Positions 1 through 64,000 of a stretch of 64,000 nt of DNA are shown piece after piece (the stretch's first letter is position 1; each line of letters opens with the position of its first letter). Source of the DNA: Streptomyces globisporus (GTDB lineage Bacteria; Actinomycetota; Actinomycetes; Streptomycetales; Streptomycetaceae); contig BMTG01000011.1 in NCBI GenBank assembly GCA_014649555.1, forward strand, positions 1-64,000, written 5' to 3'. The translations under genes were made by a program, and so were the position numbers. The notes under the pieces were generated by a model. The model made no database searches and was not told the DNA's origin. It worked only from the letters and a program-made list of their open reading frames with translations.

Positions 1-792
1 CACCGCACGAATCGCATCCCCATCACGCACCGCATCCGACAACCGCTTCAACACCACGAGTCCGACGCCACTGCCACCGACGGTGCCATGCGCCTCCGCG
101 TCGAACGCACGGCAGTGACCATCGGGAGAGAAGATGTTCCCTTCCTGGTACTGGTAGCCGCCGTGCTGAAGGACGTTGATCGTCGCCCCACCGGCGAGCG
201 CCACGTCGCATTCGAACTCGAGGAGGCTCTTGCACGCCTGATGGACCGAGACCAGCGAGGTGGAGCACGCCGTGCCGATCGTCATGCTCGGCCCGGTCAG
301 ATTGAGGCGATGAGAGATCTGGGTGGCCGCGAAATCCTTGTCGTTGAAGAGCGAGATCTGGCGGGCGAACGATGTCATCAGGTCGGTGCGCGGCAGCAGA
401 TGGTGGAGGAAATATCCGCTGCGCCCGATCCCGAGAAAGACACCGGTCGTGCTTTTACTGCTCGTCGGGTCGCAGCCTGCGTCCTCCAGTGCCTCGACAG
501 CCACTTCGAGGAGGAACCGTTGCTGCGGATCCATGATCTCCGCCTCGCGCGGCGTGTATCCGAAGTATGCCGCGTCGAACTTTTCGATCCCGTCGAGAAT
601 TCCCGCCGCGCGCACGAGGTCCGGATTCGACAGAACCGCGGGGTCACCGTGAGCGGCGATGACGTCGTCGTCGCTGAGGAGGGAGATCGACTCCTTACCC
701 TGAATGAGACTCTGCCAGAATTCCTCGGTGTTCGCGGCTCCGGGAGCGCGCAGACCCATTCCGATAACGGCAATGCTTCGATCGTCACTCAC
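1..792 (-). CDS. Type I polyketide synthase, ketosynthase N-terminus (partial)
   Basis: This is the 5' end of a modular PKS gene that continues beyond base 1; 264 codons are open to the edge. The protein opens with the usual start of a KS domain (IAVIGMGLRAPGA) and contains the DPQQR segment and the nucleophile motif GTACSTSL, with Cys at about residue 176, then SPDGHCRAFDA. The start is GTG at 792-790. It overlaps the TGA of the preceding NRPS gene in a 4-base GTGA, so translation is probably coupled. The KS would extend the peptidyl chain delivered by the C-A-T module just upstream, which makes this the second PKS entry point in the assembly line. AT and later domains lie outside the window, so extender choice cannot be judged. 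Confidence 0.93.
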   Translation of the reverse strand, partial: MSDDRSIAVIGMGLRAPGAANTEEFWQSLIQGKESISLLSDDDVIAAHGDPAVLSNPDLVRAAGILDGIEKFDAAYFGYTPREAEIMDPQQRFLLEVAVEALEDAGCDPTSSKSTTGVFLGIGRSGYFLHHLLPRTDLMTSFARQISLFNDKDFAATQISHRLNLTGPSMTIGTACSTSLVSVHQACKSLLEFECDVALAGGATINVLQHGGYQYQEGNIFSPDGHCRAFDAEAHGTVGGSGVGLVVLKRLSDAVRDGDAIRAV

Positions 793-3700
793 CGCTTACC
801 CCCATTCCGTGCACCCATGGCCGCCCGGCGCCTTTCAAGACGACTCTGGACACCCGCGAAAGTCTGCTCGCTCTCCGTCCCGGATATGTGACGGGCCAGG
901 GAGGCGATCGTTGGATATTTATACAGATCGATCATGTTCAGCTTTTTCGGGTAAGCGGCCTTCAATTGGCCGAAGACCCGGGCGAGAAGAATCGAATTCC
1001 CTCCGATGTCGAAGAACCCGTCATCCGCTCCAGGGCGGGAGACACCGAGGACCTCCGACCAGACCTCGGCGATGGTCTTCTCGATCTCGGTCCCGGGCTC
1101 CCGGTAGGCGCGCTGCGCCTGCTCGGGTTCGGGAGAGGGCAACGCGGCCCAGTCCGTCTTTCCGTTGGGCGTGAGAGGGACGGCCGCCAGCTCGACGAAC
1201 GCGGCGGGGGTCATGTACTCGGGGAGCGTCGCCCGGACCGCGGCCACGGCGTCTCCTCGGTCGAAGCCGTGGCCCTCTTCCATGACGACGTACGCCACGA
1301 GGCGCCTGGTGCCCAGCTGGTCCTGACGCACGACGGTCACGGCATCACGGACACCCGCGAGCTTCCGGAGCACCGCCTCGATCTCGCCCAGCTCGATCCG
1401 GAAGCCGCGCAGCTTGATCTGCCGGTCGTTCCGGCCGAGATACTCCAGCTCTCCGTGCGGGAGCCAACGGGCCAGGTCCCCGGTGCGGAAGAGGCGCGCT
1501 CCGGGCCGGCTCCCGAAGGGATCGGGGACGTAACGCTCGGCGGTCAGCGACGGCCGGCGATGGTACCCCTGGGAGACGCCGTCGCCTCCGAGGTAGAGCT
1601 CTCCGGCGATGCCGGTCGGCACGGGCCGCATCGCCGAGTCGAGGACATAGGACTGCGAGTTCGCGATGGGGCGCCCGATCAGCGGCTTGGCGCCGTCCTC
1701 GGGAACGAGGGTGAACGTCGAGTACACCGTGTCCTCGGAGGGCCCGTACAGGTTGTACACCTTCCGCACGCCGTCTCGAGCGTGGAGCCGGTCGACGAGA
1801 TCGCGCGGCAGCGGCTCGCCCGCGAGGTTGACGACGCGTACGCCTTCCGGCAGTCCGCCAAGGCGCAGAAGCGTGTCCATCGCGGAGGGCACCGTGTTCA
1901 CCAGCGTCACACGGTCACGCGCCGGCAGGGACGGAAGCAGGAGCGCGTTGTCCGCGAGGACGACGGTGGCTCCGGTGGTGAGCGGCAGGAAGAGCTCGAA
2001 GACGGAGAGGTCGAAGCAGATCGACGTCGAGGCGAGCGTCCCTTCGAGCTCGTCGGCGGAGAAGACCCCTTTCGCCCACATCAGGAGCGACACCACGTTG
2101 CGATGCGTGATCCGTACGCCCTTCGGCCTGCCGGTCGAACCCGATGTGTAGATCACGAGAGCGACCGACCGCTCGTGCGCGGCAGCACCGCCGGCCAGGG
2201 CGTCGGATCCGGCCGCCTCGTCCGGCCCCGCCTCCTCGTCCACCGTCAGCAGCCGGGCCGACGAACAGGACAGCGCCTCGCGCGTCGACGCCTGCGCCAG
2301 CACCACCACGGGGGACGCGTCGCTGAGGATCTGGTCGATGCGCGACGGCGGGTAGGCCGGATCGAGCGGCACATACGCCGCGCCCGCCTTCAGCACGGCA
2401 AGCAGCGCGGCGGGCAGGTCGGGACCGCGCTCGAGACACACGCCCACGAACGCCCCGGAGGTGACGCCCGCGGTCCGTAGGCGTCGCGCGAGCCGGTTCG
2501 CGTGTGCGTCGAGCTCTGCGTAGGTGAGCCGTTCCTCACCGGCGATGAGCGCCGTCGCCTCGGGCGTCGCCGCCGCCTGCGCCTCGAACAGCTCGTGCAC
2601 GGGGCGCTGTTCGTGCTGCCCGGTCTGCGTCCGGTTCCAGTCGACCAGCAGGCGTCGGCGCTCCTCCCCGGCCATGACCGGCAGCTCGCCCAGCGTGCGC
2701 GGCGCGGCGACCAGTTCGGCGAGGAGCACCTGGTAGTGCTCCAGCATCCGTTCGACGGCGGCCGCCTCGAACCTGTCCTCGTCGAAGGCGATCTTGAGGG
2801 TCATCTCCTCGCCCGGCGCGACCGTCAAGGTGAGCGGGAAGCTCGTCTGCTCCGACGTCCGGACCGACTCGACCCGAATCCCTCCGCCGGGGGCGTCGAG
2901 TGCCTTCCCCATCGGGAAGTTCTCGAACACCACCAGCGAGTCGAACAACGGCACATCGCCCTGCACACCGGCCCAGCGCCGGATCTCGGCGAGCGGAGCG
3001 TAGCCGTACTCCTCACGTTCGACCTGGGCCGCCTGGAGACCGCGAAGCCAGTCGGCCACCGGCGCCCCGTCGTCGACGCGGACGCGCACGGGCAGCGTGT
3101 TGAGGAAGCACCCGACCATCGACTCCACACCGTTGATCGACGGAGGGCGGCCCGAGGCGACCATCCCGAACAGGACGTCGTGTTCGTCTCCGTAGCGGCC
3201 GAGCAGCAGTGCCCAGGCACCCTGTGCCAGCGTGCTCAGCGTGATCCGCTCACGCCGGGCTCCGTCCTGGAGGGCCGCCGTGGCCTCGCGCGAGAGCGTC
3301 ACACCGCGCCTGGCGATACGGCCGGGGCCGGGGTGGCCGGCCGACGGCCGGTCCACGCCCAAGGGAGTCGGCCCGTGCACTCCGGCGAGCGACCGGCGCC
3401 AGTACTTCTCCGCCTCGGCGAGATCCTGCCCGCGCAGCCACTCTATGTACTCGCGGTACTGCACGGCCGGAGCGAGCGCTGCCGTCCCGCCGCTCACCCG
3501 GGCCCGGTAGTGCCGCATGACCTCCGTCACCACGGTCGGCATCGACCAGCCGTCGGAGATCGCGTGGTGGCGGGTCCAGAGGAACCGGTGCCGGTCCTCC
3601 GAGAGACGCACCAGGAGGCAGCGCATCAACGGTGCGCGGGAGAAGTCGAAATCCTGCCCGCGGTCCTCCTCCATACGGGCGTCGAACCGCGCCCGCTGCT

Positions 3701-3998
3701 CATCGGCGGGCAGGGACGTCCAGTCCTCCTCGCACCACGGAAGGTCGGCCCGTCGGCGTACGACCTGCAGCGGACGGCTCTGGTCGATCCGCATGAACAG
3801 GGTCCGGTGGACGGCGTGCCGTGCCGTCACCTCGTCCCAGGCCGCGCGGAACGCGTCCACGTCGAGGGGCCCGCAGACATCGAACGACAGCTGCACGACG
3901 TAGACGCCGCTGTTCGGAGCGAGCTGTGACGTGAGCAGCATCGCGTGCTGGAGCGGCGACAGCGGGTAGATGGCCTCGATGTCGTTCGTCTTGTTCAT
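789..3998 (-). CDS. NRPS single module C-A-T, alanine-like A domain
   Basis: A 1069-residue module. The C domain starts at residue 8 (IYPLSPLQHAML) and has an intact HHAISDG near residue 147. The A domain has YTSGSTGRPKG near 620, FDLSVFEL near 660 and NLYGPSED near 760. The carrier motif GGNSILLAR has its Ser at about 1002. By eye alignment to PheA the pocket reads D-L-F-N-N-A-L-V-Y. That is one change from the DLFNNALTYK code known for alanine, so Ala is the best guess. The short N-terminus follows an acidic tail on the E domain of the preceding protein, as expected for a communication-domain pair. The C-terminus is basic (SRLERRRAAMGARNGGKR) and probably docks to the downstream KS. The gene sits 15 bases after the preceding NRPS gene. 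Confidence 0.93.
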   Translation of the reverse strand: MNKTNDIEAIYPLSPLQHAMLLTSQLAPNSGVYVVQLSFDVCGPLDVDAFRAAWDEVTARHAVHRTLFMRIDQSRPLQVVRRRADLPWCEEDWTSLPADEQRARFDARMEEDRGQDFDFSRAPLMRCLLVRLSEDRHRFLWTRHHAISDGWSMPTVVTEVMRHYRARVSGGTAALAPAVQYREYIEWLRGQDLAEAEKYWRRSLAGVHGPTPLGVDRPSAGHPGPGRIARRGVTLSREATAALQDGARRERITLSTLAQGAWALLLGRYGDEHDVLFGMVASGRPPSINGVESMVGCFLNTLPVRVRVDDGAPVADWLRGLQAAQVEREEYGYAPLAEIRRWAGVQGDVPLFDSLVVFENFPMGKALDAPGGGIRVESVRTSEQTSFPLTLTVAPGEEMTLKIAFDEDRFEAAAVERMLEHYQVLLAELVAAPRTLGELPVMAGEERRRLLVDWNRTQTGQHEQRPVHELFEAQAAATPEATALIAGEERLTYAELDAHANRLARRLRTAGVTSGAFVGVCLERGPDLPAALLAVLKAGAAYVPLDPAYPPSRIDQILSDASPVVVLAQASTREALSCSSARLLTVDEEAGPDEAAGSDALAGGAAAHERSVALVIYTSGSTGRPKGVRITHRNVVSLLMWAKGVFSADELEGTLASTSICFDLSVFELFLPLTTGATVVLADNALLLPSLPARDRVTLVNTVPSAMDTLLRLGGLPEGVRVVNLAGEPLPRDLVDRLHARDGVRKVYNLYGPSEDTVYSTFTLVPEDGAKPLIGRPIANSQSYVLDSAMRPVPTGIAGELYLGGDGVSQGYHRRPSLTAERYVPDPFGSRPGARLFRTGDLARWLPHGELEYLGRNDRQIKLRGFRIELGEIEAVLRKLAGVRDAVTVVRQDQLGTRRLVAYVVMEEGHGFDRGDAVAAVRATLPEYMTPAAFVELAAVPLTPNGKTDWAALPSPEPEQAQRAYREPGTEIEKTIAEVWSEVLGVSRPGADDGFFDIGGNSILLARVFGQLKAAYPKKLNMIDLYKYPTIASLARHISGTESEQTFAGVQSRLERRRAAMGARNGGKR

Positions 3999-4013
3999 CG
4001 CGTCAGTCCCGTC

Positions 4014-7000
4014 CTAGCTCTCAAGTTCCTCGAGAAGGTCGTCGAGCTCCTCCTGGGTCAGGTCGATGTCCGGGAACGCGGACGGGTCGACCTTCAGCCG
4101 GCCCGTACGGCAGTCCTCGACGACCTGCCGGACCGAGGCGGTGAACCGGGCGGCGAGGGCCTCGACGGTCTCCGCTTCGTGCACGGCCTCGCTGAAGGTG
4201 AAGCCGACGCGGAGGCGCCCGTCGGCCACGATTCCGTTGACGCTCAGCAGGTGCTTGCGCCGCTGCGCCGCACCGTGCGAGGCGCCGACGGAGTCCGTGG
4301 ACAGCTCGAACATCGAGTCCGGCAACCGCGAGGCGTCGGCCTGTCCCAGGTAGTTGAAGACGATCTCCGCCTGGCTCCCGCGGGCCAGCCGTTCGCGAAC
4401 GGACCGGTCAGGGGCCAGATGACGCAGCAGGCCGAATCCGACACCGCGCCTCGGGACGCTTCGCACCTGCTCCTTCACGGCCCGCAGCCCGTCGGCCCCG
4501 GCCGACGGGTCGACGCGCAGCGGATACATCGCCGTGAACCAGCCGATGGTGCGCGAGATGTCCACGTCGTCGAAGAGCTCCTGGCGGCCGTGCCCCTCCA
4601 CATCGACGAGGAGTGGTCGAGAGCCGGTCCACGGCGCGCACGCCTCGGCCAGCGCGTGGAGCAGCACGTCGTGCGCGTCGGTCTTGTGCGCGGCGTGCAT
4701 ATCGCGTACGAGCGTGGTCGTCTCGTCGGCCGAGAGTTCCACGGTGACCGTCCGCGCCGTCGCCTCGGTGTTCGCCCCGTCCCGGTCGCGCGGCAGCGGC
4801 GCCGTCGGCGATTCGATCTGGCGCGCCCAGTAAGCGAGTTCGGCCTGGGTCTCGTCGTCGGCCGCGTGTGCCTGGAGCCTCGCGACCCACTCCTTGTACG
4901 AGGTGGTCTTCGGCGGGAGCCGCACGGGGCGCCCGTCGCGCAGCGCCTCGTAGCACGCCTGGAGGTCTTCCATGAGGACGCGCCACGAGATTCCGTCGAC
5001 GACCGTGTGGTGGATGACGGTGTAGACCTGGGCCGGACGCCTTCCGCCGTAGTCGATGTAGACCATGCGCAGCAGTGGCCCGTTCCGCAGGTCCAGGGCG
5101 CCCTGGGTCCGTGCCTGCATGGCGGCGACAGCCCCGGCCCAGGACGATTGCTGTTCATCCGTCAGGTCGAGGCGTTCGACCGGCTCGCTCTTCTCCTCCG
5201 GTGCGCTCGTCCATTGGCGGACGCCCGCCGCGTCGCGGACGAAGCGGTTCCGGAGGGCGTCATGGTGCCGTACGACGGCGTCGCGTGCCCTCGCCAGCAG
5301 GTCGAGGTCGAGCCCTCCCGCGGTGACGTCGACCAGGACGGCCTGGTTGTAGTGATGCGCGTCGGCGAGCTCCTGCTCGAAGAACCAGCGCTGGATGGGG
5401 GCCAGCTCCGCGTCGCCCAGGACCAGGCCCTGCTCCGCTCGCGGTCCGGCGCCCTCCTTGGCCGCCGTGGCGAGTTCGGCGAGCGTCTGGTACCGGAACA
5501 GGTCGCGGGCGGAGAGGACGATCCCCGCGTTCTTCGCGCGCGAGACCATCTGGATCGCGATGATCGAGTCGCCGCCGAGCTCGAAGAAGTTGTCGTCCGC
5601 GGCGACGTTCGGCTGTCCCAGGAGCTCGCTCCAGATCTGTGCCAGCCGTTCCTCGACCCGCGTCCGCGGCGCGAGGAACGAGTCGGCCGGCCGCTGTTCG
5701 GGGAGCGGGTCCGGCAGGGCCTTGCGGTCCACCTTTCCGCTGGGCAGCAGTGGCAGCGCGGGCAGTTCGACGAACAGGGCGGGGATCATGTACCGCGGCA
5801 GCCGCTCCTCCAGGTGCCCGCGCGCCTGGGCGACGTCGAATCCGTCCGTCGCGACGACATGGGCGACGAGCCGCTTGCCGCCGCGCCCGTCGTCGTCCGC
5901 CACGACCACCGACGCCTGTACACCCGGCGCGTCGGCGAGGGCCGACTCCACCTCGCCGAGTTCCACCCGGAAGCCGTTCACCTTGACCTGGTGATCGCGG
6001 CGTCCGACGAACTCCAGTTCACCGCCTGGCCGGTAGCGCACGATGTCACCCGTGCGGTACATCCTGGCCTCGGCGTCCGCCGCGAAGGGGTCGGGGACGA
6101 ACCGCTCGTCCGTGAGTTCGGGCCGGTGCAGATAGCCGCGCGCGACGCCGTCGCCGCCGATGCACAGTTCTCCGGGTACGCCGGCCGGGACCGGGTTGAG
6201 CCGTCCGTCGAGGACGTAGACCCGGGTGTTGGACAGCGGACGACCGATGGAGTTGTCGGCGCCGGTGACCGTATGGCTGGTGGACCAGATGGTCGCCTCG
6301 GTCGGGCCGTAGACGTTGAGCACCTGGCCGCCGACGGTCGCGGACAGCGTACCGGCCAGCGTGGGCGTCAGCGCCTCGCCGCCGACGAGCATCCAGTCCA
6401 GCTCGCGCAGGGACCGTCGTGCGTCGTCGTTGGCGACCAGCAGCGCGGCGAGCGACGGAGTGCACTGCAGGTGCGTCACCCCGTGGAGCTCGATGAGCCC
6501 GGCGATGTCCTCGCGCGGCGCCTCCCCGGGGGCCGGCGAAACGGTCCGGCGCAAGGTGTCGAGATGCTCGAAGCTCGCCAGCACCTCCTCCGTGCCGACG
6601 CCGAAGTCGATGAGACAGGCGATTTCGTCCACCCCGGTCTCGCGCAGCCGGTCGACGAACGGCACACACTGCTCCGGAGTGCCGAAGAGCCCGCTGTCGC
6701 CGTAATAGCGGTCGAACGCGTGGTCAAGGAGCGCGTCGAGGTCCTTCTCGTCGAAGTCCTCGATCTCCAGCCCACGCGAGCGGGCGATGGGACGCACGAG
6801 ATCGACGGAGTCGCGCAGGTAGTTCTTGAACGGCTCACGCACGGTCCGTCGGACGAACTCCTCGTCGTCCGACACGAACGTGTGGAGCATCAACGTGACA
6901 TGCCCTTCGCCGGCGTGTCCCGCCTCCCTCCGGGCGGTGCGGTACACCTCTAGCGAACGTGCCAGGTCCTCCACCGACTGCCCGAGCAGGTGAGTCAGCA

Positions 7001-10000
7001 GGTTGGCGCCGACGGCGCCGGCGCGACGGAACGTCTCCGGGTTGCCCGCCGCCGTGATCCAGACGGGCAGCTCCGGCTGCACGGGGCGGGGCAGCGTCCG
7101 CACCTCGATGTCCTCGCCGGTTCCCGAGACCGTCCGCACCGCCTCGCCGCGCCAGAGTTTCCGCACGACGTCGAGGTCGCGGAACATGATCTCCTTGCGG
7201 TCGGCGAAGTTCTCCGGCGCGAGGGCGAAGTCGTGGGGCTGCCAGCCCGAGGCGATCGAAAGCCCCACGCGCCCGTCGGACAGGTTGTCGATCATCGCCC
7301 AGTCCTCGGCGACCCGGATCGGGTTCTGGAGCGGGAGCACCAGGCTTCCGGTGCGGATTCCGATCCGCTTCGTGGAAGCGGCGACGGCGGCGGCGGTGAT
7401 GCCCGGGTTCGGATAGAGCCCGCCGAACGTTCCGAAGTGCCGCTCCGGTGTCCACACCGCCGCGAAACCATGCTCGTCGGCCCAGCGCGCACCGTCGAGC
7501 AGCATGCGGTACTTGTCCGTCCCGCGCTCCCCGGCGTCGCTCGCGAAGTAGAACAGGCTGAAGTCGACGGGCCTGTCGGAGCCGGGTTTCCGGGCATCGC
7601 TCAGCACCAGCTCCTCGCCGACGAGCACGACCTTGAAACCGCGCGTCAGGGCCCACAGCAGTTCGAGGACCGAGATGTCGAAGGTGTAGTGCGTCAGCGC
7701 GAGCCAGGTGCCCGGCGCGGAGCCGCCGAGGCGCTGGTCCATGGCGGCGAAGAACCCCGCCAGATTCCGCTGTGCGACCATCACGCCCTTGGGGCGGCCG
7801 GTGGACCCCGACGTGTAGATCACGTAGGCCAGGTGGTCGGGGCGGAGGGTCCGGGTCGGGGAGGATCCGTCCGCGGCGGCGTCCGTCTCCGGGTCGATGA
7901 GCTCGACGCCTTCCGGCAACTCCGCCGAGCGGGCCGCCGATGCGACCACGAACCGCAGCCCGGTGTCCTCGATCATGTACGCGATCCGGCCGGCGGGAGC
8001 GCCGGGGTCCATCGGAACGTACGCGCCGCCCGCCTTGAGCACGGCGAGCATGGCGACGACCATCTCGACCGACCGCTCGGTCCACAGGCCGACGATGACG
8101 TCCTCGGCGACGCCCCTGGACCGCAGGGTCCGCGCCAGTCGGTCCGCCTCCCGGTCGAGTTCGCCATAGGTGAGCGAGCGGTCGCCGAACACCAGTGCCG
8201 TGGCCTCGGGGGCGGCCTTCGCACGCGCCTCGAAGGCGTCGGCGACGAACGGCTCGTCGGTCCGAGCGACGTAGTCCCGGTTCCAGTCGGCAAGAACGAG
8301 CTCCCGCTCCGGCTCACCGAGGAAGGTGAACTCGCCTATTCGGGTGGCCGGTTCGCGGACGGCGGCCCGGATCAGCCCCGTGAAGTGGTCGGCCAGTCGC
8401 TCGATCGTCGGGGCGTCGAAGAGATCCGTGCGGTACTCGACGCGCCCCGTCAGCCCCTCGTCGTTCTCGACCAGGTCGACGGTGAGGTCGTACTTCGCGA
8501 CGCTTCCCGGCAGAGCCAGCGGCTCGATCCCGAGACCGTCCATGCCGCGCCCGTCGCCGGGCGCGGTCTGGTAGACGAAGAGAGCCTGGAAGAGCGGCGT
8601 GTGCCCGGGGTCCCGCGGCGGATTCAGCGCCTCGACGAGGCGTTCGAACGGGAGATCCTGATGCGTCTGGGCGGCGAGCGTCACCTCGCGCACCCGCCCC
8701 AGCAGGTCCTCGAAGGACGGGTCCCCGGACAGATCGGTCCGGATCACCAGCGTATTGAAGAAGCACCCGATCAGGGCCTCTGCCTCGGCACGCGTACGGT
8801 TCGCTATGGGCGTGCCGACCGCGATGTCCTCCTGGCTCGTGTAGCGCGACAGCAGGACGTTGAACGCGGTGAGCAGCGCCATGAACATCGTGGACTGCCG
8901 TTCCCCGGCCAGCGCGCGCAGCGCGTCCGTGGTGGCCCGGTCGAGGGTGATCGGGACGGTCGCGCCCCCGGTCCCCTGGACGGCGGGCCGGGGCCGGTCG
9001 GTGGGGAGGTCCAGCAGGGCCGGCAGTCCGCGCAGCTGCTCCGTCCAGTACTCCAGCTGCGGACGGATCCGGTCGGATTCCAGCCGCTGGTTCTGCCAGG
9101 CGGCGAAGTCGGCGTACTGGATCGCCAGCGGCGCGAGCGGAGAGGGCTGGTCCGCCCGGAACGCCGTGTACAGCGTCACGACCTCCTGCCAGAGCACAGC
9201 GGTCGACCAGCCGTCGGAGACGATGTGATGCAGGCACAGGAGCAGTACGTGCTCCTCGGGCGTGACGCGCAGGATCTCGGCCCGGAACAGCTCGTCGCGC
9301 TCCAGGTCGAAGGTCCGCGCCGCGAAGGCCCGCTCCCTGGACGGCACGTCCGGAGCGGCGACGTCCACCACCGGCACGTCGACGGCCGACGCCTCGCGGA
9401 CGATCTGTGCGGGAACGCCGTCCACCGTCACGAAGTTCGTGCGGAGCGCCTCGTGGCGGCGTACCACCTCACTCAGCGCGCCTACCAGGCAGGCGGTGTC
9501 CAGGGGGCCGCTGATGCGGAGGGCCGCGGGGATGTTGTAGGCGGCGCTCGCGCCGTCGACCTGGGAGAGCACCCAGATGCGGCGCTGCGCGTAGGACAGG
9601 GGCAGCGGTCCGGTGCGCTCGATCGGCGTGATCGCGTCATCCGCGTCCGCCTTGCCCGCCGCGCGCTCGGCGTCGATCACTTCGGCCAGCTGCGCGACCG
9701 TGGAGGACTCGAACAAGGTGGCGACCTGAAGCGCGACCTGGGTGGCTGCCCGCACGCGGGCGACGACGCGGGTGGCCCCCAGCGAGTTGCCGCCGAGCGT
9801 GTGGAAGAAGTCGTCGTGCACGCCGACCTTCTCGCAGCCGAGGATGTCCGCCCAGACCCCCGCGAGCAGGGTCTCCGTCTCCGTACGCGGCGCTACGTGG
9901 CTCGCCGCTCTGGACGCGTCGGGGTCCGGCGCCGGCAGCGCCCGCCGGTCCACCTTCCCGTTCGGGGTCAGCGGCAGAACCGGCAGCACGACGACTGCGG

Positions 10001-12752
10001 CCGGCACCATGTGGTCGGGCAGCTCAGCCCGCAGCTGCTCCGTCAGTTCGGCGGTCGGCAGGTGGGCGCCTCGGCGGGCCACGACATACGCCGCGAGACT
10101 CGAGTCGGCGCCGTCGGAACGTACGACGACCGCGGCATCGCTCACGCGCTCGCCGCGCAGGAGCACCGCCTCGATCTCGCGCAGCTCCACCCGGTGCCCA
10201 CGGATCTTCACCTGCTGATCGGCGCGGCCCAGGAACACGACGGCGCCGTCCGGGCGCTGCCGGACCAGGTCGCCCGTGTGGTACATGACCGCACCGGGCT
10301 CGTCCGTGAAGGGGTCGGGGAGGAAGCGGTCAGCCGTGGCGCCGGGCTGCCCCTCATAGCCGCGGGCGACGCCGGGGCCCCCGATGTACAGCTCTCCGGG
10401 GGAGCCTTCCAGCACGGGGCGCAGCTTCTCGTCCAGGACGTAGGAGCGATAGTTCGGGAGCGGGCGCCCGATGGGCACCTGGTCCGGGGTCCCGTCCGCC
10501 ACCGTGAGCGTGAGAGCGCCGACGGCCGTCTCGGTCGGCCCGTAATGATTGACGACGCGCAATCCTGGAAGCAGCTTCCGCACCCGCTCCACCAGGGACG
10601 CCGGAAGCTCCTCTCCGCCGAACACCAGGCAGGCGCTGGGCAGCAGCTCGGCGGCGTTCTCGGCGTCGAGAAGCGCGGCGAGGTGCGAGGGGACGATCTT
10701 CAGCATGTCGACGGGCTGCTCGCGGAAGCGGCGGACCAGCGCGTCGGCCGCCAGGACCTCGTCCGGCGCGGCGAGGAACAGCGACCGGCCGGTGCACAGG
10801 GCGCCGAACACCGCGGTGTGGCCGAGGTCGGCCGCGGTGGTCGCCAGCGTGCCCAGTACGGCGTCCTCGGGCAGGGCGAGCTCCGGTACGACGCCTTCGA
10901 CGTAGGCGCCTATGGCGCGGTGCGGTACGCCGACCGCCTTGGGGCGTCCCGTCGATCCCGAGGTGAAGATGAGGTAGGCGAGGTGGTCCGGATGGACGTC
11001 CACCGCGGGCGGCGTGTCCGGCAGCCGATCCGGCTCCGCGGCACCGTCGAGGTCGAGCACCGGAATCCCGTGTGCCGTTGCGGGGCCGGTCAGGCCGCCC
11101 TCGGTGAGGAGCGCCGCCGGGCGGGCGTCCTCGATCATCCGGGTGAGCCGGGCGGCCGGCAGGGACGGATCGAGGGGGACGAACGCGCCGCCTGCCTTGA
11201 GGACGGCGAGCAGGCCGATGACGTACTCGACGGAACGCTCGGTCATCAGCCCGACGGGCACGTCCGGCCCGACCCCCCGCGAACGCAGGGCGTGCGCGAG
11301 CCGGTTCGCCCGGCGCTCGGCCTCGCCGTACGTCAGGCGGCGGCCTCCGCACACGGCGGCGAGCGCGTCGGGCCGTGCCGCGGCCCAGTGCTCGAAACGC
11401 GCGTGCACGAGCTGGGGCGCCGAGTGCGGGCGCCGCTCACCGGTGCCCCGCGCGAGAACGCGCGCGGTCTCCTCCTCGTCCGCCAGCCCGATGTCGCCGA
11501 CCGGGGCCTCGGGGTCGGCGACGACGGCGCGGACGACGGAGGCGAGCTGACCGGCGGTCCGTTCCGCGTGCCGAGCCGACATCCGCCGCACGTCGTGTAC
11601 GACGCTCAGGGTGAGCTCGCCCTGTGCTCCCTGGACCACGTCGAGGTGCAGGAGCGATCCGGCCGGTGGGACGGCGAGGCCCTCCATGGCCAGGCGCCGT
11701 CCGTCGGCGCGCGCCTCGGCCGGCAGCTCGGTGCGGGCGAAGCTGAAGGGCGCCGACTCCGTCGTCCGCGTCCCGTCGAAGGAGAACTGGTCCACGGCGG
11801 CGTCCGCCCACGCCTCGTCGAGGTCCTTGGCGAGGGCCGCGAACGCCCGGGCCGGCTCCATCGCGGTGAGCAGGGGGACCGGACTCTCGAAGTTCCCGAC
11901 CACGTCCTGGAGTTCGTCCAGACCACGAGATGTGGGGAGGAGGGCGGTCACCATCCGCTCCTCGCCGGTGAGCCGCCACAGCAGCACCTGCCAGGCTCCG
12001 AGGAGAACCGCCGTGGCCGAACAGCGGATTCGGGTCGCCACGTGTTCCACCGCCGCGGCCGCCGGGCCGTCGACGGGTACGCGCACCGCTGCGGAACCGA
12101 CTCCGGCTCCGGGCTCGAAAGGCGTGGGCAGCCCAGCGGCGGCGGCGAACTCCCGCCCGAGCCATCCGTCCATCCGGGCCCGCGCCTCGTCGCTGCCGGT
12201 CTGCTCGTGCAACCACTCCGCCGCGTCCAGGTACTGCAGCGACACCTCCTCCTGGGTGCGCCCCGCGAGTGCGGCGGTGAAGTCCTCGAAGATCACGGCG
12301 AGCGACCGACGGTCGACGAACACCCCGGAGGCCGTCAGCACAAGGACGGCCCGGTCGGAGCCCGCCATGAGGCGGGCACGCACCGCGCCGCCGTCCGGGC
12401 CGCTGCCCGAGGGCGCGCGAACGTCGGCGTCGGCCGCCCGGTCGACCGCCTCGGCCGCGGCGAGGACGTCGTCCGGGAGAACGTCGTCGATCCACTCCGG
12501 CTCACCGCCGTCGTCCACCAGCTGCAGCGGCGTCGCCAGACCGGGTACCGGAACCAGCCTTGAACGCAAGGACTCATGACGCTCAATCACCGACCGGACG
12601 GCGCGCAGGACCTCGGAGCGGCGCGTCGGCCCCTCCATCGTGATGCGGCACTGCGCCCGGAGCCCGGGGGAGTGCGACCACGCGTGGAGCTGCGGCGGCG
12701 AAAGCCGGAAGCCGGCCATCGGGGAACTGTCAAAATCCGCGGCGTCGTTCAT
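4014..12752 (-). CDS. NRPS, two modules: interface/C*-A(Asp)-T-C-A(Gly; inserted LLM)-T-E
   Basis: A 2912-residue synthetase. Residues about 10-430 are C-domain-like, but the HHxxxDG position reads TASGVFVDRRS (near 145), so both His are lost and the domain cannot condense. A1 (about 445-940) has pocket D-L-T-K-V-G-H-V-G, the aspartate code. Carrier Ser is about 990. The second C domain has HHIVSDG near 1175. A2 has YTSGSTG near 1646 and FDISVLELL near 1691. It is then interrupted by a luciferase-like, FMN/F420-type monooxygenase (about 1725-2050, RPVDFSLFYFA to IACLIDFGV) and resumes with NVYGPTEATIW near 2147. The A2 pocket D-I-L-Q-L-G-V-I-W is the glycine code. The second carrier (LGGDSI, Ser about 2396) and an E domain (HHTVVDG near 2581) follow. 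The acidic tail ends DLTQEELDDLLEELES. An E domain after glycine makes sense only if the alpha carbon is modified first. Confidence 0.93.
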   Translation of the reverse strand: MNDAADFDSSPMAGFRLSPPQLHAWSHSPGLRAQCRITMEGPTRRSEVLRAVRSVIERHESLRSRLVPVPGLATPLQLVDDGGEPEWIDDVLPDDVLAAAEAVDRAADADVRAPSGSGPDGGAVRARLMAGSDRAVLVLTASGVFVDRRSLAVIFEDFTAALAGRTQEEVSLQYLDAAEWLHEQTGSDEARARMDGWLGREFAAAAGLPTPFEPGAGVGSAAVRVPVDGPAAAAVEHVATRIRCSATAVLLGAWQVLLWRLTGEERMVTALLPTSRGLDELQDVVGNFESPVPLLTAMEPARAFAALAKDLDEAWADAAVDQFSFDGTRTTESAPFSFARTELPAEARADGRRLAMEGLAVPPAGSLLHLDVVQGAQGELTLSVVHDVRRMSARHAERTAGQLASVVRAVVADPEAPVGDIGLADEEETARVLARGTGERRPHSAPQLVHARFEHWAAARPDALAAVCGGRRLTYGEAERRANRLAHALRSRGVGPDVPVGLMTERSVEYVIGLLAVLKAGGAFVPLDPSLPAARLTRMIEDARPAALLTEGGLTGPATAHGIPVLDLDGAAEPDRLPDTPPAVDVHPDHLAYLIFTSGSTGRPKAVGVPHRAIGAYVEGVVPELALPEDAVLGTLATTAADLGHTAVFGALCTGRSLFLAAPDEVLAADALVRRFREQPVDMLKIVPSHLAALLDAENAAELLPSACLVFGGEELPASLVERVRKLLPGLRVVNHYGPTETAVGALTLTVADGTPDQVPIGRPLPNYRSYVLDEKLRPVLEGSPGELYIGGPGVARGYEGQPGATADRFLPDPFTDEPGAVMYHTGDLVRQRPDGAVVFLGRADQQVKIRGHRVELREIEAVLLRGERVSDAAVVVRSDGADSSLAAYVVARRGAHLPTAELTEQLRAELPDHMVPAAVVVLPVLPLTPNGKVDRRALPAPDPDASRAASHVAPRTETETLLAGVWADILGCEKVGVHDDFFHTLGGNSLGATRVVARVRAATQVALQVATLFESSTVAQLAEVIDAERAAGKADADDAITPIERTGPLPLSYAQRRIWVLSQVDGASAAYNIPAALRISGPLDTACLVGALSEVVRRHEALRTNFVTVDGVPAQIVREASAVDVPVVDVAAPDVPSRERAFAARTFDLERDELFRAEILRVTPEEHVLLLCLHHIVSDGWSTAVLWQEVVTLYTAFRADQPSPLAPLAIQYADFAAWQNQRLESDRIRPQLEYWTEQLRGLPALLDLPTDRPRPAVQGTGGATVPITLDRATTDALRALAGERQSTMFMALLTAFNVLLSRYTSQEDIAVGTPIANRTRAEAEALIGCFFNTLVIRTDLSGDPSFEDLLGRVREVTLAAQTHQDLPFERLVEALNPPRDPGHTPLFQALFVYQTAPGDGRGMDGLGIEPLALPGSVAKYDLTVDLVENDEGLTGRVEYRTDLFDAPTIERLADHFTGLIRAAVREPATRIGEFTFLGEPERELVLADWNRDYVARTDEPFVADAFEARAKAAPEATALVFGDRSLTYGELDREADRLARTLRSRGVAEDVIVGLWTERSVEMVVAMLAVLKAGGAYVPMDPGAPAGRIAYMIEDTGLRFVVASAARSAELPEGVELIDPETDAAADGSSPTRTLRPDHLAYVIYTSGSTGRPKGVMVAQRNLAGFFAAMDQRLGGSAPGTWLALTHYTFDISVLELLWALTRGFKVVLVGEELVLSDARKPGSDRPVDFSLFYFASDAGERGTDKYRMLLDGARWADEHGFAAVWTPERHFGTFGGLYPNPGITAAAVAASTKRIGIRTGSLVLPLQNPIRVAEDWAMIDNLSDGRVGLSIASGWQPHDFALAPENFADRKEIMFRDLDVVRKLWRGEAVRTVSGTGEDIEVRTLPRPVQPELPVWITAAGNPETFRRAGAVGANLLTHLLGQSVEDLARSLEVYRTARREAGHAGEGHVTLMLHTFVSDDEEFVRRTVREPFKNYLRDSVDLVRPIARSRGLEIEDFDEKDLDALLDHAFDRYYGDSGLFGTPEQCVPFVDRLRETGVDEIACLIDFGVGTEEVLASFEHLDTLRRTVSPAPGEAPREDIAGLIELHGVTHLQCTPSLAALLVANDDARRSLRELDWMLVGGEALTPTLAGTLSATVGGQVLNVYGPTEATIWSTSHTVTGADNSIGRPLSNTRVYVLDGRLNPVPAGVPGELCIGGDGVARGYLHRPELTDERFVPDPFAADAEARMYRTGDIVRYRPGGELEFVGRRDHQVKVNGFRVELGEVESALADAPGVQASVVVADDDGRGGKRLVAHVVATDGFDVAQARGHLEERLPRYMIPALFVELPALPLLPSGKVDRKALPDPLPEQRPADSFLAPRTRVEERLAQIWSELLGQPNVAADDNFFELGGDSIIAIQMVSRAKNAGIVLSARDLFRYQTLAELATAAKEGAGPRAEQGLVLGDAELAPIQRWFFEQELADAHHYNQAVLVDVTAGGLDLDLLARARDAVVRHHDALRNRFVRDAAGVRQWTSAPEEKSEPVERLDLTDEQQSSWAGAVAAMQARTQGALDLRNGPLLRMVYIDYGGRRPAQVYTVIHHTVVDGISWRVLMEDLQACYEALRDGRPVRLPPKTTSYKEWVARLQAHAADDETQAELAYWARQIESPTAPLPRDRDGANTEATARTVTVELSADETTTLVRDMHAAHKTDAHDVLLHALAEACAPWTGSRPLLVDVEGHGRQELFDDVDISRTIGWFTAMYPLRVDPSAGADGLRAVKEQVRSVPRRGVGFGLLRHLAPDRSVRERLARGSQAEIVFNYLGQADASRLPDSMFELSTDSVGASHGAAQRRKHLLSVNGIVADGRLRVGFTFSEAVHEAETVEALAARFTASVRQVVEDCRTGRLKVDPSAFPDIDLTQEELDDLLEELES

Positions 12753-12797
12753 CGTTTGCGACTCTCCATTGATGTCAGCCGATAGAGGTCGGCGGTA

Positions 12798-20824
<8,027 letters not shown>

Positions 20825-20828
<4 letters not shown>

Positions 20829-23800
20829 GAGCTGTGCCTCCTGCGCTGCCGCTGACGGAAGGCGGCCTTCTGCTTGCTCGCCCGGTTCTCGACGTCCACG
20901 CTCAGCTTCTCGTCGGCGTTCTCACCGCCCGTGCTGATGTGCGCCGCGAGCCCGGCGATGGTCGGAAAGGTGAACAGGTCGACCAATTCGACGCGACCCA
21001 GTCCCGCTGTGGTGATGTGCGCGTGCATCCTTGCGGCGAGCAGCGAATGGCCGCCGATCTCGAAGAAGTTCTCGTGGACGCCCACCCCGTCGCGTTCGAG
21101 GAGTGCCTGCCAGATCTGCTGGAGGGCGTGCTCGATCCGGTTGCGTGGCGCCAGGTATGTGGCGGTCCCGCCGCCCTTGACCTCGTCCGCCATCCTGACG
21201 AGCGCGCCGCGGTCGACCTTTCCGTTGAGTGTGAGCGGCAGGCTCTCCACCGGGACGATGCGCGACGGCACCATGTAGTCGGGCAGTCGGACGCGGGCGT
21301 GGGCGCGGACGCTCGCCTCGTCGTAGGCCATGCCCTCGCGCGGCACGGCGAACGCGACGAGACCAGTGTCGCCGTTCCGGTCCGGCCGGGCGACGACGGT
21401 GCAGTTCGCGAGCGCCGGGTGCCCGCCGAGTACGGTCTCGATCTCACCGAACTCGATACGGAAACCGCGCACCTTCACCTGGTGGTCGGCGCGGCCGAGG
21501 AACTCGAACCTGCCGCCGCCCAGCGGTCGCACGACGTCCCCGGTGGCGTACATCCGGCCTCCGGGCCGGTCGGTCAGCGGATCGGGGAGAAACTTCTCCG
21601 CGGTCAGCGCGGGCCTGTTCCAGTACCCGCGTCCCACACCGTCCCCACCGATGTACAGCTCGCCGGGGACTCCGATCGGTACCGGCCGAAGCCGCGCGTC
21701 GAGGACGTACAGCGTGGTGTTGGCCAGGGCTCCGCCGACCGTCGCGCGGTCGTACCGGTCGGGTTCGAGCCGTTGCACCGCCGACCAGACGCACGTCTCC
21801 GTAGGCCCGTACATGTTGAGGACGTCGCCAATACCGGAGTCGCGCAGCCGCGAGGTGAGTTCCGGCGGAGAGGCGTCCCCGCCGACGAGGAGGGTGCGCA
21901 GACTGCTCTCCGCCGAGGGATGGCCGTCCCGGTCGAGGAGCAGAAGGCGGGCGAAGGCCGGCGTGCACTGCAGGTGCGTGACGCCGTGCCGCGTGATCAC
22001 GTCCGTCGGCGTCCGGGCGGGCCGGGCCTGGGTGTCCTTCATCGCCTGCCTGACGGCGGCGATGTTCCCCAGCGCGTCGAGGACCAGGTCGTCGGGGACG
22101 CCGAAGTCGATGAGGCAGGCGATCTCGTCCACTCCGGCCCCGGCCAGGGCACGGACCAGGTCGGCACAGGACTCCGGGGTTCCGAACAGCGCGCTGGTAC
22201 TGGAGTACCGCTCGAAGGCGTGATCGACGATCACTTCGCGGTCGCGTACCGGGTCCAGCCCCAGGCTCCTGGCCAGTCCCTGCATCAGGTCGATCGAGCT
22301 GCGCAGGTACGCCTTGAACGGCTCGCGCACGACCTCGCGCACGACCTCCGCGTCCGGGTGGACGAAGGTGTGCAGCATCAGGGTCACGACTCCTTCGTCG
22401 TGCCCGGCGCCCGCCCTCGCGGCGCGGTAGATGCCGATCTTGCGGGCCAGCTCCTGGACGTTCTGGCCCAACAGGTGGGTGAGGAGGTTGACGCCGGTCG
22501 CGCCGGCCCTGCGGAAGGTCTCGTCGCTGCCGGCTGCGGTCGCCCACATCGGGAGTTCCGCCTGGACGGGACGCGGGAGCGTCCTCACGTCGATGTCGGA
22601 GCCGACCCCGTTGCGCCGCGAGACGGATTCCCCTGCCCAGAGCCGCCGGACGACGTCGATGTCGTCCCACAGGGACTCCTTGCGCGTGGTGTAACCGTCC
22701 GGAGCGAGCACGAAGTCGTCGGGCTGCCACCCGGAGGCGAACGACAGACCGACGCGTCCATCCGACAGGTTGTCCACCACGGCCCACTCCTCCGCGACCC
22801 GCAGCGGGTCCTGCAGGGGGAGGACGACGCTTCCGGCACGGATCTCGACCCTGTCCGTCGACGCCGCGACGGCGCCCGCGAGGACGGAAGGATTCGGGTA
22901 GGCGCCGCCGAAGGCGTGGAAGTGCCGCTCGGGGACCCAGACGGCCCGGAATCCGTTGGTGTCGGCGAAACGGGCTCCGTCCAGGAGCAGGCGGTAGAGG
23001 TCCTTCCCCTTGCTCTCCCCGGAGTCGGCGGCGAAGTAGAAGAGGCTGAAGTCGACGGGGCGCGTCGGCGCCCTGGTCTCCGGGGCGGCCGTCGCGTCGG
23101 CCGGGGAGGCCCACAGGGCGGGCTCGATGACGACCTTGTAGCCACGGCACAGGGTCCAGAAGAGTTCGAGTACGGAGATGTCGAAGGACACGCTCGTCAC
23201 TGCCAGCCATACGGGCTGCTCCGGGGCGGGGCGGTCCCGCGCGGGGTGAGGTCCGCTCCCCACCGCGCGGTCGAGGCCTGCGAACAGGTTGATGACATTG
23301 CGCCGGCTCACCATCACGCCCTTGGGGCGACCGGTCGAGCCCGATGTGTAGATGACGTAGGCGAGCGCCTCGGCGGAGCCTTCGCAGGGCGGGGCGGGTG
23401 CAAGCCTCTCCGCCTCCTCGACGAGGGCGCGGAGGGTCAGGATGTCGCCCTCGTACGTCCTGAGGGCGCGGCCTCCCTGCTCGTCGGCCACGCAGAAGTC
23501 CACCAGCGCGTCCTGCGCCATGTACGCGAGGCGATCCGGCGGGTAGGACGGGTCCAAGGGAACGTGGGCGCCACCGGCCCGCGCGATCGCGAGCATGACC
23601 ACCACCAGCGCCGCCGAGCGCTCCATGCTCACGCCGACGCGCACTTCCTCCCGTACGCCTCGCTCACGCATCGCGGCGGCCAGCTTGCCGACCCGGTCGG
23701 CGAGTTCTCGGTAGGTGAGCGACTCGTCGTCGGAGACCAGCGCCGTGGCATGCGGGGTCCGCAGCACCTGCGCGTCGAACTGTTCGAGCCAGGTCCGGCC

Positions 23801-25342
23801 GTTGACGGGGAGCCGCGGACCACGTGCCTCACGGAGCAGCGCCCGCCGCTCCGCCGTGGACATCGAGGGGAGTGAGGAGACCCGGGCGTCGGGGCGTACT
23901 GCGATCTCGCCCAGCATCGCGACAAAGCCCTGTGCGAGGCGTTCGACGGTGGCCGCCTCGAACAGGTCGACGTTGTGCGTCCATGTGCAGACGTAGTCTC
24001 CGTCCACCTGGTGCACCGAGAGCACGAGGTCGAACGGCGCGCCGCGCTGCCCCGACGAGGGCAGCACGTCCAGCGGAACCTCCTGCCCCGAAGTCCGCGC
24101 CTGCTGCCAGACGTACATCACCTGGAAGAACGGCGGACGGCTCGGGTCGCGCGGAGGGCTGAGCCGCTCGACGAGCAGGGGGAACGGATAGGGATGGTCA
24201 AGGGCGCGCAGAAGCGTCGAGCGTGTTCTGCCGAGGACCCCGGTGAACTCCGGGTCGCCGCGCAGGTCGCTCCGTACGACGACGGGGTCGGTGAAGAACC
24301 CCACCAGGTCCTGGGAACCCGGCTCCTGGCGCCCGGCTGCCGGGGTGCCCACGGCCACATCGTCCGAGCCGCTGTACTTCTGCAACAGCACCTGGAACGC
24401 GGACAGGAAGAGCATGTTCGGCGTCGCGTCGGCATCACGCGCGATCCGGGTGAGCCTCTCCGAGAGCGTGGAGTCCACCTCCACCGAGAGACGGCCGCCG
24501 CGGAAGGTCTGGGCTGGCCGGCGCGCCCGGTCGAACGGCAGATCCGTCACCGGAGGGCTGTCCCCGAGCCGCTCTCGCCAGAACGCGAGGTTCCGCTCCG
24601 CTTCCGGCCCGGCGAGCCACGCCCGCTCACGGTGCACGTGTTCCACGAACCGCGACGCGACGGGCTCCAGCGTCGGCTCGCCGCCGGTGGTGCGAGCGCG
24701 GTAGACGGCCAGCCACTCGTCGACGATGACATCGATCGACCAGAGGTCCGCCACGATGTGATGGACGACGACGACCAGAACGGGCCGTTCGTCCCCGGGT
24801 CCGGTGCGCAGCAGCAACGCCCTGATGGGCAGCTCGCGTTCGAGGTCGAAGGGGGCGTCCATGAACGCCTCCACGGCGCTCTCGACCTGCTCCTTCGGCG
24901 CGGCCTCCTCCGTGAGGAACCGCGACGGTACACCGCGGGGGCTCTGGGTCGGCTCGCCGTCCGCCCAGGTGAACACGGTACGCAGGGCCTCATGACGGCC
25001 CAGCACCTCCCGGAACGCCGCGTCGAGTTCCTCCGCGTCGACCGCGCTCCGGGCGCGGGCGGCGAAGGCGAGGTTGTAGGCGGCGCTGTCCGGCGTCAGG
25101 CGCTGGTGCAGGAGCAGGCTCTGCTGGCCGGCGGTGAGCGGGTACGGGCCGGTCGGCTCGTCCCTCCGGTGTTCCAGGAAGGCTTGGATCCCGTCCTTGT
25201 TCGCGCGCACCGCGTCGAGGACATCGGACGTCAGCGCGTCACGCGGCCCCCCGCACTGCAGGCGTCCGTCCTCAAGGAACACCCGTACGCCCTTCGCGGC
25301 GAGTGAACCGATCAGCTCGGAGATGCCGTCAGGCCTCTTCAT
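20825..25342 (-). CDS. NRPS TubC-dock-C-A(Gly-like; inserted LLM)-T
   Basis: A 1505-residue module, probably the first condensing enzyme after lipid loading. Residues 1-60 match the TubC N-terminal docking fold (ELIGSLAAKGVRVFLEDGRL, then two helices), which suggests it receives the chain from the ligase/ACP protein. The C domain motif is HHIVADLW near 192; the final Gly of HHxxxDG is replaced by Leu. The A domain has YTSGSTGRPKG near 664 and FDISVLELFW near 718. It then carries an inserted luciferase-like monooxygenase from about 760 to 1085 and resumes with NMYGPTETCVW near 1175. Its pocket D-I-L-Q-L-G-M-V-W is glycine-like. Carrier Ser is about 1433 (GGHSLLAAR). The basic tail RASKQKAAFRQRQRRRHSS may dock to the PKS. 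The upstream GGAGAGAAGGAC supports the ATG. Confidence 0.93.
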
Positions 25343-25475
25343 GTCCTTCTCTCCCGTCCTGCTGGTCGCGTCGTGTCCGATGGATTCCGTCGGCCTCCCC
25401 CTGCTTCACGGCGCGATCTTCGTCAGCCGGAACCGCGGTTCCGCACTCCGTCACGACGCCCCTCCACGCTCACCG

Positions 25476-26621
25476 CTAAGGGGCGGCCGCCCTGGTGGCG
25501 AACTCCAGGACCCCGGCCTCCCGCCCCCAGCCGTACTCCACCCCCGCGCGGACGACGGGCTCAGCCAGCACGGCCAGGTCGTCCAGTCGGTGGTCCGGGA
25601 CGAAACGGCGCAGCCCACCGGGGGCGAGGGTGGCCAGCGCCCGCCGCACCGACGCGTCGCGCAGAGCGACGTCGGCCGGGACCGGGGCGGGGGCGCTCCT
25701 GTTGTGCTCCCCGGCCAGACAGCCGAGCAGCACGGACGAGAGCCACACCTCGCGCAGGAGTACGTCGCTGACGATGTCTCGCAGCGCCTTGGGGTCGGCC
25801 GACGCGTCGAGCCGTTCCCGCAGGGCCGCCATCACTTCGCCCGCGGGCAGCCCGCCCGCCGCGAGAACCTGGTCGGCGGGCTCGCGCCGCCATCCCCCGG
25901 GCGCCCGCGCATCCGCGAAGTACAGAAAGGCGGTGCCCTGGAGCCACCACAGATGGGACAGGGCGCCGGTCTCCGTCAGCGTGCTCTTCCGGGACGGGTC
26001 CACCGGTACATCGCACACCGCCTGACGGCGCCCCTGGCGCTCGTTGCCCACCAGGCTCGGCGCGTCGCCGTGCTCCACCGGCCCGCCGACCGGCACGTAG
26101 GCGGACACTCCGCTGCTGCGGAGGTAGCCCATCAGGGCCACGTCGTCGGTGCTTTCCGGCCCGGTCGTATCCGCCGTATCCAGGTACGCGCCGAACCCCC
26201 TGGCGACCGGGGCCGGCAGGACCAGGCCGACCGAGGGCACGTACTCCCCCACGACCTCGGCCCAGGCGTGTCCGAGCAGAGCCGCCAGACGTACCGCGTT
26301 CGCGGCAAGCCCTCCCCACTCGGCGAAAAGGCAGAGGGCGTCAGCCGGCCTCGCCCGGATCAGATCCAGCAGGGCGTCCGGGAAGTCGTCCCTCAGCACC
26401 GCGTCGTCCTGGAGGACCAGGTGGTGGGTCGCGTCGTCGGCGCAGCTCGCCCAGGCCTCGCGGGCGGCGCGCAGTGCCGTTGCCGGCGCCGAGGGGCGGG
26501 GGTCGAGCGCGATGCGCAGGCCCAGTTCCGGATGACGTTCCACAAGGTCCTGTGCCCGGCCCCTCCGGGCGGGATGGGCCATGACGGCTCCGGAGAGGCG
26601 TATGTCTCCTCGTACCAGCAT
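25476..26621 (-). CDS. DD-motif (GT-A glycosyltransferase-like) protein, copy 1
   Basis: About 381 residues, inside the biosynthetic operon. The N-terminal half reads AVMAHPARRGRAQDL, then HHLVLQDDA. This looks like a GT-A type glycosyltransferase with a metal-binding Asp-Asp pair, comparable to GT25-like proteins. It is clearly paralogous to the protein at 33,795-34,934: the spacing of MAHP, LGLR, THHLV-QDD, VRLAAL and VLPA is the same in both. The C-terminal half (about residue 190 onward) is not shared and I do not recognise it. The frame is open to 26,714, but that would overlap the ligase gene by about 50 bases. The ATG at 26,621, or a GTG 12 bases before it, fits the conserved beginning better. 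No sugar-biosynthesis genes are nearby, so the donor and acceptor are unknown and glycosyl transfer itself is an inference. Confidence 0.72.
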   Translation of the reverse strand: MLVRGDIRLSGAVMAHPARRGRAQDLVERHPELGLRIALDPRPSAPATALRAAREAWASCADDATHHLVLQDDAVLRDDFPDALLDLIRARPADALCLFAEWGGLAANAVRLAALLGHAWAEVVGEYVPSVGLVLPAPVARGFGAYLDTADTTGPESTDDVALMGYLRSSGVSAYVPVGGPVEHGDAPSLVGNERQGRRQAVCDVPVDPSRKSTLTETGALSHLWWLQGTAFLYFADARAPGGWRREPADQVLAAGGLPAGEVMAALRERLDASADPKALRDIVSDVLLREVWLSSVLLGCLAGEHNRSAPAPVPADVALRDASVRRALATLAPGGLRRFVPDHRLDDLAVLAEPVVRAGVEYGWGREAGVLEFATRAAAP

Positions 26622-26661
26622 CGCGGTCAGCACTCCATGGTGTCGAGCGTGCCCCGGCTCA

Positions 26662-28665
26662 TCAGCCGAGGTCGATCCGGACCTCTTCGTCCGCCTGGCG
26701 GACGGCCGTCCCACGCCGCCGGATCACCTCCGCGACGGTTTCGACCGTGTGCGCCTCGGCCACCTCCTCCAGCGTCAGTTCGTATCCGTCGGAGGCCTGC
26801 AGGTTCCCCAGCAGCTGAACGGCCTTGAGCGAGTCCCCGCCCAGCTCGAAGAAACGGTCGTGAACTCCCACCGCTCCGATGCCGAGGACCCTTTCCCACG
26901 CGTCGGCGACCGCCCGCTCGACCGCGTCCCTGGGCGGCGTGTACGGCCTGGGGAACCGCTTTTCGGGCGGGTACTCGCCCGCCAGGTAGGAGGTGCGTAC
27001 CGCCGACCGCCGCAGCTTGCCGCTGGAGGTGCGTCGGATGCCTCCGCGTGGTACGAACACGATTTCGCGCACCGACACATCGTGTTGTTCGCCGATCCGG
27101 GTCCGGATCGCCTCAGCCATGCTCCGGCGCTCCGCATCGGAGCTCTTGGCAGCCGCTTCGACGGCCAGCACGAGCTGTTCTCCGGCGCCCTCGTCGACGG
27201 AGAAGGCCGCACAGCGACCGCCCCTCGGAGAGGGATGCGCCTCCTCGACCGTCCTCTCCAGGTCCTGCGGGTAGTGGTTGCGGCCTCGGATGACGATGAG
27301 GTCCTTCAGCCGGCCGGTCACGAAGAGTTCGGCGTCCCTGGTGAACCCGAGGTCGCCGGTGCGCAGGAACGGCCCCTCCCCGTCGTCGGTCATGGCGCCG
27401 AACGTCGCCGTCGACTCCGCCGCGTCACCCCAGTACCCACGAGCGGCACTCGGACCGTTCACCCAGATCTCGCCCACGACCCCCTGGGGGCATCGCGCCC
27501 GGGTCCGCGGGTCGACGATCTCCACCCGCTGTGCGGGGTCGGCGCTCGTGCCGCACCCGACGACTTCACGGGCTACGGCTCCCGAGGCTGCTTCGAGCAC
27601 ACGGTTCTGTTCGAGCTCCGCCGCGTCCAAGGACACGATGGACAGGCCCTCCGTCGGCGCGGTCACCAGAAGCGTGTTCTCGGCGAGACCGAACGAGGGC
27701 CTGAACGCGGACTGCCGGAACCCCGCCGGCGCAAAGGCCTCGGCGAACCTGCGCAGAGTGTCCGCGCGCACCGGTTCGGCTCCCGATACGGCGACATGCC
27801 AGTTCGACAGGTCCAGCTCGGCGACCTCCTCCGGAGCGGCCGCCGCGGCCCGGGCACACAGGTCATAGGCGAAGTCCGGGGCCGCGCTCACATAGGAGCC
27901 GCAGTCGGACATGGCCTGGACCCACCGCAACGGGTCGCGGAGGAAGGACAGGGGGGCGAGCAGCCGACTGTGCCCACCGCAGTAGAGAGCCATGAGGAGG
28001 CCGCCGATGAGCCCCATGTCGTGGTAGGGCGGCAGCCAGAAGACTCCGTCCATCCTGTCGGCGATGCCGTATGCGTCACGCCCCGCGCGCAGGTTGTACA
28101 GCAGATTGCCGTGCGAGAGCATGACGCCCTTCGGACGGCCGGTCGAGCCGGACGTGTACTGCAGCACGGCGATGTCGTCCGAGGACACGTCGGGCAGCGA
28201 ATGGCGGGCCGCGTCCGCGGCGTCCCACTCGGCGGAATTGATCCACTCCAGGTGTCCCGTCACCGCACCCTGCGTGGCCTCCGCCGTCTCGCCGTCCACT
28301 AGGACGCAACGGGGCTGTGCGTCCTCCACGATCGCGCGCACCCGCTCCATGCCCCGGCTCAGCCGGGTCTTCTCCGGCGGGTAGGCGGGGACGGCGACCA
28401 CTCCCGCGAGCATGCAGGCGTAGACACCGACGACGTAGTCGAGGCCGGGGTGGTTCAGCACCAGGACGCGGTCGCCGCGCAGCGCCACCGATTGGATCCG
28501 AGCCGCCAAAGCCTGTGTTCGCAGCAGGAGTTCACCATTGGTCAGTGACTGGGTGCGTGAGGCGCGCCGTCCGGAGAACGCGTCCAAGAAGGTGTAGGTG
28601 ACCCCCGACGCGTCGTCCTCGGCACGCTCGTACAGTAGCTCGTTCACGCTTCTCTGCGGTATCAC
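26662..28665 (-). CDS. Fatty-acyl-AMP ligase (FAAL) fused to acyl carrier protein
   Basis: A 667-residue loading protein that activates a fatty acid as the acyl-adenylate and places it on its own carrier domain, starting a lipopeptide chain. Supporting motifs are LQYTSGSTGRPKGVMLSH near 170, the FAAL-typical WLPPYHDMGLIGG near 208, FGLAENTLL, the GDLGF acid motif and RGRNHYPQDLE near the C-terminal subdomain. A carrier domain follows from about 575, with FFELGGDSLKAVQL (Ser about 612). The GTG start at 28,665 has GGAG six bases upstream. The next synthetase begins with a TubC-type docking domain. Chain length and unsaturation cannot be read from the sequence. Confidence 0.95.
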   Translation of the reverse strand: MIPQRSVNELLYERAEDDASGVTYTFLDAFSGRRASRTQSLTNGELLLRTQALAARIQSVALRGDRVLVLNHPGLDYVVGVYACMLAGVVAVPAYPPEKTRLSRGMERVRAIVEDAQPRCVLVDGETAEATQGAVTGHLEWINSAEWDAADAARHSLPDVSSDDIAVLQYTSGSTGRPKGVMLSHGNLLYNLRAGRDAYGIADRMDGVFWLPPYHDMGLIGGLLMALYCGGHSRLLAPLSFLRDPLRWVQAMSDCGSYVSAAPDFAYDLCARAAAAAPEEVAELDLSNWHVAVSGAEPVRADTLRRFAEAFAPAGFRQSAFRPSFGLAENTLLVTAPTEGLSIVSLDAAELEQNRVLEAASGAVAREVVGCGTSADPAQRVEIVDPRTRARCPQGVVGEIWVNGPSAARGYWGDAAESTATFGAMTDDGEGPFLRTGDLGFTRDAELFVTGRLKDLIVIRGRNHYPQDLERTVEEAHPSPRGGRCAAFSVDEGAGEQLVLAVEAAAKSSDAERRSMAEAIRTRIGEQHDVSVREIVFVPRGGIRRTSSGKLRRSAVRTSYLAGEYPPEKRFPRPYTPPRDAVERAVADAWERVLGIGAVGVHDRFFELGGDSLKAVQLLGNLQASDGYELTLEEVAEAHTVETVAEVIRRRGTAVRQADEEVRIDLG

Positions 28666-28820
28666 GACGGCTCCGAATACCTCTCTGGGTGGCTACGTGG
28701 CCCGCACGGTCGGGCTCCAGGCCGGGTATCAGCGACTCGCGCGCCGGCGGACAGTCCGCCAGGCCGCTCGGAGAATTGATCGGCCTTGTTGAACTGTTGC
28801 TCTCACGAGGAAGACAGTCC

Positions 28821-29003
28821 TTAGCGAAGACTGCGTGGGCGCATATCGGTCCACAGCTCTTCTATTCGGCTCAGACAGTCCGCCTTGGCGCCGGAGAACC
28901 CCACCGCACTCCAACCCTCGGGAATCGGCCTGCCGGCAAGCCAGATGGAATACTGCCCTTCCAGGTTGACGACGACGTCGAAAACCTCCCGCGTCTCATC
29001 CAT
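28821..29003 (-). CDS. MbtH-like NRPS chaperone
   Basis: A 60-residue protein with the family core: NLEGQYSIW, then PEGW, then [18 protein letters not shown]. MbtH-like proteins bind NRPS adenylation domains and help them fold or turn over. Three A domains lie downstream on the same strand. The frame is open to a GTG at 29,021, but GGAAAGG lies about seven bases before the ATG at 29,003, and [11 protein letters not shown] is a typical beginning, so that ATG is chosen. The gene is probably the first of the leftward operon, with a 155-base gap before the ligase gene. That gap contains no other gene I can support. Confidence 0.93.
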
Positions 29004-29441
29004 TTCGCAGGCCCTTTCCACTGCTTCGAGATCCCCGGAGGAACAGCAGCCGTCACAGCTGCTTCCCCCGCGCGCTCCGGTGATTCACGTACACACAAGG
29101 AGCATCTCACCTTGCGGTACCAGGGGATCGATTTTCCCGCCCCCTGCCCACTTGGGCCCCTGAACACTACCCGACGGAAAGTCGATGTCAACCAGGAAAT
29201 ACATTCACCGAATGGCGAGATTGCGACATGACTCAACTGCGACAGAGCCAGCCCTTCTCACCTCGGGAAGCGGTAGCTAACCTCCAGAGAATCACCTGGC
29301 CGGGACAGCGAGTCAGGGAGCCGGCCGGCCGCGCCCCTTCCGCGGCCGCGCTCCCCCCTCGGACACCCGAGGAGACAAGGACGCCGACCAGCAGTGAACG
29401 CACACGCCCGAAGAAGTCGCCGATGCCTGCGAGGTTTTTAC
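29004..29441. promoter_or_regulatory. Divergent intergenic region, presumed promoter of the biosynthetic operon
   Basis: About 440 bases separate the first leftward gene (MbtH-like) from the small rightward ORF at 29,442. No ORF here has convincing protein features. The main promoter of the leftward synthetase operon must lie here or within the MbtH gene, but I could not pick out a secure -35/-10 pair or an operator. It is less GC-biased than the flanking synthetase genes. Confidence 0.4.
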
Positions 29442-29756
29442 ATGTATGCCGCCTGGTCCCGGCACATGCACGTTGGCAATGGGCCTCGGACGAGCCTGCC
29501 GGCCGGGACGGTCTGCGACATCCTGTGGACCATCGCCCGCACGGAGGACCGGCTCGAGCACATCAGAGTCCAGCTGGGGCCCGGTTACCTCGATCTGGTT
29601 CTCCTGCACAGCACGAAGACACCGGACGAGGCGCTGAGGGCAGCACAGCGGTTGTGTGCGCGCGCATACGCCACCGCACCCTGTTTGTCCGACTGGAAAT
29701 CGCGAAGCATGCAAATTCTGGACATCATGGACCCGCGAGATCCACCGCCCCACTGA
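29442..29756 (+). CDS. Small protein of unknown function
   Basis: A 104-residue ORF beginning MYAAWSRHMHVGNG, with GAGG seven bases before the ATG. A longer reading from 29,394 is possible. The middle reads RTEDRLEHIRVQLGPGYL, then DLVLLHSTKTPDEAL and AAQRLCARAYA. It looks like a compact alpha/beta protein rather than out-of-frame noise, since hydrophobic and charged residues alternate and codon bias is normal for the organism. There is no signal peptide or membrane segment. I do not recognise the family. It stands alone between the biosynthetic operon and the exporter genes. The following 285 bases (29,757-30,041) contain no gene; they are AT-richer than average and include a short TTCTT/AAGAA dyad. 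Confidence 0.5.
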   Translation: MYAAWSRHMHVGNGPRTSLPAGTVCDILWTIARTEDRLEHIRVQLGPGYLDLVLLHSTKTPDEALRAAQRLCARAYATAPCLSDWKSRSMQILDIMDPRDPPPH

Positions 29757-30041
29757 ATGCTTCACCGACTCCCCAAAGCGGAATCTCTCCTGTCAATTGC
29801 CGGACACGACAGCATGGCCATTTAATGCAGACATCTTTCTTAAAGAAGGCTGCGATATCAGGAGCGAATCCGGGTTGCGGCGACCGGAAACCCGCAGCTA
29901 CCATCTCGGCTAGCCGCTGCACCAGTCACCGAACATCACTTCACGAAGCCCAATGGAGTAAAAATCCGTAGGGCCGTGACCCACGGTACGTGGGTAGCGC
30001 CTTCGGATTTCCGATCGCGCCAGGAGAGAAGAGGAGCTCAC

Positions 30042-31049
30042 GTGCCACTCATCGAGGTCCAGGATCTCGTGAAAGAGTTTCAGCGGCCACGCCAAAAGAA
30101 TGGTAGATTTTCCGCCTTTAGAACGCTCGTCTCACGAGAATACGATGTGGTGCGCGCCGTCGACGGCATCAGTTTCAGCGTCGACGCCGGTGAGGTCGTG
30201 GGCTACATCGGGCCTAACGGCGCGGGCAAGAGCACAACCATCAAACTCCTGACGGGAGTTCTCGAGCCGACCTCCGGCAGCGTCCACGTCGCCGGCTCCG
30301 CTCCTTCCCGCAACCGGCGCGAGAACGCCCAGCGGATCGGAGCGGTCTTCGGACATCGCAGTCAACTGTGGTGGGATCTGCCCCTCGTGGAGTCGATGAA
30401 GCTCCTGGCGGCGCTCTATGACGTCGACCCGAAGGCCTACCGCAGCCAACTGGCCTACCTCGACCAGGTATTGGGACTCGACGAAATCCTGCCCACCCCT
30501 GTCCGCCAGCTCAGCCTAGGCCAGCGCATGCGGGGCGATCTTGCCGCCGCCTTCCTCCACCAACCCTCCGTCCTCTACCTGGACGAGCCCACCATCGGTC
30601 TCGACGTGCACGCCAAGGACCGCGTCTGCGGGTTCATCGAGCAGGTCAGCCAGGAACGCCGCGCCACCATCGTTCTGACCACGCACGACCTCGCCGACAT
30701 CGAGCGTCTCTGCGACCGAGTGATCCTAATCGACCGCGGCACCGTGGCCTTCGACGGCCCCGTCAAGGAGCTCAAGGCCAGCTATGCCTCTGAGCGCGTC
30801 CTCAAAGTGCGCTACGAAGCTGGAGGATCCGATGAGTTGACACTGGGTCAGCCCCTCGCCTCGGGGACCGTCGTCTCCGCCGCGCCGGGCGAAGTGTCTC
30901 TGAGGCTCCCGGCCATCGCGTCGGCCGTGCCGACCGCACTGTCGGAGATCGGAAGGCTCGGACACATCGTCGATCTGTCCATCGAGGAGACCAGCCTAGA
31001 GGAAGTGATCAAACAGGTGTACTCCGCGAGGAGGGCGGCGGCCCGATGA
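30042..31049 (+). CDS. ABC exporter ATP-binding subunit
   Basis: A 335-residue nucleotide-binding protein. Walker A is GPNGAGKST near residue 57, the signature is LSLGQRMRGD near 158, Walker B is VLYLDEPTIGLD near 177-188, and the switch is TTHDLADIE. A loop containing FGHRSQLWWDLP lies after Walker A, and a C-terminal extension follows the ATPase fold. This is the layout of ATPases paired with ABC-2 permeases in drug or natural-product export. The frame is open to 29,976, but GAGGAG directly precedes the GTG at 30,042 and the protein then begins PLIEVQDLVKEF, so GTG is chosen. It overlaps the next gene by ATGA. It probably exports the product or gives self-resistance. Confidence 0.93.
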   Translation: MPLIEVQDLVKEFQRPRQKNGRFSAFRTLVSREYDVVRAVDGISFSVDAGEVVGYIGPNGAGKSTTIKLLTGVLEPTSGSVHVAGSAPSRNRRENAQRIGAVFGHRSQLWWDLPLVESMKLLAALYDVDPKAYRSQLAYLDQVLGLDEILPTPVRQLSLGQRMRGDLAAAFLHQPSVLYLDEPTIGLDVHAKDRVCGFIEQVSQERRATIVLTTHDLADIERLCDRVILIDRGTVAFDGPVKELKASYASERVLKVRYEAGGSDELTLGQPLASGTVVSAAPGEVSLRLPAIASAVPTALSEIGRLGHIVDLSIEETSLEEVIKQVYSARRAAAR

Positions 31050-31837
31050 TCTCCCGCGGTGTCTACCGGCCCATCATCGCCTGCAGGGTCAGAGAAGCGC
31101 TGGTCTTCCGTGCGAACTCGATCATGCTCGGCGCGGGCGCGCTCGTACAGATCTTCTTGGTCAACGCCGTCTGGACCGCCGCTCACCGGTCGGGAACGTT
31201 CGAGCAGCCGCTGGAACCGCTCCTGATCTACGTGACGCTGGCCGGCCTCCATGCCTGGCTGCTGTCCGGTTCCGTTTTGCCCTACGTACAACGGCAGGTC
31301 AACCGGGGCGCCCACATCTTCGAGATACTCCGGCCCTCCGGCTACCTCTCTCAGATAGCAGCTCACCAGCTCGGGCTCATCGCGGGAGCGCTGCTCTTCA
31401 TCGTCCCGGCGCTTCCGATCGCCCTGCTCGTCGGCTCCCTGAGCCTGCCGCACACGGTCATGTCAGGTCTGTTGTACGTCGTCAGTCTGACGCTGGGGCT
31501 GGGGATCCATATTCTTCTCTGTGTTCTCGTGGGTCTGAGCGCCTTCTGGACGCTGCAGATCGACGGGCTCACTCTCCTCTACCGCATCATCAGCCAGTTC
31601 TTCGCCGGCACGTTCGCACCGCTCTCCCTCTTCCCCGGCTGGCTTGCCGCGATAGCCGATCTGCTCCCGTTCCAGGCGACGACATATGTGCCGATCACCG
31701 TGTACCTCGGTGAGGTCAGCGGAGCGGGCGCCCTGTGGGCAGTCGTCCACCAACTGCTCTGGCTGGCAGCTCTGACGCTGGCCGCCATCGCCGTCTGGCG
31801 CAGGGCTCAGCGGAGGGTGGTGGTCCAAGGTGGTTAG
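31046..31837 (+). CDS. ABC-2 type exporter permease, subunit 1
   Basis: A 263-residue membrane protein with about six hydrophobic segments, for example LLIYVTLAGLHAWLLSGSVL, LLFIVPALPIALLVGSL and VVSLTLGLGIHILLCVLVGL. The ATG overlaps the TGA of the ATPase gene, so the two are coupled. The pattern (a charged N-terminus ending in FRANSIMLGAG, and a cytoplasmic loop with PYVQRQVNRGAHIFEILRP) fits the permeases that occur as unequal pairs with DrrA-like ATPases. With the next gene it should form the heterodimeric channel. Substrate is inferred from context only. Confidence 0.88.
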   Translation: MISRGVYRPIIACRVREALVFRANSIMLGAGALVQIFLVNAVWTAAHRSGTFEQPLEPLLIYVTLAGLHAWLLSGSVLPYVQRQVNRGAHIFEILRPSGYLSQIAAHQLGLIAGALLFIVPALPIALLVGSLSLPHTVMSGLLYVVSLTLGLGIHILLCVLVGLSAFWTLQIDGLTLLYRIISQFFAGTFAPLSLFPGWLAAIADLLPFQATTYVPITVYLGEVSGAGALWAVVHQLLWLAALTLAAIAVWRRAQRRVVVQGG

Positions 31838-32648
31838 CCGAAGCCGCTTCATGCGTACGGCACGAACGGCCTGGATACTCGAACGTGCCGCCATCCGCGC
31901 GCAGATGCAATACAAGGCCAATTTTATTTCGATGACGCTGCTGGGCATCATCTACCAGGCCAGCGCCTTCTCCTTCGTCGCCATCGTCATGTACAACTCC
32001 GGTGTGATCGGCGGATGGGTGTTCGAAGAGATCTGCTTTCTCTATGGGTTGCGACTCCTCGCTCACTCACTCTCCATCCTGCCGCTTAGTCATTTGTGGA
32101 CACTTGACTCCATGGTCCGGGAGGCGGAATTCGATCGCTATCTTCTGCGGCCGATGAGTCCCTTCCTCCAGTTCCTGACGAGTAAATTCCAGATGAGTGC
32201 AGCAGGCGACCTGCTGGTTGCCTCGATCATCCTCGGATACGCATTTCCGCGGGTCGACATCGACTTCAGTCCGGCCACTGTCACCTTTCTCATGGCAGGC
32301 GTCGCAGGCGGCGCCCTGGTGGAGGCATCCATACAGGTGGCCGTCGCATCGCTCGTGTTCCGGACCCTCAACACCATGTCGTTCAGAATTTTTGTCGACA
32401 CGATTTTCAACCTTACCGGAAACTACCCCTTAACGATCTTCTCCGGTTTCGTCCAGTCCTTCCTCATAGCCATTCCCATATCTTTCGTGGCTTACTTTCC
32501 CGCGGTGGTCGCCCTGGGGAAGGAGGGGGAGCTGAACGTACCGCTCTGGGTAGCTTTTCTCACCCTCCCCATTGGCCTCCTTTTTTCCCTCTGCGCCGCC
32601 ATGACCTGGAAATCACAGATGCGCCATTATCAGAGTGCAGGTCACTGA
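31830..32648 (+). CDS. ABC-2 type exporter permease, subunit 2 (contains a TTA codon)
   Basis: A 272-residue polytopic protein that overlaps the preceding permease by eight bases. The GTG at 31,830 gives MVSRSRFMRTARTAWILERA; an ATG at 31,851 is an alternative. It has the same plan as its partner: a short N-terminal helix, about six membrane spans, and a loop with REAEFDRYLLRPMSPFLQFL that resembles the partner's loop. An in-frame TTA (Leu) at 32,430-32,432, about codon 201, should need the bldA tRNA. The third base of codons is less GC-biased than in the synthetase genes. Together with the ATPase it forms a complete exporter. Confidence 0.88.
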   Translation: MVSRSRFMRTARTAWILERAAIRAQMQYKANFISMTLLGIIYQASAFSFVAIVMYNSGVIGGWVFEEICFLYGLRLLAHSLSILPLSHLWTLDSMVREAEFDRYLLRPMSPFLQFLTSKFQMSAAGDLLVASIILGYAFPRVDIDFSPATVTFLMAGVAGGALVEASIQVAVASLVFRTLNTMSFRIFVDTIFNLTGNYPLTIFSGFVQSFLIAIPISFVAYFPAVVALGKEGELNVPLWVAFLTLPIGLLFSLCAAMTWKSQMRHYQSAGH

Positions 32649-32734
32649 ACAGAGGTCTGGTGGAACGTCGCCGCGATTCAACGAGGATCGCCGCATACCG
32701 TGAATGCCTTTACTCTTACCAATGGAGTGGTCAG

Positions 32735-33718
32735 ATGCTGACTAATTTGGGCCTCACCCCTGTGTGCGAGCGGGTCTATCACGCGATGGTCCAGGCACCG
32801 CACCTAGGCGTGTCGGAACTTGCGAAGAACCTTGATCTGACGGAATCAGACGTGCGGCCCGCATTGGATGCCCTGATAGATCTCACCTTGCTGCGGGTAT
32901 CGCGGGAGGAGCCCGCACGACTCCGACCGGTGGATCCTGCAATCGGGCTCGAGATCCTGATCTCCCACCAGGAGGAGGAACTCGCGCGAAGAAAACGGGA
33001 GATCGCGATCATGCGAGCCCGCGGCGCTTTGCTGGCAATAGCCCAGCAGCAGGGCGAGCCCACATTACTGCCAAGTCAGAACGAGTACGTCTCCGGGCCG
33101 GGCGCGCTCCGCGACCGGCTCCGGGAGCTGGTGACGGAACGGACCACGGAGGTGGACATCTCGCTCCCGAGCGGCGTTCCCTCCCAACTCGCTCCGGGCT
33201 TCGCAGTCCTGCTGGAGGACGTCGTCGGTCTTGGGCGAGCGAGGTTGCGTGCGCTGCTCCCGGGTACGGCGGCCCAGCACCCCGTGTCCGACCTCATCCG
33301 GGGCATGACGGAAAGGGGCGTGGCTCTGCGCGCCACGCCCAATCTTCCGCCGTGCATGCTTCTCATCGACGGAATTGTCGCAGTACTCCCGCGGAACCCG
33401 ACCGCGGAGTCCAGTGACGCGACCATCGTTAGGGATACCAGCGTCCTCAGCCCTCTCGTCACCACGTTCGAGCAGATGTGGCTCACGGCGACGGCACTCG
33501 GCGAGCTGAGACGACCAGACGGAAGTGCCGACCTGGCCTTCGACGAACGGGTTCTGCTCCGGCTGCTCGCTTCGGGGATCACCGACGAGTCCGTCGCACA
33601 ACAGCTCGGGGTGTCCCGGAGAACCGTCCAGCGGAAGATCAGCGACCTGATACAGCGCCTCGGCGCGAACGGCCGGTTCGACGCCGGCCTCAAAGCCGGA
33701 CGCTGCGGCTGGATTTGA
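32735..33718 (+). CDS. TrmB/LuxR-type transcriptional regulator (contains a TTA codon)
   Basis: A 327-residue protein with two DNA-binding-like parts. The N-terminal ~70 residues (LGLTPVCERVYHAMVQ, then GVSELAKNLDLTESDVR and ALDALIDLTLL) form a TrmB/MarR-like winged helix. The C-terminus (LASGITDESVAQQLGVSRRT, then VQRKISDLIQRLGA) is a LuxR/GerE helix-turn-helix. The middle resembles a TrmB-like sensor region. The frame is open to 32,660, but GGAG seven bases upstream favours the ATG at 32,735. TTA at 33,065-33,067 (about codon 111) suggests bldA-dependent synthesis. It follows the exporter and precedes the DD-motif gene, so it is the likely cluster-situated regulator. Confidence 0.85.
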   Translation: MLTNLGLTPVCERVYHAMVQAPHLGVSELAKNLDLTESDVRPALDALIDLTLLRVSREEPARLRPVDPAIGLEILISHQEEELARRKREIAIMRARGALLAIAQQQGEPTLLPSQNEYVSGPGALRDRLRELVTERTTEVDISLPSGVPSQLAPGFAVLLEDVVGLGRARLRALLPGTAAQHPVSDLIRGMTERGVALRATPNLPPCMLLIDGIVAVLPRNPTAESSDATIVRDTSVLSPLVTTFEQMWLTATALGELRRPDGSADLAFDERVLLRLLASGITDESVAQQLGVSRRTVQRKISDLIQRLGANGRFDAGLKAGRCGWI

Positions 33719-33794
33719 CCCGGGCCGGACACCTGACAATCGCCCGCATCACGGCCCCCCGGGTTCACCCCTCCGCGAAGAAGAAAGGCCCACC

Positions 33795-34934
33795 GTGCTC
33801 CAGCACCAGGACATCGCCCTCTCTGCCGCCGTCATGGCTCATCCACGGCGGCGCAAGGCCGCCTACGCACTGCGCGACGCGCACCCGGACCTGGGGTTAC
33901 GCGTGATCCTCGACCCAGACCCAGAAGGGCCACCGGCCACCATACGCACAGCACGGCAGGCGTGGGGAGCTGTAGAGGAGGGGGCCACTCACCATCTGGT
34001 GGTCCAGGACGACGTCGAGTTGTGCGACGGGTTCGCCGCTGCCGTGACACAGGCGATCGCCTCCAAGCCGACCAGCCCCCTCGTGCTCTTCACCAGTTGG
34101 GGCTCCCGCACGGCGCAGGTCGTACGGCTGGCCGCACTCACCGGTGAGTCCTGGGCCCCGGTCGTCGACCGCTTCGTACCTCCGGTCGCTCTCGTCCTGC
34201 CGGCCTCGGAGGCGCGGGACTTCGCCCGCTATGCGGAGACCCTCGATCTCACAGTCACCGATGGAAAGGCGCTGACGACCTTTCTCACGGCACGGGGCGC
34301 GGATGCCTACGTGTCAGTGCCCAATCTGGTGGAACACGACTCTGAAGATAGCCTGATGGGCCATCACATCATAATGGGCACACGCCGTTCAGCCTTGTTC
34401 TCGGCAGGCGCCGACGCCACCCGTCCGATGAACAGTTCGGTCGCGTCGGTCACCACCGTGCCCCACCTCGACGGTCTCTCCGGCCAGACGGTGATCCACC
34501 CCTGCTCCACGACTTCGTCCGAAGCCGTACCGCCGCCTGCCCACAACGTCCTGGGGCAGGCGGGGATGACCGGACCGGAAATTTCCGACCTGTTCCTTTC
34601 CGACCTGCGGCGCAGTCCGTCGGCCGGTCCTTCCGACAGCGGTTTCGGCCATCCCTTCCTGTTTCAGTTGTGGTTGGCCATGTTCGCCGTGGGAGCGCAG
34701 TTGCCCTCAGCTCTGGGCGATTCCAGCCCTGGCGCCCTGGAGACCGCTCTAGAGCACCCCTTGAGCAGCCTCGGGCTCTCCACCTTCCCCTCCGGAGTGC
34801 TGTGCCGGATCCTTCCTGACCAACTGCTGGCGAAGAGCGCGGAGCAGTTGCTCCCGCTGTGCGTGGGCGGAATCCGTTCGGGTTTCGCCGCAACCTCCAC
34901 GTGGCCTCGGTTGAACGAGCTCCTGGGACGCTAG
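33795..34934 (+). CDS. DD-motif (GT-A glycosyltransferase-like) protein, copy 2
   Basis: A 379-residue protein. GAAGAAGAAAGG precedes the GTG start. The first ~190 residues align without difficulty to the protein at 25,476-26,621: AVMAHPRRRKAAYAL, LGLRVILDPDPEGPPAT, THHLVVQDDVEL, VVRLAALTGESWAPV, ALVLPASEARDF and VEHDSEDSL. The Asp-Asp pair suggests a GT-A-type nucleotide-sugar or related fold. The second half differs from its paralogue and I do not recognise it. TTA at 33,897-33,899 (codon 35) is a likely bldA control point. The two copies bracket the divergent centre of the cluster, one in the synthetase operon and one with the regulator and exporter. Confidence 0.75.
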   Translation: MLQHQDIALSAAVMAHPRRRKAAYALRDAHPDLGLRVILDPDPEGPPATIRTARQAWGAVEEGATHHLVVQDDVELCDGFAAAVTQAIASKPTSPLVLFTSWGSRTAQVVRLAALTGESWAPVVDRFVPPVALVLPASEARDFARYAETLDLTVTDGKALTTFLTARGADAYVSVPNLVEHDSEDSLMGHHIIMGTRRSALFSAGADATRPMNSSVASVTTVPHLDGLSGQTVIHPCSTTSSEAVPPPAHNVLGQAGMTGPEISDLFLSDLRRSPSAGPSDSGFGHPFLFQLWLAMFAVGAQLPSALGDSSPGALETALEHPLSSLGLSTFPSGVLCRILPDQLLAKSAEQLLPLCVGGIRSGFAATSTWPRLNELLGR

Positions 34935-35951
34935 TTTCCCGGCCCGAGGGCTCGGGGCTCAGTCGCCGTACGAAACCACTCTCCCCGTAGGTGCGGGTGG
35001 AGGGCCTGCGGGATGAAGCCGCTCGTGCTGTTCGTGGCGTACGGGCTCCCGGGTCGAGGTCAATGGGGAACGCAGTGCTGCCAGCTGCTGAGCTCGATGA
35101 CGGCCTCCCGCAGGAGGCGTAGGCGTTCGTCGCGGATATGGCGGGAGCCCATCTCTCCGGCGTTTTCGACGGGCAGGCGATCCAGGAAGGCCGCGCCGCC
35201 GTTCGATCAAGGCGACCGCCAGCGCACAGATCTCGGCGTCGACGCTCCGTCCTACGTCGAGTAGAACCGAAAGGGCACCGTCAGCCGTGGGAGTCCTCTG
35301 GGATTCTCTGGAACTTCCAACCCCATCAAGCGGCATGAGCGTGAAACAACCGTTTGCATAGGTCAGCCAGCAAGACCCCCTCATCATGGCAGGTCACAGC
35401 GCTGGCTGGTTTCTTCCGGGACATCTGACGGGCGGGGTTTCGTGCCACTTGGCCGCAAGGGGCACGACACGGCAGCATGCCAGCTGACCTGCGAATACTT
35501 GCCTCCGTAGCCCTTCGCTGATCACTGTTGCTTTTCAGCGCCTTGTGCAACGCGTGTGCCCTTGAATGACTGACTGGACGCCAGGAAGAGCTGAGTACCC
35601 GTCACCCCCTACGGAGGGTTGCCGCCGAATAGGCTTCGCACGAATCCGATGCGGGTCGGGCCACGCCGACCGCACCGGCGGACGTGATCTGCAACTCGCC
35701 GCCCCTCCTCCGCCCGGCGGGAAGGCGTCTCCCACCCGCCCGGGCAAGTGCGTGAGACTTTGAACCGCGAGCGAAGGCCTCTGAGTGCCGCGCTCTTCAT
35801 GTGCTGGGTCTCGGAACAGGTCTCAGGAGGAGAAGGTGGCGACGGCAGACGAGGATGGGCCTCCGGGCCCGACGGACAGTACGCATGGCGGCACACGTTC
35901 ACGCCGTGACGCGGAGCCCACATAGAGGACAAGCGGCGAAATATGCGACGC
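34935..35951. other. Gene-poor boundary between the biosynthetic cluster and the mannan locus
   Basis: About one kilobase without a convincing intact gene. A weak hairpin (CCCGA/TCGGG) follows the stop of the rightward DD-motif gene at about 34,943-34,956. On the minus strand, around 35,070-35,300, a reading with one frame change gives FLDRLPVENAGEMGSRHI followed by RDERLRLLREAVIELSSWQH and a stop. This looks like the tail of a decayed gene I do not recognise. The first copy of a dispersed 76-bp repeat lies at 35,353-35,428. Decayed pieces and a repeat suggest a recombination-prone cluster boundary. Confidence 0.45.
35353..35428. repeat. Dispersed 76-bp repeat, copy 1
   Basis: It aligns without gaps to 50,101-50,176, with about 60 of 76 bases identical. 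The most conserved stretches are CCCCCTCATC, GGCAGGTCAC and CTTCCGGGACATCTGA. No intact ORF explains it. It may be an insertion-sequence end or another short mobile repeat. Confidence 0.75.
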
Positions 35952-35972
35952 GTTTAGGAAACGTTAAGTAAA
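35952..35972 (-). promoter_or_regulatory. Candidate sugar-regulator operator upstream of GH26 mannanase
   Basis: On the minus strand this reads TTTACTTAACGTTTCCTAAA followed by C. It matches 16 of 21 positions of the AT-rich motif at 48,771-48,791 in the divergent region before the sugar-importer operon and the ROK kinase. It is strikingly AT-rich for this genome and lies about 110 bases before the mannanase start, where a promoter or operator would be. The regulator (LacI protein, ROK-type repressor or another) is not shown by the sequence. Confidence 0.5.
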
Positions 35973-36078
35973 TTATGTTGTCGGCTTGCAATGAGAGGCG
36001 ACGCGAACCGTTGACGAGAACTGCAGTTTCCGCCACCTTCGTGACGTCGAGCATTTCCGCTCCGTCACGAAAGCAGGG

Positions 36079-37092
36079 ATGCCAGTGAGAAAGACACGAC
36101 GTTTTGCCGCCTCCGCTTTGACAGCCGCAGCCGTATTCACGGCAGCATTCGTTTGGCCGGCGGCGGAGTCCGCACAGGCTTTTCCCGCGACCCCCAAGCA
36201 GAACGTGGTGAACTATCTGCGCTCCATCTCCGGAACCAGCATCGTTTCCGGACAGCACAACAAGGAGCCCGCTTCGGCTCCCGGGCAGTACACGCAGCAG
36301 GTCAAGGACGTCACCGGTCAGTACCCGGGCCTGTGGGGCGGGGACCTGATGTTCAACGCCGCGGACGTGGCGAACCGCCAACGCGTGGTCGATCAGGCGA
36401 AGACCGAGTGGGCCAACGGGTCGCTGGTCTCCCTGACCTGGCACGTCTGTCCGCCGACCGGTGGAAGCACCTGCGCGTTCGAGGGCGGTGTGAAGTCGAA
36501 CATATCGAACGCGCAATTCTCGCAGATCCTCACCGACGGCAGCGCTTTGAACAACGCCTGGAAGCGCCGTCTGGACGAGGTCGTCCCCTACCTCCAGCAG
36601 TTGAAGAATGCGGGAGTCCCGGTGCTCTTCCGACCGTTCCACGAGATGAACGAATCGTGGAACTGGTGGGGAAACCGGCCGGGAACCAACGGAAGTGCTC
36701 GGCTCTTCCAGATCACGCGCGACTACCTCACGGGAAAGAAGGGCCTGGACAACCTCATCTGGGTGTGGAACGTGCAGGACAACCCGGCCGGCGGGTGGAG
36801 TAATTACTACCCCGGAAATCAGTACGCCGATGTCGTGTCGCTCGACGTCTGGTACAAGAGTCACCCCAGTTCCGCCGATTACCAGCAGATGAGGAACATC
36901 GCCGGGACGAAGCCCATGGCCATCGGGGAGATCGGCAAGATGCCCACCGCCGCGATGCTGCAGAGTCAGCCGCAGTGGGCATGGTTCATGATGTGGTCCG
37001 AACATCTGCGGGGGAACAACACCAACGCCGAGATCCAAGCGGCGTACTTCCATCCCCGCGTTCTGAACCAGGGTGAAGTCAACCTCCCCTGA
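36079..37092 (+). CDS. Secreted GH26 beta-mannanase
   Basis: A 337-residue extracellular glycosidase predicted to cut internal beta-1,4 links of mannan. The N-terminus is a signal peptide: RKTRRF, a hydrophobic alanine-rich core, and AESAQA as the probable cleavage site. Family features are SIVSGQHNKEP near 51, the acid/base segment RPFHEMNESWNWWG (Glu about 189), WVWNVQD, and GEIGK with the probable nucleophile Glu about 284. There is no carbohydrate-binding module, so this is a single-domain enzyme of normal length for GH26. The ATG at 36,079 is directly preceded by AGGG; GTG at 36,085 has better spacing (six bases) and may be the true start. A candidate operator lies at 35,952-35,972. Confidence 0.92.
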   Translation: MPVRKTRRFAASALTAAAVFTAAFVWPAAESAQAFPATPKQNVVNYLRSISGTSIVSGQHNKEPASAPGQYTQQVKDVTGQYPGLWGGDLMFNAADVANRQRVVDQAKTEWANGSLVSLTWHVCPPTGGSTCAFEGGVKSNISNAQFSQILTDGSALNNAWKRRLDEVVPYLQQLKNAGVPVLFRPFHEMNESWNWWGNRPGTNGSARLFQITRDYLTGKKGLDNLIWVWNVQDNPAGGWSNYYPGNQYADVVSLDVWYKSHPSSADYQQMRNIAGTKPMAIGEIGKMPTAAMLQSQPQWAWFMMWSEHLRGNNTNAEIQAAYFHPRVLNQGEVNLP

Positions 37093-37106
37093 GTGGTCGG
37101 GTGTGG

Positions 37107-37787
37107 TCACAGCCATCCGGACAGCCCGTACAGGAAGCCGGTGGGGTCGTCACGGTGGACGGTGTGTCCCGCACCGTCCACCGTCCGCGTGTGCCAGCCC
37201 CGGCTGCGCAGTGTCGCGGCCGGGGCCGGTGGAATCCGTTCGCTGGGGTCGGCGAGCAGTACCAGGGAAGGCACGGCCGGGGCGGCGGTGGGCAGGCCGG
37301 GCAGGTGCGCCAGGGCGTCGACGGAGTCTGGGTCCCACGTCGTCAGCGCCCGGTGCTCGGCGGTGATGTCCTCGTCATGCCAAAGCGGGTGCTCGGCCCT
37401 CAGCTCCCGCCAGGTGGCGTACTTTACGGCGCGCAGGGCGGCCAGGTCCCGGGGTCGGTCCACCCACGCGGGGTCGCAGTGGATGGCGCGGGCACAGCGC
37501 AATCGGGGCAGGGCAAGCAGCAGTGCGGCTGAGCCGAGTGAGTGGCCGATGGCGAGGTCGGGGGCCGGAGGCACGGTTTCGAGCAGGTCGGCGGCCAGGA
37601 CGGCGGGCGTGTAGGGCGCGCCGCGGCCACTTGCGCCGTGACCACGCAGGTCGACGGCGATGACGCGGTAACCGCGGTCAGCGACAGGCGGTGCGACATG
37701 GTTCCACGTGTGTGAGTCCGTCATGATGCCGTGCACGAGGACGGCTGTGCGGGGGCCGGTGCCCCACACTCTGGTCGCGAGCCTCAT
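37107..37787 (-). CDS. Alpha/beta hydrolase
   Basis: A 226-residue alpha/beta hydrolase-fold protein. The oxyanion segment is VLVHGIMTDSHTWNHV, the strand motif VIAVDLRGHGASG, the nucleophile elbow GHSLGS (Ser about 81), and a late catalytic His lies in DGAGHTVHRD. The ATG at 37,787 overlaps the TGA of the mannose-6-phosphate isomerase gene as ATGA, so the two are coupled; the longer open frame upstream is not needed. The substrate is unknown. A sugar-ester or acetyl-mannan esterase role would fit the locus, but nothing in the protein proves it, and it has no signal peptide, so it is probably cytoplasmic. Confidence 0.85.
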   Translation of the reverse strand: MRLATRVWGTGPRTAVLVHGIMTDSHTWNHVAPPVADRGYRVIAVDLRGHGASGRGAPYTPAVLAADLLETVPPAPDLAIGHSLGSAALLLALPRLRCARAIHCDPAWVDRPRDLAALRAVKYATWRELRAEHPLWHDEDITAEHRALTTWDPDSVDALAHLPGLPTAAPAVPSLVLLADPSERIPPAPAATLRSRGWHTRTVDGAGHTVHRDDPTGFLYGLSGWL

Positions 37788-38980
37788 GGAGCGGCGCACA
37801 GGGGTACTCGGGCGCGGTAGAGCACCGCTCCCGCGCCGGTCACCTCGCACGGGCTTCCCGCGGGCACGAAAGCGGCCGCGCCCCGGCAGAGGGGCGGGCC
37901 CGGCGTCAGGCGAACCTGGCCGACGAGACAGAGCAACACCTGCGGCCCGGGGTCGGTCACGCTCACGGTTTCGGTACCTGTCTCCAGGCGCGAGAGAACG
38001 AACTCCTCTGTCGGAAAACAGAATTGGCTCTCACCGGCCAACCCGGTGGGAGTGGGCCGCATGATCGCGGGCCCCATCGGAACGTAGTCCACGATGTCGG
38101 CCAGCTGCGCAATGTCGACGTGCTTGTCGGTCAGGCCGCAGCGCAGCACGTTGTCAGAGTTGGCCATGATCTCCACGCCGGTCCCCCGCAGATAGGCGTG
38201 CGGCACGCCTGCCCCCAGGTACAGGGCCTCTCCTGCGTCGAGACGGACGTGGTTGAGGAGCAGTGCTGCGAGAATCCCGGGGTCGCCGGGGTAGTCCTCC
38301 GCGACGGTTGTGTATGCGGCGCCGGCGTTGCTCCAAGGGCCTGGGGACGCGGTCAGCCGGGGCAGGGCTGCGGACACGGCGTGCACGAGCCGCTCGCGAG
38401 CGCACAGGGCCGCGCGCAGCGTGCGGCTGAGGGCTTCGCGCGCAGGCCGCGAACGAAGAACGGCTGACCAGCGGCGGAGTTCGGGCACCGCCAGCGCATC
38501 GAGCAGCTCGGCTGTGCGGGCCGGCTCCCGGAAGCCGCAGAGCGCCTCGAACGGCTCGAGTGCGCACAGCAGTTCCGGCTTATGGTTGCGGTCCTTGAAG
38601 GCGCGGTGCGGGGCGTCGAGCGGCACTCCCGCCGCTTCCTCTCGGTCATGGCCGTTCTGCGCCTGCCGGCGTGTGGGGTGCACCTGCACCGACAGTGCCC
38701 GCTCGGCTCCGAGCAACTTGAGCAGGAAGGGGAGTTCGGGGCCGTGAGCGGCCAGGCTCGCCTCCCCCAGTTCCCTGACCGGGTCGGCGGTGATGGCGGC
38801 TGCCAGGTCCGGGCTGCCGGGCCGGTCGGGAAGAAGCGATGGGGCGGCGCGGTGTGCGCCGAACCAGAGTTCGGCCTGCGGTTCACCGTCGGGCCGCTGC
38901 CTGAGGAGAGCGGGGATCGCGGTGCGTGAGCCCCAGGGGTAGTTACGCACTGCGGGGCTGAGGAGGGAGGGTGCGGTCAC
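37784..38980 (-). CDS. manA: Mannose-6-phosphate isomerase, class I
   Basis: About 398 residues, converting mannose-6-phosphate to fructose-6-phosphate in the cytoplasm with a bound zinc. The start NYPWGSRTAIPALL, the QVHPTRR segment, KDRNHKPELLCAL with the metal His/Glu, and EALYLGAGVPHAYLRG with VEIMANSDNVLR are the class I signatures. GTG at about 38,980, with GGAGG upstream, starts the protein right before this conserved beginning (VTAPSLLSPAVRNYPWG). It would take phosphorylated mannose, presumably made by the ROK kinase in this locus, into glycolysis. It follows the GH5-type mannanase gene by 115 bases and overlaps the hydrolase gene. Confidence 0.95.
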   Translation of the reverse strand: MTAPSLLSPAVRNYPWGSRTAIPALLRQRPDGEPQAELWFGAHRAAPSLLPDRPGSPDLAAAITADPVRELGEASLAAHGPELPFLLKLLGAERALSVQVHPTRRQAQNGHDREEAAGVPLDAPHRAFKDRNHKPELLCALEPFEALCGFREPARTAELLDALAVPELRRWSAVLRSRPAREALSRTLRAALCARERLVHAVSAALPRLTASPGPWSNAGAAYTTVAEDYPGDPGILAALLLNHVRLDAGEALYLGAGVPHAYLRGTGVEIMANSDNVLRCGLTDKHVDIAQLADIVDYVPMGPAIMRPTPTGLAGESQFCFPTEEFVLSRLETGTETVSVTDPGPQVLLCLVGQVRLTPGPPLCRGAAAFVPAGSPCEVTGAGAVLYRARVPLCAAP

Positions 38981-39095
38981 GAGGTCCTCCGGGAAGAGGG
39001 GGCGGGGGCATGGGGGTGCGCCACCCTCGTCGGGGGAGGGCCGCGCACGGGTGCCGGGCACGGGTCAGGTTGTTGTGCCCGGCAGGTCGACCGGT

Positions 39096-41639
39096 TCAGT
39101 CGGTGGCCGTGATGGAGTCGATCCAGGTCGTGCCGGCCTGTCCGTTGAAGTAGAAGGACAGTTGTGTGATGTAGGTCAGGTCGAGAGGGCCCTTTGTCGC
39201 CCAGGGCGGGTTGGTGAAGTCCGCGAGGGGGATGTCGATGGTCGTGCTGTCGGTGCCGGTGAGGGGCACCTCTTTCTCCCAGTAGATACCGGCGGCGACG
39301 AACTGGACGGTCAGGCTCCGGCCGTCGTTGCCGTCCGGCCGTGCCCACAGACGCAGGTTGCGCGCGCCGCCCCAGTCCTGTGCGGTGGGCAGAGTGCGGA
39401 TGATGCCCGCGTAGCCGGGGGACCCGGGGTCGTGAGCGGCGCGCAGGGCGTGGCCTTCCCCGTCGGCGTGCTGGCTGTCGAGGGACAGGGCCACCGGGCC
39501 GCCACCGGGGTTGCGGACGTAGGCCGCGGACAGTGCCGCGCCGTCCGGGTATTCCTCGAAGTCATCGACGGTCAGCGCACCGGTGGTGAAGGAGGCGGGA
39601 GCACTGTCGGCGCTCCGGAAACCGGCGCCGTTCACAGCGGTAACCTGTAGGTGATAGGTGGTGTTGGGGCGGAGGTTGACGGGCGGGCGGTAGCTGGTGG
39701 TCCGCAGGCCGGTCACATCGATGACAGGGTCGGACAGATCCGCGTTGGCCGAGAGGACGACCGCGTAGTGCGCGGCGTTCTCGGAGGCGGTCCAGGTCAA
39801 GGGGTCGCCGACGGGCACCCCGGTCGCGCCGTCGCCTGGATTCTGCCGGAACGCGCCAGGTGGGGCGGTGGCGACGGACGCGGCCTCCCGGACGAGGGTG
39901 ATGCCGCTCAGGGGTGCCGGGCGGGGTGCCGCCGCCCAGACCAGCCGTACACCCTCGGTGCCGCGTGGGGGCTCGATCCGCAGTGTCGTGGTGCCGCCGG
40001 TGGTGGACCGGACGGGTTTCACCTGCTTCCAGGTCGTTCCGTCGCGGGTGACCTGCACGGTCGGCAGGGCTGTGCCCGCGCGGGTGGCCAACCGTGCGGT
40101 GAACGCCTCGGCACGTACCACCTTCCATGCGGCGTGTGCCGTGGCGCGGGGCCGGGGCGCGATACGAACGCCGTCGCCGTCGGGTTCGCGTCGCAGACTG
40201 TCGCTGTGCGCCGACATGCGTGCCCAGCTCTGGAGTGTGTCCACCTCGACGTCCTGGCTCGGACCGGCGCCCAGGGGCACAGATGTGGCGAGGGTGCGTC
40301 CGGCCCGGTCGACTGCGCTCACCCGGTACGACGCCTGGGTCCGTGGAGTCGTAGCGTCGAGCCACGGCGTGTCGATATCGCCTACCGGGGTCGTGGTGAG
40401 TGTTGTCCACGGGCCGTTTGCACCGCGCACGGAGCGCTGGACACGGTAGGTGTGGGCGCCGGCGGTGCCGCGCCAGGCTATTTCGTTGATACCGGACCGC
40501 TTGGTGACCGAAGTGATCAGCGGTGGGGTGACGGGGAGGGCGGGCAGACGCCGTTCCCCGTCGATCATCCTGGCGAGCGCCGCGTTGGCGAGGACGTCGG
40601 TGCGCATCGCGGCGGTGTCGCCCGGGTAGTGCAGCGTGAAGCCGTCGTCGTGCTGGACGTATCCGTGGTCGTCGGCGTGGCCGAACAGGGACCAGGAGAG
40701 CACACCGGTGACGTTCGGGTCGTCCGCGAGGGTGAGTGCGTCGGCGGCGGTGAGGCTGTCGGAGCCGTGCTCCCCGGCTATGTAGACCTTGCCCCGGCCG
40801 GTGACGCGCGCTGCGTCCGCGGCCATGGTGACGGCCGAGGACGGGTAGTAGTGGACATCGACGATGTCGACCTCGGGCGATACGAGAGCTGAGGTGTCGA
40901 CTCCCTGCTGGCGTCCGGCGGAGATGAGTTGCCGAGGTGCCATCTTCCCTAGGTACGCCCCCATCTCGTCGACCCAGTCACGGGTCATGCCGTTCAGTTC
41001 GTTGCCGAGCTCCCACGACATGATGGTGGGGTCGTCCTTGTAGCGCAGGCCGGTATACGGGTTGCGGTGGTTGAGTACCTGCTGGCTGTACTCCTTGTAC
41101 GCGGCCTTGGCTCGGGGGGCCGCGTAGAAGTCTTCCGGGTCCTGGAGCCCCAGCCATTTCGCCATGGTGGGGTGACCGCCGTGGTAGTAGTCCCACTGGT
41201 CGGTGAGCGGGACGATCAGCCGCAGTCCGTAGGCGCGGGCCCGCGCGATGGCGTAATCGATGGGAGCGAACGCGTCCTCGTTGAACTCACCGGGTTCCGG
41301 CTGGATACAGGGGACACAGCCCAACGATGTGCCGAGCGTGTGTGAGCGGACCACGGTGGCGTTCATGGCCCGTGCCGTCTTGAGCGCGTCGTCGATACGG
41401 AAGTAGGTGGGGTGGTCGACCCCGCCCACGTTCTCGTCCAGGCCGAGCCAGTACAGGTTGGTGCCCGCGAAACGGAACGGCTCCCCCTGCAGTGTCAGTG
41501 TGGTCTCCTCCCGCTCCACGAAGGTGTCTGCGGTCCGGGTCGGCGGGTCAGCAGTGGCGGGGGACGATGCGACGGTGGCGGTGACGAGAGCACCGACCGT
41601 CAGGAGGGCGGTAAGGGTTCTTCGGCGGTGTCGGGGCAT
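39096..41639 (-). CDS. Secreted GH5-type beta-mannanase with C-terminal accessory domains
   Basis: An 847-residue secreted enzyme. After the signal peptide (MPRHRRRTLTALLTVGALV, cut near ATADPPT) comes a (beta/alpha)8 catalytic domain: FRFAGTNLYWLGLDE, the acid/base WELGNELNG (Glu about 214), VHYYPS, and the nucleophile in IAGEHGSDS (Glu about 290). This pattern is close to GH5 endo-beta-mannanases. Then follow two fibronectin-III-like segments (about 390-470 and 590-690) and a C-terminal ~160-residue beta-sandwich beginning TVDDFEEYPDG and ending IDSITATD, which looks like a carbohydrate-binding module. AAAGGCAGG before the ATG at 41,639 decides the start. It is the larger, modular counterpart of the GH26 enzyme. 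Confidence 0.88.
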   Translation of the reverse strand: MPRHRRRTLTALLTVGALVTATVASSPATADPPTRTADTFVEREETTLTLQGEPFRFAGTNLYWLGLDENVGGVDHPTYFRIDDALKTARAMNATVVRSHTLGTSLGCVPCIQPEPGEFNEDAFAPIDYAIARARAYGLRLIVPLTDQWDYYHGGHPTMAKWLGLQDPEDFYAAPRAKAAYKEYSQQVLNHRNPYTGLRYKDDPTIMSWELGNELNGMTRDWVDEMGAYLGKMAPRQLISAGRQQGVDTSALVSPEVDIVDVHYYPSSAVTMAADAARVTGRGKVYIAGEHGSDSLTAADALTLADDPNVTGVLSWSLFGHADDHGYVQHDDGFTLHYPGDTAAMRTDVLANAALARMIDGERRLPALPVTPPLITSVTKRSGINEIAWRGTAGAHTYRVQRSVRGANGPWTTLTTTPVGDIDTPWLDATTPRTQASYRVSAVDRAGRTLATSVPLGAGPSQDVEVDTLQSWARMSAHSDSLRREPDGDGVRIAPRPRATAHAAWKVVRAEAFTARLATRAGTALPTVQVTRDGTTWKQVKPVRSTTGGTTTLRIEPPRGTEGVRLVWAAAPRPAPLSGITLVREAASVATAPPGAFRQNPGDGATGVPVGDPLTWTASENAAHYAVVLSANADLSDPVIDVTGLRTTSYRPPVNLRPNTTYHLQVTAVNGAGFRSADSAPASFTTGALTVDDFEEYPDGAALSAAYVRNPGGGPVALSLDSQHADGEGHALRAAHDPGSPGYAGIIRTLPTAQDWGGARNLRLWARPDGNDGRSLTVQFVAAGIYWEKEVPLTGTDSTTIDIPLADFTNPPWATKGPLDLTYITQLSFYFNGQAGTTWIDSITATD

Positions 41640-41735
41640 GGCGAACCTGCCTTTCGGCTCAAGGGGGCTGGGAGGCGGCGGCAAGCCGGCCCGGTCCGGA
41701 GGGGGGCTCCGGCCCGGGCGCTGCCTTGGCCGTCG

Positions 41736-42794
41736 TCAGTCGGTGGGTTGCCGCGGGGGTGCGCTGCTGCCGCGGGGCAGCAGTACCGGCGGAGCGGCCG
41801 GGCCGGACGACAGGTCTCGGCGGTGGACGACGTCGAACAGCCGACGGGTCACCTCGGCGCCGAAGCCGAACACGTCATGGCTCATGGCCGAGAGGGTGGG
41901 ATGCGTGAGCTGGCACAGCTGCGAGTCGTCCCAGGCGATCAGGCTGACGTCCCTCGGTACGTCCAGCCCCATCTCGGCGGCGACGGACAGACCCGCGACG
42001 GCCATGATGTCGTTGTCGTAGACGATGGCTGTGGGGCGGTGCGGGGAGGCCAGCAGCGATCGGGTCGCCCGGGCGCCCTGCTCCCCCGAGTAGTCGGTGG
42101 TGACGCTGCGGGCCGGTTCCAGTCCGAGTTCGGCCACGATCGTGTTGAGCGCGGCGGTGCGGATGATGGTGTGGCCGAGCGACGGATGGCCGCCCACGCG
42201 CGCGATCCGTCGGTGCCCGAGCGCAGCGAGGTAGCGTACCGCCTCATGCACGGCGGCCTCGTCATCGGTCCACACCGATGTGAACCCGCCGGTCAGCGAC
42301 GGGTGGCCGACCGCGACGGCCGGCAACCCGATCGCCGCCAGTTCGGTGACCCGGGGATCGTTCTGCTGGATGTCGACCAGGATGGAACCGGCGATCCGGC
42401 GGGACTGCCACCACTCGCGGTGGACGGCAATCTCCTGAGTGACGTCGCGCACCAAGTGCAGGAGCAGGGAGCACCGGTGTTCCTCCAGGACCGACTCGGC
42501 CCCGGAGATGAACTCCATGTAGAAGGGCTCCAGCCCGAGCTGCCGCGCCGGCCGGGCGATGACCAGGCCGACGGTGTCCGCGGCTCCGGTAGCGGATCCG
42601 GACAGCTTGATCGCGGTCTGGCTCGGCACCCAGCCCAGCTCGGTGACCGCCTCCATGATGCGTTCACGCGTGGCTTCCGAGACACCGGGCCGGTTGTTGA
42701 ACGCCAGGGACACCGCTCCTCGCGACACCCCGGCCCGGGCGGCCACATCGTTGATGGTGACGCGCCCGGACCGGCGTACAGGTGTCTCACTCAC
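41736..42794 (-). CDS. LacI-family transcriptional repressor of the mannan locus
   Basis: A 352-residue repressor. The helix-turn-helix VTINDVAARAGVSRGAVSLA begins at residue 12, followed by the hinge and a periplasmic-binding-protein-like effector domain (VGLVIARPARQLG through DVSLIAWDDSQLCQL). GTG at 42,794 has GGGAGG upstream and overlaps the end of the beta-mannosidase gene by eight bases, so repressor and enzymes are made from one message. It probably senses mannose or mannobiose-type sugars released from mannan. Its operator is not proven; the AT-rich motifs at 35,952 and 48,771 do not look like the usual CG-centred LacI palindrome, and a ROK-type repressor elsewhere could bind those instead. 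Confidence 0.93.
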   Translation of the reverse strand: MSETPVRRSGRVTINDVAARAGVSRGAVSLAFNNRPGVSEATRERIMEAVTELGWVPSQTAIKLSGSATGAADTVGLVIARPARQLGLEPFYMEFISGAESVLEEHRCSLLLHLVRDVTQEIAVHREWWQSRRIAGSILVDIQQNDPRVTELAAIGLPAVAVGHPSLTGGFTSVWTDDEAAVHEAVRYLAALGHRRIARVGGHPSLGHTIIRTAALNTIVAELGLEPARSVTTDYSGEQGARATRSLLASPHRPTAIVYDNDIMAVAGLSVAAEMGLDVPRDVSLIAWDDSQLCQLTHPTLSAMSHDVFGFGAEVTRRLFDVVHRRDLSSGPAAPPVLLPRGSSAPPRQPTD

Positions 42795-45261
42795 GGCCGT
42801 CCCTCCCGTTGACGCAGAACAGCGCGCCGCCCGCGACCTCCGCGGTGGGGTGCTCCCAGCCGGTGACATGCCAGGTGAAAGTCTCGCCGGGCAGCAGGGT
42901 GACCCGCCCGTGATCGGTGCCTGCGTCCGGGGCCAGCCGGTCCGCCTGCAGCACCAGGTCCCGTACCAACCCGGTGGCTGTGACCGTGACCGCGACACCG
43001 TTTCCGCTCTCCTCGCTCACCCGGACGTCGTAGGAGGCGGCCGGATAGGCGAACTCACGGTCGGCGCAGGCGAAGTGCACGGCGCGCGAGCCGTCCGCAT
43101 CGGCGACGAGGAACTCCCGGCGAGCGTCACCGAACTCGGTGACCGTACGGGGCAGCCCTTCCAGGGCCACGCTGTTACCCGCGGCCTTGAGCGTGACCTC
43201 GGCGCTTGCCAGCAGCGTTCCGTCCGCGTCCATCCGCCGGACCGTGACGGTGGTGTCCCACGTGGCGGCGCCCTGGTTGCAGCCCGCGACGACCAGCGCG
43301 TCGTCCCGGAGCTGGAGTGTCAGCAACCGGTCGGCGTACAGACGGCGCATCTCGAAGTACAGCGGCTTGAGCCGGGCGTCACCGTCGATCGCCGCCCAGG
43401 AGGTCACCGGCCAGCAGTCGTTGAGCTGCCAGAGCACCGTGCCGGCGCATCGGGGCCAGTGGGAGCGCCAGTGCTCCACGCCTGTGGCGACCGCACGCGC
43501 CTGGTTCAGTTGGGTCAGGTAGTGCCAGGTGTCGAAGTCGGCCGGCGGGGCGAAGTGGTGGTCGAGCCCTCGGTTCAGCTTGCCGTTGCCGTCCTCCGCC
43601 TTCTGGTGGTGCAGCATGGCGGGTGAATCGGCGGTCAGCGGCCTCTCGGACAGCGCGCGTTCCAGGGTGGCGTGGGCCGGCGGGGCCTGCCAGCCGAACT
43701 CCGCCATGAAGCGGGGCACCGTGTTGAGGTAGTCGCTGTAGTCACGGCGGTTCCACACCTCCCACGAGTGGGTGGTGCCGTGGTCGGGATCGTTCGGCGT
43801 GTGGTTCCACGACCCGGACCAGGGGCTACCCGCCCAGTAGGGCCGCGTCGGGTCCGTCTGCGCCACGATGCGGGGAAGCAGGCCCAGGTAGTAGCCCTCC
43901 CCCCAGGACGCTCCGGCGAGCTCCTGCTCCCACTCCCAGTCGGCGAAGCCCCAGAGGTTCTCGTTGTTGCCGTTCCACAGCACCAGCGAGGGGTGGGACA
44001 TCAGCCGGGACACGTTCTCCCGGGCCTCGGCCTCGATCTCGGAGCGCAGTGGCTGCTCCTCAGGGTAGGCGGCGCAGGCGAAGAGGAAGTCCTGCCAGAC
44101 CATCAGGCCCAGTTCGTCACAGGTGTCGTAGAAGGCCCGGTCCTCGTAGATCCCGCCGCCCCACACCCGTACCAGGTCCACTCCCGCTTCTGCGGCCTGG
44201 GTGAGGCGGGTGCGGTAGCGGTCGGCGGTCACGCGGGTGGGGAAGACGTCGTCGGGTATCCAGTTCACTCCTCGGGCGAAGACCGGAGTGCCGTTCACGA
44301 CCAGGGTGAAGGCGCTTCCGTGCGCGTCTTGGGACGTGTCGAGTTCGATCGTGCGGAAGCCTATGCGTCGCTCCCACGTATCCAGGGCGTGGCCGTCGTC
44401 GCCGTCCTCCAGCGCGACGGTGCACTCGTACAGTGGCTGGTCGCCGTAGCCGCGCGGCCACCACAGCTTCACGTCCGGGGTCCGTACGGTCACCGTGGCG
44501 CTCCTGGATCCGGGCGCGACGGTGATGTCCGAGGAACTGTCTCCGACCGTGGCCACCAGACGCAATGGGCGGTTCCAGCCGGTCGTCGTGCGGTCCAGGT
44601 CGACGGTGATCTCGACGATGCCGCTCCCGTCACCCGCGACGGTGGCCTGCGGACGGACCTCGGCCAGCCGGGCGGTGGACCACTGCTCGATGCGCGCCTC
44701 ACGCCACACGCCGGCCGTCACGAGCGTGGGGCCCCAGTCCCATCCGAAGGAGCAGGCCATTTTGCGTACGTAGTTGAACGGCTCGGAATAGGAGTTGGGC
44801 CGCTGACCCAGCGCCTCCTGGACCGCCTCGGCCTCGGTGTAAGCGGAGGTGAAGGCGACTTCGAGCGGGGCAGGGCCATCGCCCAACAGGTCCGTGACGT
44901 CGAACCGGTAGGAACGGTGCATGTTCCGGGTACGCCCCAGCAACTGCCCGGCAGCATGAACGGCGGCGACCGTGTCCAGCCCGTCGAAGACCAGTTCGGC
45001 CCGCTCGAAGGCGCTGTCCCGCCGGGGAAGTTCGGTCGCGTAGGTCCAGTCGGCACGACCCACCCAGGCCGCCTCCGACTCGTTGCGGTCGAGATAGGGG
45101 TCGGCCAGCAGATCCGCCGCCATGAGGTCGGTGTGGACGCATCCGGGCACCTGCGCCGGCACGGTGGCTCCGGCCAACTGCGAGGGCGCGTCCTCGGGGA
45201 TGCCGCGATCTGTGTTCAGGCGCAGCGTCCAGCCCTGGGACAGCGGCGTGCGGACCTTCAT
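42787..45261 (-). CDS. GH2 beta-mannosidase
   Basis: An 824-residue intracellular glycosidase that should release mannose from the non-reducing end of imported manno-oligosaccharides. Features in order are an N-terminal jelly-roll (LSQGWTLRLN, then VPGCVHTDLMAADLLADPY, typical of beta-mannosidases), ACSFGWDWGPTLVTAGVW, an immunoglobulin-like domain, then the barrel with WNGNNENLWG (acid/base Glu about 434) and FMAEFGWQAPP (nucleophile Glu about 521). There is no signal peptide. CAAGGAGT before the ATG at 45,261 marks the start; the frame is open much further upstream but that part is only overlap with the permease gene. Confidence 0.95.
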   Translation of the reverse strand: MKVRTPLSQGWTLRLNTDRGIPEDAPSQLAGATVPAQVPGCVHTDLMAADLLADPYLDRNESEAAWVGRADWTYATELPRRDSAFERAELVFDGLDTVAAVHAAGQLLGRTRNMHRSYRFDVTDLLGDGPAPLEVAFTSAYTEAEAVQEALGQRPNSYSEPFNYVRKMACSFGWDWGPTLVTAGVWREARIEQWSTARLAEVRPQATVAGDGSGIVEITVDLDRTTTGWNRPLRLVATVGDSSSDITVAPGSRSATVTVRTPDVKLWWPRGYGDQPLYECTVALEDGDDGHALDTWERRIGFRTIELDTSQDAHGSAFTLVVNGTPVFARGVNWIPDDVFPTRVTADRYRTRLTQAAEAGVDLVRVWGGGIYEDRAFYDTCDELGLMVWQDFLFACAAYPEEQPLRSEIEAEARENVSRLMSHPSLVLWNGNNENLWGFADWEWEQELAGASWGEGYYLGLLPRIVAQTDPTRPYWAGSPWSGSWNHTPNDPDHGTTHSWEVWNRRDYSDYLNTVPRFMAEFGWQAPPAHATLERALSERPLTADSPAMLHHQKAEDGNGKLNRGLDHHFAPPADFDTWHYLTQLNQARAVATGVEHWRSHWPRCAGTVLWQLNDCWPVTSWAAIDGDARLKPLYFEMRRLYADRLLTLQLRDDALVVAGCNQGAATWDTTVTVRRMDADGTLLASAEVTLKAAGNSVALEGLPRTVTEFGDARREFLVADADGSRAVHFACADREFAYPAASYDVRVSEESGNGVAVTVTATGLVRDLVLQADRLAPDAGTDHGRVTLLPGETFTWHVTGWEHPTAEVAGGALFCVNGRDGRE

Positions 45262-45308
45262 GCGTACTCCTTGAGATGTAGTGCGGGGTGCGAGGGCGGG
45301 CGGACAGG

Positions 45309-46187
45309 TCATTTGGTGGAACCGGCCGCGAATCCGCTGTAGATGAAGCGCTGCAACGCCAGGAAGACGATCAAGGTGGGCACGATCACGACGATCGTGC
45401 CGGCGGAGATGGTCTCCCAGTGGGCGCCGAAGGGGCCTTTGAACCTGAACAAGGCGGTGGATATGGTGCCGAGTTCGGGGTCCGGCATGTAAAGGAAGGG
45501 CACGTAGAAGTCGTTGTAGATCGCGATGCCCTTGACGATGACGACGGTGGCGATGGCCGGTCGCAGCATCGGGAGGATGATCTTTCGGTAGATCGTCCAG
45601 GAGTTGGCGCCGTCGATGCGCGCGGCCTCGTCCAGGGAGACGGGTATGGACCGGATGAACTGCAGGAAGATGTAGATCGAGACGATGTCGGTGCCGGTGT
45701 ACAGCAGGATGGGCGCCCACCGGCTGTTGAACGCGCCGAGATCGTCGATCACCTGGAACGTCGCGACCTGGGTGGTCACGCTGGGAACCAGCGTCGCCAG
45801 CAGGAAGAGGCCCATCACCAGCTTCTTGAGTCGGAACTGGAAGCGGTCGATGGCATAGGCGGTCATCGAGCCGATCAGCACCGTCCCGACAGTGGAGATC
45901 ACGAGGATCAGCGTCGTGTTGCCGAACGCCCTCAGCATCGCGCCCTGCTCGATGGCGGTCGCGTAGTTGGCGAAGTTGAACCAGTCACCGGGCAGAGACA
46001 GCGGTCCGCTGCTCGCCACCTCCGACTCGGTCTTGAGCGAGGTCAGCAGAACGACGATGAGGGGCACGAGGACGACTGCCGAAGCTACGAGCAGGGACAG
46101 GTACTTCAGGACGACAGCAGTCGCGGCCGGTACGGAACGGCCGGCACTGACCCTGCGCCGTCCCGGGGCGGACATGTCGGTGGTCAC
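45309..46187 (-). CDS. Sugar ABC importer permease (MalG type)
   Basis: A 292-residue inner-membrane permease of the carbohydrate-uptake-1 family, with six predicted spans and the EAA loop EAARIDGANSWTIYRKIILP, which contacts the ATPase. The start GTG at 46,187 overlaps the previous gene's TGA as GTGA and has a GGAG seven bases away. No ATPase gene is present in the locus. In Streptomyces such importers usually borrow a shared MsiK-type ATPase encoded elsewhere, which is likely here. The gap to the beta-mannosidase gene is about 47 bases. Confidence 0.94.
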   Translation of the reverse strand: MTTDMSAPGRRRVSAGRSVPAATAVVLKYLSLLVASAVVLVPLIVVLLTSLKTESEVASSGPLSLPGDWFNFANYATAIEQGAMLRAFGNTTLILVISTVGTVLIGSMTAYAIDRFQFRLKKLVMGLFLLATLVPSVTTQVATFQVIDDLGAFNSRWAPILLYTGTDIVSIYIFLQFIRSIPVSLDEAARIDGANSWTIYRKIILPMLRPAIATVVIVKGIAIYNDFYVPFLYMPDPELGTISTALFRFKGPFGAHWETISAGTIVVIVPTLIVFLALQRFIYSGFAAGSTK

Positions 46188-47149
46188 GAGAGCTCCACCC
46201 TCTCCTCGGGGAACAGCCGGCGCTGGACCCAGGTGACCAGCAGGATCAGGAGCAGCAAGACGACGGCGGACGCCGAGGCCAGGCCGACCTTGTCGAACTG
46301 GAAGGCCAGCTTGACCGTCTGGATGACGAACGTCTCGGTGCCGTTGGCGCCACCGGTCATGATGTAGGGGATCTCGAAGACGGCCAGGGACCCGGAAACG
46401 GCGAGGATGAAGCTCAGGCTGATGATCGGCTTGATGCTGGGGGCGATGATGTGCCGGAACTGCTGCCAGCGGTTGGCCCCGTCCAGCTCGGCCGCCTCGT
46501 ACAGGTACGGCGGAATGGACTGGATCGCACCGAGGAACAGCACCATGTTCAGGCCCATGAAGCGCCACACCGACACCCCCGCGAGCGAAGGGTTGGCCAG
46601 GTCCGGGTCCCCCAGCCACAAGTGCTTGCCCTCCGCACCGATCAGCCGCAGCAGCGTGTCGAGAGTGCCGTCGGGCTGGAAGAAGTACAGGAACACGAAT
46701 CCGACCGCCACCCCGTTGATCAAGTAGGGGAAGAACAGCAGGCCCTTGAACAGGTTGCGGAACCGGGTGTTGAAACTCAGGACCGTCGCGAAGTACAGCG
46801 CGAGCGCGATCTGGAGGAACGAGGCCACCAGGTAGAACCCGCTGACGAGGAACACCTCGAACCGCGCGGGCCGCGTCACCAGGTCGGTGTAGTTCTCCCC
46901 GCCCACGAAGGAGCGCGAGGGGCTGATGCCGTCCCAGTCGGTGAAGCTGTAACCGATCATGTCGGCCACCGGCAGGAACGTGAACATCAGCAGCAGCGTC
47001 AGGGGTGCGGCCAGGAAGAGCCAGGGGGTCAGGGCTGTGATCGTGCGCCGCCTGCCGGCGCGTGGCCGGCCGTGTGCGGACTCCGGCGGCAGGGGACTCC
47101 GCCGGCCGGCGGCCGGCCCCCCGGTACGGGGCTTGTGGGCAACGGTCAT
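46184..47149 (-). CDS. Sugar ABC importer permease (MalF type)
   Basis: A 321-residue permease. A basic, cytoplasmic N-terminal tail of about 40 residues precedes six spans (first WLFLAAPLTLLLMFTFLPVA), and the EAA loop reads EAAELDGANRWQQFRHIIAP. It pairs with the next gene to form the channel for manno-oligosaccharides delivered by the binding protein. The start is ATG at 47,149. The 138-base gap to the binding-protein gene holds a strong hairpin, which may lower expression of the permeases relative to the binding protein. Confidence 0.94.
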   Translation of the reverse strand: MTVAHKPRTGGPAAGRRSPLPPESAHGRPRAGRRRTITALTPWLFLAAPLTLLLMFTFLPVADMIGYSFTDWDGISPSRSFVGGENYTDLVTRPARFEVFLVSGFYLVASFLQIALALYFATVLSFNTRFRNLFKGLLFFPYLINGVAVGFVFLYFFQPDGTLDTLLRLIGAEGKHLWLGDPDLANPSLAGVSVWRFMGLNMVLFLGAIQSIPPYLYEAAELDGANRWQQFRHIIAPSIKPIISLSFILAVSGSLAVFEIPYIMTGGANGTETFVIQTVKLAFQFDKVGLASASAVVLLLLILLVTWVQRRLFPEERVELS

Positions 47150-47197
47150 CTCATGGTTCCTCGTGGTGGGTTCCCGGTCGGGGCGGATCTGGGGAGG

Positions 47198-47281
47198 GGC
47201 GGCACGGCGAGCTGCTCATACGGAGCCCTCCCCGGTCGGGTCGGAGCACGTCTGTCCTGCTCGGGGTCTCACCGTGCCGCC
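47198..47281 (-). terminator. Intercistronic hairpin after the binding-protein gene
   Basis: On the transcript strand GGCGGCACGGTGAG (47,281-47,268) can pair with CTCGCCGTGCCGCC (47,211-47,198): 13 Watson-Crick pairs plus one G-U. It begins seven bases after the binding-protein stop, and there is no run of U. Such structures commonly act as partial terminators or 3'-end stabilisers that keep binding-protein levels above permease levels. Confidence 0.65.
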
Positions 47282-47287
47282 ACGTGG

Positions 47288-48601
47288 TCAGCCGCCGAGG
47301 GCCTGCTGTGCCTCGGCCCACTTGCCGTTCAGCTCACCGAAGTAGCTGCCCATGTCCCCGTCAGCCGCGCCCCGGGCGACGTCGACCAGCTTCTGCCGGT
47401 AGCCCTGCGCGGTGATGCCGATCTCGGACGCCTTGTCGATCTTGTTGACGTCGACGATGTTCTCCTGGCGCTGCGGGATCATCGTGACATCGTTGTCGGA
47501 GAACGCCTTGAGCGTGTCCGGCAGCGGAGCGCCCTTGACCGAGGAGATGGACCCTTCGCTCGCGGCCTGGCCCGACTTGGTGATGTACCAGTCGAGCCAC
47601 GCCCGCGCCGCTTCCTTGTTCTCGGAGTGCGCGTTGACCGCGTACTGGTAGTCAGGGCGCAGCACGGAGCAGTACGCCCCGTCACGCTTCGCCGGGAACG
47701 GCATGAACGCGATGTCGTCGGGGTTCTTCCCGGCAGCCTCCGCTCCCGCCCGCATCTGGGAGATCGCCCAGGACCCCAGCCACATCGATGCGATCTTGCC
47801 GGATCCGATCTGCGCCTTGGAGTCTTCCCAGTTGGTGGTGGTCGGGTCGGGCTCCGACAGCTTCTTCTCGACGACCGTATAGAGGAGCTTGTCGATCTCG
47901 TAGAGATCCGATCCGCTGCTCCAGGGCTCCTTGGTCTTCGCCAGGGAGTCGTAGGAACCGGAGTCACAGGAGGGTGAGCCGATGGCGTTGGTCCAGTTGG
48001 TGAGTGGCCAGCCGTCCTTGTAGTTCGTGTAGTACGGGACGGCGTCCGTCTTCGCCTTGATCGTCGCCAGGTCCGCGACGAACTCCTCGGGCGTGGCGGG
48101 CCAGTCCTTGATGCCGGCCTTCTCCCAGACCGCCTTGTTGTAGACGAACCCGTTCGCCACCCCGATGTTGGCCAGGCCGTAGACCTTGCCACCCACCGTC
48201 GCGTGGTCGGTGTAGTCGAAAGCCGCCGACAGCTTGATGGAACTGCCGAGCGGCGCGAAGAAGTTGGGGTACTGCTCGACGGAGAGGGAGTTGGGGATCA
48301 GGAGGACGTCACCATAGTTCTCGGTGTTCATCCGGATCTTGGTCTCGCCCTCGTAGTCGGTCAGCCCTTCGAACTTGACCTTCACGCCCGGGTAGATCTT
48401 GTTGAACTCGGCCGCGTACTTCTTCAACGAGCCGTCAGCGATCTGGTCCGTCCTGTTCGTCAGGACCGTGATGCCGCCCGACACCTTCGCGGGATCGCTC
48501 GGCGGAGCCGCGATCTCGCCACTCGCCGCATCCTCCTGGCCACTACACGCCGTGACGGCAACCATGATCGCTACCACCAGAACCACACCTGCTCTGCGCA
48601 T
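47288..48601 (-). CDS. Sugar ABC importer substrate-binding lipoprotein
   Basis: A 437-residue extracellular binding protein. The signal peptide ends in a lipobox (VAVTAC, Cys about 19), so it is anchored to the outer face of the membrane. The mature part is of the family-1 extracellular solute-binding type: GGITVLTNRTDQ, PGVKVKFEGLTDYEG, NGFVYNKAVWEKAGI and SMWLGSWAISQMRA. The ligand is probably manno-oligosaccharide, judged from the neighbouring mannanases and beta-mannosidase. ATG at 48,601 has GGTGGAGGAA directly upstream; the longer open frame adds only a non-signal extension. It is the first gene of the leftward mannan operon. Confidence 0.95.
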   Translation of the reverse strand: MRRAGVVLVVAIMVAVTACSGQEDAASGEIAAPPSDPAKVSGGITVLTNRTDQIADGSLKKYAAEFNKIYPGVKVKFEGLTDYEGETKIRMNTENYGDVLLIPNSLSVEQYPNFFAPLGSSIKLSAAFDYTDHATVGGKVYGLANIGVANGFVYNKAVWEKAGIKDWPATPEEFVADLATIKAKTDAVPYYTNYKDGWPLTNWTNAIGSPSCDSGSYDSLAKTKEPWSSGSDLYEIDKLLYTVVEKKLSEPDPTTTNWEDSKAQIGSGKIASMWLGSWAISQMRAGAEAAGKNPDDIAFMPFPAKRDGAYCSVLRPDYQYAVNAHSENKEAARAWLDWYITKSGQAASEGSISSVKGAPLPDTLKAFSDNDVTMIPQRQENIVDVNKIDKASEIGITAQGYRQKLVDVARGAADGDMGSYFGELNGKWAEAQQALGG

Positions 48602-48917
48602 TTCCTCCACCCCTCGCTGCACGACTACCGGCACCAAGCCCTGAGGGGAGCTGCCGTGACTCCAGCCGCCCGGGGCCTGATGAGCGCTCAACGTAGACGT
48701 AACCCGGAGGCAATGTCCATAGACCGGTCCACCCGGATTTCAGCGCCTCGACAAGCCGCTGAACAGCAACTTTACTAAACCTTGACTAAATCAATCGCCT
48801 CTTGAACTCTCCGGCCGGCGCTACTTCGGCGACATCTGGACAACGTTGTCAGACGGTGATGTGATGTGGCGCGCTCACCGAGTCACACATGACGCACCTA
48901 AACAGAGGGACATTACT
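48602..48917. promoter_or_regulatory. Divergent promoter region of sugar-importer operon and ROK kinase
   Basis: These 316 bases contain no gene. The stretch from about 48,760 to 48,800 is sharply AT-richer than its surroundings and holds the tandem motif annotated at 48,771-48,791. Both the leftward importer/mannosidase operon and the rightward kinase must be driven from here. Confidence 0.7.
48771..48791 (+). promoter_or_regulatory. Candidate sugar-regulator operator (tandem TTTACTAAA-like boxes)
   Basis: The sequence reads TTTACTAAACCTTGACTAAA then T. TTTACTAAA is an inverted repeat (TTTA-C-TAAA), and CTTGACTAAA repeats it ten bases later, one helical turn apart. A 16-of-21 match lies upstream of the GH26 mannanase at 35,952-35,972. 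AT-rich tandem boxes of this sort suit ROK-type repressors or another sugar regulator; the local LacI protein is a second candidate. Confidence 0.55.
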
Positions 48918-49913
48918 GTGAGTAGTCGACAGTCGGAGTTTCCACTCCCGAACGATGGCCTGATCGCCGCTCTCGATATCGGCGGAACCAAAATTGCCGG
49001 CGCCCTGGTCGACCAGGATGGCGTTCTGATTCACCGTGCACGCCGCACCACCCCGGCTCGGGAATCCGCCGACGTACTCCTCGGTGCGGTCTACGACGTG
49101 CTGGGCTCCCTGGCCGCCAGCCCTCTGTGGGAGAGGGTTGGGGCCGTGGGCATCGGCAGCGCGGGGCCGATTGACCTGGCACACGGGACCGTGAGTCCTG
49201 TCAACATTCCTGCCTGGAGGAACTTTCCCCTCGCCGAATCCGTCGCGAGGCATCCAGATGTGGGCCATCGGCAAGTAACGCTGGCGGGTGACGCAGTGGC
49301 AATGACCGCTGCCGAGCACCGTCACGGCGCGGCACGCGGACACAGGAACGCCCTGTGCCTTGTGGTGTCGACGGGTGTAGGTGCCGGCCTGGTACTCAAC
49401 GGCAGCGTGCACCACGGGCTCACAGGCAACGCCGGTCACCTCGGCCACATCAGCATCGACTTCGACGGTGAAGCATGCCCCTGCGGAGCGAGAGGCTGCC
49501 TGGAATCCATCGCCAGTGGCACCGCCATCACCCGCCACGCGCTTACCCTCGGCTGGCAAGCACCTCTGACAGCGGACACCGCAGGAGTTGCAGCGTCGGC
49601 ACGAGCCGGAGATGCAGCCGCCATCGCCGCGTTCGACCGGGCGGCCCGCGCAGTGGCGGCGGGCATTGCCGCCACGGCGGCGCTGGTCGAGATCGACATC
49701 GCCGTCGTCGGGGGCGGTGTCGCTCAGTCCGGAGAGGTGTTCTTCGAACCACTCGCTCGCCACCTTCGACGCTACGCGGCGATGCCGTTCCTGAAGGAGC
49801 TGCGCGTCGTGCCCGCCGAGCTGGGGCCCGACGCCGGCCTGGTCGGCGCCGCGGTGCTGGCATCGGCGGAAGAGTCACCCGTTCCGGTCGTGCTCGGCCA
49901 TGGCAGTCGGTAG
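48918..49913 (+). CDS. ROK-family sugar kinase (probable gluco/mannokinase)
   Basis: A 331-residue kinase. The phosphate-binding loop is ALDIGGTKIAGAL, the ATPase core includes VVSTGVGAGLVLNG, and the ROK zinc motif is present as GHISIDF followed by CPCGARGCLE. It lacks the N-terminal winged helix of ROK repressors, so it is an enzyme rather than a regulator. In this locus it would phosphorylate mannose to feed the isomerase; glucose is an equally possible substrate. The frame is open to 48,846, but AGAGGG eight bases before the GTG at 48,918 and the position of the first conserved block favour that start. It is divergent from the importer operon. Confidence 0.92.
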   Translation: MSSRQSEFPLPNDGLIAALDIGGTKIAGALVDQDGVLIHRARRTTPARESADVLLGAVYDVLGSLAASPLWERVGAVGIGSAGPIDLAHGTVSPVNIPAWRNFPLAESVARHPDVGHRQVTLAGDAVAMTAAEHRHGAARGHRNALCLVVSTGVGAGLVLNGSVHHGLTGNAGHLGHISIDFDGEACPCGARGCLESIASGTAITRHALTLGWQAPLTADTAGVAASARAGDAAAIAAFDRAARAVAAGIAATAALVEIDIAVVGGGVAQSGEVFFEPLARHLRRYAAMPFLKELRVVPAELGPDAGLVGAAVLASAEESPVPVVLGHGSR

Positions 49914-49914
49914 A

Positions 49915-49960
49915 CGGGGCCACGCAGCATTCCTCGGGGCCCCGCCGGTCTCGACCGGCG
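49915..49960 (+). terminator. Tandem hairpins after the ROK kinase gene
   Basis: CGGGGCC (49,915-49,921) pairs with GGCCCCG (49,938-49,944), and directly after it CGCCGGT (49,943-49,949), loop CTCG, pairs with ACCGGCG (49,954-49,960). They begin one base after the TAG stop. There is no U-run, as is usual for intrinsic-like terminators in Streptomyces. Confidence 0.6.
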
Positions 49961-50100
49961 CCCAGACCCCCATCCGGGACGCGTCCACATAACCTCAGGT
50001 CAATCCGTTCGTCAGCCACCCGGAAGGTGCACCTAGACGCGGCACAGCAGGACGAGAAACCCGCCCGCCACAGAAGCCGCAGGTCGAGCGTTCTTTGCCA

Positions 50101-50176
50101 TTTGCGCAGGTCAGTGCCAATGGCCCCCTCATCGGGGCAGGTCACCTCGCTAACTGGTCTCTTCCGGGACATCTGA
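50101..50176. repeat. Dispersed 76-bp repeat, copy 2
   Basis: This is the partner of 35,353-35,428, with about 79 percent identity and no gaps. It lies in the 373-base non-coding stretch between the kinase terminator and the small membrane-protein gene, which otherwise shows nothing I can name. The two copies enclose the whole mannan locus in the same orientation. Confidence 0.75.
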
Positions 50177-50333
50177 GCGGCGGAAACCGGCCCCCGGGCA
50201 GCGCCAACACCTCTGCCCGAAAGGCCTTTTGAGCCCGCGGCCCAGCTGTTGGCGATATCTTCGTACGGCCCGGTCTCGTCGCCGGGCCGTACATCGCACG
50301 GTGACGCCATGGCATGAGGGACCGGGGGAACGG

Positions 50334-51113
50334 ATGAGTGCAACACAGCCCGGAGGGGGACCGAATGCGAGGCGGAGGGTCCTGAGGGGCACCACGTTCC
50401 GGCTGCTGGGTGCCGCCGTCATCGGAGCGCTCACCGGGCTGGCGGTCTTCAGTCTGACCCAGGTGACGAACCGCAGTCTGTTCGCGATCACCGGTGGTGT
50501 GGCGGGCGCGGCGGCGGTGCTGGCGGTCCAGTGGTACCAGCGCACCGCCCGTCTCACCGAGGTGAAGGTGACGGTCCCGCAGCTGAGCGAGCTCACCTTC
50601 GCGGTGAACAACGATGCGCGGCAGGTGGCCTGGCAGATGTTCGTGGAGACGGTGACGCGGGTGTCCACCCAGCCGCTCGCCAGTGACCAGGGTGTGGTGC
50701 GCGAGGCGCTCAGCTCGATGTACGGGCTGTTCGCGACGACGCGCGAGACGCTCAAGGCCAGCCGCCCCACCGCCACCGTGCCGAGCGGGCAGACGGTGGA
50801 GTACCTGGCCATCACGATGCTCAACCAGGCGCTGAGGCCCTTCCTGTCCCAATGGCACCCCCGTCTGCAGGAGTTCGAGCGGGCACACCCCGACGGGCAG
50901 GAGTCGGCGTGGCCGGAGAACGCGGCGTGCCGGGCCGCGTTACGGGAGGTCCAGCGGGACATCTACGGCTACGCGATCGGCTTCGCCCGGCTCGCCGGTG
51001 TGCGTGAGGCCGGGGCGCTGATCGGGGTCGTCCCCGCTCCCCGCTCGCCCGGGGCCGGTGATGGCGGCGACGACAGGTCCTCGACGGGCGGCCTCCCCCA
51101 TACCCGGAGCTGA
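50334..51113 (+). CDS. Membrane protein of unknown function
   Basis: A 259-residue protein. A short basic N-terminus (NARRRVLRGTTF) precedes two close membrane segments (about 20-40, LLGAAVIGALTGLAVFSL; about 47-66, FAITGGVAGAAAVLAVQWY). The remaining ~190 residues are soluble and mostly helical, with no motif I recognise. GGGGGAACGG before the ATG at 50,334 supports this start over the longer open frame. A new ATG follows nine bases after its stop (51,123), but that reading runs into the IS remnant after about 15 codons, so a second gene of this transcription unit may have been lost. Confidence 0.75.
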   Translation: MSATQPGGGPNARRRVLRGTTFRLLGAAVIGALTGLAVFSLTQVTNRSLFAITGGVAGAAAVLAVQWYQRTARLTEVKVTVPQLSELTFAVNNDARQVAWQMFVETVTRVSTQPLASDQGVVREALSSMYGLFATTRETLKASRPTATVPSGQTVEYLAITMLNQALRPFLSQWHPRLQEFERAHPDGQESAWPENAACRAALREVQRDIYGYAIGFARLAGVREAGALIGVVPAPRSPGAGDGGDDRSSTGGLPHTRS

Positions 51114-51164
51114 GGGGGCGGGATGAGCGCGGAGGGGGGCGCTCACCGCGGGGGAACCACGCGT

Positions 51165-51859
51165 CACCGGGTAGGACCCCCCTGGTCGCGGCGCTCGGGG
51201 ATCGTGGCAGCGATGCCCCGGCGCCTCAGCAGATGGCGGACGGCCCTGCTGGAATACGCCTTGTCACCCAGCACACGGTCCGGTGTCGTGCGCGGGCGGC
51301 CCGTGCCGAGGCGCGGGGTGCGGATGCCGTCGAGGACCTGGCCGAACGCCGTCGCGTCGTTGACGTTGCCGGGCGTGAGCACAATCGACAGGGTCAGGCC
51401 CCGGCCATCGACGGCGAGATGGACTTTGGTGGTCAGTCCGCCTCGGGAGCGGCCGAGGGCCTGGCGCGCCTGCGAGCGGCCCGGATCTTCCAGTTCGTCC
51501 CCGTTCACATCCCCTTTTTGCGGGCGCCGACTGCGTGCTGGTGGGCTCGGTTGACGGTGGAGTCGACGGAGACGGTCCATTCCACCTGGCCCACCGCGTC
51601 ATCGCGGACCTGAACGTGCTCCAGCAACCGTGCCCAGGTGCCGTCCGCCTCCCAGCGGGCGAACCGCTCGTAGACGGTCTGCCACGGCCCGAACCGGTCG
51701 GGAAGATCCCGCACGGAGTCCCGGTCCGCAGCCGCCACAGCACCCCGTTGACCACCTGCCGGTGATCACGCCACGGACGGCCCCGTCCGTCCACCTGAGG
51801 CAAAAGGGGTTCTATCCGCCTCCATGCCGCATCCGTCAACTCACCTCGGCCTGCCACAA
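51165..51859 (-). mobile_element. Decayed IS5-type insertion sequence (transposase pseudogene)
   Basis: Reading the minus strand across three frames recovers an IS5-family DDE transposase: ELTDAAWRRIEPLLPQ, then TPWRDLPDRFGPWQTVYERF, then VDSTVNRAHQHA (first Asp), GRSRGGLTTKVHLAVDGRG, LTPGNVNDATAF and LGDKAYSSRAVR (second Asp). One base is missing near 51,711 (CCGTGCGG instead of CCGTGGCGG), which breaks the N-terminal frame. A second shift at CAAAAAGGGG (51,520-51,511) could be the family's programmed frameshift. The C-terminal ~60-70 residues with the catalytic Glu are absent, the remaining reading ending RRDQGGPTR at about 51,165. The element is therefore inactive, and its left end is deleted. 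Confidence 0.85.
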
Positions 51860-51893
51860 GATCAATTATTAGACCGGCTATAGAGTCCTGCCC

Positions 51894-52523
51894 GTGGCGA
51901 ATCATCAGGACGAGACCAGGACCGCCTACGACGGTGTCGTCGAGCTGTACGCATCGCTGTTCGCAAACCGGCTGGAAACACAGCCTTTCTCCCGGGCCAT
52001 GATCCGCACCTTCGCCGAACTGGTGCGCGCGACGGGCAACCTGCGGACAGCGGACGTCGGGTGCGGGCCCGGACATCTGACAGCCATGCTGCACGAACTC
52101 GGCCTGGACGCCTTCGGACTAGACCTTGCCCCCGGCATGGTCGACCACGCCCGGCAGGCTCATCCGGCGCTGCGCTTCCAAGAGGCGCGGATGGAATCCC
52201 TGCCGATCGAGGACGCCGCGCTCGGCGGCGTACTGGCCCACTACTCAATGATTCACACCCCTCCGGGGGAACTACCGGAGCTGCTCGCCGAACAGGTACG
52301 CGTCCTGGCACCGGACGGTCTGCTCCTGGTCTCCTTCTTCGGGACCGACGGACAAGAACCGGTTCGCTTCAACCACAAAGTGGCGCCCGCCTACAGCTGG
52401 CCGGTGAATCGCCTATCCGAACTGCTGGGCGATGCTGGGCTCGATCCCTTCGCCCGGCTGCTCCACGATCCAGCCTCTGATCGGGGCTTCCTCGACGCCC
52501 ATCTACTGGCCCGCCGTTCGTAG
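51894..52523 (+). CDS. SAM-dependent class I methyltransferase
   Basis: A 209-residue methyltransferase. The SAM loop is TADVGCGPGHLTAML near residue 50, followed by AFGLDLAPGMVDHAR, MESLPIEDAALGGVLAHYS and an RVLAPDGLLLVSFFG strand. There is no hint of the methyl acceptor. The GTG start has no Shine-Dalgarno sequence. A TAGAGT -10-like hexamer ends about seven bases before it, so the mRNA may be leaderless. The gene starts only ~35 bases beyond the IS remnant, so its original upstream region may have been replaced. Confidence 0.88.
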   Translation: MANHQDETRTAYDGVVELYASLFANRLETQPFSRAMIRTFAELVRATGNLRTADVGCGPGHLTAMLHELGLDAFGLDLAPGMVDHARQAHPALRFQEARMESLPIEDAALGGVLAHYSMIHTPPGELPELLAEQVRVLAPDGLLLVSFFGTDGQEPVRFNHKVAPAYSWPVNRLSELLGDAGLDPFARLLHDPASDRGFLDAHLLARRS

Positions 52524-52614
52524 CCACCACCCAGTCCCCCCAGCCGATCGGCGCACCTCCGGATTGCCAGCTCAGCCGAATCTCGCTGATCAGACCGGAA
52601 TTGTCAGACACCCC

Positions 52615-55464
52615 CTAGGGCCGGCAGGGAGCGTCGACCGTCAGATCGCTCAGATACCGGTCGTGGTCCGCCTTGCTCAGCGGGTCGTCCACGATCCGGC
52701 ACAGCTTCGCGCGCCAGTCGGCGATGTCGAGGGAGCGGCGGAGAAGGGTCCCGCCGGAGTCCAGGGTCAGGACATCGCTGCCGGAGCCGGGGGCGAGACG
52801 GAGGGCGGGTTCCTCCGCGTCGGTGGGCGGGGTGGAGGTTTCCAGCGCCCACTGCCCCAGATATTCACCGTTTCTCGCGTCCCAGAGCTCCAGCCCGCTC
52901 CGGCTGCCGGAGGTGAAGGCGTGGGCCAGGGTACGGGCGTCACGGCTGAAGACGAGGTTCTCGAGCCCCGGTTCCTGGACCACGGAAGTGAGGACGACCC
53001 GGCCCGTACGGATGTCGAGGAGTGAGATACGGCCGTCTGCGTCCACCGAGGCCAGTCTCTCGCCTCCATGGCTGACGACGGCGTTCGAGATCCCGATGGC
53101 CGAGGCGAGCCCCCTGCCCGTCATGACCTCCTCGAATTCGCCTTTGTCCGACCACCGCCACATGTGTACGTCGCCCTCGACCCAGTCGACAGCCGCCAGG
53201 CTCTTCCGGTCGCCGCTCATGGCCAGCAGTGGCTGCAACACGCCCTCCTCGGTGAGAACTTGCTTCACACTCCAGGTCCGGGTGTCGATCACGAGAACAT
53301 CGCTGTCCCAGGCGGTCACCACATGAACATCGTCCGGCAGATAGAACAGACGCAGCCCCTGGCCCGACTCGGGCTCATAGTCCTCGAAGGCCTTCTCCTT
53401 TCCCACCTGGGCCCCGGTGCGGGGATCCCAGGAGGAGAACACGCCCCGGTCGACCACGGTGACCCGGCTGCCGTCGCTCGTGGCGGCGATCGCCGTGTCC
53501 TGTTCACGGACCGGGCGGGGGATACGGCCCAGTCTCCGGAATCCGCTCGCTCCTTCGGAGACGGCCCAAAGCTCCGTTCCCTTCGGTCCGGACCGGTGGG
53601 CGACCCCTCCATCGGCATCGAATTCACCCGCCTTCAGGCGCTCCTCGTTCGGCAGGGACCGGTGAAAGCCCGCTCCGTCCGTGGAGAAGAGCGAGACGGC
53701 CCCGTCACCGGACCCGGCCGCCACCCAGCGGCCGTCGTCCGAGGCCGCGACGCTCCTGACGGGCCAGCCGAACGAGCCCAGGGTGCGCAGCCGGCGCAGC
53801 TTCGGGTCGAAGACGGAGACCTGCCGCCCCTGGGCGGCCACGACCGAGCCGGAGCCGTCCGCCGGGAGGACGGCCTGCTCCAGCGAACCCGTGGCCGAGG
53901 CGAGCCGCTTGCCGGTGGAGAGATTCCACAGCTCCGCCTTCTCCCGGGCTGTCGAGCCGAGCAGGGCCGTGTCGCCGCTGCCCGCGAACGTGATGGGGCG
54001 GGCCTCCGTCGGGATGTCCGGCAGCCTGCCGCCGCTCTTCCGTTGCCGGGTCTTCGGATTCCATGTGCTGAGGGCGCCTCGGGAGGTGTCCCATACCCTC
54101 AGGAGACGGGAGTCCGTGGTGAAGGAGAGCCGCAGATTCCCCGGAGCCTGCCGGTGGTCGACACGTTCGCCGGTGCGTACGTTCCAGACGCTGAGGTACT
54201 GGGTCTCCTTTTCGCCGGGCGTGTGGTAGGTGGCCCCGATCCATCGGCCGTCGGCGGAGAACGCGTAGGCGTGCAGGCGCAGGTACACCTGCGCGAGGTC
54301 TTCGCCCGCACTCGCGGTGATCGTACGGAGCAGCTTCCCTCGCCGGACGTCCCAGATCTGGATCCTGTTGTAGGCGGATTCCAGCATCAGGATCCGGCCG
54401 TCCGCACTCAGCTCCAACGCTCCTCCGCCCAGGGCCCCCTGGGCCTTGATGGCCTTCATCGCCCTGCCCTTTCGGATGTCGTAGATGTGTACGCCCCGCC
54501 CCTGTTCCGGCCCACCGCCGAGATCGGAGAAGTACGCCAGTGTGCTGCCGTCGCCGCTGACGGCGACCTCGGTGGCGGCGGCCCCTCCCGAGCCCGTGTA
54601 GTCGGCCGCGGCGCCCAGACCGCCCAGCAGATGGCGGGCGACGCTGCTGTTGGCGTCCACCGCCCGGGCCAGCGCCCGCGCCGACTCGCTCGTCGGCTCG
54701 GTCTCCTCCGCGTACAGGGCGAACTGGGCGGCCTTCCGCGGGTCCGCGTCCGCCAGTTCCATGGAGTGGGCCGCGAGTGCCTGCGATGCGGAGACGCGGG
54801 CCCGGTCCAGGGCCTCGTCGCGTTTCTGCCAGGCGTAGCCGCCCGCGGCGAGGGAGGTGACGAGGAGCAGCGAGAGAACGGTGACGGCGCCCCGGAGGAG
54901 CCGGAGGGCGATGCGACGCTGCTGAAGGTCCTCGCTGTCCAGTTCGTCCTTGCCGCGGCCGTGCAGGGGAGCGGCGAGGGCGGCGACCGCGCTTCTGAAC
55001 TCCGCTTGGCGCAATGAGTACTTCCGGCTCCGGCGGACCTCGACCAGATCCACCCAGAGGGGCTCGGCCCGGAAGACCCCTTCGAGCATGCGCGGCAGGG
55101 CCGTCGTCCGGGACCAGTCGAAGTCACCCGCCGCGGGATCCCAGTGGACCGCCCCGGAGCCGACCGCGATGAGGATGCGGTCCGGCGACCGGTGGTCCAG
55201 CCAGAACCGCAACTCCTTCTGGACCCAGCGCGAGGCCGCCGCCTCGGGTGAGGCGAGGTAGATGAAGTACCGGGACCGCTGAAGCTCGCCGAGGATGGAC
55301 GACCATAAGTCGTGGTTGGCGGAGAGGCTCGTGGTGTCCCGGAAGACGCTGATCACCTGACGCCGTGTCCAGGGCCGGGCGAGTTGGTGCAGGCCGCGTT
55401 GCAGGGCCTGCGCCAGTTCCCTGTCGCGCGCATGGCTGTACGAGATGAACCCGTCCCGCTCCAC
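52615..55464 (-). CDS. TIR-domain membrane protein with C-terminal WD40-like beta-propeller
   Basis: A 949-residue protein. Residues about 5-150 form a TIR-like domain (FISYSHARD, then SVFRDTTSLSANHDLW, YFIYLASPEAAASRWVQ and KELRFWLDHR). A single membrane span follows near 195-220 (AVTVLSLLLVTSLAAGGYAW) after a basic stretch. Then comes a helical segment resembling the A-A-A-D-P-R-K-A-A-Q linker of TIR/WD40 proteins, and from about 280 a long run of WD40-like repeats (IQIWDVRRGKL, LSVWNVRTGE, SLLDIRTGR). GTG at 55,464 has AGGAGA six bases upstream and is preferred over the GTG 15 bases earlier. TIR domains can be NADases or scaffolds; this fusion is common in Streptomyces but its job is not settled. 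Confidence 0.88.
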   Translation of the reverse strand: MERDGFISYSHARDRELAQALQRGLHQLARPWTRRQVISVFRDTTSLSANHDLWSSILGELQRSRYFIYLASPEAAASRWVQKELRFWLDHRSPDRILIAVGSGAVHWDPAAGDFDWSRTTALPRMLEGVFRAEPLWVDLVEVRRSRKYSLRQAEFRSAVAALAAPLHGRGKDELDSEDLQQRRIALRLLRGAVTVLSLLLVTSLAAGGYAWQKRDEALDRARVSASQALAAHSMELADADPRKAAQFALYAEETEPTSESARALARAVDANSSVARHLLGGLGAAADYTGSGGAAATEVAVSGDGSTLAYFSDLGGGPEQGRGVHIYDIRKGRAMKAIKAQGALGGGALELSADGRILMLESAYNRIQIWDVRRGKLLRTITASAGEDLAQVYLRLHAYAFSADGRWIGATYHTPGEKETQYLSVWNVRTGERVDHRQAPGNLRLSFTTDSRLLRVWDTSRGALSTWNPKTRQRKSGGRLPDIPTEARPITFAGSGDTALLGSTAREKAELWNLSTGKRLASATGSLEQAVLPADGSGSVVAAQGRQVSVFDPKLRRLRTLGSFGWPVRSVAASDDGRWVAAGSGDGAVSLFSTDGAGFHRSLPNEERLKAGEFDADGGVAHRSGPKGTELWAVSEGASGFRRLGRIPRPVREQDTAIAATSDGSRVTVVDRGVFSSWDPRTGAQVGKEKAFEDYEPESGQGLRLFYLPDDVHVVTAWDSDVLVIDTRTWSVKQVLTEEGVLQPLLAMSGDRKSLAAVDWVEGDVHMWRWSDKGEFEEVMTGRGLASAIGISNAVVSHGGERLASVDADGRISLLDIRTGRVVLTSVVQEPGLENLVFSRDARTLAHAFTSGSRSGLELWDARNGEYLGQWALETSTPPTDAEEPALRLAPGSGSDVLTLDSGGTLLRRSLDIADWRAKLCRIVDDPLSKADHDRYLSDLTVDAPCRP

Positions 55465-55562
55465 GGTACTTCTCCTCACGTGCCCGGCGCCCCGGTGCTC
55501 CCTGGCGCTCCCCCGTCCGACAACTCGCAGGATGACACGTGGGGTTCGGCGTGACGGCGGGT

Positions 55563-56071
55563 TTACCCCGGCGTGATCCCCCGCCGGGGTGAGAACGCGA
55601 GAAGCAGCCCGCCGGTGACGGGAAGCGTCAGATGCGTACAGGTGCCTCCGAAGACGGTCCGGACGAGTTCAAGGTCGAGTAACTCCGCGGGCGGGCCGTC
55701 CGCGACGATCCGCCCGCGGTGCAGGACGTAGATCCGGTCGCAGTAGGCGGCCGCGAGATTGAGGTCGTGCAGCACACAGCGGACCGCGTCGCTGAGCCAG
55801 GCGTCCACGCGTCCGGTCAAGTCGTCGGCGGGCAGGCTCCGCACCGCCGCGTGCTGCCGCTCGACGAGCCGGTCGACGAAGCCGGCCTGTACGGCGAGCA
55901 TGATGTCGCGCTTCGAGCTGAAGTGCAGATAGAAGGTGCCGATCGCGACGCCCGCGCGCTCGGTGATCTCGTCGATCCGAGCAGCATCGACTCCCCGCTC
56001 GGCGAAGCTCCCTCGGCCGCGTCCATGAGGTCGGCGCGCCGCTCCTCGGCGGGTTTGGTTCGCGGGCGGCC
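55563..56071 (-). pseudogene. Chimeric remnant: TetR repressor head joined to iron-transport ATPase tail
   Basis: The first part (56,071 to about 55,785) reads as a TetR-family regulator: [20 protein letters not shown], then, after a one-base loss near 56,010, [20 protein letters not shown] and [17 protein letters not shown]. At about residue 95 of that reading it passes in frame into [20 protein letters not shown], then [19 protein letters not shown] and [15 protein letters not shown]. This is the C-terminal part of a FecE/HmuV-type siderophore or haem importer ATPase, which lacks its Walker A, signature and Walker B. A deletion joining two genes, plus the frameshift, is the simplest explanation. 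No start codon is left for the regulator part. Confidence 0.8.
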
Positions 56072-56264
56072 AGGGGTGATTCAGCGCACACTCATGTCAC
56101 GAAGTTCACGTGCGGGGCAGGGGCGCCCCGGCGATGGGGCGGCCCTCCCGCACCGTCGGGCCCGCGCCGGATCGACCGCAGGTGTGCACGTCATCGTGGG
56201 GCACCTGACCGGCACCGAGCCGCCACCGAACCGGCCGCCGACCCTCAAAGCGCTTTGCTTTCTG
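56072..56264. other. Non-coding stretch beside the TetR remnant
   Basis: With 56,291-56,514 this makes about 440 bases without a gene. It probably held the promoter of the lost regulator. I see no secure promoter hexamers; an AT-rich TGCATTTTTTCGACG occurs at about 56,308-56,322, after the CTCAC/GTGAG sites. Confidence 0.35.
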
Positions 56265-56290
56265 CTCACTTGTGAGCGAAGAAGACTCAC
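56265..56290. promoter_or_regulatory. CTCAC/GTGAG operator-like repeats
   Basis: CTCAC-TT-GTGAG (56,265-56,276) is a perfect inverted repeat, and a third half-site CTCAC follows at 56,286-56,290, exactly 21 bases (two helical turns) after the first. It lies between the broken TetR gene and the sensor-kinase operon. It would suit a TetR-type dimer, perhaps the original site of the lost regulator. Confidence 0.5.
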
Positions 56291-56514
56291 CTCTGTGCGA
56301 TCGGTGTGCATTTTTTCGACGACTTACCCATCCGAAAGCGCGCCTTACGGCATAGGATCATGCCGCGCGTGCCCCGGGGGCCCCTTCCGTACCACCAGCA
56401 TCACTCCCCCAACGGCATGCCGTCGCCGACGCCCCCACCGGACCCCCACAACTCGTTAACAGGTATCCGCGTGTCACCGATACTCAAGCCCGGTTCCGGC
56501 CATGGAGCCGCGCA

Positions 56515-59049
56515 GTGAAAATCAATCGTCGCCTCGTCCTCCTCGTCACCGCACCGCTCACCGTGGCCGTCGCCTTCTCCGTACTGGCCCTCGCCCCCGC
56601 GACGAATCAGGCGCTCCAGGCGGGACGGCTGACCTCGATGGTCGAAGTCGCCGACCAGGCGAGCGAGTTGACCTACCGGATGCAGCGCGAGCGGGCTGCC
56701 GCCACCGCCCTGGTCTCCGAACAGGGAGACGCGGAGGAGTTCCGGTTACGGACGGAGGAGACCGACCGGAGCATCGCCGGATTCCGCGGACGGGCCGAGG
56801 GGCTCTCCGCCGTACCGGGCAGCGCCAGGGACGCTCTGGACCGTATCGAGCGTTTCGCGGAGGAGATGCCCGGGCTGCGCGCCCAGGTCCGTTCGGGAAG
56901 CAGCACCGTCTCCGCCCTCGCCTTCGGCTATCGGATCGTGATCGCCGACCTGAACAGCTACCGCGACGGCATCGCGCAGGCCGACGGCGTCGACGCCGAT
57001 ATCGCGGACCGGATCCGCGCCGCGGCCGCCCTGTCCGAGGCCGCCGAGCACACCGCCCAGCAGCAGGTCACGGTGGCGAGGGCACAGGCCGCGGGCGGGT
57101 TCACGACCGCCTCCCAGCGGACCTTCGACGCCGGCCGGATGGGCTACACCGAGTCGATCGGCGTCCTGTTCGACCTCGGCCCGGGCGCCTGGCGGACCTG
57201 GCTGGAACGCACCCTCTCCGGGGCGCAGGCCCTGGAGGCCCGGCGCCTTGAGGACGAGATCGGGCGCACGGGCACCGGCAAGGACATCACGGTCACCCCG
57301 AAACAGTGGCAGAAGGCGGCCAACGACCGCCAGGAGCTGCTGCGTTCGGTGGAGAAGCGGGTCGACGCGGCCGTCCTCGCCCAGGTCTCCGACGTCCGCA
57401 CCACCCTCGTCTGGACGGCCGGGGCCGAGGTCGCCCTGGTGGTGCTGACCCTGGTCGGCGTCGTCGTGGTCGCGATCCGCCTCGGGCGCGTCATGATCCG
57501 GCGGCTGCGCGATCTGCGCAACGCCGCTCACGAGGTCGCCCATTCCGGGCTGCCCACCGTGATGAGCGAGCTGTCCCAGCCCGGCGCGCTGCGCGGCGCG
57601 ACGCCCGAGGAAGTGGCCCGGCGCACCGGCGACCCGGTCAGGACGACGGGTCAGGACGAGATCGGCGAGGTCGGTGAGGCGTTCAACGCCGTCCACCACG
57701 AAGCCGTCCGCCTTGCCGCACAACAGGCGCATGCACACGAGCAGTTGGCCGAGACGCTCGTCGGTGTCGCGCGCCGGGGCGCCCGTCTCACCGCGGTCAT
57801 GGTCTCCGAGCTGGACACCGTGCAGCGGGACGAGGCCGACCCCGTACGGATGAAGACCCTCTTCGCTCTCGACCATCTCGCGGTGCGGATGGAGCGGAAC
57901 ACCAACAACCTTCTGGTGCTGGGCGGTTACGGGAACGCCCGGGTCCGCTCGGCCGATGTGGGGTGCTCCACCGTCATCGTGGCCGCCGCGCAGCAGATCG
58001 AGCGGTTCGACCGGGTCTCGCTCGGCGTGATCGAGTCGGGGATCGGCATCACCGCCCGCGCCGTCCACGACGTGGCGCACATCCTGGCGGAACTGCTCGA
58101 CAACGCGACCCGGTACTCGCCCCCGGACAAACAGGTCGGGGTCGCCGTCTGGCGGCTGTGGGACCGGGCGGTCGTGCAGATCGTCGACGAGGGGGTGGGC
58201 ATGACGGCGGAGCGGCGCGCCGTCCACAACGCCGCGCTGCTCGAACCGCGGGCGGGCATCGGCGACGTCCGGTCCATGGGGCTGCACGTGGTGGCGCGGC
58301 TCGCGGCGCGCCACGGCATCGTTGTCGAACTGCGCGACTCCTCGGGACCCGGCACCATCGCCGAGGTCACGCTGCCCGCGAAGGTGCTGGCCCTGGACTT
58401 CACGGAGGACCGGGGGCCGTCGCAGGGGGACCTCGGCAACGATGTCGGCTACGAGACGCCCCGGCCGATCACACCCCCGGGACCGCAGGGCCGCAGGCAG
58501 CCGGCCCGACCGGGGGAACGGCCCGACCACCACGGCACCCCGGTCGGCGCGGGGATCGGCGCGAGCGCCGGTACGGGCGTGGGCGCGGGGATCGGTACGG
58601 GCGTGGGCACGGCCGTCGGTACGGGCATGGGTGCGGGCGTCGGCGTTGCCGGGGCCGGCGCTCCGGCGGACGGCGGCGACCGGGAAGCCCCGCCCGGCCA
58701 CGAGAGGCCCCGCGACGACGGGCAGGGCGGCGGCGCGCGGGATCGGGGACACGGCACGACGCCCGCGCCGCGCCCCGCGCACGACGAGCCGGTGTCACGG
58801 GTCGCGGGTGTCAGTTCCTCGGGGCTGCCCCTGCGCCAGCGCCGAGCGCCCCAGCAGTGGCCCGCCGCAGGCCGACGGGACGGCGGCGAACAGCGCCCCG
58901 GCACCGGTGCCCCGCGGCCGTCGCCCCGCCGCCGGGACTCCCGGCAGGTCTCCGACGTACTGGCGGCCTATGCCCAGGGGATCAACAGAAGCACGAACCA
59001 CCGGGGGCGTTCCGCCCCGGACGACCACACCGAACGGACCGAGAAATGA
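56515..59049 (+). CDS. NIT-domain sensor histidine kinase (CvnA-like)
   Basis: An 844-residue membrane kinase. The N-terminal span (LVLLVTAPLTVAVAFSVLAL) is followed by an extracellular nitrate/nitrite-sensing (NIT) type helical domain (about 40-290), a second span (VALVVLTLVGVVVVAIRLG, near 310) and a HAMP-like linker. The phospho-acceptor region is LFALDHLAVRMERN, and the ATPase domain has AELLDNATRYSPPD and DEGVGM. From about 680 the chain is disordered and Gly/Val/Thr-rich (repeats of GTGVGAGIG), then basic and Pro-rich. Streptomyces conservon kinases have this plan. The GTG at 56,515 gives KINRRLVLL; the stop overlaps the next gene (ATGA). Confidence 0.9.
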   Translation: MKINRRLVLLVTAPLTVAVAFSVLALAPATNQALQAGRLTSMVEVADQASELTYRMQRERAAATALVSEQGDAEEFRLRTEETDRSIAGFRGRAEGLSAVPGSARDALDRIERFAEEMPGLRAQVRSGSSTVSALAFGYRIVIADLNSYRDGIAQADGVDADIADRIRAAAALSEAAEHTAQQQVTVARAQAAGGFTTASQRTFDAGRMGYTESIGVLFDLGPGAWRTWLERTLSGAQALEARRLEDEIGRTGTGKDITVTPKQWQKAANDRQELLRSVEKRVDAAVLAQVSDVRTTLVWTAGAEVALVVLTLVGVVVVAIRLGRVMIRRLRDLRNAAHEVAHSGLPTVMSELSQPGALRGATPEEVARRTGDPVRTTGQDEIGEVGEAFNAVHHEAVRLAAQQAHAHEQLAETLVGVARRGARLTAVMVSELDTVQRDEADPVRMKTLFALDHLAVRMERNTNNLLVLGGYGNARVRSADVGCSTVIVAAAQQIERFDRVSLGVIESGIGITARAVHDVAHILAELLDNATRYSPPDKQVGVAVWRLWDRAVVQIVDEGVGMTAERRAVHNAALLEPRAGIGDVRSMGLHVVARLAARHGIVVELRDSSGPGTIAEVTLPAKVLALDFTEDRGPSQGDLGNDVGYETPRPITPPGPQGRRQPARPGERPDHHGTPVGAGIGASAGTGVGAGIGTGVGTAVGTGMGAGVGVAGAGAPADGGDREAPPGHERPRDDGQGGGARDRGHGTTPAPRPAHDEPVSRVAGVSSSGLPLRQRRAPQQWPAAGRRDGGEQRPGTGAPRPSPRRRDSRQVSDVLAAYAQGINRSTNHRGRSAPDDHTERTEK

Positions 59050-59450
59050 CCACCTCCTCCGACCTGAGCTGGATCCTGAGCGATTTCGCCGGGCGCCTCC
59101 CGGAAGTCACCCAGGCGATAGCCGTGTCCGTGGACGGACTCGCGCTGGCGTACACCGGCGTGGAACGCGACGACGCGGAGCGGCTGGCCGCCATCGCGTC
59201 CGGCGTCGTCAACCTGCTGTCCGCGGCAGCCCAGTTGACCGCCACCGACCCGGTGGAGCACAGCCTGACCGCGATGGAGGGCGGCTACATGTTCTCGATG
59301 GCGGTCTCCAGCGGGGCCTCGCTGCTCGTCACCACCACCAGGGACGCGGACATCGGCGAGGTCAGCTACATGATGTCCGAACTGATCAACCAGGTCGGCG
59401 ATTCGCTGTCGCCGCAGGTCCGCGACCCGAGCCTGCCGCCCGCGCGCTGA
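59046..59450 (+). CDS. Roadblock/LC7-domain protein (CvnB-like)
   Basis: A 134-residue protein: LSWILSDFAGRLPEVTQAIA, then VSVDGLALAYTG and a TDPVEHSLTAMEGGYMF segment. This is the roadblock/LC7 fold that acts as a GTPase-activating or scaffold partner. The ATG overlaps the kinase stop. In conservons the next two genes are a DUF742 protein and a small GTPase; here they are missing and an importer follows directly. It probably links kinase state to an unknown output. Confidence 0.92.
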   Translation: MTTSSDLSWILSDFAGRLPEVTQAIAVSVDGLALAYTGVERDDAERLAAIASGVVNLLSAAAQLTATDPVEHSLTAMEGGYMFSMAVSSGASLLVTTTRDADIGEVSYMMSELINQVGDSLSPQVRDPSLPPAR

Positions 59451-59488
59451 ACACCCCTCCCTGACCGCCCCTTCGCCCCCTCCCCCCA

Positions 59489-60715
59489 GTGAGAGTCCTC
59501 ATGTCTCCCTTCGCCCCCTCCACCCCCCGCCGCCGCAGAGTCCGCCTCCGCCCGGCCGGTGCCGCCGCCCTCGCCCTCGGGCTCGCGGCCGTCACCGGCT
59601 GCAGCGGCGGCGGCAGCGGCTCCGCCGACGACACCGTGAAGATCGGCCTGGTGGCCTCCCTGTCGGGCACCTACGAACCGGTCGGCACGGAGCTGCGGGA
59701 CGGCTTCAAGCTGTATCTCGACACCCACGGCAACAAGCTGGGCGGCCGAAAGGTCGAGCTGATCGTGGCGGACGAGGGCGACGGCCCGCCGACCGCCGTG
59801 CCCGCGGCCACCAAGCTGGTCAAGAAGGACAAGGTCGACGTGCTGACGGGCCTCGTGGGCGGTGGCTCGGTGAACGGTGTGCTGCCGCTGATCCAGCAGG
59901 CCAAGATACCCTTCCTGGGGTCGAACGCCCGGCCGCCGGTCAAGGACATCGAGTACGTGTGGACCACGAGCTTCCTGTCCGACGAACCGGGCAAGGCCAT
60001 CGCCCCGTACATCAAGGAGAAGGTCGACGGCCCGGTCTACGCGATAGGCCCCGACTACCAGGGCGGTCACGACGAACTCCGGGGATTCACGGAGGAGTTC
60101 AAGCGGGTGAAGGGCAAGCTCGCCAATCCGGACGGCAAGACCACCTGGACGCCGTTCCCGAAGACGACCAACTTCATGCCGTACTTCGCGGAGATAGCCA
60201 AGACGGACGCCAAGGCGGTGTACTGCTTCTACGCCGGCAAGGCCGCGATCGACTTCGCCAAGCAGTACGCCCAGTCGGACATCGCCGATCTGCCGCTGTA
60301 CACGGCCTTCGTCACCGAGGGCAGCGTGCTCCAGGCGCAGGGCCCCGCCGCGAAGGACGTCTACTCCGTCCTGAACTACGCGGCCGACCTGGACAACGAG
60401 GCCAACCGGACGTTCGCCGCCGACTGGACGGCCGAGCACGACACGCAGCCCACCACCTACGCCATGGCGTCGTACGACGCGGCGGCCGTGCTGGACAAGG
60501 CGATCGCCGACGCGGCGAAGGACGGCGACGTGACCCCGCAGACCATCAACAAGGCCATCGCGGGGCTCGGCCAGATCGACAGCCCGCGCGGCGCCTGGGA
60601 GTTCGGCGACAAGGCCCACTCGCCGGTGCAGACCTGGTATCTGCGCCAAGTGCGCCCGGACGGCTCCAAGTTGGCCAACGTCATGGTCCAGGACCTGGCG
60701 ACGCTCGGCAGCTGA
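59489..60715 (+). CDS. Branched-chain amino acid/urea-type ABC substrate-binding lipoprotein
   Basis: A 408-residue periplasmic-binding-fold protein of the LivJ type. The lipobox VTGC (Cys about 38) follows a basic and hydrophobic signal peptide. The mature start reads DTVKIGLVASLSGTYEPVGT, then DGFKLYLDTHGNKLGGRK, VDVLTGLVGGGSVNG and DYQGGHDELRGF. GTG at 59,489 or ATG at 59,501 are both possible. It is the first gene of the importer set, 38 bases after the roadblock gene. The ligand cannot be told from the sequence; branched-chain amino acids, amides and urea are all used by this family. Confidence 0.92.
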   Translation: MRVLMSPFAPSTPRRRRVRLRPAGAAALALGLAAVTGCSGGGSGSADDTVKIGLVASLSGTYEPVGTELRDGFKLYLDTHGNKLGGRKVELIVADEGDGPPTAVPAATKLVKKDKVDVLTGLVGGGSVNGVLPLIQQAKIPFLGSNARPPVKDIEYVWTTSFLSDEPGKAIAPYIKEKVDGPVYAIGPDYQGGHDELRGFTEEFKRVKGKLANPDGKTTWTPFPKTTNFMPYFAEIAKTDAKAVYCFYAGKAAIDFAKQYAQSDIADLPLYTAFVTEGSVLQAQGPAAKDVYSVLNYAADLDNEANRTFAADWTAEHDTQPTTYAMASYDAAAVLDKAIADAAKDGDVTPQTINKAIAGLGQIDSPRGAWEFGDKAHSPVQTWYLRQVRPDGSKLANVMVQDLATLGS

Positions 60716-60716
60716 C

Positions 60717-62825
60717 ATGGAGCTCCTGGATGCCCACCTCGTACCGGCGGTGGACGGAGTGGCCTTCGGGCTGCTGCTGTTCGTGGTCGCCGCCGGTCTG
60801 AGTCTCGCCTTCGGCACGGCGGGGGTGCTGAATCTGTCGCACGGCATGCTGTACGCGATCGGCGCGTACACGGGGGCCGAGCTGAGCGACGGGACCTGGG
60901 GCGGGCTCGCCCTCGGTCTGGCCGCCGGGACGGCGGCGGCGTGCGTGGCGGGGGCGGGGCTGTCCGCGGCGACGGCTCCGCTGGCCCGGCGTGGGCATCT
61001 CGCGCAGGCGCTGCTGACGTTCGGTCTTGCCCTGATCGGCGGTGATCTGCTCATCCAGTTCTTCGGTGCGGACGAACTCCCCGTCCGCGTACCGGAAGTG
61101 CTCGACTCCTCGGTGACGCTGCTGGGGCACCGCTACCCGGCGTACCGGCTCTGCTTCATCGTGATGGCCGTGCTGCTCGCGGCGTTCGGGACGTGGGTGC
61201 TGACTCGGACCCGTATGGGTGCGGCGGTACGGGCCGCCGCCGACGATCCGCAGATGCTCGCGGCCACGGGCCACAGCCCCCGGGCGGTGCACACCGGCGT
61301 CCTCGCGGCGGCGGGTGCGCTGGCGGGGGCGGCGGGTGTGCTCGGGGCGCCGATCATCGGCCCGGGCCCCGGTACGTCCGAGAACGTGCTGATGCTCTCC
61401 CTCGTGGTGGTCGTGCTCGGCGGGCTGCGCTCGCTGTGGGCGACGTTCGCGGCGGCGGTCGCGGTGGGCGAGGTGCAGACGCTGGGCGTCTCGGTGGCGC
61501 CGGAGCTGGCGCCGTATCTGCTCTTCGCGGCGATGGCGGCGGTGCTGGTGCTGCGCTCCCGCTTCGCGGAGCCGGCGGGGGCGGGGCACGGCTCCGAGCC
61601 ATCCGGCCCGGGCCCGGTCGCCCGGCTCCGGGGCCGGCTGGCGGGCCGCCTTCCCGGCCCGAAGCGCCCCTCGGTGCGGCTGGACCGGCTCCCCGGGCGG
61701 AAAGGCTCCCCGGAGTGGGTGAACCGGCTGCCCGGCAGGGCCGCGTGGTGGCAGGCGGCCCCGCTGCTCGTCCTGCTCGGGGTGCTGGTCGCCCTGCCCG
61801 CCCTGCTGGACGCGTACAGCATCTCGCTGGCCGGCTCCGCCCTGGCCCTGGGGCTGCTCGCGGTCAGCGTCACCGTCCTCACCGGGTACGCCGGACTGCC
61901 CACCCTCGGGCAGACCGCGCCGTTCGCCGTGGGCGCGTACGCCACCGCGAACCTCGCGGACGCCGGGTGGACCATGGGCCCCGTCCAGATCGTCCTGTCC
62001 GCGCTCGCCGCCGCCGTCTTCGCGGCAGTGGTGGGGCCCGCGGTGATCCGGGCCCGCGGTACGACCGTCCTCATGATCACGCTCGCGATCGGTGAACTGA
62101 CCGGCGCGGTCGTCAACCAGCTCAAGTCCGTCACCGGCGGCGCCGACGGCCTCGTCGGATTCCCGGCCACCCAGGCGCTGTGGGGAGGGGAGGGGATGCT
62201 GGAGGAGAGCGAGCTGTACAACTACGCGCTCGCCGTGGCCGTCGTCGCCGTCGCTCTCACCCTGCTCGTCCTGCGCTCCCCGGCGGGAAAGCTGCTGACC
62301 GGCACCCGGGGCGCCGAGGCGCGGATGCGCGCCTCCGGGCACCCGGTGGGGCGGTACCTGCTGGTGGCCCACATCTGCGCGGGCGCGCTGGCCGGTGTGG
62401 GCGGTTCGCTGATGGTGACGGTCCAGCAGTACCTCTCCCCCGCCGACGTCGGTTTCGAGATTGCCGCGTTCGCCCTGCTGGCGGTGGTCATCGGCGGGAC
62501 GACGTCGGTGATCGGCGCGCTGCTGGGCGCCGGGCTCATCGTCGCCACCCGGGACTGGGTCGCCGGTTCCTGGCCGGGCCATGGGCCGCTGCTGCTGGGC
62601 GTGCTGTTCGTCGCGACGGTGTACGTGCTGCCGCGCGGGCTGGCGGGTCTGCGGGGCGGCGGATCCGGAGGCGGCGGGCAGAGCGGGCCGCCCTCCGGTA
62701 CGACAGGCGCTCCCGGAACGCCGGGGGCGCCCGGGACCTCGGGGGAGCCCAAGACCTCCGACGCCCCCGATGTCCAGGATCAGCCCCCGCCCGCCCCGAC
62801 CCCCGCCGGGAAGGCCTCCCCATGA
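60717..62825 (+). CDS. Fused LivH-LivM type permease
   Basis: A 702-residue protein that joins both inner-membrane subunits of a branched-chain amino acid/urea-type importer. Residues 1-290 are LivH-like (LSLAFGTAGVLNLSHGMLYA), residues about 290-345 are a Pro/Arg-rich linker (LRGRLAGRLPGPKRPSVRLD), and residues about 345-640 are LivM-like (VTVLTGYAGLPTLGQTAPFA, then GADGLVGFPA). The Gly/Pro-rich tail is probably cytoplasmic. The start lies one base after the binding-protein stop. These subunits are separate proteins in most bacteria; fusions occur in some actinobacteria. Confidence 0.93.
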   Translation: MELLDAHLVPAVDGVAFGLLLFVVAAGLSLAFGTAGVLNLSHGMLYAIGAYTGAELSDGTWGGLALGLAAGTAAACVAGAGLSAATAPLARRGHLAQALLTFGLALIGGDLLIQFFGADELPVRVPEVLDSSVTLLGHRYPAYRLCFIVMAVLLAAFGTWVLTRTRMGAAVRAAADDPQMLAATGHSPRAVHTGVLAAAGALAGAAGVLGAPIIGPGPGTSENVLMLSLVVVVLGGLRSLWATFAAAVAVGEVQTLGVSVAPELAPYLLFAAMAAVLVLRSRFAEPAGAGHGSEPSGPGPVARLRGRLAGRLPGPKRPSVRLDRLPGRKGSPEWVNRLPGRAAWWQAAPLLVLLGVLVALPALLDAYSISLAGSALALGLLAVSVTVLTGYAGLPTLGQTAPFAVGAYATANLADAGWTMGPVQIVLSALAAAVFAAVVGPAVIRARGTTVLMITLAIGELTGAVVNQLKSVTGGADGLVGFPATQALWGGEGMLEESELYNYALAVAVVAVALTLLVLRSPAGKLLTGTRGAEARMRASGHPVGRYLLVAHICAGALAGVGGSLMVTVQQYLSPADVGFEIAAFALLAVVIGGTTSVIGALLGAGLIVATRDWVAGSWPGHGPLLLGVLFVATVYVLPRGLAGLRGGGSGGGGQSGPPSGTTGAPGTPGAPGTSGEPKTSDAPDVQDQPPPAPTPAGKASP

Positions 62826-63682
62826 CACCGACACCCGCACCGACACCCGACCCGGCCCCCACGCCCCCTCCCGTCCTCGCCCTCGACCAGCTCACCCGCA
62901 GGTACGGGACGCTCACCGCCGTCGACGACGTGAGCCTGCGCCTGCCGACGGGGGCCCGGCACGCCGTCATCGGTCCCAACGGGGCGGGCAAGACCACCCT
63001 GCTCAACCTCATCGCGGGCACCGACCGGCCCGACCACGGCACGATCGCTCTCGACGGCGCCGACATCACCCGCACACCCACGGCGAAGCGAAGCCGTCTC
63101 GGCATCGCCCGAAGCTTCCAACAGCCTTCGGTGATAGCGGAGTTGTCGGTGCTGGACAATGTGGTGCTGGCCGGCTGGCCGCACCATCCCCAACGGCGCG
63201 GAGCTTGGCGGAGGCCGTCGCGCCACCGGCTGCTCAAGGAGTCCGCGGGCCGCCACCTGGAGACGGTCGGCCTCGCGGACCTCGCCCACCGGCCGGCCTC
63301 CACGCTCTCGCACGGGCAGCGCCGCATGCTCGACCTCGCCGCCGCGCTGGCCGGCGCGCCCCGGCTGCTGCTCCTGGACGAGCCGGCGGCCGGGCTGACC
63401 GACGGCGACATCGGCCGGCTGCTCGGCATCATCGGCGCGCTGCCGTCGAGCGTCGCGGTCGTCCTGGTCGAGCACCATGTCGAGGTGGTCGCCGAACTCG
63501 CCACGTCCGTAACCGTATTGGCAGCGGGGAAGGTGCTGGTCGACGGACCGACCCAGGAGGTGCTGGCGCATCCGGAGGTCCGGGAGGCGTACCACGGCAC
63601 CGCCCCGTCGACGGGCCAGGACGACCCCCGGGCCGAGGCGATCCCGATCGTCTGCCCGTCCCCCACCGACGCGAGAGGATGA
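62822..63682 (+). CDS. LivG-type ABC ATPase
   Basis: A 286-residue ATPase. Walker A is GPNGAGKTTLLN near 57, the signature LSHGQRRMLD, Walker B LLLLDEPAAGL, and the switch His lies in VLVEHHVEVV. The first ~18 residues are a Thr/Pro repeat (TPTPAPTPDPAPTPPP) not needed for the fold. The ATG at 62,822 overlaps the permease stop as ATGA. It drives the importer together with the next gene. Confidence 0.95.
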   Translation: MTPTPAPTPDPAPTPPPVLALDQLTRRYGTLTAVDDVSLRLPTGARHAVIGPNGAGKTTLLNLIAGTDRPDHGTIALDGADITRTPTAKRSRLGIARSFQQPSVIAELSVLDNVVLAGWPHHPQRRGAWRRPSRHRLLKESAGRHLETVGLADLAHRPASTLSHGQRRMLDLAAALAGAPRLLLLDEPAAGLTDGDIGRLLGIIGALPSSVAVVLVEHHVEVVAELATSVTVLAAGKVLVDGPTQEVLAHPEVREAYHGTAPSTGQDDPRAEAIPIVCPSPTDARG

Positions 63683-63692
63683 CCGACGCCCG

Positions 63693-64000
63693 ATGCTCGA
63701 ACTCACCGGCCTGACCGCGGGCTACCACGGCGGCACCGTCCTGCACGGCCTCGACCTGTCGGTGCCCGCCGGCACGGTCCATGCCGTCGTCGGCCACAAC
63801 GGCGCGGGCAAGACGACGCTCGTCCACACCGTCGCCGGGCTGATGCGGCCGAGCGCCGGAACCGTACGCCTCGACGGCCGCGACGTGACCGGGCAGCCGG
63901 CCCACCGGACCGCCCGGGCGGGGATCGGTCTCGTACCGCAGGGCCGCCGGGTGTTCGCCGGGCTCACCGTCGAGGAGCACCTGCGGCTGTCCTACCGTCC
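63693..64000 (+). CDS. LivF-type ABC ATPase (partial at window edge)
   Basis: 102 codons are visible before the window ends. The protein starts MLELTGLTAGYHGGTVLHGL, and Walker A is GHNGAGKTTL near 35; GIGLVPQGRRVFAGLTV is the Q-loop pattern of LivF proteins. There is no clear Shine-Dalgarno sequence, and the gap to the LivG gene is 10 bases. It completes the importer. Confidence 0.93.
   Translation, partial: MLELTGLTAGYHGGTVLHGLDLSVPAGTVHAVVGHNGAGKTTLVHTVAGLMRPSAGTVRLDGRDVTGQPAHRTARAGIGLVPQGRRVFAGLTVEEHLRLSYR

Follow-up and report, generated by a model that had tools for sequence, protein, structure and literature searches.

Why should an epimerization (E) domain stand behind a module that reads as specific for glycine, a residue with no stereocentre? 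The question arises in a window of Streptomyces globisporus DNA (contig BMTG01000011.1, positions 1 to 64,000; the window is this whole stretch of 64,000 nucleotides), in which an open frame of 2912 amino acids (4014-12752, minus strand) encodes the nonribosomal peptide synthetase (NRPS) P0001. An initial annotation had described a Gly code with an inserted luciferase-like monooxygenase (LLM), then a T domain with LGGDSI and a full E domain with HHTVVDG, and all of these elements could be located (Table 1). The module is indeed the second of its kind in the window, the first being that of P0003. The range first given, 4014-8330, holds for the module, except that 8301-8330 belongs to the preceding C domain. 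Our main conclusion, whose chemistry we infer, is that this module probably installs an alpha-hydroxyglycine of set configuration in the growing chain.

Table 1. Features of the assembly line in the window
Feature	Position	Strand
NRPS P0004, C-A-T; A code read by eye DLFNNALVY	789..3998	-
C domain following E, after-E type	2694..3977	-
NRPS P0001, degenerate C - A1 - T - C - A2[LLM] - T - E	4014..12752	-
Epimerization domain; HHTVVDG 4992-5012, EGHGR 4584-4598, NYLGQ 4341-4355	4137..5435	-
T domain with LGGDSI (5562-5579), E-type motif	5466..5651	-
A2 C-terminal part (from before A5), carries Q L G V I W	5703..6515	-
Inserted FMN luciferase-like monooxygenase by similarity (TIGR04020), 338 aa	6549..7562	-
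A2 N-terminal part (to A4), carries D235 I236 L239	7578..8255	-
C domain of Gly module, after-T type (difference -348 bits)	8301..9605	-
A1, code DLTKVGHVG	9933..11396	-
Degenerate C-like domain without HHxxxDG	11493..12665	-
P0002, KS-AT-methyltransferase-KR-T-C-TauD (TauD 12846-13718)	12798..20828	-
P0003, TubC_N docking-C-A(Gly)[LLM]-T, first oxygenase module, without E (LLM 22052-23050)	20825..25342	-
AMP-binding enzyme + carrier domain	26662..28665	-

The insert of P0001 matches the TIGR04020 profile from end to end (positions 1-341 of 341; 502.6 bits against a curated cut-off of 244.45) and forms one continuous stretch (residues 1731-2068, nucleotides 6549-7562). On a 487-column A model the insertion point falls at columns 214/216, between A4 and A5, with FDISVLEL (7659-7682) before the insert and HLQCTPS (6453-6473) after it. 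Its closest solved relative is the oxygenase domain of PuwE (PDB 6KET, E 1.8e-115), and FMN binding and monooxygenase activity are predicted from similarities such as this one. Unlike the A-inserted oxygenase of the window, that of PuwE lies between PKS and NRPS modules, where it is proposed to help build a 3-amino-2-hydroxy acyl chain (PMC4219810). Structure prediction from six sequences for the split A domain together with the insert gave a model too poor to use (mean pLDDT 63.1, pTM 0.40).

The specificity code of A2 reads DILQLGVIW, which we take to be Gly-like and which is identical to that of the plain modules L141 and L088. E domains usually act on chiral residues, and the A domain might thus load a chiral amino acid of which the E domain simply gives the D form; however, the shared code speaks against this, as do the Gly-like codes of all readable oxygenase-split A domains (126/126; 127 distinct ones examined, the degenerate L229 being unreadable), and we consider it highly improbable.

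How often, then, does an E domain accompany such an oxygenase? The survey comprised 555 distinct A domains, of which 50 with unreadable codes were dropped. Only 5 of the 127 distinct A-inserted oxygenases are followed by T-E: four in orthologous Streptomycetaceae clusters and one in Shewanella. Among 88 T-E modules with readable codes, 5 are Gly-coded, and every one of these bears the oxygenase. No E was seen behind T in 121 of the 126 readable Gly-oxygenase modules (9 of the 121 are cut), so that an active oxygenase does not require an E domain; this rarity (5/126) counts against our preferred reading. Plain-Gly modules carried no E (0/21), a small sample that does not differ from the oxygenase modules (5/117; chance 0.40), and inspection by eye of the tails of four plain-Gly T-end modules uncovered no hidden E: two were thioesterase-like, one beta-lactamase-like and one short.

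The whole arrangement is also present in the genomes G149, G171 and G023, and the module in Streptomyces alkaliterrae, a fifth ortholog confirmed separately; because of this recurrence the arrangement is not a chance one. These four and Shewanella are what the proposed search for further Gly-LLM-T-E architectures yielded. Saccharothrix sp. ST-888 is among the strains shown to carry the cluster. Several other candidates were rejected. A Streptomyces cellulosae plasmid covers 89% of the LLM-to-E query, yet has a C domain after T; 21 matches spanned the oxygenase up to positions 928-1019 of 1128, and the ten that were read as loci (L253-L262) were all T-C (10/10); and the match in G533, which begins at 387, proved to be a T-E module lacking the oxygenase, with a code that does not look Gly-like by eye. 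In one scan of bacterial and archaeal genomes, the oxygenase lay inside a glycine A domain in 77 of the best 80 loci, a share biased by a query built from oxygenase-bearing Gly modules; the record titles of these 80 loci span many phyla.

The E domain looks functional, and epimerisation is predicted, because it is preceded by an E-type T domain (GGDS), is under constraint like that of a C domain, and is followed by an after-E C domain in six species. It aligns almost end to end with solved E domains (PvdL, 1.2e-100; also Tyc, GrsA and bacitracin synthetase), and is full length with HHxxxDG, EGHGR and NYLG motifs, which are retained in the Streptomycetaceae orthologs and in Shewanella, the latter having HHxxxDA. 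Among four orthologs of 61-75% identity, dN/dS is 0.32-0.43 for E vs 0.32-0.40 for the neighbouring C2. The GGD motif of the T domain is found in 85/85 ordinary T-E and 5/5 Gly-oxygenase T-E modules; the figures are 0/23 for Gly-oxygenase T-C and 4/86 for T-end modules. For the E domains of Gly-oxygenase modules, descent from one common origin was not rejected (AU p 0.147).

The C domain that comes next was assigned to the after-E type in the window (+177 bits), in three orthologs (+171, +173 and +159), in Shewanella (+174) and in S. alkaliterrae (+166). The typing excluded from training 20 C domains from the window cluster, its kin and L177, omitted C domains with an unclear predecessor (180 'other'), and called 61/61 and 163/166 controls correctly; the result was the same once further kin, including the near-copy L169 row, had been removed from training. 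The matching features of the T, E and C domains may have been passed on together, which also counts against our preferred reading.

Indeed, each of these three features could be a relic: an older D-amino-acid module would have exchanged its A domain for a Gly A domain containing the oxygenase while keeping its T, its E and the after-E C that follows, and hydroxyglycine or glycine would pass unselected by an idle E. Glycine has no need of an E domain, and the 121 modules lacking one fit this account, but the motifs and constraint kept at such divergence, and the presence of the arrangement in distant Shewanella, make it unlikely. An E-family domain might also perform other chemistry at the alpha carbon, such as water loss to an N-acyl imine or lyase-like cleavage, as hydroxyglycine carries a leaving group and related C domains can dehydrate, according to the corallorazine abstract; the standard E motifs, the ordinary similarity to epimerising E domains and a following C of the type found after E leave little room for it. 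A myxothiazol-like cleavage, finally, would have the carbinolamide collapse, so that the upstream chain was released in amide form while T retained a glyoxylyl group, with no role for E. The a4-a5 insertion is shared with the myxothiazol and melithiazol systems, for which cleavage is described (PMC10204066, PMC11342130), but here an after-E C domain and more modules follow (no thioesterase lies behind the module, C-A-T and a KS coming next), and we hold this outcome to be improbable.

We return to the retained, configured alpha-hydroxyglycine. That the E domain implies such a residue, made chiral by the oxygenase, as had been argued at the outset, is supported by the confinement of Gly-coded T-E modules to those with an oxygenase, by the E-type T and after-E C domains, and by the kept E motifs, all of them features of sequence. 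Upstream, the AMP-binding enzyme is, from its domain reading, a probable starter of fatty acyl-AMP ligase (FAAL) type; a TauD-family domain in P0002 lies beside the A1 module, whose code we take to be Asp-like, and the degenerate C-like domain of P0001 is possibly an interface domain for this TauD. The code of the P0004 A domain reads as Ala-like. The contig ends at window position 1, and the cluster probably extends past this point. In the proposed sequence of events, the split A domain, whose code is seen, would load glycine on T, and C would couple it to an upstream chain ending in aspartate or beta-hydroxyaspartate. The inserted FMN monooxygenase would hydroxylate the alpha carbon of peptidyl-Gly-S-T, the carbinolamide being retained uncleaved; the intact E domain would take and give back the alpha proton, yielding both configurations; and the next C domain, of the observed after-E type, would select the D-like form for joining to the following residue. 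By CIP rules this form is predicted to be (R)-alpha-hydroxyglycine.

More tentatively, and with somewhat less than even confidence, we propose that E domains were recruited on at least two occasions, in Streptomycetaceae and in Shewanella, to fix the configuration at the N,O-acetal carbon of an alpha-hydroxyglycine that stays in the chain, the T domain and the downstream C domain being matched to this role. The product of the window would then contain (R)-alpha-hydroxyglycine after beta-hydroxyaspartate, and another oxidised glycine would precede a C-methylating PKS module. If this is true, E-domain chemistry extends to an N,O-acetal carbon, and an E domain behind a Gly-oxygenase module is a sequence marker for a kept, uncleaved carbinolamide.

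Oxygenases in glycine A domains are already known and are widespread; we came across no published account that pairs one with an E domain. In the cases described in the sources cited here, hydroxylation ends either in chain cleavage or in a retained hydroxyl, and the module itself gave no hint of the outcome. Where an E domain is matched by an after-E C domain, survival of the carbinolamide and its handedness can both be predicted, and both become testable; the combination would allow sequence-based prediction of when this fragile residue persists in a product. MtaG and MelG (myxothiazol, melithiazol) share with the window module an oxygenase at a4-a5 of a Gly A domain, with hydroxylation of the alpha carbon, but in those systems the carbinolamide is reported to fall apart, with release of the rest by a thioesterase (PMC10204066, PMC11342130), whereas behind the window module lie an E domain, a C domain of the after-E type and more modules. 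An MOx inside a glycine A domain is likewise described for 38 pathways of Serratia and Pseudomonas, in corallorazine-like clusters that, unlike the window's, are bimodular with truncated linear products proposed (PMC11342130, in whose text the term 'epimeri-' is absent). Solanimycin B keeps its alpha-OH-Gly, as is proposed for the window product; the residue stems from SolF module 4, which like the window module is specific for Gly and contains an oxygenase domain, although the SolF insert lies at a8-a9 rather than a4-a5; the biosynthesis passages of that paper make no mention of an E domain on it (PMC10204066). In skyllamycin-type peptides, too, alpha-hydroxyglycine has a defined configuration, as predicted for the window, but there it is made by a standalone hydroxylase (Sky39, EpcG) and reported as S (PMC9321520), whereas the window module has an integral oxygenase and a predicted R configuration.

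The NRPS gene P0001 encodes, by its open frame and domain calls, the order degenerate C - A - T - C - A[LLM] - T - E, in which an FMN luciferase-like monooxygenase (LLM) parts the second A domain (A2) between A4 and A5. The insert scores 502.6 bits with the family TIGR04020 profile (cut-off 244.45), and the nine-letter code of A2 is DILQLGVIW, which by published codes would specify glycine. The motifs LGGDSI (T) and HHTVVDG, EGHGR and NYLGQ (E) are all present, and the E domain matches the solved E domains of PvdL and of the tyrocidine, gramicidin S and bacitracin synthetases. The initial annotation, which had claimed a Gly-code module with an inserted monooxygenase, an LGGDSI T domain and a full HHTVVDG E domain, is confirmed. 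Its interpretation, that E is meaningful on an oxidised glycine, is supported by sequence comparison.

A TIGR04020 search covered 394 genomes of the family, and at least 169 have a match above the cut-off; 100 stretches were fetched around selected matches, mainly those in long frames, and 44 around E-rich or other NRPS genes in genomes of the genus, own genome included. A further 80 loci, the best 80 of 581 confirmed stretches, came from scanning genomes of bacteria and archaea; domains were called with profiles built from window seeds. The fetched loci hold 127 distinct oxygenase-split A domains, 126 with a readable code, and all 126 codes are Gly-like; LLM insertion into A domains seems, judged by these codes, to be tied to glycine. 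Record titles of these domains span many phyla. Behind the T domain of the 126 Gly-oxygenase modules come the end of the protein or locus (89), a C domain (23), an E domain (5) or a cut (9). Where the context could be resolved, T most often ends the protein and the next gene opens with a ketosynthase (42 of 135 rows, counting duplicates; a further 38 rows were unresolved). Plain Gly modules (n = 21) continue as T-C in 17 cases and T-end in four, and none in the same sample has E behind T. Since E is found in 83 of 318 non-Gly modules without oxygenase (rows with C, E, KS or end behind T), 0/21 is low (chance 0.0017), the sample having been selected partly for E; it is not different from the 5/117 of oxygenase modules (chance 0.40). 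What carries the case is the nature of the five modules rather than this rate: only five of the 88 T-E modules with readable codes are Gly-coded, and the oxygenase is present in all five.

The annotation had also proposed a search for other Gly-LLM-T-E architectures, and these were found. The whole arrangement occurs in four orthologous clusters, in the window and in genomes G171, G023 and G149 (Saccharothrix sp. ST-888; 85 of 85 sampled 60-mers of locus L169 were found in L014 or L015). Streptomyces alkaliterrae carries a fifth ortholog (LGGDSI, HHAVVDG, EGHGR, NYLG), and an uncultured Shewanella encodes KS-AT-..-C-A[LLM]-T-E-C-A-T, with code DILQLGMIW and E motifs HHLLIDA, EGHGR and NYLGQ. 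Genomes were searched with a five-sequence profile running from oxygenase to E, a whole-length match being required. Such a match was found only in the own genome among 296 genomes of the phylum (limit 1e-100), only in Shewanella among 10 genomes reached through loci and among 321 of its class (limit 1e-200), only in S. alkaliterrae among 6 further genomes, and in none of 195 genomes from the phylum of L159 (Archangium) or 194 from that of L164 (Cylindrospermum; limit 1e-280 for both); as two or three candidates were scored per genome in the phylum and class scans, under strict limits, weaker cases may be missed. In L159, L186 and L193 (Archangium, Corallococcus, Myxococcus), E sits on the module after the Gly-oxygenase module. 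By plain identity, the E domains nearest to that of the window outside the orthologs are those of L229, L193 and L159 (44-45%). L229 (Myxococcus sp. RHSTA-1-4) has a degenerate A domain, yet its oxygenase is well kept (499 bits), and no T domain was called behind it.

Several signs suggest that the E domain works. Among the four orthologs, E identity is 61-75% and dN/dS (NG86) is 0.32-0.43 for E, 0.32-0.40 for the preceding C2, 0.17-0.22 for the oxygenase and 0.47-0.61 for the degenerate C, the highest of P0001's long domains. The T motif GGD is found in 85/85 ordinary and 5/5 Gly-oxygenase T-E modules, against 0/23 (T-C) and 4/86 (T-end) Gly-oxygenase modules without E. Two profiles, trained on C domains after E and after T, were right in 61/61 and 163/166 cases, respectively, in five-fold tests split by locus. 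On the bit difference, where positive means after-E, the held-out C domain behind the window E scored +177, those of the orthologs +171, +173 and +159, that of Shewanella +174 and that of S. alkaliterrae +166; the Gly module's own C in the window fell on the after-T side (-348). A stricter training set gave the same C types. As dN/dS, T motif and C type could be inherited together, they are not three independent proofs.

The E tree (100 domains) requires two changes to account for the five from Gly-oxygenase modules, with the long-branched Shewanella E joining two E domains from its class sample (SH-aLRT 87, 89). A fast oxygenase tree places the Shewanella oxygenase in a 52-member group (support 85), with the window group outside. 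Two origins of Gly-oxygenase E modules are likely from these trees; a single clade of the E domains was not rejected (AU p 0.147).

The window lies at the end of contig C11; the table lists the genes around the module.

Features of the cluster around the Gly-oxygenase-T-E module
Feature	Position	Strand	Place
Gene alike to 33795-34934	25476-26714	-	
Gene alike to 25476-26714	33795-34934	+	
Acyl-AMP ligase with carrier domain	26662-28665	-	First in transcription order
P0003, C-A(Gly)[LLM]-T	20825-25342	-	Second
P0002, KS-AT-methyltransferase-KR-T-C-TauD	12798-20828	-	Third, before P0001
KR of P0002	about 15400-17430	-	Beside methyltransferase
TauD domain	12846-13718	-	Just upstream of C-like domain
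P0001	4014-12752	-	
C-like domain without HHxxxDG	11493-12665	-	P0001 start, adjoins TauD and Asp-like A domain
TIGR04020 insert	6549-7562	-	Within A2
P0004, C-A-T	789-3998	-	Directly after P0001
Ketosynthase start	1-792	-	After P0004; cut at position 1 by contig end

Domain calls in G171 show no ketosynthase after the C-A-T gene, so that the end of the assembly line may differ. The two genes alike by eye have no Pfam family match and flank the acyl ligase and transporter genes on either side. The KR scores weakly (30.2 bits) and, judged by eye, the usual nucleotide-binding motif is absent; the P0002 unit may retain its keto group. The first A domain of P0001 has the code DLTKVGHVG, presumably for Asp. 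TauD and the C-like domain suggest beta-hydroxylation of aspartate, the C-like domain resembling an interface domain; beta-hydroxylases fused to NRPS are reported for cyanochelin B (PMC12628792).

Since free alpha-hydroxyglycine should decay, hydroxylation probably follows condensation. The oxygenase would act on glycine in the peptidyl chain, E would equilibrate the two configurations at the alpha carbon of this thioester-bound peptide, and the D-like one would be accepted by the C domain that follows. CIP reasoning assigns S to the L-like form of alpha-hydroxyglycine and R to the D-like form. Skyllamycin-type hydroxyglycine, made by standalone enzymes and not by a built-in oxygenase as here, is reported as S (PMC9321520), so that the opposite configuration is predicted for the window module. 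No report of a Gly-oxygenase-T-E module was found in titles and abstracts, a coverage that most subscription journals lie outside. Oxygenase domains are reported in connection with PKS or beta-amino units for puwainaphycin (PMC4219810), palmerolide (PMC8739492) and in a 2026 preprint (PMC13252402), and MOx inside Gly A domains for the corallorazines (PMC11342130). In myxothiazol and melithiazol the inserts are reported at a4-a5, with cleavage, and the alpha-OH-Gly of solanimycin is reported to be made by a Gly module with the oxygenase at a8-a9 (both PMC10204066).
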